Assembly: GCA_021300535.1 (NCBI GenBank)
Contig: JAJTED010000004.1
Span: 1-38,594, forward strand
Reading direction: 5' to 3'
Source: Planctomycetaceae bacterium
Lineage (GTDB): Bacteria; Planctomycetota; Planctomycetia; Pirellulales; UBA1268
DNA length: 38,594 bases
The notes below the pieces were generated by a model. That model made no database searches. It worked only from the letters and a program-made list of their open reading frames with translations, and had not been told where the DNA came from. Both the position numbers and the translations under genes were made by a program. Shown here piece after piece: positions 1 through 38,594 of this stretch (its first letter is position 1; the number at the start of each line of letters is the position of its first letter).

Positions 1-3000
1 TGAGGCGGTGCTCGTGCCGGCGACGACGGTGCCGTCGTCGAGATTGCCGGCTTCGGTGACCGCACCGGCCAGGGCGGCGGTCAGGTTCGTCACCACGGGC
101 ACGTCGTTGGTGCCGGTGATCGTGATCGTCACGTCTTGCGTTCGGGGCGAGATCTCGTTGCCGGCGCTGGCCGATGCGTAGCCTGCGTCATCGGTCACGG
201 TGATCCGGTAGGTGACCGTTACCGTCTCCCCGGCAGCGAGATACTGGGTGAGTTCGTTATCAACGGCGAAGCTCCACGTGACCGTGCCTGAGTTGGCAGG
301 TCCCCCGAGGGATTCACTCGTCATCACCCGATTGCCGGTGCCTGAGCTGGCGACTGCAACGAATCTCTGTTGACCGGAAGGGCCACCCCAACCAACTGAA
401 TTCCAGGTGTTGCCGGCCGAGGATTGCGACGTCCAGCTGATGCCATCCGGTGAGGTCATCACCCGGCCACCGGTGCCTGCGCTGGCGACCGCGACGAATT
501 TCTCCTGACCTGCCGGACCACCCCACACGACCGACTGCCAGAGGCCCGCGGCAGCGGCCGAAGTCCAAGTGATTCCATCCGGTGAGGTCATCACCCGATT
601 GCCATCGCCCGCACTGGCGACTGCGACGAATTTCTCCTGACCGACCGGCCCGCCCCACGCGACCGACTGCCATGAGTTGTTGGCCGAGGAGCTTCGCGAG
701 GTCCACGTGATCCCGTCCGTGGAGGTCATCACCCGATTGCCGGTGCCCGTCTCGGCGACTGCGACGAATTTCTCCTGACCTGCCGGACCACCCCACGCGA
801 CCGACTGCCATGAGTTGTTGGCCGAGGAGCTTCGCGAGGTCCACGTGATCCCATCCGGTGAGGTCATCACCCGATTGCCGGTGCCCGAACTGGCGACCGC
901 GACGAATTTCTCTTGACCGGTCGAACCGCCCCACACGACCGACTTCCAGAGGTTGTCGGCCGAGGAGCTTCGCGTGGTCCAGGTGATTCCATCCGGTGAG
1001 GTCATCACCCGATTGCCGGTGCCCGAGCTGGCGACCGCGACGAATGTCTTCTGACCAGCCGGACCGCCCCACGCGACCGACTCCCAGAGGTTGTCGGCCG
1101 AGGAGCTTCGCGTCGTCCAGGTGATCCCATCCGGTGAGGTCATCACCCGATTGCCGGTGCCCGAACTGGCGACCGCGACGAATGTCTCCTGGCCGGCCGG
1201 ACCACCCCACGCGACCGACTGCCAGAGGTTGTCGGCCGAGGAGCTTCGCGTGGTCCAGCTGACGCCCGCAGGCGTGAGGGCTGCGACGGCGTCGCCGGAG
1301 AGCGTGAAACTGTTGGCAATGTCTTGCAGGGCGAGTTCGAGGGCTGCAGAAACCGAAGACCCGGTCGATGCGGTGGCTGTCACGAACGAGCGGGTCACCG
1401 TGGAGACGTCGGACGTGTCGAGATCGGAGAAGGTGATCGAGCCCGAGTCACGCAGCATCACCGGGGAGCCGGTGCCTGTGTCCTCGGTCACCGCGCCCGA
1501 CACGTCCACGACCGTGATGTCGGGCGAGTCGTTGGTGCCCGTGATCACGACCGTCACGGTCTGCGTGCGGGCGGAGGCCTCGTTGCCGCCGCTCGCGGAT
1601 GCATAGCCGGCGTCGTCGGTGACCGTGATCCGGTAGGTGACGGTCACGGTCTGGCCGGCCGCCAGGTACTGGACCTCGGCATCGGCGAGCTCGAAGCTCC
1701 AGGTCACGGTCCCGGCGTTGCTGCCGCTGGTGGCTCCCGAGAGCGTCACCGCCGATTGCAGGGCCGTCGCCAGCGACGCAGGGATCGCCGGGCCGGTCGT
1801 GGCATTGCTGACGTGGGCGACCGTCGCCGTGGAGGTGTCGGTGGTGTCGAGATCGGTAAACGTGATCGACCCCGAGTCACGCAACATCGCGGGTGAACCG
1901 CTCGTCGCGTCCTCCGTCACCGCCCCGGCCACGTCCGTCGCCGTGATGTCGGGCGTATCGTTGGTGCCCGTGATCGTGATGGTCACGGTCTCGGTGTCCG
2001 ACAGTGCCGTGCCGTCGTCATCGGTGACGGTGACGGTGTAGGTGAGCACGAGCGTCTCGCCGGCGGCGAGGTAGTCGAACGTCGTGCTGCCGGAGCTGAA
2101 GGTCCAGGTGAGCGTGTTCGTCGTCTGCAAGCCGCTGAGGATCGGCGACGGGCTGAGCGTGAGCATCGCCAGAAGCGCGGCGTCGCTCGGTGCGGCCGGG
2201 TCGGTGCGGTCGGAGGTGCCGGAGACGACGAGCGTCCGCGCCGCGGCCACCACGTCGGTGCGGTCAGCGTCGGTGACGGTGAGCGTGCCGGAGGTGGAGA
2301 GTCCGGCGTTCGTCTCGCTTAGGCCCGCCGTGTCGGGCCCGGCCGTGATCACCGGGGCGTCATTGGTGCCGGTGATCGTGATCAAGACCACTTGGTCGGC
2401 GGTGCCGGCGGTCGTGCTCGAGTCGGTGACCCGGATAGTGTAGGTGAGCGTGAGGGTCTCGCCGGCGGCCAGGTGGTTGAAGGCCTCGGAGCCGGAGGCG
2501 AAGGCCCAGGTGATCGTGCCACCCGTGGTCGAGTTCGTGATCACGGTGGCCGGGCTGTTGACCGTGAGCATCGCCTGGAGGGCGGCGTCGGTCGAGCCGA
2601 GGCCGGTCGTCGTGCCAGAGGCGACGACCGAGTGGACGGCGACGGAGACGGTGTTGGTGAGGTCGAGATCCGTCACCGAGAGCGTGCCACTCGTGGAAAG
2701 GCCGGCGTCGGTCTCGGTCAGACCCGCGGACGCACTGTCGCCGCCGCCCACCGTGATGAGCGGCAGATCCTGCGTGCCCGTGATCGTGATCACGAGGTTC
2801 TCGGTGTCGGTCCCGCCGAACGAGTCGGTGACCGTGACGGGATAGGTGATCGTGAGCGTCTCGCCGGCGGCCAGCCAGTCGAGGTTCACCGCCGCCGGGT
2901 CGTACGTCCACGCGATCGTGACCGTGCCGCCGGTCGTGGTGGTGGCCGGGCCGAGCGTGAGCACGCCGCTGGCCGTAAGCGGCGCGAGGTCGTACGCGCC

Positions 3001-6000
3001 CGGCACTGTGCCACCGCTCCAGCCCACGGTCGGCGTGCCCTGGGTGGCCGACACGCTGTTGCCCACGTCCTTGTCGGCGATCTGCAGCGTGCCGGTGAGC
3101 GAGAGATCCTGTGCCGAGGCGTCGGCCGCCTCGTTCACACCAGCCGCCGCGATCGTGAGCACCGGCACGTCGTTGGTGCCCTCGATCGTGATCGTCACGG
3201 TCTGGTCGGCCGTGGCGCCGGCCGTGTCGGTGACGCGGACGACGTATTCGAGCGTGAGCGTCTCCCACTGCTCCAGGTAATCGAAGGCCTGCCCGGCCGA
3301 GTTGAAGGTCCAGGTGAGAGTGCCAGTCGTGGCGGCCGAGCCGATCACGGGCGTGGGGCTGACGGCGAGCATCGCCTTGACCGCGGCATTGGTGATGCCG
3401 TTGTCATCGCCGGTCACGGTGACGCTCTGCACGGCCGCAGTCACCGTGTTCGTCAGGTCCACGTCGCCGATCGAGAGCGTGTTGCTGGCGGTGAGCGTGG
3501 TGTCGGTCTCCGTCAGCGACGCCGATGCCGAGTCGCCGGCGTTGAGCGTGATCGTCGGGCCGTCGTTCGTGCCCGTGATAGTGATCGTGACCGCCTGGTC
3601 ACGCGTGGCTGCGGGCGAGCTCGAATCGGTCGCGCGGATCGTGTACGTGAGCGTGAGCGTCTCGCCGGCGGCGAGGTAGTCGAACGCCTCGCTGGCGGAG
3701 TTGAACGCCCAGGCGATGGTGCCCGTCGTGGCGGTGCTCGCGATCACGGTGTTCGGGCTGTTGACCGTGAGCATCGCGAGCAGGGCGGCATCGGTGGAGC
3801 CGAGACCCGTGGTGGTGCCCCCCTTGGAAACCGCAGGCACGCTGACGGTGACCGTGTTGGAGGTATCGAGATCCTCGACCGAGAGCGTGCCGCTGGTGGA
3901 CAGGCCGGCGTTGGTCTCGGCGAGCGTCGCCGCGGCGGCGTCGCCAGAGCCGATCGAGATGGTGGGGGCGTCATTGCTGCCCGTGATCGTGACCGTCACC
4001 GTCGAACTGCCCGACAGCGGTGTGCCGTCGTCGTCGGTTGCGGTGACCGTGTAGGTCAGGATGAGCGTCTGGCCGGCGGCGAGGTAGTTGAAGTTCGTGC
4101 TGCCGGAGGCGAACGCCCAGTTCAGCGTGTTCGTCGTCTGCGAGCCTGTGAGGATTGTCGTCGGACTGAGCGTGAGCATCGCCAGAAGCGCGGCGTCGCT
4201 CGGGGCGGCTGGGTCGTTGCGATCGGAGGTGCCGGAGACGGCGAGCGTCCGCGTCGCCGTGACGACGTCGGTGACGTCGACGTCCGTGACCGTCAGCGTG
4301 CCGGACGCGGACAGGCCGGCGTTGGTCTCGGTGAGCGAGGCGGTATCGGGGCCGTTGGTGATCACCGGGGCGTCATTGGTGCCCGTGATGGTGATCACGA
4401 CGGTCTTGGTGGCGGTGGCCGAACTGGAGTCGGTGACCGTGACGGTGTAGGTGAGCGTGAGCACCTCGCCAGTGGCCAGGTAGTTGAAGGCCTCGGCGCC
4501 GGAGTTGAAGTTCCAGCCGAGCTGGTTGACGACCTGCGCATTGGTCAGGACGGTGCTGGCCGGCGAGAAGGTGAGCATCGCGACCAGCGCCACGTTGTTC
4601 GGGATCAAGCCGTTGGTGACGCCGCTGGCGGCCACCGTACTCGTCACGCTCACGGTGTTCGTGAGATCGACGTCGCGGACGGTGAGCGTGCCGCTGGCCG
4701 TCAGGGCGGCATTGGTCTCGGTGAGCGATGCGGAATCGAGGTTGCCGGTCTGGGCCGTGATCGTGGGCGGGTCGTTGGAGCCCGCGATCGTGATCGTGAC
4801 GTTCTGCGTGGACGACCGCTGCTCGTCGTTCCCGGAAGCCGAGGTAAAGCCCGAACTGTCGGTGACCGTGATGGCGTACGTCACGGTGACCGTCTGGCCG
4901 GCGGCCAGGTACTGGGCCAGCGCGTTGTCGATGGCGAACGCCCAGTTGACGGTGTTGGTGACGGGCGTGCCGGTGCCACTCGCCAGGCTGGGAGCCGAGA
5001 CGCCATCGCCGGAGATCGTGAAACTGCCGGCGAGGTCGCGGAGCGCCGCGTCGAGCGCCGCCGAGACGCTCGCGCCAGTGGAGGCCGTGGCGGAGACGAA
5101 CGACCGTGTGACCGTGCAGGTGTTGGAGAGATCGAGGTCTTGGAACGTGACCGAGCCGGAGTCGCGGAGCTGGGAGCCCGACGCCACGAGCGTCTGCGGG
5201 GCGGCGGTGCTGGCCTGGGTGTTGTCGGCGCCGCCAGCGGCGTTGGCCGCGAAGGTGGTGAGGGTGAACGGCACGCCCGCTGCACTGGCCGTGACCGTCA
5301 CGACCGACCCCACGGCGCCCGCCGTGAGGAAATCGCGGAGGCTGGCATGAGCGTTGATGGCCGCCGCGAGTCGGGCGGCCACGGTCGCCCGGGTGGCGTC
5401 GTCGTCGCCGCCGGTGATGTCGCCGGCGCCGACGGTGTAGCTCACCGCCACGCCGTTGATCGTCGCGGTGACGGAATCGCCCACCTGGTAAGCGCCGGAG
5501 AGCGTGACGGTGTCGACCTGGGCGGCGGCGGAGCCGGCTGTTGCAGTGTTCGTGTCTTCCGTCACGGCGCCGGTGACATCGACGATGGTGATGTCGGGGG
5601 AGTCATTCGTGCCCGTGACGGTGATCCGCACCGTGGACGTGGTCCACTTGGCCGCCCCCGACACGGCCGAGGAATTGTCGGTGGCCTTGACCGTGTAGGT
5701 CAGTTCGAGGGTCTCGCCGGCAGCGAGGAACTCGAAGGCGTTGTTGCCGCCGCCGGTGCCGGGGCCGGAGGTGAAGGTCCAGTCAAAGTCGCTGCCGGAG
5801 GGAGGGTTCGCGGTGAGCGCCGCGACGCTCGTGTTCGCCGTCCGAGTGCTCCACGTGACCCCCGCGCCATTGATGACGAAGGCCGGCCCGCCCGGCTTCG
5901 CGTTGGCGGCCGTCGTCCCGCTGCCCTCCGACAGCGACCAGAAGCCGACGAGGCCGGATTCCGTTCCGGTCGGCGACGTTGTGGAGAGCGCGGCGATTTC

Positions 6001-9000
6001 GGATGCCGTCTTCGACGTCGTCCAGATGCTGATGTTGTCGAGGCTCCCGTTGAGTGGCTGCTGCGCGGTGGCGTCACCGACGTGGTTTCCGGCCCGGATC
6101 TTGTCAGACGCGTAGGTGCCGTAATTCGCGACCGCACCGTGGTGCCACGTGGAATGGAGGGAGCCGTTGGCATAGAGGCTGATCGTGCCGGCGGCGGCAT
6201 TTCCGGTGATTGCAATGTGCGTCCACGTGTTGACCGTCAGCGTGGACGCCGTGGTGAAGTCCGTCCTCCCGGTCGCATTGGTCCAGATCGAGATGTTCCC
6301 GTTGGTCATCCACAACTCGACGGAGTTGTTCTGCCCCACGAGATCCTGACCGCCGGTCAGGCTCGACGGCCGGAGCCAGAAGCTGATCGTGAACGCCGAC
6401 ACGTTGCTCAGGGCCGTCGAGTTCGCCTCCAGATATCCGCCCGTGCCGGCGAAGGCGATCGCATTCTCGACCCCTCCCGTGGGAGCAAACTGGAGCATCG
6501 ACTGCAGGGTGGCGTTCGTGAGCGGCACCTGGCCCGCGGGGAACGTGCCACCGGTGATGGCGACCGAGTCGACGCTCAGCGCGATGGTGTCGGAATAGTC
6601 GATGTCGGTGACGGTCATCGACCCTGTGGCCGTGATCGAGGCGTTGGTCTCCGTGACGGCGGCGACGTCCGCACCGTTGGTGATCACCGGCGTGTCGTTC
6701 GTGCCGGTGATCGTGATCGTCACCGTCTCGTCCGCGGTGCCCGCGGGCGAGGCCGAGTCGGTGACCCGCACGGTGTAGGTGAGCTCCAACGTCTCGCCGG
6801 CGGCGAGGAAGTTGAAGGCCGCCGCACCGCTCGAGCCCGACGTGAAGTTCCAACCAAACTCAGAGCCCGTGGGTGAGTCAGCCGGCAGCGCCGAGACACT
6901 GCCGAGAATCAGTTCCGACGCGTACATCCGACCGGCATCCCCGATCGCCGTGTACGTCGTGCCGATGCTGGTGCTCGACAACGACGACTGGAGCCAGCCC
7001 CAGTTGCCGCCCGAGCCCTTCCACCCGATCGAACCGACGCTTTGCGTGCCGATCGTGGCATCCGAGTTGTTGAGGTTGCGGTCGATGTGCCCATGCGTGT
7101 AGTTGCCGTTGAGCAACCGATCGCTGCCGCTCACCAGGTCAAAATCGAACGTGTACTCGCCGGCCGTCGTCGTCAGCCGTGAGCGGCCAACGCCGCGAAG
7201 CACGAAGTTCGAGCCGACTTTCTCGAGAATCACCGGCGTGACCCAACTGCTGTTGTAGCGGGCGTCGCCGGCCGGCGGTGTTGGCTTGTAGAGCTTCCAC
7301 TGGCCGACCACGCCGGTCATGCCCGTGGGCACGGTGTTCACGTTCAGCCCGCCCTGCTGGTTATCGAGGAGGGTGATCCCCGTGCTGCTGCTCGAGCCGA
7401 CGCTGCCGCTGCTCGTGAGCAGCTGCAGCTGCAGCATCGCCGCAAGTTCGGCGTTGGTGAGCGGCACGCTCGCCGCGTTGAACGTGCCGCCCGTGATCGC
7501 CACCGAGTGAACCGTCGCGGCGACCGAGTCACTGGTGTCCTTGTCGATGGCGGTGAGGGTGCCGGATGCCGTCAGGACCCCGTCCGTCTCGGTCAGGCTG
7601 GCCGTGTCGGGGCCGCCAGTGATCGTCGGGGCGTCGTTGGTGCCCGTGATCGTGATCGTCACCGTCGAGCTGCCCGACAGCGGTGTGCCGTCGTCGTCGG
7701 TCGCGGTGACCGTGTAGGTCAGGATGAGTGTCTCGCCGGCGGCCAGGTAGTCGAACGTCGTGCTGCCGGAGTTGAAGTTCCAGTTCAGCGTGTTCGTCGT
7801 CTGCGAACTCGTCAGAACCGTCGTCGGGCTGAGGGTGAGCATCGCCAGTAGGTCGGCATCGCTCGGGGCGGCAGGGTCGGCGCGGTTCGACGTGCCGGAG
7901 ACGACGAGCGTCCGCGTGGCGGTCACGACGTCGGTGACGTCGACGTCGGTGACGGTGAGCGTGCCGGAGGTGGCCAGGCCGGCATTGGTCTCGGTGAGCG
8001 AGGCCGCATCGGGGCCGTTGGTCACGACGGGACCGTCGTTGGTGCCGACGATCGTGAACACGAGCGATGCTTGGGAGAAGCCGCCGCGGCCGTCACCGAC
8101 GCGGTAGGCGAAGGTGTCGGTCAGTGTCTCGCCGGTCGCCAGCGCCTGGACGGCGGTCTTGGTGTTGTCGAGCGAGTAGATGTAGGAGCCGTTGGCACCG
8201 ATGGCCAGCGAACCGTAACTGCCGACGACCGTGGACGCACCGGAAGTGCTCGTCGTGCCGGCGGGAATCGTGTTCAGGACCGAGATGCGGTAGCCCAGGT
8301 TCGTGGCCGTGCCCTGATCGGTCCACGAGCTGGTGTTGGAGTTGTAGGACGCCGTCTGCTCACCGCTGCCCGAGACGACCCAACGCTTCGAGGCTGGACC
8401 GTTTCCGGCCTGGGTGACCACAAGCCAGTACTTGGTGCCCGCCACCAGGCTGACGCTGCCGGTGAGGGAGGAAAACTCCACGGAGGGGGCGGGCGTGTTG
8501 TGCGTGCCGGAACGGACCGAGGTGGTGGCCCAGTCGCCGGTTGCGAGAACGCCGAGGCTCGCGGTCGGCGTCGTGCCGCTGCCGCTCCAGATCTCGACGT
8601 TGTAGTTCCGGAAATCTCCGTAGAAGGCTTGGTCGCGGTAAAGATTCAGGCTCACGCTCGAAACCAGGCCGCTCGAGGCCGCGGTGAACTGCTGGGCCCA
8701 GCGGCTGATGTTGCCGTAGTGCCGGTCGCTCCCCGTGGCAGTCCCGCCGGCGGCCAGGGTGCCCATGGAAGACGCGACGCGGTAGTCGTCGGCATTGGTT
8801 GTGGCCGCTCCGGCCTTAACGCCCACGACGGAGAGCACGTCGGCCGCGTCCTGGTCGCTGTCGGGCGTGCCGTCGGTGAGGACGTTGCCCGAGACGGTCG
8901 AGGTGCTGCTCGTCAACAGGCCCTCGTTCAGGCTGTTGGTGTTCGCCGTGACGACCGGCAACCGGTTGATCGTGAGCGTGATGCTGCCCGAGACCGTGGC

Positions 9001-12000
9001 CTGGCCGCCGTTGCCTTGGTCCTGGCCGCTGCCGGCGGTGCCGCCGCCGGTGGTGTTGGAGTTCTGGTCGTTGAACGTGACGTCGAGCGTCACCGAGTCG
9101 TACGCCAGCGACCCGGGCGTCGTGATGGCGTTGGAGTAGGTGATGCTGTTGAGGGCGGTGTTGACCCGGGCGGTCGTAGCGCTCGCGTTGAACGTGATCG
9201 TGAGGGTGCCACCGGAGTTCGTGAAGGTGCCGATCGTCACGCCGGAGACGACGACGTTGCCGGAGGTCAGCGACAGGCTGCCTGAGCTGCCGAAGACGTC
9301 GTCGGCGCTAGCGCCGCCGCTGCGGCGGATCGTGAGCGTGCTGCCGTTCCAGTCGCCTGCCGGCGAAATGCCCGTGAGGGCCTCGAGGTCGACGTCGGAG
9401 AGCACCGCGTTGGCGTCGATGACCACGGGCGAACCGGCCTGGATATAGGTCGTGGCGCCGGTGGCGTCGAGGCCTGTGAGCAAGGGGCCATCGTTGATAC
9501 CGACCACGTTGATGGTGGCGGCGGTCGTCGTGGCCGACTTGGCGCCGCCTGTCGTGCCCTCGTTGCCCCCGTCGTTGAGCGTGACGGTGAGCGATCGCGT
9601 CGGCATCGTTCCCGCAACGGTGGGATTCTGGCTGGATGACGAGAAGCCGATCCGGCCGAGCAGGCCCTCCACGACGGCGTCGGTGACGCTCGTGCTCGTG
9701 AAGGTGATCCGCAGCGGCTTCGCCTGGCCGTCGTTCGTCGCGTCGATCGTGCCGATCGCGGAGCCGCCCAGCAGCACCTGCGAGCCGCTCAGCGTGCAAG
9801 ACAAGCCGTGAATGGTGCCTTCGACAACCTGGAGCCGGTCGCCCGCCACGTAGGCCGACTGGGCGATCTCGACGTAACCGCCATTGAAGTGCTCGGCGTC
9901 GATATCGGAGACGCTGATGCCCGAGAGGAACTGCAGCGGCACGCCGTCGCCTTCGGTGAACGTCCCCGAGACGGTGGCCGTGACGGCCGGGGCGTCGTTG
10001 ACCGAGACGACGTTGACCGTCGAGCTGACCGAGATCGACCGGGTGTCCACGCCGGAGAGCGACGTGCCGCCGTCGTCCTGAATCGTGGTGGCCGTGACCA
10101 CGCGGTTGCCCGCGGTCGGGTCGTCACTCGTGTGCCGGTAGGCGAGGCCGTTCACGAGCGTCGTGGTCTGGGCCTCGGTAAGGCCGGTGTGCGTGTACGT
10201 GAGCGTGGCGGTGCCGCCGCTCACGCTGACGGTCACGTTGCCGGCGTTCGTGGCCGTGGGCGACGTCGTCCCGTTCACGAGGTCGATCACCGTGCCGTCG
10301 ATGGTCACCTTTTCGGCGGCGCCGTCCGCGACACCTGCCACCGTGATCACCAGCCGCACGATCCGCTGGCCGGCCTCGATCGTGCTGGTCGCGGCGTCGC
10401 TGAAGAGCGTGACGGCCGTGCCGTTCTCGGTGAAGGTCGGGTTCGACGGCGTCGCCGTCAGCGAGGGCGGGTCGTTCGGGGCCGTGATCGTCACGGAGCC
10501 GGTGATCGTCGTGGCCGCGGCCGAGGGGGGGCTGCCGCCGGCGTCGTCGCCGTCGGCGTCGAGGTTGTTGCCGTCCTCGAGGACGATCGTGAAGTTCCGC
10601 GGCGTGCTCGGCGGCTGGTCGCCCGTGTGCTCGAAGCGGATGGCCTCGAGGATCGTTTGCACCTGGGCGATCGTCGCGGCCGGGGTGAGCGTGATCAGGA
10701 AGTCGCCGAGATCGGCCGGGCCGCCCGAGGTGAAGGCCACGCCCGCGGACGATCCCAGGCTCCCGGCGAGCGAGAATCGGTCGCCCGCCTGCGGGCTGGC
10801 GAGCGACACGCGGATCGTGCCGCCGCCGAACACCGTCGACGTGAGGCGATTGGTCGTGGCGAGGTCGACATCGGCCACGGTCACGCCCGCGAGCAGTTGC
10901 TGCGTCGGCGTGCCGACGCCGTCGGTCGGCGATTCGGCGATCGTGCCGGTGAAGACGCCGCCGGTGAAGCCGGTGCCGCCGCCCGTCGTGGTCACGGTCG
11001 GGGCGTCGTTGCGGGCGGCGATCGTGAGGTCGATCGTGACCGCAGCCGCGGTCACCCGGGATTCACCGACCGACGTCGTGGTGTTCCAGGTGAGCGGCGT
11101 GGCGGCGTCGCTCGTGTAGGCCGAGGGGCCGATGTCAGCTGCCCCGCGCGGTACTTGGTTCTCGATGCCGAACACCGTGAGGGACGGCCGCAGGCTCGCC
11201 AGGCCGGCCGTGCCGGTGTTGGCGTGCGCCGCAGGCACGAACCGCACTTCGGTGGAGGCCGAGAAGAGCAGGGCCTGCGTGGTCGAGATGCCACCGGAGA
11301 CGTTGCCGGCCAGCGTCTCGAGGCTCACCCAGGTCGGCGAGCCGCTCGTGCCGAGGTTCACCTCCCAGGCCCCGAGCGACTTCGTGTCGAAGGCCGAGAT
11401 CGCCACGCCTTCGAGCGTGGTGCCGCTCACCTGGTCGGGGTCGGCGAGGTTCGCCGCCACAAGGGCCGCGAACGTGGTGGCCGTGGTCGTCACGTCCTCG
11501 ACGGTGGCGATGGTCACGCCGTCCGAGAGCGTCGGGGAGTCGTTGACGGCGACCAAGGACACGACGATGTCGGCCGTGGCCGAGCGCTCGCCGCCGGTGC
11601 CCTGGGCGTTGTTCGTGGTGCCGTTGCCGTCGAAGAACGCGACTTCGATCGTCTTGTTGCCCGTCTGGAGTGTCGCGTTGGTATTTGAGTAGGCGAGGTT
11701 CCGCAGAACGGTGTTCACCGCGGCGGGCGTGGCGTTCGCGTTGAACGTCACCACGAGTTGTCCGCTCGTGGCACTGTTGTCCGTCAGCGTGGCGACCACG
11801 ACGTCGCCGGAGCCGGGGTTGTAGAGGATCGCCGAGCCGCTGTTGAACAGCGTGATGCCCGAGCCTGGTTGGGTGAAGCCGCCCTGGATTGAGAGACCAG
11901 AGCCCGTCTGGACGACGAACAGGTCGTCGGTGTCGAGGGCGGTCTTGTCGCCCACGACCAGTCGGGCCCCGTTGAACGTGGTCTCGTTCCGGAGGACGAG

Positions 12001-15000
12001 GTCGACGTCGAAGATCTCGGCGGGCGTGGCGCCGGCGGGACCGCCGTCTTCGGTGAGCGTGTCGAGCAGGACGGCCGTGCCGGCCACGTTCACGCCCACG
12101 GCCTCCGTGAACTGCAGCGTCGAGGACGCGGTGCTCGCGAGATAGCGGATCTCGCCGGCGTCATTGACCTGGGTGACCGTGGCGATGATCTGCCGCGTGG
12201 CGGAGCCGATGTCGGACGCGGCCGTGAGGCCGGTCGTGTCGACCGTCGCCCGGGTGCCACCGGCTGTGAACGTCCGGCTGCCGTTGCTGTCGTCGATCGC
12301 CGTGACCGTCAGGCCGCCAGGGTTCGCCGTGGCCCGGTTGAAGCGGCTGTTGAAGTTCGTGACGGGGACGAATCGCAGTTCCGTGGTGGCGGCGAGAATC
12401 AGCGCCGTCGCGGTCGTGGGCGCGGTGCCCGACGGGCTGACGTCGAACCAGGTGACGCCAGAGTCGGTCGAATACTGCCACCGCCCTTCGGTCGCCTGGT
12501 CGCTGGCGTCGGCCACGATCGCCACACCGGCGAACGACGAGCCGGCAAGGCTGCCGTCCAGGTCGCTGAACTTGCCGCTGAAGATCGTCGCCACCGTCGC
12601 GCCGGTGGGGCTTGTGGCGTCCTCGGCTGACGTCACGGAGCCGTTGCCCGTGAGGGTCGGGGCGTCGTTGGTGTTCGTGACGGTGACGGTGAAGGCGACC
12701 GAGGCCGTCTTGGCGCCGCCCGAGCCCTGGGCCGCCGGACTGCCCGCGTTGCCGTCGTTGAAGATCATCGCGACGGTCGCGGCGCCGGCGAAGTCGTCGT
12801 CGGTGCTGGTGAACGTGACGGCCTTCATCACGGCCTCGACGTCGGCCTTCGTCGCCGTGCCGTTGAACGTGACGACAAGGGTGCCGGACGAGCCGTTGTT
12901 CGTGATCGTGCCGATCACCGTGCCGGACACCGAGATCGTCGAGTTGGTGGCGGTGCCGGAGACCGTCACCGTGCCGGATGTGTTGAACCAGAACCGGTCG
13001 GTGCTCACGGCCGCCGAGTCGCGCCGCACCGTGAGCGTCGCGGAGTTGAACGTGTCTTCGCTCCGCTGGATGAGTTCGACGTCGTCGAGGTCGAGGTTGC
13101 CGTTCGCGTCGAGGATCACGGGCGTGCCGGTCGCGGCCGCGCCGACGCCCTCGGTGTAGGCGACGGAGTCGCCGCCGCCGGTGACGCTCGGTGCGTCGTT
13201 GACCGCCGCGAGCGTGATCGTGACCGTCTGCTGGCTGCTCTCGGCGCCCGCCGCGTCGAGGGCCGTGTAGGCGAAGGTGGACTGGCCGTTGAAGTTCGCG
13301 GCCGGCGTGAACTTCATGCTCGTGGCCTGGGCCACGGTGATCAGGTCGCCGGCGGAGATGGCGACGTTGTCGCTCGTGGTCAGCGTGCCGTTGGCGGGCA
13401 GCGACACGATCCGGTAGCGATTCACGACCGCGTCGGTCGTCGCGTCGGTGCCGGCATCGACGTCGCTCGAGGTCAGCGAGAACGTCAGCAGCGTGTCCTC
13501 GGTGCCGGGCAGGCTGCGGGCGGTCACTGTCGGCGCGTCGTTGACCGGAGTGACGGTGAGGGCGAGGCTGGCCGTGGCCGACTCGGCGCCCCCGAGATCG
13601 CCTGAGTTGCCGAGGTCGTTGACCGTGACGACGAGCGAGTCGGAGCCGTTGAAGTGCGCCACCGGGGTGTAGCTGACGCCGGCGTCGAGGGCGGCCGTCA
13701 GGGCCGCGACACTGCCTCGGACGGTGACTGCGGCCGTGCCGTTGGCTCCCGCGGTGACGGTGAGGCCGGTGAGGCTCGCGAGGGTGAGCGTGCCCTGCGC
13801 GACCGCAAGGGCGACCTGGATGGTCTGCGAGCCGGCGTCCACGTCGCCGATTGCGATCGCGTTGCCGTTGGCCGCGGAGAGGACGAGCGTCGTGTCTTCA
13901 TTCAGCGACTGGCCCGCGGGCAGCGTGACGGTGGGGGCGTCGTTGACGCTTGCCACGGTAATCGCCACCGTGGCGGTCGACTCCTCGGATGTCGACGTTC
14001 CGGTGTCGGTCAGGCCTGCCACGCTCGGGTCGGTGCCGCGGTTGCCGCCGTCGTTCACGGTGATCGTGAGGGTGTCGGCGCCGGAGTAGTTCGCCGCACC
14101 GCGGTAGACGAGCGTGGCGAGGGCGGCGTTGATGCTCGCGAGCGTGCCGCTGTAGGAGACCGTCGCCGATCCGCTGCTGCCCGTCACGAGCGTCAGCCCC
14201 GTCGTCGTGCCGAGCGAGACGGTGCCCTGTGTGGCGGCGAGCGTGAGTGTGAGCGGGTCGCCGACCAGGGCGTCGGTCTCGGCCACGGAGATGCCCGTGA
14301 TCGCGAGGTTCTGATCCTCGGGCACGGTCTGCGGCCCGGGCACCATGATCGTCGGCGGGTCGTTGACGGGGGTGATCGTGATCGAGAACGTGCCGGTCGG
14401 CTCGTTGCCGCCGCCGCTGTCGGAGAGTGTGAAGGCGAAAGAGTCGGAGGTCGTCTCGCTGCCGTCGTGGACATAGCGGAAGTTGCCGGCGTCGATGTCG
14501 GCCTGGGTGACGCGGCTGCCCACGCCGAGCACGGTGATCGTCGAACCGTCCACGAGCTCCAGCCGGCCGTGCTGCACGTTGGCCGTGATCCGGAACTGCA
14601 GCTGGGCCGCCGTGTTGTCGGAGTCGGTGCCCTGGAGGAGCGTGTTGCCGATGACCAGCGTGGCCGACTCGTAGACCGTGCCGCCGGCGTTGACGGCGAG
14701 AACCGGGTCGTCGTTGAGCGGCGTGACCGTGATCGCGATCGTCCGCTGGAGTGTCGAGTTGACCTGGCCCTGGTTGTCGTCGAGCTCGAGCACGAGCGAG
14801 TCGGAGCGGGTCTCGCCGCCGTCGTGCTGATACCGTAGCCGGCCCGCCGTGACCGTGGCCCGGGGGATGATCGTGGCCGTCGTGGCGACCGTATAGGTGG
14901 CCGGAGCGGCGGCGTCGTAGGTCTGGCCGTCGTTCACGATCCGCACCTCGCCATTGGCCGGCAGCGTGGCGATCCGGAAGGTGAGCGAGTTCGTATCGGC

Positions 15001-18000
15001 GAACGGCACCGGCGGCGTCTGGCCCGCCTTGTCGCCGCCGCCGTCCGCGTCGTACACGCCGGTCGACTGACTGGGCGAGAGCACGGCGCCCAGGTTGAAC
15101 ACCGCGCCCTCGGCGAGGGTGAACCCGGTGGCCTCAAAGCCCGGGGCGTCGTTGACCGGCGTGATGTCGAGATGGAACGTGGCCGTCGTCGCGTTGCCGG
15201 CGCCGTCGCGGGCGGTGAAGCTGAACGAGGTGAGGAAGTCCTCGCCGCCGTGGTGATGGAAGCGGATCCGGCCGGCGATCACGTCGGCCTGCGTGAACGT
15301 GTCGCGGGCCCGGAGCGGGATGGCCGGGCCGCTGGCCGGATGGAAATAAAGTGTGCCGCCGGTCGGGAGGGAGTTGAGCGTGATCGTGATCGCCGCCGGG
15401 GGCGTCGCCAGCGTGGCGGGGTCGTTGTTGGCGTCGGTGATCGAGAGCAGCGTGGCGTCGATCGCGCCGACCGCACCCTCGGCCGACTGGAGCGGAAGGT
15501 TCACCGCGATCGTCGGGCCCGGGTCGGTGACGAAACTGGTCGGCGGCGTATAGCTGCCGGAGAGACCCGTGCCGATCGTGATCGCGAAGGTCTGCACCGC
15601 GAGCGTGACGTTATCGCCGGCGTAGATGCCGCCCGCCCGGTTGTAGAGGGCGTGATTGCCGCCGTCCCGCACGGTGAACGTGAAGGCGTCGGCCGTGGCC
15701 GAGCCCTGATTGAACGCGTAGGCGAGCCGGCCGGCGTCGATGTCGGCCTGGGTGAAGGTGGCCCCCGCGCCGAGCGCGTCACCGGCGAGCCGGAGCACGC
15801 CGTGGGCCGGCACCGACTCCAGCCGGAAGGTGACCACGTTGCTCTCGACGTCGCTCGTGTCGACGTCGGTGGCCTGGAGCAGGGAGCTGGTGATCGTGGC
15901 GGTGCTGGCCCCGCCGCTGGCGAGCGTCAGGCCGTGATTGCGGGCCAGAACGGGGTCGTCGTTGACCGCGCGGACGCGGATCGAGAGCGTGTTGACCGTG
16001 GCCGAGATCGAGGAACTGCCGCCGTTGGTGGTGACGTCGAGCGTGACCCTGGTCTCACCGGCGCTCGAGTCGGAGAGGCCGCCGGCATAGGTGCTGTCGA
16101 GCACGCGGATCTGGAGGACCGGGGGCGTCCCGTTGTAATTGAGCGCTGGCGCGAACCGCACCCTCGCGGCCGCGCCGATCACGAGGGCCGCCGTCGAGTC
16201 GTTCACAACGCCGACGTCGGCCCAGGTTGCCCCCGCATCGCTCGAATACTGCCAACGGCCCTCGGTCGAGGCATTGGCCGTGTTGCCCACGAGCGCGTAG
16301 CCGCCCACGGTCTGGCCGGCATCGGGATCGGTGAACAGGTAGTGGTCGTATTGGGCGAGCGTCAGGCCGTTGTTGTTGGCGAGCAACCCATAGCTCGTCG
16401 GATCCTCGAAGATCTCACCCGAGAGGTTGCGGATGCCGGTCGGGGCCCGGTTCGCCCCGCCCACCGTGAGCGGAATCGCCGTGCTCGACACCACACCGCC
16501 GGCGCCGTCGCGGAGCGTCACGCTGAAGGAGTCGCTGCCGGCCGTGTTGCCGGTGTGGTGGTAGGTGAGGCTGCCGAGGGTGGCGTAGTTGAACGACGAG
16601 CCGACGCCGATCACGACGCCGCCGAACGCCAGATAGCCCTGCGTGGGCACCGACTCGATCCGGAAGACGAGCTGCTGGGCCGTGTTGTCGGGATCCACGA
16701 CCCGGATGGCCGCCGTGCTGAAGGTGAACACACCGCCGACCGGGGGCGTCGCGGCGAGGGGTGTCGAATCACCGGGCACCGTCTGGCCGGGCACGTAGAG
16801 CAGCGGCGGGTCGTTGATCGGCGTGACGTTGAGCCGCAGCGTGCGGCTGGCCGTCGTGCCGCCGGCACCCGCCACCAGGTCGGTGACGGTGTAGGCAAGC
16901 ACCTCCGTGCCGAGCGGCTCGGCGCCGCCGTGGACGTAGCGGACGAGGCCAGCGTTGATGTCGGCCTGCGTGAAGCTGTCGCCCCAGGTGAGCGGCGACC
17001 AGGTCGAGCCGTCCGACTTTTGGAACACGCCGTCGCCGAGAATGCTGCCGCTCTGGACGAGCGTGTAGACGATCTGGGCCGCGGTGGCCTCGACGTCGGT
17101 GATGCTGAGGACCGCGGCGGTCAACGGCGCCGTGGTTCCCTCACCCAACACGAGCGGATGTTCTGCCACAACGACAAACGGGTCGTTCACCGCCGTCACG
17201 CTGGTGGCAACCGCGATGCCGGTCACATCGATGTCGGTGCCGCCGGCGGTGACGTCGGCCGTCCGCCGGCTGGCCGGGTCGGACGTGAAGGTGCGGCTGC
17301 CGCTCGAGTCGAGGGCGTGGACGGTGAGGCTGCCGGGAGTGCCGAAGTAGTCGGCCACCGGCATGAACCGCAGCCGGGCCGTGGCAGGCAGGAGCAGTGC
17401 CGCGGTGGGGCTCACCGAGCCGACCGCCGACCAGGTCGAGCCGGCGTTGAGCGAGTATTGCCAGACGCCCTCGCCGCCGGTCGAGGCATCGGCGCTGATC
17501 GCGATTCCGGCAAGGACGTTGCCATCGGCGTCGGAGTAGTTCGCGAGGAGGCCGGCCACCGAGCCGCCGGCCGGATTCGGGAAGTCCTCGGGGATCGCCG
17601 CGAGCGAAGCCGATCCCGTCACCGGAGCATCGGCGACGTTCGTGACCGTGATCGCCACGGTCTTGGTGTCGCTCTTGGCGACGTCGTTCGAGGCATCGGC
17701 ATCGCCGTCGGCGTTGCCGAGGTCGTTGATCGTGACGGTGAGCGTGTCGGCCCCGAAATAGTCGGCGGTGGGCGTGTAGGTGACCGTCGCCAGGGCGGCA
17801 TTGATCGCCGCGACGGTGCCGTAGACGGTGAGCGAGCCGCTCGCGCCGGCGGTGATCGGGTTGCCGCCGGTGGCCGCGTCGAAGAGGTCGGCGGCCGTGG
17901 CGAGCGCCAGCGTGCCTTGGGTGACCGCGAGCGTGAGCCGCACGCGGGCCGTGTCGGCGTCGGTGTCGGCCACCGCGATGCCGGTGATGCCGAGGCTCGA

Positions 18001-21000
18001 ATCCTCCGCGACCGTCTGGACGCCCGGCACCGTGATCGTGGGGGCGAAGTTGAACGGCGTGACGGTGATCGTGACGGTGCTGGCCGTGCTCTCCGCGTTG
18101 GCCGCGTCGAGGGCCTGGAACTGGAAGGTGACGTCACCGACGAAGTTGGCCGCCGGCGTGAACGTCATGTTCGTCGCCTTGGCGACGGTGATGACGTCAC
18201 TTGCCGACAACACGAGGCCATCCTTGTCGCGGAGCGTGCCGGAGGCGGGCAGGCTCACGATCCGGTAGCGGTTCACCGCCGCATCAGTCGTGGAGCTCGT
18301 GCCGCCGTCGGCGTCGGTGGAGGTGAGGCTGAAGGTGAGCGTGCCGTTCTTGGCGATGGTCCGCGTGGCATCGACGGTGACCGGTGCATCGTTGACGGGT
18401 GTGACGTTGAAGGTGAGCGTATTGGCCGTCGGGTCGAGGTCCACGCCGCCGTCGGTCGTGCCGCCGTCGTCCTTCACGCGGAAGGTGAAGCTGGCGTAGG
18501 CGTTGCCCCTGGCGTTGGCGGCCGGCGTGAAGACGAGGTTGCCGGCGGCGAGGTCCGTGGCGGCGATCTCGGCGCCGGCGGTCACGGCCACGCCCGAGAG
18601 CGTGAGGCTGCCGGCGGCGGGCAGCGTGACGACCCTCACCGCGGCGAGGGCGTTGGCGGGGGTGTCGTTCGGGTCGCTGAAGCCGAAGTCGGCGGCGGTG
18701 AGTGTCCGCGGGGTGTCCTCGTTGATCGTGATCGTCGCGTTCGTGCCGGCCGGAGCGTCGTTGACGGGCGCGACGATCACGGTGAGCGTGAACTCCGCGA
18801 CGTCGGAGTTGTCGTCCACGCCGCCCACGAGCGTGTAGTCGGTCTCGATCCGAACGCGGATCGTGGCCGTTCCCGACCAGCCTGCCGTGGGCACGAAGAC
18901 GAGGTTGTCGAGGAAGCTGTTGACGCTCGCCCGGTTGCCCTGCTGAGCCAGCGGCGTGCCGCTCACGACGCCGGTCGAGAGCGTGCCGCTGCCGGACGTC
19001 AGCTCGACGATCGCCTCCATGGTGCCGCTCTCGGGCTCCGTCACGGTACCGGCTCCGAAGAGCTGGATACCGGACGAATCCTCGAGGCCGCGCAGCGTGT
19101 TCGGCGAAATGCTGAGGGCGGCGTTCGTGAAGCCGGCCCCGTCGGTGACCGCCCCGGCCGCCAGGGTGACCGTGATCAGGCCGAGCCCGGTGGGCGTCAC
19201 CGTGACCCGGTAGTTGTTGCTCGGGAGGGACGGGTTGCCGGCGTCGGCGAGCTGCACGAGGTTCGAGAGCGTGGCGTTCGTCGCCGACAGGTCGGCGAGG
19301 GTGAAATCGCTGACGGCCTCGCTGAAGGCGAAGGTCACAGTGAACGAGGCGACGGCGCTCGTTACCGTCACCGTCGCCGTAGCCGTGACCGTGGGGGCGA
19401 CGTTGTCCAGCGTGTAGATCTCGTTGAGCGCCGCGGCGACGCCGGTGGCGATCGCGGTGCCGCCCAGGTCGGTGATCGTGGGCGAGGCGGCGAGCGCCAG
19501 GCCCAGCGTGCCGTTGGCATTCGCGAGGCTCGCGCCACCGACGGTCACGTCGTAGGTGGAGGCGTTGACCGACGCGACGGCGGTGATCGTGCCGGAGGCC
19601 GCGGCCGTGCCGGTGAGGGCGAAGTCGGGGATGCCCACGCCGGTGACGGCCTCGCTGAACACCACGCGGAAGACGACCGTGTCGTCGCTGGTCACCGGAT
19701 CGGCTCCGGCGGCCCGCGAGACCGACTGGATGGTCGGGGCCCCGCCGCCCGCCACTGCCGCCACACCGATCGTGAACCGCACGCCGGCAGTCCCCGCGGC
19801 ATCGGTGCCGCCGACGGGCACTGACCCGTCCTCCCCGCCGTCACTGACGCTGAAGAGGAACGAGTCGGCGGTGGTGTTGGCGGCAGTGTGGCGATACTTC
19901 AGCCGGCCCGCGTCGATGTCGGCCTGCGTGAACGTGCCGCCCGACGCGAGCGCGGACTCAGAACCGTTGATCGTGCTGCTGCCATCGGTGTCGAGCCAGA
20001 GATCGCCGCGGGTGGGGGCGGTCGTGACGGTGAACGTGACGTCGGCGCCGTCGTCGTCCGGGTCGGCCTCGAGCAGGTAGTCGGCCGTGATCGTCTTCGT
20101 CGCCCCTTGGCCCACCACGAAGGCGGCGAGGGCATCGAACGGGGCGGTCGAGAGCACGTTGCGGCCGAGATCCGTGCTGGAGACCGTCGCCAGCGTGCCG
20201 GCGCTCGTGCGGACCTGCGGCGACGCGTTCGCGCCACCGGAATACGTGAGCGTGAAGTCGGCGAAGCCCGTGCCGCCGAAGCCGTCGGTGGCGAAGACCC
20301 GCACCACGAGCGAGCCCGAACTGCTCGGCAGGTCGGCGTTGAACGTGCCGATGCCGGTGGTGGGGTCATAGCTGAAGGCGAGCCAACTCGGCAGGTCACC
20401 GCCGGCCGCAGGGCTCGCCGACAGGCTGAGCGTGCCGCCGTCGGCATCGGCGAACGCCGTGCGATCGACCGTGAACACCTGCGAGCCGCTCCCGCTGAGC
20501 GTGACGTCCGGCACCGCGCCGGCCGGAGACTCCGCCGGCACGTCGTTGGCATTGAAGATGTCGAGCCGGAAGACGCTGCTGGCCGCGCCGCCGCTGGACG
20601 TGGCGGTGACCTTGAGCCAGAGCGGCCCGGGCACGGCCGCCGCGGGCGGATTGCCGCTGAACGTGTGGGTGGCGGCGTCGAAACTGAGCCAGCCGGGGAG
20701 CGCCGTGCCGTCGGCCTGCGTGGCGGCGTAGGTCAGCGGGGCACTGTTGGGATCGGCGAACGTGTCCGCGGGCACGGTGAACGACTTCTGGCCGGGCCCG
20801 TTGAAGACCTGGTTGGCGATGGGGTTGGCCACGCTCGGGGCGGTGACGGTGGCGGCGAAACTGATCGTGAAGTCGCGCGTGACGGCCGGCGTGCGGCCGT
20901 CCGTGGCAGAGACCCGGATCGCGAGCAAGGAGCCGTCGGCCTGACCGGTCGGCGTGCCGCTGAACGTCCACGTCGTCGGGTTGAAGGTCAGCCAGCCGGG

Positions 21001-24000
21001 CAGCGGCGAGCCATTGGCGAGGGCGGCCGAGACCGTCAGCACGTCCTGATCCGGATCGGTAAACGTGGCCCCCGGGAGCCGGAAGCTCTGGGCCCCGGTG
21101 GTGCTCCACTGCTGGTTGTCGATCGCGGCGGCCACCGGCGGGTTCGACGGGATCGCGAGCAGCGTCGCCTCGGGCCGGTTGACGCTCACGCCGTCGGTCA
21201 CGTTCACCCGCAGCCGGCCGCTTGTCTGGGTCGAGTCCTTCGTGAACTTGAGCCGCCCGGCCGCGATGTCGGCTTGCGTGAAGGTATCGACGGCGTTGGG
21301 ATTCGAGTCGGAGCGGAAGGCGAGCGGCTGCTCAGCGCCGTTGAGCGTGCCGCTCGAGTCGGCGTCGATCCAGAACGTGCCGCCGGAGGGCTCCTCGAGC
21401 AGCGTGAAGACGAGCTGCGCGGCGGTCTGCTGGGCGTCGGCGGCCCGCAGGTTCGCGGTGGTGATCGTCGTCGTGCCGCCCAGGGCCACGTAGAGCGGCG
21501 TGGCATAGACCGATGGGTCGGTCTCGACCACGTCGGTGAGCGTCACGGTGAGCGTCGTCGAGTACGTCAGTCCACCGGAATCGGTGACCTCGACGGTGAT
21601 CGACTGGGTCGGCGCCCGCTCGTAGTCGAGCGTCGCGGTGTCGGACACCTTCACGGTGCCGTCGGGCGTGATGATGAAGCTCGGGTTGCCGGTGATCCGG
21701 AAGCGGACCGTCTCGTTCGAGTTGGGATCGGTCGCGGTGAGCGTGCCCACCACGGTGCCGGTGGCGGAGTTCTCCGCCACGCTGCCGCCGGTGGCCCAGG
21801 CGATCGCCGTCGGGGCGTCGTTGGTGTCGGCGACGTTGAACGTGATCGTGGCGGGGCTCGACGAGGCCGAGCCGTCGCTCACCGTGAAGCCGAGCGTCGC
21901 GTAGCCGGTGCCGAAGGCGTCGGCGACCGGCGTGAACTTCAGGCTTCCCGCCGTGATGTCGGCAAGCAAGATCTGCTGGTTCAGCGAGACCGCGACGTTC
22001 GCGAGCGTGAGGCTGCCCGCCGTGGGCAGCGTCGTGATCGTGATCGACTGCAGCGTGTTGCCCGCATCGACGTCGGCGAACGCGAAATCGGTTGCCGTGA
22101 ACGTGTAGGTCGTGTCCTCGGCGAGGCTGATCGTCTTGCCGGCCGTCGTGGGCGGGTCGTTGACGGCCGTGACGCTGATCGTGGCGGTTTCCTGGGCGGC
22201 GCTGACGGTCGTGTTGCCGCCGGCGGCGAGCGGGTTGGTAGTGCCGCCGGCCGAGCCCGTGCTCTTGTCCCAGGCCCGGTAGCTGAAGGTCGCCGTGCCG
22301 TTGAAATTCGCGTCGGGCACGAACCGCACCGAGTCGGTGCCGTCGAGCAGCCGCGACGAGGCACCGAGCGTGACGACGCCGCGGCTGACGGTGAACGCCG
22401 TCCAGCTGCCGGAGCCGACCTTGTACTGCCACTCGCCGTAGGTATTGTCGACGGTCGTGACCGCGATCGCCTGTGGGGCCGTCGCGGGCGAGAGCACGTC
22501 TGGATCGGTGATGCTCCCGTCGATGACAAGCGAGGACACCGTCGTGTCGGACGGCAGCGGCACCGAGATCGCCAGACCGGGAGTGGTCTCGTACGCGCCG
22601 GAGAGGATTTGAAAGGTCTTCGCGGAGGAGTCCCACGTCACCTCAAGGTAGCCGTAGTTGAACGTGCTCCCGTTGTCATTCGTGAAGCGGAACCCGACGT
22701 AGCTCCCCGGACCAAAGTTTGCCGCGACGTTGCCGAAGTACTGGAACGTCGTTGACTCAAACTGCCACTGAAACGTCGCGCTGCTGGAGATCGAATCGCC
22801 AGCGGCGAAGTTCCGGATACCCGCAAGGGACCCGGTCACCGCGAACTGAAGCTCCGAGCTGCCCGAGGACGGAGAGCCCGCGAGTCCCCAGACGTTGGGG
22901 CTCGCAGAGCCGCTCGTGAAGGCGTTGTAGACCCGCAGGCTCGGACCACTCACGGGGAAGTTCGCGACGTCGGTGACGCTGCCCGCGGACCCGCCGCCGT
23001 TTGGGTTCCCGAGGCTGCCGTACGAGGCGAGGTTGATGCTGACCACCGCCGTGTTGGCCGCATAGGTCATGTCCTCGGCGATGGCGGCGACGACGGGCGC
23101 TCCCGAGATGTCGAGCACCGGTGGGTCGTTGATCGCGACCACGGTGATCGTGACCGTGGCGGCCGAGCCGCTCGTGAGGTTGCCGTCAGTGGCGATGTAA
23201 GAGAAGGTCGCCGAGCCGGTGTAATTTCCGACCGGGGTGAATTCGAGCCGGGCCAGGTCGCCCGCCGTGACGACGGCATTCACGGCAAGCGTGGCACCGT
23301 CGAGCCGCAGGATGCCCGCCGTGGCCGACGGAATCGCGGTGAGCGTGATCGAGGCGAGCGAGTCGAGCTCCGGATCGGCGAACCGGCTCGTGAAATCGGT
23401 GGTGGCGAAGGCCAGCGTGGTGTCTTCCGAGATAGAGGCAGACCAGCTCGTCACCGACGGGGCGGTATTGCCGACGCGGACGGCGATGTTCCGCGACCCC
23501 GAAACGGTCCTGTCGGGGAGCGTCGCCGGGGGGGCGAAGAGCGGGATCGCGAGCGACGTGCCGTCGATGCCGTACTCGATCAGCGAGCCAATGTTCGACT
23601 GGTCGTTCTTGTAGTCGTTGAGCGCGAAGCCGTAGTTGTTCAGGCCGCCGTAATGTTCGGTGCCGCCATTGTCGTTATTCGGCTCACCGGGGCTCCAGAA
23701 CGTGGACGTGGTGAAGTTGGCATCGGTCGTCATGCCGGCCTGGTCGCCGGTCACCCACTGCCAGCCGCCGGCGGGCTCGACACTCGTGTTGGTCTGCTGG
23801 AGACCGACCCACTGGTCGGACTGGTTTCGCAGCCGGTTGAACCAGCCGGCGATCCGCAGCTCGTTGAGGTCCGTCACGCGGGCGAGGTAACCGGTCTGGC
23901 CCTCGTAGGAGGTGCCCGCGGCGTTCGAGGCCGCTCCCTGCCAGGTGCGGCCGGTGGCATCGACGCGGTAGTAGTGGCGGCTGCGGGCGCTGTAGGCGTA

Positions 24001-27000
24001 TCCCGCATCCTTGAAGAGCATCGCGTTGCCGGGATCGCGGGTGGCCGAGATCGTGCCGGTCAGTTCGACCGGGAGCGGCAGCCGCTCGTCGCCGAACTCG
24101 ACGACGTAGCGAAGCGCGGAGGCGCCGTTGTTGTCGTTGTAGTTGTACTGCGTGATGTCGACGTGGTTCTCCCGCACCCCGCCGCCATGATCCCAGTTGT
24201 TTGGCTCGCCACCGTTCCACGAGCCGTTGAAGGGCTGGCCGGCCTTGGGGCCTGTCGCCCAGTAGAAGTTGCCGGTTGGCTCATTGTTCGAGTTGATTTG
24301 TCGGGCCCCGGCCCAGGCATTCCCCACACCTGAGTTGGCGAGGATTGCCCGTACGATCTGCATGCTGGCGTTGTCGGTAGGCGTCGCGAGGTAGCCGGGC
24401 TGGCCGGCGACCGTCAGTGCCTCGGCGTTGCTCTTGGCGGTATCCCAGTTCGCCGTGCCGCTCGGCAGGCCGTAGTAGTGGCCGTTGGAGTGGCTGTAGT
24501 AATACGTGTCGCTGCCGCTGGCCACCATCGTCGCCAGCAGATCGACCTGGAGGGAGAGCGAGGTTTCGTCCCAGGCCAGTGAACCGTTGCGATGCACGGC
24601 AAAGATGAGCTTGTCGCCCTGAGCCAGCGCGATCTGCCTGAGCGAGGAGACCGTGCCGCCGCTGGGATTGGTGCCGGTCACCTGGGCCCCGGCATCCACC
24701 TCGGTCAGGGTTGTGCCCGAGAGTTTGAAGACGCGGAACTTCGAGTCGCCGTTCGATGAGTGCGTCCGCCAGAACCGGGCGTCGACGCCGAAGATGCCAC
24801 TGATGGGCGCCGTGTACTGGGCCGCCGTCGGATAGTCGCGCGGCAGCGTCGTCACCTCGCCCGGCCGCTGGGTGAAGCCATCGGCGGAGAAGTTCTCGGC
24901 CGTGTTCGGCAGAAAGTCGAAGTCGCCGACGCTTGCGCTCTGCTGCTGCGCCCGGACACGAGCGCCGTTGTTCATGACGTGGAGTTGCGGCGTCGCCCCG
25001 GCGCGGCTGAACGAGCGGAAGATGTCGCCCGACGGGTTGCTCGTCCAATCATTGGTGTTCGCGCCGATGTCGATGAAGCCGAGGTCCCATGGCCCCTGCT
25101 GCCACTGCGGCGAGCGGAGGTCGAAGTCGCGGCCGAGGTTCCAGGAGTTGGCCGCCCTGTTGTCGGCGGTGCCGTCGAGCGGATACCACGACACGAGGTT
25201 CGACTCGTAGCCGGTGAGCGTGGTGTTGGTGTCGAGCGAGGAGGTGACCTCGAGGCCGTTGAGTGCCCGGTTGTAGACGCGGAGATCGCTGATCGAGCCC
25301 TTCCAATACTCCTCCCAATCCTGGGTGTTGTTGCGCTTGTATTGCCGTCCGATTCGCATGCCCATGCCGGGAACCGCGTTTGGCAACTGGCCGGTGGCGA
25401 TCTTGATGCCGTCGATGTAAAGCGTGCCGTTGGTCGAGCTCGTGCCGCTCTTGACGACCGTGAACTGGTGCCACTGACCGTCGGTCGGCATGCCGCCGGT
25501 CACGGTCCAGAGATCGCCGAGTCTGAGGTTGTTGCCCGCGTCTGTCCGCTGAATGAAGAAGTTCTCGGCGCTCGTGCCCTGGGCAAGAATGGTGTGTTTG
25601 CCGCTGTTGCCGAGGATGGAACTATCGGCGAGCGCCCAGACCGAGACCGTCCAGTCGCCTCCCATCGGGATGGCGGCCCGCATCGTCTCGATGTAGTCGT
25701 CGGTGCCGTCGAAGACCGCGGCGCTCACGCTGCCGACGTTCCGGGTGCGGAGCGTGATGCTCACGGTCCGGAGGTTGTCGTTGGACGTATCCGACGAGCT
25801 GAACTGCAGCGACCGGAGTACCTGCTGGTACTGGGTCGCGGTGCCCGTGCCGCCGAGCGTGAGTGCGCCGCTGGTCGCGTTCCACGAGGCGGTGATCGAC
25901 CCCACGACCGTGACGGCCAGCAGGTCGCCCGACTGGAAGTTGCCCGACACGCTATCGACGACGGTGATCGTGGCCCCGAGCACCGCGTCGAAGTCGGTGG
26001 CGTTCGTCGTCAGCGGGGCGTCGACGTCGATGAGCGAGATGCCCGGATCGACCGCGACGGCGGAGAGCGTGTTGCCCGTGTTGGGCCGCACGACGAGTGT
26101 CCGGCCGGTCGAGGTGACGAGCCGGGGCGGGTCGTTCACGAGCACGACCTCGATCGTGGTCGTGGCCGGGTTCACAGCCTCGGTGACGCCGTCGGTGGCG
26201 GTCCAGGTGAAGCTGTCGGGCGTGGTGCTCAGGTTGGCCGACGCGCCGCCGGCCCAGTCGGCCCGCGGCGTGTACCGCAGCGAGCCGAGGTTGGCCGCGA
26301 CGATCACCTGATTCACGGCCACGGTCTCGCCGGCGTCGAGGCTGCCGCTGGAGTTGGTGTCGAGCCAGAGCGTGCCGTTGCCGGGCAGCGTCACGATCCG
26401 GATCGCGGCCAGTCCCTTGCCGGTGCCGGTGGTGCCGTTGGAGGAGTCGTGGCTGTCGCCGTCGCTGAAACCAAAGTTGGCCGCGATGAAGCTCAGCGTT
26501 GCGTCCTCGTTGACCGTGAGCGTGGTGCCGGCCACGGTCGGAACGTCGTTGTTGTTGAGCAGGCGGAGCGTAAAGTCGGTGGAGGCCGTGGCGGTGGGCT
26601 GGCCCGAGCCGTCGTTGGCCGTCAGCCGGATCACGAGGTCGGTGGCGTTCGCGGGTGGGTTACCGGTGAAGGTGCCGGACGTCGGATCGACGGTGAGCCA
26701 CGGGGGCAGCGGCGAGCCGTCGCTGAGCGTGGCCGAGTAGCTGAAGACGGTGCCGGACGGGTCGGCGTCGGTGAACGTGCCCGCCGGCGGGGTGAAGGTG
26801 AAGCCGCCGGAGCCAAACCAGCTCTGGGTGGGGATCGCCGCCGCGACGACGGGGCGGTCGTTGTCACTCGAGAAGACGGCGTTGAAATCCCGCGTGGCGG
26901 TCGCCTGGCCGTCGGAGGCCGTGAGGCGGATCGCGAGCGTGCCCGCGTTGGCGGGCGGGTTGCCGGTGAACGTAAGGCTGTTGGGGTTGAAACTCAGCCA

Positions 27001-28650
27001 CGACGGCAAGGGCTGCCCGCCGTCAAGCGACGCCGAGACCGTGATCGCGTCGCCGTCGGCGTCGGAGACCGCAGACCACGGCACGCTGAAGGTCCTGGTG
27101 CCGGAACCGGAGACCAACTGGTCGCTCACCGACGTCCAGACAGGCGCGCGGTTGAGGTTCGTCACCGTCAGCGTGAACCTGCCGTACATCCACTCGGCGT
27201 TGTGATTGTTCTGGGCGAAATAGCCGTCGTCGTTTCGGACCCGCAGCGATGAGTTGAAGGACGTGACGGCGACGTAGCTGCCCGCCGCGAGCGTGGTCGC
27301 GAAGCCGCCCCCCGAACTACCGCCGTAGGTGCTCCCCTGGCCGCCCGCCACGAGGTTTTGGAGTGGGCGGCCGGGATCGAACGAGCCTCGATAGATGGAA
27401 ACGGTATAAACAGAACCCCATTCATTCGTGTACCAGGGCTTATCCTCGCCCCGGATAACCCGGTACTGGTCCGAGGCGACCGTGTCGAACTGAAACGTCG
27501 AGTTCACCGGCAGCGTGATCGACGCCGTACCGTAACGGGTGCCGGACCCGTTGTTGTGGGCCGTCCACCGTGGCTCCTGCGTCCGCGACGTGCGGGAGCG
27601 GGTTTCCCAGCGGGTCGGGATGCCGAAGATGTTGAAGGCGACTGGCTCTTTCCAGGTGTAGGTCTTCTCCACCCAGGTCTGGACGTAGTGCGCCGTGACC
27701 TTGTCGGCCGTGAAGGGCTCGGCGTATTTCGTGAACTCTCCGCCGGAAAACTGCTGCAGGGCCCGGCCCTGCCAGTGCAGCCGGGGCGCATCGCGGCCCA
27801 CGTTGATGACGTAGTTGGTGAGCGTGTTGCCGCCGAGATCGACCTGGAGCGGGCTCGCCTCGATGGGGCCCGTCATGGCCTCGAGGTCCCAGTCGCCGCC
27901 GAACAGGACCGCGCCCGTGGCGTCATCGCTGGCGGCGATGTCGGCGCGGGTGGCGGCCGCGAAGGCCGTCACGAAGCTCTGTCCCACGAAGCCTTCGGCC
28001 ACGCCGCAGCCGTAGAGCAGGATGTCGCCGCCGGGGGCGAGCGCGGCGCCGATCGCCGCGAGTGTTTCGTTCTCGGCCGCGAGCGACGCCTCGGTGACGT
28101 TCGTGGAGCCGAGCGTCAGCCGTCCCGAACCGCCGTGGCTGTAGATGTGGATCGCACCGATGCCCTCACGGCCGGCGAGGGCCGCGGCGATCTGGCGGAG
28201 GCCGTCGCGATCCGCGTCGAGCAGGAAAGTCTGCGCACCCATCGCATCGGCCGTGGCGAGTACCGAGTCGAGCTCCGGCACCGAGCGATCGACGAAGGCG
28301 ATCTGCGGCAGGGAGGCGGGCGGGGCCTCGGCGACCGTGGGCGCGACTACTTCCAGCTGCGGCGAGGACGGCTCCGCGAGCGCCGTAACGACCGCCTCCT
28401 CGGCGCCGGTCGTGGCGGCCGAGACGTCGATAACGGGAGTCAGGCGATCGAGGTCACCAGCCAGCGCGAGCCGCACCTCCAACTGCTCGGTCGCCGCGAG
28501 CCGCGTGGTCGAGGTCAACCGCTTCGGCACGGGGCGGCCCGCCCTCCGGCGGGCGGCCCTACGCGTCGACGTGCCGCGGCTGTCTCTCCGCCAGAACGCG
28601 AGCCAGGTCCACCAGCCAGACCGCCGCGGCGGTTCCGCCACCGTCTGCAT
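1..28650 (-). CDS. Giant multidomain surface protein (LEPR-like, DUF4347, lectin-like, cadherin-like and VCBS repeats), 3' end outside window
   Basis: One minus-strand frame stays open from a TAG at 28981-28983 to the left edge, giving about 9,550 codons from ATG 28650 and no stop, so the C-terminus lies outside. The N-terminus is Arg-rich and carries LEVRLAL at residues 57-63, like the LEPR-type signature of large planctomycete exported proteins. Then come DUF4347 (about 113-267), a pre-peptidase-like beta domain, two Ig/cadherin-like domains, LamG (about 980-1137), two C-type-lectin-like domains (about 1375-1690), thousands of residues of cadherin-like, Tandem-95 and CSPG repeats, and VCBS repeats from about 6850 onward. 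An extracellular, calcium-dependent adhesion or capture role is inferred. The start is uncertain: ATG at 28845, 28791 and 28782 and GTG at 28530 share the frame. GTG 28530 would give an N-terminus starting MPKRLTSTTR and has GGAGG 12 bases upstream. No canonical signal peptide is visible. Certain as a coding region; role inferred. Confidence 0.95.
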   Translation of the reverse strand, partial: MQTVAEPPRRSGWWTWLAFWRRDSRGTSTRRAARRRAGRPVPKRLTSTTRLAATEQLEVRLALAGDLDRLTPVIDVSAATTGAEEAVVTALAEPSSPQLEVVAPTVAEAPPASLPQIAFVDRSVPELDSVLATADAMGAQTFLLDADRDGLRQIAAALAGREGIGAIHIYSHGGSGRLTLGSTNVTEASLAAENETLAAIGAALAPGGDILLYGCGVAEGFVGQSFVTAFAAATRADIAASDDATGAVLFGGDWDLEAMTGPIEASPLQVDLGGNTLTNYVINVGRDAPRLHWQGRALQQFSGGEFTKYAEPFTADKVTAHYVQTWVEKTYTWKEPVAFNIFGIPTRWETRSRTSRTQEPRWTAHNNGSGTRYGTASITLPVNSTFQFDTVASDQYRVIRGEDKPWYTNEWGSVYTVSIYRGSFDPGRPLQNLVAGGQGSTYGGSSGGGFATTLAAGSYVAVTSFNSSLRVRNDDGYFAQNNHNAEWMYGRFTLTVTNLNRAPVWTSVSDQLVSGSGTRTFSVPWSAVSDADGDAITVSASLDGGQPLPSWLSFNPNSLTFTGNPPANAGTLAIRLTASDGQATATRDFNAVFSSDNDRPVVAAAIPTQSWFGSGGFTFTPPAGTFTDADPSGTVFSYSATLSDGSPLPPWLTVDPTSGTFTGNPPANATDLVIRLTANDGSGQPTATASTDFTLRLLNNNDVPTVAGTTLTVNEDATLSFIAANFGFSDGDSHDSSNGTTGTGKGLAAIRIVTLPGNGTLWLDTNSSGSLDAGETVAVNQVIVAANLGSLRYTPRADWAGGASANLSTTPDSFTWTATDGVTEAVNPATTTIEVVLVNDPPRLVTSTGRTLVVRPNTGNTLSAVAVDPGISLIDVDAPLTTNATDFDAVLGATITVVDSVSGNFQSGDLLAVTVVGSITASWNATSGALTLGGTGTATQYQQVLRSLQFSSSDTSNDNLRTVSITLRTRNVGSVSAAVFDGTDDYIETMRAAIPMGGDWTVSVWALADSSILGNSGKHTILAQGTSAENFFIQRTDAGNNLRLGDLWTVTGGMPTDGQWHQFTVVKSGTSSTNGTLYIDGIKIATGQLPNAVPGMGMRIGRQYKRNNTQDWEEYWKGSISDLRVYNRALNGLEVTSSLDTNTTLTGYESNLVSWYPLDGTADNRAANSWNLGRDFDLRSPQWQQGPWDLGFIDIGANTNDWTSNPSGDIFRSFSRAGATPQLHVMNNGARVRAQQQSASVGDFDFLPNTAENFSADGFTQRPGEVTTLPRDYPTAAQYTAPISGIFGVDARFWRTHSSNGDSKFRVFKLSGTTLTEVDAGAQVTGTNPSGGTVSSLRQIALAQGDKLIFAVHRNGSLAWDETSLSLQVDLLATMVASGSDTYYYSHSNGHYYGLPSGTANWDTAKSNAEALTVAGQPGYLATPTDNASMQIVRAILANSGVGNAWAGARQINSNNEPTGNFYWATGPKAGQPFNGSWNGGEPNNWDHGGGVRENHVDITQYNYNDNNGASALRYVVEFGDERLPLPVELTGTISATRDPGNAMLFKDAGYAYSARSRHYYRVDATGRTWQGAASNAAGTSYEGQTGYLARVTDLNELRIAGWFNRLRNQSDQWVGLQQTNTSVEPAGGWQWVTGDQAGMTTDANFTTSTFWSPGEPNNDNGGTEHYGGLNNYGFALNDYKNDQSNIGSLIEYGIDGTSLAIPLFAPPATLPDRTVSGSRNIAVRVGNTAPSVTSWSASISEDTTLAFATTDFTSRFADPELDSLASITLTAIPSATAGILRLDGATLAVNAVVTAGDLARLEFTPVGNYTGSATFSYIATDGNLTSGSAATVTITVVAINDPPVLDISGAPVVAAIAEDMTYAANTAVVSINLASYGSLGNPNGGGSAGSVTDVANFPVSGPSLRVYNAFTSGSASPNVWGLAGSPSSGSSELQFAVTGSLAGIRNFAAGDSISSSATFQWQFESTTFQYFGNVAANFGPGSYVGFRFTNDNGSTFNYGYLEVTWDSSAKTFQILSGAYETTPGLAISVPLPSDTTVSSLVIDGSITDPDVLSPATAPQAIAVTTVDNTYGEWQYKVGSGSWTAFTVSRGVVTLGASSRLLDGTDSVRFVPDANFNGTATFSYRAWDKSTGSAGGTTNPLAAGGNTTVSAAQETATISVTAVNDPPTTAGKTISLAEDTTYTFTATDFAFADVDAGNTLQSITITTLPTAGSLTLANVAVSLNQQILLADITAGSLKFTPVADAFGTGYATLGFTVSDGSASSSPATITFNVADTNDAPTAIAWATGGSVAENSATGTVVGTLTATDPNSNETVRFRITGNPSFIITPDGTVKVSDTATLDYERAPTQSITVEVTDSGGLTYSTTLTVTLTDVVETDPSVYATPLYVALGGTTTITTANLRAADAQQTAAQLVFTLLEEPSGGTFWIDADSSGTLNGAEQPLAFRSDSNPNAVDTFTQADIAAGRLKFTKDSTQTSGRLRVNVTDGVSVNRPEATLLAIPSNPPVAAAIDNQQWSTTGAQSFRLPGATFTDPDQDVLTVSAALANGSPLPGWLTFNPTTWTFSGTPTGQADGSLLAIRVSATDGRTPAVTRDFTISFAATVTAPSVANPIANQVFNGPGQKSFTVPADTFADPNSAPLTYAATQADGTALPGWLSFDAATHTFSGNPPAAAVPGPLWLKVTATSSGGAASSVFRLDIFNANDVPAESPAGAVPDVTLSGSGSQVFTVDRTAFADADGGTLSLSASPAAGGDLPSWLAFSYDPTTGIGTFNADLPSSSGSLVVRVFATDGFGGTGFADFTLTYSGGANASPQVRTSAGTLATVSSTDLGRNVLSTAPFDALAAFVVGQGATKTITADYLLEADPDDDGADVTFTVTTAPTRGDLWLDTDGSSTINGSESALASGGTFTQADIDAGRLKYRHTAANTTADSFLFSVSDGGEDGSVPVGGTDAAGTAGVRFTIGVAAVAGGGAPTIQSVSRAAGADPVTSDDTVVFRVVFSEAVTGVGIPDFALTGTAAASGTITAVASVNASTYDVTVGGASLANANGTLGLALAASPTITDLGGTAIATGVAAALNEIYTLDNVAPTVTATATVTVTSAVASFTVTFAFSEAVSDFTLADLSATNATLSNLVQLADAGNPSLPSNNYRVTVTPTGLGLITVTLAAGAVTDGAGFTNAALSISPNTLRGLEDSSGIQLFGAGTVTEPESGTMEAIVELTSGSGTLSTGVVSGTPLAQQGNRASVNSFLDNLVFVPTAGWSGTATIRVRIETDYTLVGGVDDNSDVAEFTLTVIVAPVNDAPAGTNATITINEDTPRTLTAADFGFSDPNDTPANALAAVRVVTLPAAGSLTLSGVAVTAGAEIAATDLAAGNLVFTPAANARGNAYASFTFRVKDDGGTTDGGVDLDPTANTLTFNVTPVNDAPVTVDATRTIAKNGTLTFSLTSTDADGGTSSTTDAAVNRYRIVSLPASGTLRDKDGLVLSASDVITVAKATNMTFTPAANFVGDVTFQFQALDAANAESTASTVTITVTPFNFAPTITVPGVQTVAEDSSLGITGIAVADTDADTARVRLTLAVTQGTLALATAADLFDAATGGNPITAGASGSLTVYGTVAAINAALATVTYTPTADYFGADTLTVTINDLGNADGDADASNDVAKSDTKTVAITVTNVADAPVTGSASLAAIPEDFPNPAGGSVAGLLANYSDADGNVLAGIAISADASTGGEGVWQYSLNAGSTWSAVGSVSPTAALLLPATARLRFMPVADYFGTPGSLTVHALDSSGSRTFTSDPASRRTADVTAGGTDIDVTGIAVATSVTAVNDPFVVVAEHPLVLGEGTTAPLTAAVLSITDVEATAAQIVYTLVQSGSILGDGVFQKSDGSTWSPLTWGDSFTQADINAGLVRYVHGGAEPLGTEVLAYTVTDLVAGAGGTTASRTLRLNVTPINDPPLLYVPGQTVPGDSTPLAATPPVGGVFTFSTAAIRVVDPDNTAQQLVFRIESVPTQGYLAFGGVVIGVGSSFNYATLGSLTYHHTGNTAGSDSFSVTLRDGAGGVVSSTAIPLTVGGANRAPTGIRNLSGEIFEDPTSYGLLANNNGLTLAQYDHYLFTDPDAGQTVGGYALVGNTANASTEGRWQYSSDAGATWADVGVVNDSTAALVIGAAARVRFAPALNYNGTPPVLQIRVLDSTYAGGLSDSSAGETRVTLDVTTNGGSSSISATVNTLSIRVRAVNDDPVLARNHGLTLASGGASTATITSSLLQATDVDTSDVESNVVTFRLESVPAHGVLRLAGDALGAGATFTQADIDAGRLAYAFNQGSATADAFTFTVRDGGNHALYNRAGGIYAGDNVTLAVQTFAITIGTGLSGSYTPPTSFVTDPGPTIAVNLPLQSAEGAVGAIDATLLSITDANNDPATLATPPAAITITLNSLPTGGTLYFHPASGPAIPLRARDTFTQADVIAGRIRFHHHGGEDFLTSFSFTARDGAGNATTATFHLDITPVNDAPGFEATGFTLAEGAVFNLGAVLSPSQSTGVYDADGGGDKAGQTPPVPFADTNSLTFRIATLPANGEVRIVNDGQTYDAAAPATYTVATTATIIPRATVTAGRLRYQHDGGETRSDSLVLELDDNQGQVNSTLQRTIAITVTPLNDDPVLAVNAGGTVYESATLVIGNTLLQGTDSDNTAAQLQFRITANVQHGRLELVDGSTITVLGVGSRVTQADIDAGNFRYVHDGSETTSDSFAFTLSDSGGGNEPTGTFSITITPVNDPPTIMVPGPQTVPEDQNLAITGISVAETDALVGDPLTLTLAATQGTVSLGTTTGLTLVTGSSGSATVSYSGTLASINAALATLVYRGAANYSGADTLTITVNDGGNRGTDPSVAGLTDTGTSTSEESTATVAITVASVNDAPTVTLPAGQSLNEDTTLVLSAANGNAIAIGDVDAGSQTIQVALAVAQGTLTLASLTGLTVTAGANGTAAVTVRGSVAALTAALDAGVSYTPVAHFNGSDSLVVTVNDLGNSGDLGGAESATASLALTVTPVNDAPTVTARSLPGTEDTLLTFSLTSSDVDAGTDATTDAVVNRYRIVSLPANGTLTTSDNVAISAGDLITVAQATSMKFTPAANFNGQSTFAYTALDAAGAESSQQTVTITLAAVNDAPSVTGGGDSVAYTEGVGAAATGTPVILDANGNLDLDDVELIQRSEDTFNSATLTVRRDSAAVSTDRFWFNTSGTVTVSGTATNSTISVSGTVIGTITNNGSSGTLVVTFNGTATKADVEAVMKAVTFTSTDDDFAGAATVAMIFNDGNAGSPAAQGSGGAKTASVAFTVTVTNTNDAPTLTGNGSVTSAEDATSPTGATVATIFSGKFSDLDGSLAGSSFAGVAIVADASDQATEGRWQYSTDSGVTWFDVSPSGTAPTTATALILAATTELRFVPVTNFNSRFNRATANPGGLTVTAIDDSNGSRTFTAGGTRATVDTTGLTAASDIGSATRQIIATVTQVNDAGEIRYLASTASSTLQFTEAVGVNVAGTAVLLDTLTEDGGPAGATPAEIFDVDLVLRNETTFNGARLVVGDKTALDTDDLFVVQTGSGLSIQGGFTQPGSGITLFNSGSAILYNPGSGDVVVATLTDNSATSGQLVVTFNANATPAAVNTVLRNLAYSNTNATLQTGNKTIEVAFFDGNGTTNNAQGTGGERSATADIVVSLVAVNDSPTLSDGVTIATVEDVTTTATTFAALVAANLADPDQVSGTTLEGVAISAFDTKSLGAWEVNLGTSGSPTWVSLETLAGNVSGGISTTQALLFSASTEVRFVPAAHANTGTAGLASLRPSLTVFGIENQVPRGAADIGPSAYTSDAATPLTWNTTTSVGESRVTAAAVTIDLTIAARNDAPTVTTTGGGTGFTGGVFTGTIAESPTDGVGTPTQQLLAGVTVADVDLATTNRLTSTVFGGGTIRVSLASPQAGDRFSLAGSLGSSAGVAFTSGGPADLGDFLITLTPAATIAQVQTILEAIRFEHTGDQPPSTPRNFTIVLEDGNNLDADGDDAGGSPPSAAATTITGSVTITAPNDPPSLTATPSNPTFTENGTAVTLFSDAATSTIEAGQRIVRLVITVAGVADGAAEKVTIDGTVIDLVNGTTSPTATNAGNVTVSVSGGTATLTYTHTGLTEAQTTTLVNGLAYRHTSDDPTAGNRVVTATTIQDDGGTSLSGVDTRSISVSSTVNVVSVNDAPAVTATVSGTFTEGDGVPLQFLSGISVSDIDAEHFNGGYVEIAQSAYVAGDRLQVVEGTIHGLSCTLSGSQVLLGGSAIGTIDATNDGQAKPLRITFTSTSVTDAVVEGLLGRIGFSSSSQNPTVAGTMPTRSLTVTLNDGGNEGTTGGAKSATTTAATINVVGINDGPLLTGLDATGATTYIQAGSPVVIDANAVLSDVDLEALTGISPAGDWNGSTLTIRRSGGASADDVFGSSGSLSLTSGNVVVSGVTIGTFTNSGGTLTITFNASATTARVNTALNSITYSNAITTPGSLAYDSVTLDVTFNDQNSNTTGGGTAGSGQDQGNGGQATVSGSITLTINRLPVVTANTNSLNEGLLTSSTSTVSGNVLTDGTPDSDQDAADVLSVVGVKAGAATTNADDYRVASSMGTLAAGGTATGSDRHYGNISRWAQQFTAASSGLVSSVSLNLYRDQAFYGDFRNYNVEIWSGSGTTPTASLGVLATGDWATTSVRSGTHNTPAPSVEFSSLTGSVSLVAGTKYWLVVTQAGNGPASKRWVVSGSGEQTASYNSNTSSWTDQGTATNLGYRISVLNTIPAGTTSTSGASTVVGSYGSLAIGANGSYIYSLDNTKTAVQALATGETLTDTFAYRVGDGRGGFSQASLVFTIVGTNDGPVVTNGPDAASLTETNAGLATSGTLTVTDVDVTDVVTATRTLVVSGTSNRADPAAPSDADLLAMLTLSPTTVLTSSQTTNTLNWNFNSGSTTFDYLAAGETLILTYTVTATDDDGTPLSGSSTVTITITGTNDAPTITGGPDTASLTETDGVLTASGTLTAIDKDTSDSVAATVHSVAITGGTFNAASVPLTNAELAAMLQLQLLTSSGSVGSSSSTGITLLDNQQGGLNVNTVPTGMTGVVGQWKLYKPTPPAGDARYNSSWVTPVILEKVGSNFVLRGVGRSRLTTTAGEYTFDFDLVSGSDRLLNGNYTHGHIDRNLNNSDATIGTQSVGSIGWKGSGGNWGWLQSSLSSTSIGTTYTAIGDAGRMYASELILGSVSALPADSPTGSEFGWNFTSGSSGAAAFNFLAAGETLELTYTVRVTDSASPAGTADETVTITITGTNDTPVITNGADVAAVTETNASITATGSMTVTDIDYSDTIALSVDSVAITGGTFPAGQVPLTNATLQSMLQFAPTGGVENAIAFAGTGGYLEANSTALSNVSAFTISFWLRPSSLTGGQDLVGQNNSVELWMTNGNISIWTNATGRTDFTTASTLTVNTWTHIAITGNAAAGTISLYANGSLHSTWHHGAVANYGTYASDKIRAGNHVGDATAQQPLNGSLDNISIWTTSKTASEIAALSTTSPTGTESGLVGFWSLSEGSGTTAANAKPGGPAFVINGAGVTWSTRTANTSVAALTANPPSGSDFDWTFTSGPGTGGGNNAFEFLAAGETLELTYTVKATDNSSAVSGAAKWTTSTVRITVTGTNDSPDITIVDVTGAVTEDTNTATAGSAAAQVDTVTLSGAYQVGDSVTATINGVAVSYTVGAGDITGGDDDATRATVAARLAAAINAHASLRDFLTAGAVGSVVTVTASAAGVPFTLTTFAANAAGGADNTQASTAAPQTLVASGSQLRDSGSVTFQDLDLSNTCTVTRSFVSATASTGASVSAALDAALRDLAGSFTISGDGVSAPSLASGTGTPVTNTVNWAFAIDNALAQYLAAGQTVTVTYAITVTDSSGFTSASGNDEQRSSTQNVTITIAGSNDPPTITAQTGNLDSASLTETNAALTASGTLTVRDVDLTNTVSVTSTVAASGVTNGLIPNNVALVAMLTFSPASTVLTNAQVVNQLGWNFNSGAEAFNYLATGEVLTLTYTVTVTDSSSATATKTVVITITGTNDAPVITNGPDTASLTETNAGLSASGTLTVTDVDVTDVVTATRTLAVSGTSDRNDPAAPSDAALLAMLTLSPTTILTGSQTTNTLNWAFASGSTNFNYLAAGQTLILTYTVTATDDDGTPLSGSSTVTVTITGSNDAPTISIGSGDAAAATLAETNAGLSTSGTLSVEDLDTSNTVTVSVPAVSKGGTTTGLGSTDAALLAMLTVNSPNTVIASTATTGTIAWAFNSASEAFDYLAAGETLTLTYTIRATDSSSPAATRDQAVTITITGTNDGPTITLNAGDSASASLTETDTTLTASNTLSIGDVDLTNTVTAAVQSVTVTGDDNGITNAAVKAMLAVSPTPVIGSAATTGTLTWTFNSAGQAFDYLEQWETLTLEYVVRVTDTAGATADQTVTITIEGTNDVPVLTIAAAGVNEAADASAQDLSLTGTLQIADKDVGNSVSATQGTPTVGWSGGTVPGAYDLAPLTASGVLTLGPATTTTGGTVTIAWTYDPAAVNLDWLAAGETLTITYPVTVTDSFGGTDTENLVITITGTQDLPLITVGGGDSASAGLTETDAGLSTSGTLSVTDLDLTNTVSVAVHSVVASGTTTGLGSTDAALQAMLTVNSPATVITNSTTGGTITWAFASGSEAFNHLAAGETLTLTYTIRVTDSSTTAGTADQVVLITITGTNDAPVITAGPDTAGLSETNAGLSTSGTLTVTDADRTDVVAAARTLVVSGTSDRTDPAAPSDAALLAMLTLSPSPILSGLQTTNTLTWTFSSGSTTFDYLAAGETLVLTYTVTVTDDDGTALSDTETVTITITGTNDTPDITATDVAGAVTEDATSGSPAMLRDSGSITFTDLDTTDTSTATVAHVSNATTGPAIPASLATALQSAVTLSGATSGSNAGTVTWSFELADAEVQYLAAGQTVTVTYRITVTDDAGYASASGGNEASARTQTVTVVITGTNDSPDITVVDVSGAVTEDTGTGSPVMLRDSGSITFSDLDTSDVSTVTRSFVTATASTGSSVSAALELALQDIANSFTLSGDAVAALTPAGVSWTTRSSSADNLWQSVAWGGPAGQETFVAVASSGTGNRVMTSPDGITWTTRSSSADNLWESVAWGGPAGQKTFVAVASSGTGNRVMTSPDGITWTTRSSSADNLWKSVVWGGSTGQEKFVAVASSGTGNRVMTSPDGITWTSRSSSANNSWQSVAWGGPAGQEKFVAVAETGTGNRVMTSTDGITWTSRSSSANNSWQSVAWGGPVGQEKFVAVASAGDGNRVMTSPDGITWTSAAAAGLWQSVVWGGPAGQEKFVAVASAGTGGRVMTSPDGISWTSQSSAGNTWNSVGWGGPSGQQRFVAVASSGTGNRVMTSESLGGPANSGTVTWSFAVDNELTQYLAAGETVTVTYRITVTDDAGYASASAGNEISPRTQDVTITITGTNDVPVVTNLTAALAGAVTEAGNLDDGTVVAGTSTAS
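310..1270 (-). repeat. Seven 46-residue propeller-like repeats inserted in a VCBS repeat
   Basis: The plus-strand word gtcatcacccg recurs at 320, 455, 587, 725, 863, 1001 and 1139; the last five copies are spaced exactly 138 bases. The encoded unit contains (S/N)xWxSVxWGG, GQExFVAVASSGTGNRVMT and SPDGITWT. SPDGITW resembles the Asp-box (SxDxGxxW) of BNR/sialidase-type beta-propellers, and seven units would make a closed seven-bladed propeller. The block interrupts a VCBS unit between SFTLSGDAVAALTPAG and GPANSGTVTWSF. Near-identical DNA implies recent expansion or ongoing homogenisation. Confidence 0.9.
5195..5530 (-). other. Small beta domain inserted near the start of a VCBS repeat
   Basis: Between the VCBS opening DVTGAVTEDTNTATAGSAAA and its continuation LRDSGSVTFQDLDLSNT lies a stretch of about 110 residues: VDTVTLSGAYQVGDSVTATI, VSYTVGAGDITGGDDD, VAARLAAAINAH and PFTLTTFAANAAGG. 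The 'V.TVT..G.y..Gd.vt.tinG..vsYtV.agD....a..laaaIna' pattern is common in repetitive adhesins and phage-related structural proteins. Other VCBS units have their two halves directly joined here, so this is an insertion at a different loop from the other inserts. Confidence 0.6.
5990..6480 (-). other. LamG-like domain (second copy) inserted in a VCBS repeat
   Basis: After VPLTNATLQSMLQFAPTGG, the unit is interrupted by ENAIAFAGTGGYLEANS, FTISFWLRPSSLTGG, NTWTHIAITGNAAAGTISLY, ANGSLHSTW and LNGSLDNISIWTTSKTASEI, which is the full strand order of a LamG/concanavalin-like jelly roll. The flanking VCBS sequence resumes at SGSDFDWTFTSG and AFEFLAAGETLELTYTV. The insertion point matches that of the unrecognised domain at 6870-7425. 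Confidence 0.85.
6870..7425 (-). other. Unrecognised domain of about 185 residues inserted in a VCBS repeat
   Basis: A VCBS unit is interrupted after VPLTNAELAAMLQLQLL. The insert reads GITLLDNQQGGLNVNTVP, then VVGQWKLYKPTPPAGDARY, WVTPVILEKVGSNFVLRGVG, GEYTFDFDLVSGSDRLLNG, SVGSIGWKGSGGNWGWLQ and ASELILGSV. The unit then resumes with SPTGSEFGWNFTSG. The insert is rich in Trp, Gly and Asn and looks like a beta-rich extracellular domain. I do not recognise the family. Confidence 0.7.
8290..8740 (-). other. Choice-of-anchor-like insert of the giant protein
   Basis: Between the cadherin-like array and the VCBS array lies a segment reading ISRWAQQFTAASSGLVSSV, then VEIWSGSGTTPTASLG and GTKYWLVVTQAGNGPAS. 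The pattern 'QxFt...l.svsl....g...v.iws..g..P...l' followed by 'l.agt.YWlv' resembles the choice-of-anchor R type of domain in bacterial surface proteins. It follows a VCBS-like beginning (VVGVKAGAATTNADDYRVAS), so it too may be an insertion. Moderate confidence from pattern alone. Confidence 0.5.
19957..19992 (-). other. EF-hand-like calcium loop 3
   Basis: The twelve residues DTDGSSTINGSE match the loop at D1, D3, S5, I8 and E12, but position 6 is Ser instead of Gly. It precedes a TFTQADIDAGRL motif, as in loop 2. Confidence 0.55.
21331..21366 (-). other. EF-hand-like calcium loop 2
   Basis: The twelve residues DADSSGTLNGAE match the EF-hand loop pattern fully, with D1, D3, S5, G6, L8 and E12. 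It lies in a CSPG-type unit just before the FTQADI motif, equivalent to the placement of loop 3. Confidence 0.65.
22560..22935 (-). other. Insert resembling the beta domain of PEP-CTERM-type surface proteins
   Basis: Between two cadherin-like units the chain changes character: SGPSLRVYNAFTSG, then an aromatic stretch QWQFESTTFQYFGNV, then GSYVGFRFTNDNGSTFNYG, YLEVTWDSSAKTFQIL and GAYETTPGLAI. The last three elements recall the 'GYxGFxF...hYGWlrl...ayEttPn' pattern that closes many exported PEP-CTERM-type proteins. Finding it internally suggests that a whole secreted domain was captured. Assignment is by pattern only. Confidence 0.45.
23585..24525 (-). other. Tandem C-type-lectin-like domains with EPN motifs in the giant protein
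   Basis: Two units of about 150 residues sit back to back. The first (about 24,520 to 24,085) begins SDTYYYSHSNGHYY and contains GYLATPTDNAS, AWAGARQ, WNGGEPNNWDHGGG and RYVVEFGDE. The second (about 24,030 to 23,585) contains HYYRVDATGRTW, GYLARVTDLNELR, QWVGLQQ, WSPGEPNNDNGG and SLIEYG. The order Y-L-A, W-x-G, (W/P)xGEPNN and E-F/Y-G is that of C-type lectin-like domains. EPN is the calcium/mannose-type motif in classical members. The disulfide cysteines of animal C-type lectins are absent, as is common in bacterial versions. Confidence 0.85.
25240..25710 (-). other. LamG/concanavalin-like lectin domain (first copy) of the giant protein
   Basis: The translated segment contains DGTDDYIETMRAAIP, WTVSVWALADSS, GQWHQFTVVKSG, GTLYIDGIKIATG and a closing KGSISDLRVYNRAL. 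These are the hallmark strands of LamG-like jelly-roll domains, in particular the 'DG..D', 'W.H....' and 'G.i.dlRvYnRaL' elements. The fold usually binds carbohydrates or other extracellular ligands. It lies between the first cadherin-like block and the C-type-lectin-like pair. Confidence 0.85.
26326..26361 (-). other. EF-hand-like calcium loop 1
   Basis: The twelve residues DTNSSGSLDAGE fit the EF-hand/dockerin loop: acidic or polar ligands at positions 1, 3 and 5, Gly at 6, a hydrophobic residue at 8 and Glu at 12. It sits on a W/L-x-LD strand in a cadherin-like unit. Calcium binding is inferred from the motif. Confidence 0.65.
26550..27160 (-). other. Two putative Ig/dystroglycan-cadherin-like domains of the giant protein
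   Basis: Two consecutive units of about 100 residues share the pattern PLPSWLSFNPNSLTFTGNPP or PLPPWLTVDPTSGTFTGNPP, followed by an I-R-L-T-A-(S/N)-D-G strand. This is the signature of He_PIG/CADG-type Ig-like domains, which bind calcium and mediate adhesion in other proteins. Further copies of the type occur around 20,400-21,150, with motifs such as LPGWLSFDAATHTFSGNPP. Confidence 0.75.
27165..27510 (-). other. Pre-peptidase-like beta-sandwich segment of the giant protein
   Basis: After DUF4347 and a Trp/Tyr-rich linker, the chain reads STFQFDTVASDQYRVI, then GSVYTVSIYRGSFDPG, a Gly/Ser-rich turn, LAAGSYVAVTSFNSS and an FTLTV ending. This pattern of FxF, Y-x-V-x-I and LxAGSYV strands resembles bacterial pre-peptidase C-terminal (PPC)-type beta domains. 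The assignment rests on strand pattern only. It directly precedes the first Ig-like domain. Confidence 0.5.
27850..28312 (-). other. DUF4347 domain of the giant protein, with caspase-like His/Cys motifs
   Basis: The segment begins with IAFVDRSVPELDSVL, continues through AIHIYSHGGSG and DILLYGCGVAEG, and ends near FGGDWDLEAM. This is the layout of DUF4347, a domain usually found at the N-terminus of very large repeat proteins. With the start at 28650, His172 (codon 28135-28137) lies in the SHG motif and Cys215 (codon 28006-28008) in the YGC motif, 43 residues apart. That arrangement resembles the HG...C dyad of caspase/gingipain-type (clan CD) peptidases. Enzyme activity is my inference and not established for the family. 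Confidence 0.85.
28531..28560. repeat. GC-rich imperfect palindrome near the giant gene start
   Basis: Arms of about 12 bases (gggcggcccgcc and ggcgggcggccc) flank a short ctcc-type loop, with one mismatched pair. It lies between the stop of an overlapping minus-strand frame (28559) and the alternative GTG start at 28530. It could be a dispersed intergenic hairpin, or simply encode the RAARRRAGR stretch if the upstream ATG is used. Confidence 0.6.
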
Positions 28651-28927
28651 CGAGGCGAAAATGTCCGCCAACGGCGTGGCCCACAGGCCGCTCGGCAGCA
28701 GCCGCGGCCTGGATGGCGGTACGCCACGGATGCGACGCCAAAATCTGCGAACGAGTCGTCGGGTTCGCCGGAACGGAGGCATCAAAGGCATGCGGAAATC
28801 CAGGTGCTGGGTAGGGAAAGGGCTGGACGAGCGCGTGGTTCGCATGCCGTTGGCAGGCGTTCGCCGATATACGGCAGAAGCGGCAAACCCGTGCGAATGT
28901 CGCCCCGGGACAAGTTGCACGCTCTTG

Positions 28928-28956
28928 TATATAAATCGGCGGCCCGGCGGCGTCAC
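28928..28956 (-). promoter_or_regulatory. Candidate promoter for the giant gene
   Basis: On the minus strand GTGACG (28951-28956) and TATATA (28928-28933) are separated by 17 bases, a fair match to -35/-10 spacing and bases. Transcription would begin near 28920, upstream of all candidate start codons. It is the only clear AT-rich -10-like box in this GC-rich stretch. Motif match only. Confidence 0.4.
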
Positions 28957-28983
28957 TTTTTCGGTCAAAAACCCCCAGAACTA

Positions 28984-29229
28984 GTCGGCCGGGGCCAGGG
29001 TTCTCCAGCGGACGCAGCGGTGCGGCCGGCTTTTAACCCACTGCTTTCCCTGCTCTCCCGGTTTTCCTGGCCCCCCTAGCCTCTCGGCGGCCGGTGTTAG
29101 CGGTCCTGCCGCGTGCCGTGGGCAGGGGGGGAGTCGGCCGTGCCGCGGGGCCGATGACGGTCAGTGGCGGGGGCGGGTCGTCAAGGAAGGCGGTCGGTCG
29201 CTTCCCCCCTTTTAGGTGATTTGCTTCGG
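28984..29229. other. Divergent intergenic region
   Basis: This stretch separates the minus-strand giant gene from the plus-strand outer-membrane gene, so it should hold at least part of both promoters. It contains pyrimidine-rich tracts (for example around 29,030-29,080) and a small cctgcc/ggcagg hairpin near 29,105-29,127. I see no convincing second promoter or RNA gene. A plus-strand GTG at 29164 is in frame with the barrel gene but lies upstream of the better ribosome site. Confidence 0.5.
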
Positions 29230-30285
29230 ATGCAACGCATGGACGCTCGTCAGCAGCGCCGCCGGAAGCCCCGCGGCTCGGTCGCGGTCGCCTCCCGCCT
29301 GTCAGGGGCCGTGCGTTGCCTGGTCTGCTGGCTCGTGGCGATGACGCTCCTGCCGGCCCGGGCCGCCGACTGGTCGCCGGCCGGCGGCGATCGCCGCCCC
29401 ACGTTCTCCGGTGGTGTGGAGGCGCTGCTGCTGTGGCGGGATGGGCTGCCCGACCGGCCGCTCTATTTCGAAAGTGCCAATCCCGAGATCGTGCCGCTCG
29501 ATGCGGGCGGGATCGCCACGGGCATGGCCGCCGGGCCCCGCTACCGGATCGACTGGAGTCCCGACGGCGTGGGGGCCTTCGAGTTCAACTACTTCAACGT
29601 CCAGTCTTTCAGTGGCTCCCGGAGCGTGGCCTCGCCCTCGGCCGGCCTGGAGCAGGACAACATCATCGGTTTCCTCTATCCCGACGTCACGGCGGCGACG
29701 GCCGCGTCGTCCTCGGGCATCCAGTCGTTCGAACTCAACCGCCGCCGGCAGTTGGGCATGTTCGAGGGGGACTTTCTCTACGGCTTTCGGTGGGTCGAGT
29801 GGCACGACGGCCTGCGGATCACCGACACCACGGTGACCGGGCTCACCACGGGCTCCGACCTGTTCACCACCGACACGATCAGCAGCCTGTACGGCGCCCA
29901 GATCGGCCTGGACATGGTGCTGCTCGGCAGCCGCTGGGGTCAGGCCTGGCTCGAGGGCATCGGCAAGGCCGGCATCTACTACGACCGGGCCGTGCAACGG
30001 AGCTTCGTCGACAGCGTGAGCACCGACCAGATCGTCCGCAGCACGGCGGCCACGGCCGATCTCACGAGCTTCTTCGGCGAACTCGGCTTCACCGGCTGCC
30101 TGCGGCTTTCGGACCACTGGGTGGCCCGCACCGGCTTCACGATGTTCTGGCTGGGCAACGTGGCGGCCGCGGCGGACCAGCTTTCCGCCAACAACCTCTA
30201 CGCCGACGAGATCGTCAGCGGCATCCGGGCCCGCGACTCGGTGTTCCTCTACGGCCTCAACCTCGGCCTCGAAGCCGGGTGGTGA
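29230..30285 (+). CDS. BBP7-like outer-membrane beta-barrel protein
   Basis: A 351-residue protein. The ATG at 29230 is preceded by AGGTGA (29214-29219) ten bases upstream; a GTG at 29164 and an ATG at 29239 are in frame but less well placed. The N-terminus is basic, then hydrophobic (CLVCWLVAMTLLPARA), with probable signal-peptidase cleavage after ARA. The mature part has alternating strands: FSGGVEALLLWRDG, YRIDWSPDGVGAFEFNYF, SFELNRRRQLGMFEGDFLYG, AWLEGIGKAGIYYDRAVQR and FFGELGFTGCLRLSDHWV. It ends in a terminal Trp, as barrel proteins often end in an aromatic residue. This layout matches the planctomycete BBP7 (DUF1551-type) family, whose function is unknown. It is transcribed away from the giant gene. 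A role in anchoring or exporting the giant protein is only a possibility. Confidence 0.8.
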   Translation: MQRMDARQQRRRKPRGSVAVASRLSGAVRCLVCWLVAMTLLPARAADWSPAGGDRRPTFSGGVEALLLWRDGLPDRPLYFESANPEIVPLDAGGIATGMAAGPRYRIDWSPDGVGAFEFNYFNVQSFSGSRSVASPSAGLEQDNIIGFLYPDVTAATAASSSGIQSFELNRRRQLGMFEGDFLYGFRWVEWHDGLRITDTTVTGLTTGSDLFTTDTISSLYGAQIGLDMVLLGSRWGQAWLEGIGKAGIYYDRAVQRSFVDSVSTDQIVRSTAATADLTSFFGELGFTGCLRLSDHWVARTGFTMFWLGNVAAAADQLSANNLYADEIVSGIRARDSVFLYGLNLGLEAGW

Positions 30286-30320
30286 CCGCGGTATCTGCTG
30301 CCAGGTGACGCCTCTGGCGG

Positions 30321-30357
30321 AGAAGAGTCTTCGGGCAGTGCGGCGGCCACTCTTCTC
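30321..30357. repeat. Short inverted repeat after the barrel gene
   Basis: agaagagt (30321-30328) and actcttct (30350-30357) can pair around a 21-base loop and lie 36 bases after the barrel stop codon. No T-run follows, so a terminator role is weakly supported. Confidence 0.45.
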
Positions 30358-30359
30358 GT

Positions 30360-30413
30360 GATGATCCAACGGTCACCATGGAGGAACTCCCGCATGGTGA
30401 CGGTTGGATCATC
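30360..30413. repeat. 21-base inverted repeat with one mismatch, possible terminator or protein-binding site
   Basis: The arm at 30360-30380 (gatgatccaacggtcaccat plus g) pairs with 30393-30413 around a 12-base loop, with a single mismatch in the middle. The perfection and length exceed chance. It may be a bidirectional terminator, an operator or a relic of a mobile-element end. It lies 75 bases after the barrel gene and 206 bases before the toxin-antitoxin pair. The rest of 30286-30619 shows nothing else. Confidence 0.65.
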
Positions 30414-30619
30414 GTCGGCGGGATGGCTCGACGAGGCCGTGGGGTGTGGCCCGCTGCCTTGTCGCGTGGCAAGTACGGTTGTTCGCCACTACAATTCCGC
30501 AAGAAAGCCCGAGGCGGTTGATGTTGAGGGCGGCATAAAGCGACCATCGGTTTTAGTAGCGGAAGGTGCGACCTCCACGACGAGCGGAGGCGCCGTTTTC
30601 ATCACGGAGCGTATTTCAG

Positions 30620-30889
30620 ATGGCCACGATCAGTTTTGATCTCCCAGACAGCGTCGAGCGTCATCTTGCCACGTTGTCCGACAACGTGGACGCGGCGGCC
30701 AAGGAAGCTGCGGTCGTCGAGCTTTATCGGCAGGGGCAGTTATCCCATGGCGCCCTGGCCGAATGCCTGGGTCTTTCACGCACAGAGGTTGACGCGCTTC
30801 TGGAGCGACACGGCGTTGCCGAGGATCTGCCAACGGTTACCGAGTTTCGCGAGCAGTTGGACGCGATTCGTAATCGCCTTCGACGATGA
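30620..30889 (+). CDS. UPF0175-family antitoxin-like protein
   Basis: An 89-residue protein. ATG 30620 is preceded by GGAG (30606-30609) ten bases upstream, which supports this start over in-frame codons from 30566. It opens ISFDLPDSVERHL, then has an acidic helical part and a helix-turn-helix-like stretch, GQLSHGALAECLGLSRTEVD, followed by ALLERHGVAEDLPT. This is the layout of UPF0175 proteins, the usual upstream partner of DUF3368 PIN-like toxins. Its stop overlaps the toxin ATG by four bases (ATGA), so the two are translationally coupled. It presumably neutralises the toxin and autoregulates the operon; that is known for analogous systems and not shown here. Confidence 0.85.
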   Translation: MATISFDLPDSVERHLATLSDNVDAAAKEAAVVELYRQGQLSHGALAECLGLSRTEVDALLERHGVAEDLPTVTEFREQLDAIRNRLRR

Positions 30890-31350
30890 TCGTCGTTTGC
30901 GACACATCGCCCGTGAACTATCTCGTCCTGATCGACGAGGTTGATCTGCTGCCGCAGCTTTTCACGACGGTGGTGCTGCCGGCGGGTGTGTTGGCTGAGC
31001 TGCAGCACCCAAGAACCCCGCCGCGGGTTGCCTCATGGGCTCGCGAGTTGCCACCTTGGGTCCGCGTGATTTCGCCAGAGGGCCCGGTTGGAGATGTTGG
31101 TCTCGGCCGTGGAGAGGCGGAAGCCATCGCGATTGCGACGCAGATTGCCGCCGACACAGTTCTGATCGATGAACGCAAGGCGACGGTGGTGGCGCGCCAA
31201 CGAGGGCTTTTGGTCACGGGCACGCTGGGCGTACTTGCCTTGGCGGCCGAGTCAAAGCTCGTAGACCTTGAGGCCAGTATTGGCCGCCTTCTCGAAACGA
31301 ACTTTCGTGCGTCACCGGCATTGATCGACGACATCCTTCGCCAGAGCTGA
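30886..31350 (+). CDS. DUF3368 PIN-like toxin
   Basis: A 154-residue protein. It begins MIVVCDTSPVNYLVLIDEVD, where the first Asp and the TSP-x-x-YL motif are typical of DUF3368 PIN-like domains. It continues with LPAGVLAELQHPRTPP, GRGEAEAIAIATQIAADTVL and IDERKATVVARQRGLLVTGT, placing the conserved Glu and the second Asp group that would bind metal in a PIN nuclease. It ends with a short helix, ALIDDILRQS. It overlaps the UPF0175 gene by four bases and forms a VapBC-like type II pair with it. All expected acidic residues are present, so the module looks intact. The RNA target is unknown. Confidence 0.85.
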   Translation: MIVVCDTSPVNYLVLIDEVDLLPQLFTTVVLPAGVLAELQHPRTPPRVASWARELPPWVRVISPEGPVGDVGLGRGEAEAIAIATQIAADTVLIDERKATVVARQRGLLVTGTLGVLALAAESKLVDLEASIGRLLETNFRASPALIDDILRQS

Positions 31351-31500
31351 TCGAAGGGAAAAGACTTTCATTTCTGCGCGGCTGCGAGATCGCGAAACTT
31401 CGAGTGCATCCACGAGGGCGTGACGCCCGAACCATATAGGAAAAGCAACGCATGGCGGTGATTTCCCAATATGATCCGGGCGGGCGCCTTTCTTACGGAT
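31351..31500. other. Short intergenic stretch
   Basis: This lies between the convergent DUF3368 toxin and the recombinase-tail fragment. I see no gene or RNA and no convincing terminator in it. Confidence 0.5.
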
Positions 31501-31743
31501 TCAACTGGTGCTTTTGGTTTTCCGAGGCTTTCGTGCGGCCGCCCTGCGGTCGTAGACGAGTGGAACGAAGACTTCGACGGGGCCATCCGCCGTTGCCGGC
31601 TCATAGCCCGGACGCGCGTGAATCGAATTCCAGACCGGGACGGGAACGCCGTCGCGATCCGTCGGCCCCCCGCGATCGAGCACTGCCAAGGCCGGGACGG
31701 CGTTGATCGTGAAACGGGCGACCATCTTCGGACATCCGGCCAA
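31501..31743 (-). pseudogene. 3'-terminal fragment of a second serine recombinase gene
   Basis: The encoded PKMVARFTINAVPALAVLDR, followed by PTDRDGVPVPVWNSIHA and VPLVYDRRAAAR, aligns almost residue for residue with the last 77 or so residues of the intact recombinase at 32472-34349 (PQMVARFTINAVPALAVLER, PTDRDSAPVPVWDSIHA, VPLIYDRRAAAR). Only this tail is present; there is no catalytic domain and no start of its own. The upstream join at about 31743 is inside the broken DUF5615 toxin gene. The remaining copy differs at many positions, so it is a diverged relative and not a fresh duplication. It is probably the scar of an older element. Confidence 0.85.
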
Positions 31744-32000
31744 TCGGTGTGCCCTGCGGCGCGAACAGCACCCCGCTGAAGGGAATGCCGTGCTGCTGCC
31801 ACCGTGCCGCGATCTCCAGGAAATCAGCGTCCTGGGTCAGCAGGACACAGCCAACGGCGGTCGCTCGCGCCAGTAACTCTTCGTCGGATAGCCGCCCGGC
31901 CGCATCGGCTTGGGCCGTTCGGACATCGAGCAACTTGCGCCGGAGACCCTCGGTGACGGCGGCCGGCACCATGCACATCCATGGAAACGGCCAGTGACAT
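31744..32000 (-). pseudogene. Broken DUF5615 PIN-like toxin gene (frameshift and truncation)
   Basis: The main frame encodes VPAAVTEGLRRKLLDVRTAQ, LSDEELLARATAVGCVLLTQ, DADFLEIAARWQQHGIPF and SGVLFAPQGTPIGR, a DUF5615 PIN-like toxin. Its natural start is in another frame: ATG at 32000, eight bases after the DUF433 stop, gives MSLAVSMDVH, and one extra G near 31969-31970 (minus strand GCATGGTGCC) breaks the frame before VPAAVTEG. Removing it would restore MDVHVPAAVTEG, the family's usual N-terminus with its first Asp. The gene also stops short at about 31744, where the recombinase tail begins, so the C-terminal helices are lost. A product starting at ATG 31978 would lack that first Asp. Likely inactive. 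Confidence 0.8.
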
Positions 32001-32008
32001 GGGACGGA

Positions 32009-32332
32009 TTACGCTCGGCGGTCATTGGTCACGGCTCGACGCCGCAGCAACTCATCGCGTGAGAAAGGCTCGGCGCCACGGGCCCGTTCAGCCTGTGTTT
32101 TTTCGGCTTCGATCGCAGCCACGATGGTGTCGTGGTGGTCATGGAAGTAGGCAAGTGCTGCGTAGACCTCCGCAGGCCGCAGATCCGGGTGCTGTCGCAG
32201 AATCTCTTCTGCCGACCACCCATAGAAATACTGCTCCGCAGCGATGTGCTTGACGGTGTAGCGGGTGCCTTCGATGAAGGCTTCGCCGTCGGCGTCGATG
32301 ATGACGTGGGGGTATGTGTCGGCGGTTGCCAT
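32009..32332 (-). CDS. DUF433-family antitoxin-like protein
   Basis: A 107-residue protein starting at ATG 32332, with AGGA seven bases upstream. It contains HVIIDADGEAFIEGTRYTVK, HIAAEQYFYGWSAEEILRQH and LRPAEVYAALAYFHDHHDTI, the layout of DUF433 proteins with a winged or helix-turn-helix fold. DUF433 proteins are the usual upstream partners of DUF5615 toxins, and here the toxin start lies eight bases downstream. Because that toxin gene is broken, this antitoxin now appears to stand alone. It is complete and may still act as a DNA-binding regulator or neutralise a related toxin elsewhere; that is inference. Confidence 0.85.
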   Translation of the reverse strand: MATADTYPHVIIDADGEAFIEGTRYTVKHIAAEQYFYGWSAEEILRQHPDLRPAEVYAALAYFHDHHDTIVAAIEAEKTQAERARGAEPFSRDELLRRRAVTNDRRA

Positions 32333-32401
32333 CGGACGGTCCTGTCGTTCAACAGTCCTTGTTCTATCGTCTCTGCTCTGGTGCCTTCTAGCCGCCGCAG
32401 C

Positions 32402-32457
32402 GTCGGGTGCCCGGAAGTGCCACGGCTGAGATGGCTATGGCCTCCCGAGCACCCGAC
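32402..32457. repeat. 13-base inverted repeat downstream of the recombinase gene
   Basis: gtcgggtgcccgg (32402-32414) pairs with ccgagcacccgac (32445-32457) with one G-U type mismatch in RNA and a 30-base loop. It lies 14 bases beyond the recombinase stop. On the minus strand no T-run follows, so it may be a terminator-like hairpin or part of an attachment or resolution site. Confidence 0.5.
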
Positions 32458-32471
32458 TTTACCGGCATCAG

Positions 32472-34349
32472 TCATGCGGCCCCATCGCGCTTTTTCGCAG
32501 CGTCGCGTGCGGCCGCCCTGCGGTCGTAGATGAGGGGAACGATCGCCTCGACGGGGCCAGCCGCCGTTGCTGGCTTACCGCCCTGGCTTGCGTGGATCGA
32601 GTCCCAGACCGGGACGGGTGCACTATCGCGATCCGTCGGCTTCCCCCGCTCGAGCACCGCCAGGGCCGGAACGGCGTTGATCGTGAACCGGGCGACCATC
32701 TGCGGGTTTTCGTATCCATCGACGTGTTGCTTTTGGATGACGACCTCGCCCACGAGGGCCTTGAGCACCTGAGCCGCCACGCCCACGTCACCCTGCAGCA
32801 GGTCTCGAAGCTTTCCGAGCGCGGCGACGATGTCCTTCTCCGTGACGCTCCGCACGGTCGGCCGTCGGCCGGCTCGCTGGAGTTCCTTGAGTTGCTCCCG
32901 CTTGGCCGCCAGTTGCCGACCCATCTCCTCGGCCTTGGCGAGCACGGCGTCGAGGTGCGTGTCGTCGAGCTTGGCGAGCCGGTCGGTGAGCCGCTTCAGT
33001 TGCCGGTCCTCATTCGCGATTTCCTGCTCGAGCTTCTTGGTGGACGGAATCGGCTGTCGGGCGATCCAGGCGAGCCGCTTGTTCACCTCGGCCGTCAGGT
33101 CGGCAATGAAAGCGTCGGTGAAGAGCGTCGCCATGATGGTCCGCAGCACCGCCTCGTCGATGATCCGAGCCGACTTGTAGCCCCGGTTCGTGCAGCCGTG
33201 AATCCCGTTGTTCGCGTTGAAGCAGAAGAAGCTCTGGTACTTGTCGTCGGATCGCCCGAGGATCATCGGGTTGCCGCAGCCACCGCAGGTCGGCCGGACG
33301 AGCACCTTCGGGTACAGGTCCACGCGGTGGGCCTTCTTCTTGCGATTCTTCGCCTTGCGGCCGAAGGACTCCGCACCCCGCCCCAGCTTCTCGAGCACCG
33401 CGTTCGCGAGCTCATCGGAGAAGATTCGCAGGTGGGGCACGTCCCGCCAGATCCACTCCGACTTCGGCAGGTAGATCACCTTCTTCTTACCGGTCTGGCG
33501 GTCGGTGGCCTGCCTGCTCTTGTGCATCACGTCCTTGCCGACGAGCCGCTCGCGGGCGTAGTGCTGACGGACCCGGCTGTCGGACCACGTCTGCTTGCCG
33601 CCCACCTTGTGCTCGTTGAAGAGCCTTGCCACGTCGATGGCGCTCTTGCCTTCATAGGCGATCATCTCGGCACCCCGTCGCGTCCAGTCGGCTGCCTCCG
33701 GGGCGATCTCGACGACCTTCTCGATCGTGTTCTTGTGGGTGATCACGAGGTTGCCGTGGGCGTCTTTCAGATCCACCAGCCGATAGCCCACGCCGGGCGG
33801 CGAAATGTTGTCGCCGCGTCGGAAGGCATCGTCCATGCCCCGATTCACCTTGGATCGCAACTGTGTGATGAACGCCTCGTTCATCGAGCCGAGCACGGGC
33901 AGGAGCAGGGACGACTGCGGGTTGGCGCTGTCGAATCCGTCGCTGGCACCTATGACACGCACTCCGGTCTCGTCGGCGAGTTCCCCGAGCCGCAGCGACT
34001 CGATCGTGTTGCGGCTCATCCGGGAAAGGTCGTCGATCAGGAACCACGCCACCCCTGACGCTTCGCGTCGTTCGACCAGGGACTTGGCGAGCGTGTAGCC
34101 GGTGCGGCAAGCGAGCGTGCCGCTCACGGCGGCGTCGGCCATGACGTATTGCCACGGCACAAAGACACTATCCCGCCGAGCGCGATTCAGGACGTTGAGA
34201 AGCTGCTGGTCGAGCGACCGCGGGTTGGAGTTCTCATCGCTGAACCGCAGGTAGGCGACCGCCAGAGCAATCCAGGCGAGCGGGGTATCGCCTAGCCGGA
34301 ACGCTTCGGCGTGCTGTTGCCGGAACCGCCGTTCGAAGTCGTCGGCCAT
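32472..34349 (-). CDS. Large serine recombinase
   Basis: A 625-residue protein from ATG 34349. The resolvase domain (about 27-190) has AVAYLRFSDENSNPRSLDQQ with the nucleophilic Ser at residue 37, then WFLIDDLSRMSRNTIESLRL and GVRVIGASDGFDSANPQSSL. A recombinase domain follows (GVGYRLVDL, DVARLFNEHKVGGKQTWSDS, GKDVMHKSR). Next is a four-Cys zinc ribbon, RPTCGGCGNPMIL with FFCFNANNGIHGC, and a long Arg/Lys/Glu coiled coil. This is the full architecture of site-specific large serine recombinases. The frame is open up to 34592, but that extension is Pro/Ala/Arg-rich and overlaps a better small gene, so I prefer 34349. There is no strong ribosome site at 34349. It may have mobilised this region; no attachment site is identified. 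Confidence 0.9.
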   Translation of the reverse strand: MADDFERRFRQQHAEAFRLGDTPLAWIALAVAYLRFSDENSNPRSLDQQLLNVLNRARRDSVFVPWQYVMADAAVSGTLACRTGYTLAKSLVERREASGVAWFLIDDLSRMSRNTIESLRLGELADETGVRVIGASDGFDSANPQSSLLLPVLGSMNEAFITQLRSKVNRGMDDAFRRGDNISPPGVGYRLVDLKDAHGNLVITHKNTIEKVVEIAPEAADWTRRGAEMIAYEGKSAIDVARLFNEHKVGGKQTWSDSRVRQHYARERLVGKDVMHKSRQATDRQTGKKKVIYLPKSEWIWRDVPHLRIFSDELANAVLEKLGRGAESFGRKAKNRKKKAHRVDLYPKVLVRPTCGGCGNPMILGRSDDKYQSFFCFNANNGIHGCTNRGYKSARIIDEAVLRTIMATLFTDAFIADLTAEVNKRLAWIARQPIPSTKKLEQEIANEDRQLKRLTDRLAKLDDTHLDAVLAKAEEMGRQLAAKREQLKELQRAGRRPTVRSVTEKDIVAALGKLRDLLQGDVGVAAQVLKALVGEVVIQKQHVDGYENPQMVARFTINAVPALAVLERGKPTDRDSAPVPVWDSIHASQGGKPATAAGPVEAIVPLIYDRRAAARDAAKKRDGAA

Positions 34350-34368
34350 CGCCGCGATCGTGGAGGGG

Positions 34369-34605
34369 TCAGCTGCTGGCACGGCGGCCGTTCCGGCGAG
34401 GTCGGGCCAGAGCCCGGGCCTGAACCTCGAGGTAGGTGCGAGCCAGGTCGAGAAGCCCCTGCCGCTCAGGCATGCCGAAGTCGGCGCTTCGGATCTGCCC
34501 GCGGCGGCTGGGGGCCGGGGCGCTGCTGGCGGCGGAGGACTGCGGGGCAGGGAAGGAGGAAGAAACACTGCCGGCGGGGCCGGCGTCGTCATTGAAACGA
34601 AGCAT
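34369..34605 (-). CDS. Small hypothetical protein upstream of the recombinase
   Basis: A 78-residue protein starting MLRFNDDAGPAG. It has a Ser/Pro/Ala-rich low-complexity middle and then an ordered C-terminal part, RRGQIRSADFGMPERQGLL, followed by DLARTYLEVQARALARP. The composition is balanced, unlike the overlapping Pro-rich extension of the recombinase frame. The stop lies 19 bases before the recombinase ATG, so the two probably share a transcript. A GAGG about 11 bases before the ATG may serve as ribosome site. No domain is recognised. It might be a recombinase accessory or directionality factor by position only. Confidence 0.6.
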   Translation of the reverse strand: MLRFNDDAGPAGSVSSSFPAPQSSAASSAPAPSRRGQIRSADFGMPERQGLLDLARTYLEVQARALARPRRNGRRASS

Positions 34606-34652
34606 GGGAGAAACCTCGGAGGCGATTGAATTGCCTCCGGGGTGGAGCAGGA

Positions 34653-34672
34653 GGGCGGGCTTGGGTCCGCCC
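34653..34672. terminator. Compact GC-rich hairpin between the ISL3 remnant and the recombinase operon
   Basis: gggcgggc (34653-34660) pairs with gtccgccc (34665-34672) around a ttgg tetraloop, including one G-U pair. It could stop minus-strand transcripts arriving from the transposase remnant before the recombinase operon. There is no T-run. The rest of 34606-34855 shows no gene I can support. Confidence 0.4.
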
Positions 34673-34855
34673 CCTTCAGCTGCCTCTGCGTTTACGCCGA
34701 GGCGCCGATCTCGCCCACACTGCATCCCCGTCGAACCAGATCTGGAACGGGAAGGGGTACGGGCAGAGACCGGTGGATTTCTCGGGCGTTTTGCGAAGTT
34801 GCTGCCTCGTCAGGGAACGCAGGTCGCGGGTCGCCCTGACTTATTGATAGCCTCC

Positions 34856-35205
34856 TCAGCAGAATCTGTGGGTGAACGCAGGCTCGGGTAACCGCCCGAG
34901 CACATGAAAGAGCGGGATTTCGATGCCTTTTGCGGTCCGGAAGCCGAATTCTTTTCTGGTGGACAGTTTCGCTTTGCCGTTGAATCCCTCGACGGCCCCC
35001 GACGAGATGGTGCCCCGAGCCCGGAACCAGTTGATGATCAGATGCCGATGCCGCCGCAGGCTCCGGGCGATCTTCTTCATCGGGCCGATCCGGCTGCGCA
35101 TGGTGCGGGTACACCAGGCATCGAGGAACTTCACGGCCCACTCGGGACTCCTGTACTCCCAGAACCGCTGGAAGTCTTGGGCTCGGCACTCGGCCCGGTC
35201 TGTTC
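34856..35205 (-). pseudogene. 3' end of an ISL3-type transposase gene
   Basis: Reading from about 35205 the frame gives RAQDFQRFWEYRSPEWAVKF, then LDAWCTRTMRSRIGPMKKIA, RARGTISSGAVEGFNGKAKL, STRKEFGFRTAKGIEIPLFH and PEPAFTHRFC, with a stop at 34856. This is the conserved C-terminus of ISL3-family DDE transposases, including the SGAVEGFNGKAK helix with the catalytic Glu. Everything upstream of about 35205 (HTH, zinc finger and the first two Asp residues) is missing. An independent ATG exists at 35134 but would give only 92 residues. I did not find the element's inverted repeats. The break point lies inside the 3' end of the adjacent secreted-protein gene. Confidence 0.85.
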
Positions 35206-35832
35206 CTGTGGCTCTATTCCGGGCTTTGCAGCAGGTTCTGGGTGTGACTGTGCAGGGTTCTTGGCGGGTGCTTGTTCGGCACGCTCTTTTTTTGCCGGTG
35301 TGATCTTGCCGAACAGGTGCCCGCCCACTTGGTCGTGGCTCCAGGTTCCGGCGTATCTGTCCTGGTCGAGCACCACGCGGGCCGAGAACGTTCCCAGCCC
35401 CGGGATACCGACTTTGTCAAGCGTGATGACCGGCGTGTCCCCGGCCCATTTCACTTGGACTGGCACCGGCACCGTGAGGTCCACCTTGCCGTACTTGATT
35501 CGGGAAGTCAGGGCCCAAAGCTCGCCGTTGCCAAGTTTCATCGCCCCCGTGATCACGTACTCTTCTTTTTCGAGTTTGGCGGCGTCTTCTTGGCCATCCA
35601 TCGTGAAGTGCCCGATGAGTTTCCTGTTTGTGACGAGTTTCCGAAACTCCTCTTCACGTCGCGTAGCCTCTTCCGTCTCAAGCATCGAACTGCCAGGTCC
35701 TGGTGCAGGTGCCTCCGGAGTGGCCGCCGCCGCTTCAGTTTGAGTTTCTTTGGCAGAACTCTGGTCGCCCAAGCCAAAGCTCACCAATGCCAGCCAGCAG
35801 AAAACAATCGGGCGAAGGGCAGGGCGGCTCAT
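35131..35832 (-). CDS. Secreted planctomycete-type protein of unknown function with an IS-derived tail
   Basis: A 233-residue protein. AAGGAG lies six bases before ATG 35832, a very good start. The N-terminus MSRPALRPIVFCWLALVSFG is a signal peptide, followed by a Thr/Glu/Ala/Pro-rich linker. The core runs FRKLVTNRKLIGHFTMDGQE, EEYVITGAMKLGNGELWALT, VDLTVPVPVQVKWAGDTPVI, TLDKVGIPGLGTFSARVVLD and TWSHDQVGGHLFGKI, a small beta-rich domain like those of exported planctomycete hypotheticals. After it comes a Lys/Pro/Glu-rich linker. The last 25 or so residues (from about 35205 down) are read from ISL3 transposase DNA in a different frame, so the native C-terminus has been replaced. No enzymatic motif is visible. 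Confidence 0.75.
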   Translation of the reverse strand: MSRPALRPIVFCWLALVSFGLGDQSSAKETQTEAAAATPEAPAPGPGSSMLETEEATRREEEFRKLVTNRKLIGHFTMDGQEDAAKLEKEEYVITGAMKLGNGELWALTSRIKYGKVDLTVPVPVQVKWAGDTPVITLDKVGIPGLGTFSARVVLDQDRYAGTWSHDQVGGHLFGKITPAKKERAEQAPAKNPAQSHPEPAAKPGIEPQEQTGPSAEPKTSSGSGSTGVPSGP

Positions 35833-36040
35833 GGCTGACTCCTTGGGCGTGTATCTCTTGCCGAATGAGCAATCGGCTTAGCCGGTTCATTCTCCGCCGA
35901 AGAGTCTAACAAGGCAGCGGCCGCCCTAGTCCGTGTAGCCGGCCCCATTTTTCCAGTGGCTCGGAGCAGCATGGCGTAGAAGCGCGCAAATGACTCATGT
36001 GACCATTCACCTGCCACCGGTCATCGCGGTCCACTGCGAC
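35833..36040. other. Intergenic region upstream of the secreted-protein gene
   Basis: This holds the ribosome site and presumably the promoter of the minus-strand secreted-protein gene, and the end of the MFS gene. A minus-strand ORF of 62 codons (36017 to 35829) runs through it but has no recognisable product and overlaps the ribosome site, so I do not call it. Confidence 0.45.
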
Positions 36041-36960
36041 TTAGGCCTCGACGCTTTTGTAGCTCCGGTAGGACGGTTCGGGCCCACCGGAAAGTGTGAG
36101 GTAGAGAAGACCCGCCAAAATTAATAGGATCCCCAGCACGTAATTTCCGCTCTCCAGAGTGCCGGTCGCGTCTTTCGCCCACGAGGTGATGAACGATCCG
36201 ACAATGCCGGAAAGGCTGGTGCACGAGTTGAGGAGAGCGATCCCTGCCGCAGCAACCGATCCGGTTAGGAGTGTGCCTGGGAACATCCAGAAGATTGGAA
36301 TCATCGCCATGATTCCCGAAACTCCAATGACCAGGCAGATGAAGGCCACTGGGAAGTAACTGGAAAAGACTCCACTGAGGATCAGACCGACGCCTGCCAG
36401 CGCAGCAGGGATGGCAGCGTGCAGGTTCCGCTCGTTCTTTCGAGCTGAATGCCAACTGTTCAGAACCATGGCTACAGCGCCGAAGGCGTAGGCCAAACCG
36501 ACCAGGAGGCCGTTGTGGAATGGATCCGTAATTCCACCACTCATAATCAACGACGGCATCCAAAACAGCAGGCCATAGTTTCCGGCTGCAAAGAAAAGCG
36601 CGATAACTGCGAGTATCCAGAAGCGTTTGTCTTTAACGGCGCCTGAATAGGAATGTACCTTGGTGACGGCCTCGCGCTCGAGGTCCTGCCGGATCAAATC
36701 GGCTTCCTGAGATGTCAGCCACGTTGAAGCCGCAGGCCTGTCCTGAAGCCAGAAAAACAGAACAATGCCAAGCACCACCGCAGGGATTGCCTCGATCAAC
36801 AGCATCCACTGCCATCCGTTGAGCCCCATGATCTGATGCGTGAACGACATGATCGCGCCGGAGAGAGGTCCCCCAATCATCGAACTCAGTGGTATGCCCA
36901 GCAGAAAAGTCGACAAAATTCGACTCTGGCGGCTTGCTGGAACCCAGTAGTTAATGAATA
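36041..36960 (-). pseudogene. MFS transporter gene (anion:cation symporter type) interrupted by an ISKra4-type element
   Basis: The remaining 305 codons read FINYWVPASRQSRILSTFLL, GIPLSSMIGGPLSGAIMSF, GWQWMLLIEAIPAVVLGIVL, FFWLQDRPAASTWLTSQEAD, then several hydrophobic spans (FWILAVIALFFAAGNYGLLF, GIALLNSCTSLSGIVGSFIT, YVLGILLILAGLLYLTLSGG). This matches the ACS family of the major facilitator superfamily (transporters of tartrate, phthalate and similar organic anions), from about TM4-5 to the C-terminus. About 125 N-terminal residues are missing; the sequence passes into the element's inverted repeat at 36961. The 5' part should lie beyond the right edge. A fused frame continues into the element to 37042, but its first 27 or so codons are element DNA. 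Substrate unknown. Confidence 0.85.
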
Positions 36961-36978
36961 GGGCGTAACTCGCAAATC
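36961..36978 (+). repeat. Left terminal inverted repeat of the ISKra4-type element
   Basis: Eighteen bases identical in reverse complement to 38577-38594. The MFS coding sequence resumes immediately outside it at 36960. Confidence 0.9.
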
Positions 36979-37114
36979 TCGCTTGCCCCGGCCAGAGGAA
37001 CGGTCGTTTTCGCCGTGTTTTCCCGGGCACAAGCCGGCGCAAGCATGCTTTGCTAGCAGATGAAAAAAGTGTTGGTGTGTGGAAAACACCCCATCCTCAC
37101 GGAGGCCCAACGCC

Positions 37115-38575
37115 ATGATCGTGTCACAGGAACGAGCTTTTCTCAACGCCCAGGCTCGGCTCGAAAAAATCCGCCGCTACGTGGAGCAGGCGACGAATTC
37201 CGGGGAGCGGATTGACCGAGTGGAGCGGGAGCTTTTTGGACAGCTTTTGGAGCTTGGCCGGACGCTCTTGCGGGCGTTCGTAGACGGGCAGGGAGACGGA
37301 GACGCGGGGCGGAGCATCGAGATCGATGGCGCGGAGCTCCGCCGCCTCAGCCGCCCCAGGGAACGGCGGTACCTTTCGGTCTTCGGTGAGCTTGCGATCA
37401 AGCGGCGGGTGTACGGCACGCGGGAGGGGCAACGGATCGAGCATGTCCCGCTGGATGCCCGGCTGGGCCTGCCGGAGGGAGAGTTTTCATACGTGCTGAT
37501 GGACTGGCTGCAGCGGCTATGCGTCAAGGAGTCGTTTCGCGAGGCCGTGACCGATCTGCGGGCACTTCTGAACCTTGCGCCGAGCGAGCGGGCCGCCGAG
37601 CAGATGAATCAGCACATGGCTCAGGATGCCGAGATTTTTCAGGCTCATCAGTCGCCGCCCGAACCGGACACCGAGGGCGAAATCCTCGTCGCGACGGCCG
37701 ACGGCAAGGGTGTGCCGATGCGGCGGCCGCTGGAAGAGCGGACGCATCGATCCCGCCCCAGGCGCGGCAAAGGCGAGAAGGCCAACAAGAAGCAGATGGC
37801 TTACGTGGGTGCTGTTTACAGCATCAATCCCTTCCCGCGGTCCGCAGCGGACGTCGTGGACGAGGTATGCCGCAAGCGACGGGCAGAGGATCGGCCGGAG
37901 CCGCAGAACAAACAGATGTGGGCCGAGATGACGCGGTGCCTGGATGACAACGGCGCGACCGGCCGAGAGCGTGTGTTCCTGGAGATGGCGATAGCCTGCA
38001 AAGACCGGGATCCCGACCGCACGAAAACGCTCGTCTGCCTGCTCGACGGCGAGCGGGCCCTCTGGCAGATGGCAGGCGAGTGGTTGCCGAATGCCGTGGG
38101 CGTGCTCGATCTGTTCCATGTGCTCGAGCGACTCTGGACTGCGGCCCACTGCTTCCACTCGGAGGGCAGTCCCGAGGCGGCGGCGTTCGTGTCGCACCGG
38201 CTGACGATGCTGTTGGAGGGTAAGGTTGGGCATGTCATCGGCGGCCTGCGACGACTCCGAGATCGCCATTCCCTCAAAGGCGAGAAACTCAGGCGGATCA
38301 ATGCGGCGATCGCGTACTACGACAACAATCGGGAGCACATGAAGTACGACGAGTACCTCGCGGCCGGCTACCCGATCGGCAGCGGGGTCGCCGAAGGCGC
38401 CTGCCGCCATCTGGTGAAAGACCGCATGGAAGGCACCGGCATGCGGTGGACCGTGCCCGGGGCGCAGGCGATGCTTCACCTGCGGGCCGTCTACCTCAAC
38501 GGCCGATGGGACGAGTTCATCGAGCGCCACGCCGAAACTGAGCAAACTCGGCTATATGGCAAGGCTGCGGCATAG
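37115..38575 (+). CDS. ISKra4-family transposase
   Basis: A 486-residue protein. ATG 37115 has GGAGG (37101-37105) nine bases upstream; a GTG at 37079 is in frame but has no such site. The N-terminal part is helical (MIVSQERAFLNAQARLEKIR). The catalytic core shows VATADGKGVPM with Asp196, VCLLDGERALWQM with Asp311 and GSGVAEGACRHLVKDRMEGT with Glu427, the likely DDE triad. Other family hallmarks are KKQMAYVGAVYSINPFPRSA, LDLFHVLERLWTAAHCFH and GMRWTVPGAQAMLHLRAVYL. It catalyses cut-and-paste movement of the element that surrounds it. The gene is intact and full length for the family, so the element may be active. Confidence 0.9.
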   Translation: MIVSQERAFLNAQARLEKIRRYVEQATNSGERIDRVERELFGQLLELGRTLLRAFVDGQGDGDAGRSIEIDGAELRRLSRPRERRYLSVFGELAIKRRVYGTREGQRIEHVPLDARLGLPEGEFSYVLMDWLQRLCVKESFREAVTDLRALLNLAPSERAAEQMNQHMAQDAEIFQAHQSPPEPDTEGEILVATADGKGVPMRRPLEERTHRSRPRRGKGEKANKKQMAYVGAVYSINPFPRSAADVVDEVCRKRRAEDRPEPQNKQMWAEMTRCLDDNGATGRERVFLEMAIACKDRDPDRTKTLVCLLDGERALWQMAGEWLPNAVGVLDLFHVLERLWTAAHCFHSEGSPEAAAFVSHRLTMLLEGKVGHVIGGLRRLRDRHSLKGEKLRRINAAIAYYDNNREHMKYDEYLAAGYPIGSGVAEGACRHLVKDRMEGTGMRWTVPGAQAMLHLRAVYLNGRWDEFIERHAETEQTRLYGKAAA

Positions 38576-38576
38576 C

Positions 38577-38594
38577 GATTTGCGAGTTACGCCC
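38577..38594 (-). repeat. Right terminal inverted repeat of the ISKra4-type element
   Basis: Eighteen-base complement of the left repeat, beginning one base after the transposase stop codon at 38573-38575. Additional terminal bases beyond the window edge cannot be excluded. Confidence 0.9.

Follow-up and report, generated by a model that had tools for sequence, protein, structure and literature searches.

The window, the whole stretch of 38,594 nucleotides that was analyzed, is the entire contig C135 of a draft genome of 197 contigs. A stop-free open reading frame of 9,656 codons runs on the minus strand from position 28968 to position 1 and is truncated at the contig end, such that the C terminus of the encoded giant repeat protein (1..28968) lies past the contig; all features described below are on the same strand. 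Near the N terminus is a DUF4347 domain (27853..28302; Pfam PF14252, E 1.8e-46). Genome-wide, the VCBS-repeat profile TIGR01965 gave 15 matches, all above the curated cut-off of 15.5 bits and 13 of them in the giant protein, and the C-terminal 2,806 residues of the protein held 14 TIGR01965 stretches. By this profile, the units of the giant protein are assigned to the VCBS repeats. We conclude that the gene product is probably a rod of cadherin-like units in tandem, either secreted or held at the cell surface.

In the direction of translation, the C-terminal part consists of an insert-bearing classic VCBS unit (8041..8967, with TIGR01965 above cut-off at 7987-8259 and a split match to the close relative L053), an ordinary VCBS unit (7639..8040), two long units here called U1 (6700..7638) and U2 (5608..6699), a third long unit referred to as the fourth host (4777..5607), eight ordinary VCBS units in tandem (1534..4776), and a last long unit, U3 (109..1533). 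The original prediction was that VCBS units measure about 405 bases and that four are much longer, and the nine ordinary long units indeed span 393 to 429 bases, versus 939, 1,092, 831, and 1,425 bases for the four. The units match the extender of the adhesin AhLap (PDB 6XI1) by profile (E 9.7e-25) and by fold, although they are about 134 residues long in the window and 106 in 6XI1. The repeat rod proposed earlier would accordingly be built of units of a solved type, as the profile match and the modeled tandem beta-sandwich point to the AhLap type of extender. Of the calcium ligands of 6XI1, the profile alignment superimposes the N-D, D-x-D, and late D columns and not the E143/D144 pair. U1, U2, and U3 retain N-D, D-x-D, and T-D; a motif script overlooked some units.

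To delimit the inserts, host units were compared by blastp with intact units. Residues 1-71 and 247-313 of U1 match residues 2533-2603 and 2604-2667 of L054, with no residue missing between them. The matching halves of U2 are residues 1-79 and 294-364 (or 307-364), and those of U3 are residues 1-69 and 414-475. Insert position was also scored by allowing one free insertion against a 138-column model built from 281 units. This single-insert scoring superseded global pairwise gap placement against 82 references, which was noisy and worst for U3; alignments that included LamG-only rows put the hosts in the wrong place. U1, U2, and U3 all scored best in the zone between the AML and W motifs (columns 67-93), exceeding the second-best zone by 10.1, 8.2, and 5.5 bits, respectively; for the fourth host, the A/ED zone was best, with a margin of 5.7 bits. 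All three intact window units used as controls scored higher unsplit. Moreover, a joint structure model of U1 and U2 aligned to a pair of 6XI1 repeats and a model of U3 aligned across its insert to a single repeat, the inserts themselves being modeled with low confidence.

These results bear on whether the extra domains are beads on a string between complete VCBS units, the outcome that the original prediction had named as its refutation. Within the long units, the TIGR01965 model covers chiefly the C-half and leaves no room for inserts; taken alone, the C-half coverage could imply truncated repeats beside whole domains. However, every hairpin insert is flanked by two halves that complement each other, and in the structure models each host, followed across its insert, corresponds to a single repeat; a bead arrangement is therefore close to negligible in probability. 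We conclude that, at each hairpin insert, the two flanks together make up a single domain, as indicated concordantly by the sequence matches, the single-insert scores, and the structure models. U1, U2, and U3 are thereby assigned to the split domains, in which two halves of one Ig-like domain surround a second domain. VCBS units thus act as hosts as first proposed, three inserts share one homologous loop, and the fourth, near the ED motif, occupies a different one. The blastp split test gave no match for the fourth host, of which the left part is only about 21 residues long. Two other stretches, one at residues ~1086-1815 with a LamG part and two that are C-type-lectin-like, the other at ~1985-2150, look nested and gave no match in the split test; both were set aside.

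The limits proposed earlier for the four inserts (6870-7425, 5990-6480, 310-1270, and 5195-5530) are replaced here by measured ones. The U1 insert (6901..7425, from the blastp half boundaries) is 175 residues long and matches no known family: DUF5331 was its only Pfam match (E 0.23), NCBIfam gave none, and a search of 293 other genomes turned up weak relatives in three. The U2 insert (5800..6462 by the same boundaries, lower end between 5782 and 5821) contains a LamG core at 5992..6447 (Pfam PF13385, E 9.8e-23). The U3 insert (295..1326) comprises seven repeats of about 46 residues, the number originally counted, with six Asp-box-like S-x-D-G-x-x-W motifs. The repeats suggest a beta-propeller; no propeller was recognized among the matches listed for the low-confidence model. 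At the DNA level, these repeats are 86 to 87% identical to one another, and another gene of the genome, on contig C87, carries related repeats (72% identity over 170 residues). Designed beta-trefoils matched the repeats weakly (best E 0.0041), which we judge to be chance. The fourth insert (5173..5544; about 120 to 124 residues) lies just past the ED motif, with the best split at model columns 27/28, and falls between unit residues 21 and 146, or 24 and 145, by alternative measures. It matches no known family, its sole Pfam match being below the cut-off (20.8 versus 25.1 bits). A fifth insert, absent from the original prediction, is a choice-of-anchor R domain (8224..8739; NCBIfam NF041539, 31.6 bits versus a cut-off of 30) in the loop preceding the YG hairpin of the classic VCBS unit. 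In L053, the same site is empty.

Insertion sites were surveyed in other loci, which were picked by similarity to intact units; the best 13 to 17 candidates per genome were scored in regions of at most 20 kb. Among 1,062 pairs of N-half and C-half (159 sequences, the window included), counted so as to detect gaps of at least 70 residues with both halves scoring and partly missing inserts inside the N-half, the AML-W hairpin was interrupted in the giant protein only, with L094b ambiguous. The expectation that this hairpin is a generally tolerant VCBS loop was therefore not supported. L094b scored best in the AML-W zone (75.3 bits versus 72.3 mid-unit and 68.9 in A/ED), although inspection by eye places its insert near ED. 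For L068, the position ahead of the YG hairpin was favored by 0.7 bits. Both units resemble classic rather than long units, to which the 138-column model is less suited. For 13 of 15 outside units, the best-scoring position was the region of the first strand and ED motif, a proportion that is not a rate, as the 15 (including L344) were chosen by eye from part of the insert-bearing units seen. Of 108 long C-half spacings, 23 and then 60 were read, many of the latter in shortened form, and about 25 were left out; the 159-sequence set held at least four more. Long gaps at L072 (an out-of-frame stretch), L076, L083/L129, L096, L108, and L158 were dismissed by eye as mispaired halves or faults. Other bacteria repeatedly carry inserts in the first-strand/ED region, with different heads. 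The survey repeatedly met open frames of 6,500 to 13,571 codons bearing such units. No match was found by tblastn for a VCBS unit in plasmids and phages or for the U1 insert in plasmids, nor in a PHROGs search, and scans of viral contigs found no relative. The survey suggests that the interrupted loop varies between lineages.

In a tree of the units, U1 and U2 were sisters (100/99), as were U3 and the fourth host (100/96), and hence a minimum of two events, not necessarily three, accounts for the hairpin inserts, a count limited by the tree itself (136 columns, 85 rows, good support for 37 of its 82 inner branches). Compared with L053, the insert-bearing long units fall in additional stretches, and we infer that the heads were gained in the giant protein rather than lost in L053. 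The same additional stretches, together with the DNA similarity of the U3-insert repeats, a sign of recent expansion, could mean that recombination in a repetitive gene produced the nested domains as neutral by-products, with loops that merely tolerate them and heads without selected function. We regard this as unlikely, as the reading frame is maintained across all 9,656 codons and lectin-type heads recur in other bacteria at few loops (LamG by Pfam here; LamG-, CBM-, PA14-, and C-type-lectin-like elsewhere by eye). Misassembly is far less probable: repeats promote false joins in a draft of 197 contigs, but the junctions preserve the frame and fall at a single structural site, and nesting recurs in the isolate-titled loci L090 (Bradyrhizobium neotropicale) and L101 (Bradyrhizobium sp. 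NFR13). Slightly less likely than neutral by-products are heads that are enzymatic or structural rather than adhesive, such as rod-thickening spacers or holders of neighboring rods. The U1 and fourth inserts match no known binding family, and inserts elsewhere (L094) appear helical by eye; LamG and choice-of-anchor domains, however, are mostly linked to ligand or surface binding.

We therefore favor, as likely, a giant rod in which several units act as split domains bearing heads. The last third of the rod would be largely VCBS units of the AhLap extender type; calcium stiffens the joints of the solved relative and may do so here. In several units, the chain would exit the beta-sandwich at a loop, fold a second domain, return, and complete the sandwich, and the head would therefore be held by two adjacent strands with the rod unbroken. 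Three heads would leave by the AML/W-x-F hairpin, one by the loop after ED, and the fifth by the loop ahead of the YG hairpin of the classic unit, and they are expected to stick out from the rod and to bind ligands. Splitting of rod units may therefore draw attention to probable binding heads that escape naming by family searches, with the U1 and fourth inserts as candidates, and L053 with its empty site forms a natural before-and-after pair with the giant protein. More tentatively, VCBS and related cadherin-like rods across phyla could be a single evolvable socket system, in which a small number of loops (at the first strand/ED, ahead of the YG hairpin, and, in this lineage, at AML-W) take interchangeable heads and one head family moves between unlike rods of a genome (VCBS and glycine-rich). 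If so, binding repertoires could change by exchange of heads while the rod stays unaltered.

The principle of display is already published for RTX adhesins: as described in PMC10865825 and PMC12077191, the ligand-binding domain of a split domain exits an unfinished Ig-like domain that is completed afterwards, with the termini of the head together. Split domains of this kind occur in FrhA, A. veronii SBD-UKD, MpIBP, and AhLap, with nesting as in the giant protein. One AhLap head follows the first strand, resembling the A/ED inserts of the present survey. Structures that combine a peptide-binding domain and its split domain, from MpIBP (6x6q, 5k8g) and FrhA (PBD; 9ybq, 9y9w), tie with cadherins and Ig domains as matches and therefore indicate a common fold class, not kinship. 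No RTX repeats were seen by eye in the C terminus of L053. As those sources describe them, RTX adhesins carry split domains in a ligand-binding region beyond the extender repeats, whereas in the giant protein extender-type units are themselves split, three of them at the hairpin before the W strand and amid ordinary rod units. Split-domain display itself is known. New are the hairpin site, the relative with an empty site, and the use of VCBS units as hosts, by which the display extends from RTX adhesins to VCBS rods in a probable planctomycete.

The window makes up the whole of contig C135 in a draft genome of 197 contigs, and its minus-strand frame from 28968 to 1 holds 9,656 open codons and continues past the contig end. 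The encoded giant protein contains a DUF4347 domain (E 1.8e-46), a middle formed by a long run of cadherin-like units (Cadherin_3, Cadherin_4 and Big_9 matches) and a visible end of VCBS units, in which TIGR01965 matches 14 stretches. VCBS units of the long type measured either 131 to 143 residues (n = 9) or 277 to 475 residues (n = 4). Adjoining the gene start on the opposite strand, the frame at 29164-30285 matches a BBP7 beta-barrel porin (E 5.7e-7), and by the contig end a serine recombinase with Resolvase and Recombinase domains (32472-34592) and, further on, a UPF0236 protein (37079-38575) suggest mobile DNA.

A profile, A1, was built from 9 window units, relatives were gathered in 72 loci of named genomes, and a 138-column unit model was made from 281 distinct full units. 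Three of the four overlong units matched this model in two pieces each: U1 (6700-7638; family-less insert, 6901-7425) at columns 5-78 and 82-138, U2 (5608-6699; LamG insert, ~5800-6462) at 5-80 and 71-138, and U3 (109-1533; seven Asp-box-like repeats, 295-1326) at 5-75 and 79-138. By blastp, the pieces of split units fell on adjoining residues of intact units, with U1 1-71 and 247-313 matching 2533-2603 and 2604-2667 of locus L054. When U3 was aligned by MAFFT to 13 intact units, a single long gap appeared, at the insert. Consistent with the original prediction, the inserts thus interrupt single VCBS units. When one free insertion was permitted against the unit model, the zone from AML to W scored best for U1, U2 and U3 (151.7, 147.1 and 138.8 bits, versus 141.6, 138.9 and 133.3 for the runner-up zone), and the fourth host (4777-5607; insert, 5173-5544) scored best in the A/ED zone (132.4 versus 126.7 bits). 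The split column within the AML-W zone was imprecise, at 85 to 92 by this scoring versus 75 to 82 by profile, and "same loop" is therefore the safe wording for U1 to U3. We conclude that the nesting and the common loop of U1 to U3 are real.

A host tree was calculated from 85 units with inserts removed (136 columns). U1 and U2 were sisters (100/99), as were U3 and the fourth host (100/96), with unit 9003-9145 joining the latter pair (100/96). The tree thus calls for two or more interruptions of the AML-W hairpin. The fourth host, with its insert in the other loop, has an intact hairpin of 27 residues, near the maximum of the 9 to 28 residues found in 359 measured loops.

Genomes with an A1 match numbered 2 of 60 relatives and 7 of 294 of the phylum (the own genome counted in both), all 27 genomes behind the loci, 37 of 297 of a Mesorhizobium's order, 19 of 300 of a Limnohabitans's order, 3 of 240 of the phylum of a Verrucomicrobiales metagenome-assembled genome (MAG) and 76 of 241 of the Neorhodopirellula family. 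Half-unit profiles were run on the window and 277 loci (3.0 Mb, partly overlapping), a sample chosen by similarity, and gave 1,062 distinct pairs of N- and C-halves in 159 sequences. Gaps of at least 120 residues occurred in 12 pairs, three being U1 to U3 and one a pairing artefact that spans the window protein; the remaining eight, recognized by their gap lengths, all lay outside the AML-W hairpin by eye. By visual inspection, the insert of L068 is a PA14-like domain ahead of the YG hairpin, that of L061 a CBM-like domain before D-T-D-V-D, and those of L188 and L228 are CBM-like domains close to ED; at L072, L076, L083 and one of L108/L158, the halves were mispaired or out of frame. Long C-half spacings revealed, again by eye, further CBM-like heads in L189, L190, L221 and L101 (twice) and LamG-like heads in L090, L220 and L222, as well as an unnamed inserted domain in L145. 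Among 15 hand-picked insert-bearing units from outside the window, the best score fell in the A/ED zone for 13, in the AML-W zone for L094b and between these zones for L068. These results do not favor the hairpin as a generally tolerant loop; in this similarity-chosen sample the A/ED loop of the fourth insert is the commoner site and, as far as the sample reaches, hairpin insertion looks like a speciality of the window lineage.

Other arrangements were seen as well. In L344 (minus strand, Neorhodopirellula family), a repeat domain of ~270 amino acids, NHL-like by eye, directly follows a VCBS unit's first strand. L094, from Afipia, has VCBS units with apparently helical inserts near the ED motif, unlike lectin-type heads, and a Chlorobium ferrooxidans VCBS protein (L111, ~9340-9700) has a long, possibly metal-binding D-G-H-G-D-H repeat between units. 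Within the giant protein, at 23524-25713, another cadherin-like unit appears to have nested in it a LamG domain matched by Pfam (core 25246-25710) together with two stretches that look C-type-lectin-like by eye, and a stretch at ~22519-23016 with no family match, after the ED motif of a W-Q-Y-S-type unit, seems to interrupt that unit; neither the nesting nor the interruption gained support in split tests.

A fifth insert (8224-8739, minus strand) matches the choice-of-anchor R family at 31.6 bits (cut-off, 30) and lies before the YG hairpin of a classic VCBS unit, 8041-8967. L053, a locus filed under a Cyanobium MAG that covers the C-terminal portion of a closely related protein, has a counterpart of this unit without the domain: test segment 1-84 and 257-321 matched L053 198-283 and 273-337, with flanks 80% and 70% identical. 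The next four L053 units shared 83%, 84%, 88% and 88% identity with window residues 8870-9004 (6978-7113 being equally close), 8335-8468, 8469-8599 and 8600-8733. The visible part of L053 held no insert-bearing units and one intact U3-type unit (L053:2962-3360), 40% identical to U3. Gain of the head in the window lineage is the simpler reading; loss in L053 may instead have occurred. The L053 contig (1-5214), with units 83 to 88% identical to the giant protein, may be mis-binned.

Contig C87 of this genome carries relatives of the U3 repeats, with 72% identity across 170 residues, and glycine-rich sequence follows them in the same frame; a second frame there (37% Gly) encodes a different Asp-box-like array. 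The two arrays lie in separate glycine-rich frames of L296 (C87, 1-6767, minus strand). GC3 was 0.765 in the U3 insert, 0.928 in neighboring hosts and 0.884 to 0.911 in the other four VCBS inserts.

In 6XI1, the solved AhLap extender structure and a fold relative of the host units, the joints contain three calcium ions, with ligands including E143/D144, D160/D162, D220 and N128/D129 (PMC7493085). In a profile alignment, N128/D129, D160/D162 and D220 coincided with N-D, D-x-D and the late T-D in window units, and E143 lay two columns ahead of their E. Because N-D, D-x-D and T-D are kept in all three hairpin hosts, calcium would likely stiffen the window rod. The strands of such sandwiches would run parallel to the rod, so that the loops would lie near joints and the heads would be predicted to fan out there, not mid-rod.

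A 2024 paper in Proteins has as its title the rule that ligand-binding domains of RTX adhesins emerge from split Ig-like domains. Among the papers listed in literature searches, none joined VCBS with split domains, and those listed for VCBS with insertion, or with cadherin and giant proteins, showed no nested domains in titles or abstract openings, most subscription papers lying outside the scope of these searches. In RTX adhesins, as two papers describe, ligand-binding domains emerge from, and are projected by, split Ig-like domains (PMC10865825, PMC12077191). The principle of split-domain display is already known; VCBS units as hosts, insertion at the hairpin and a relative with an empty site make the window protein a new variant, with candidate heads and putative display and binding.
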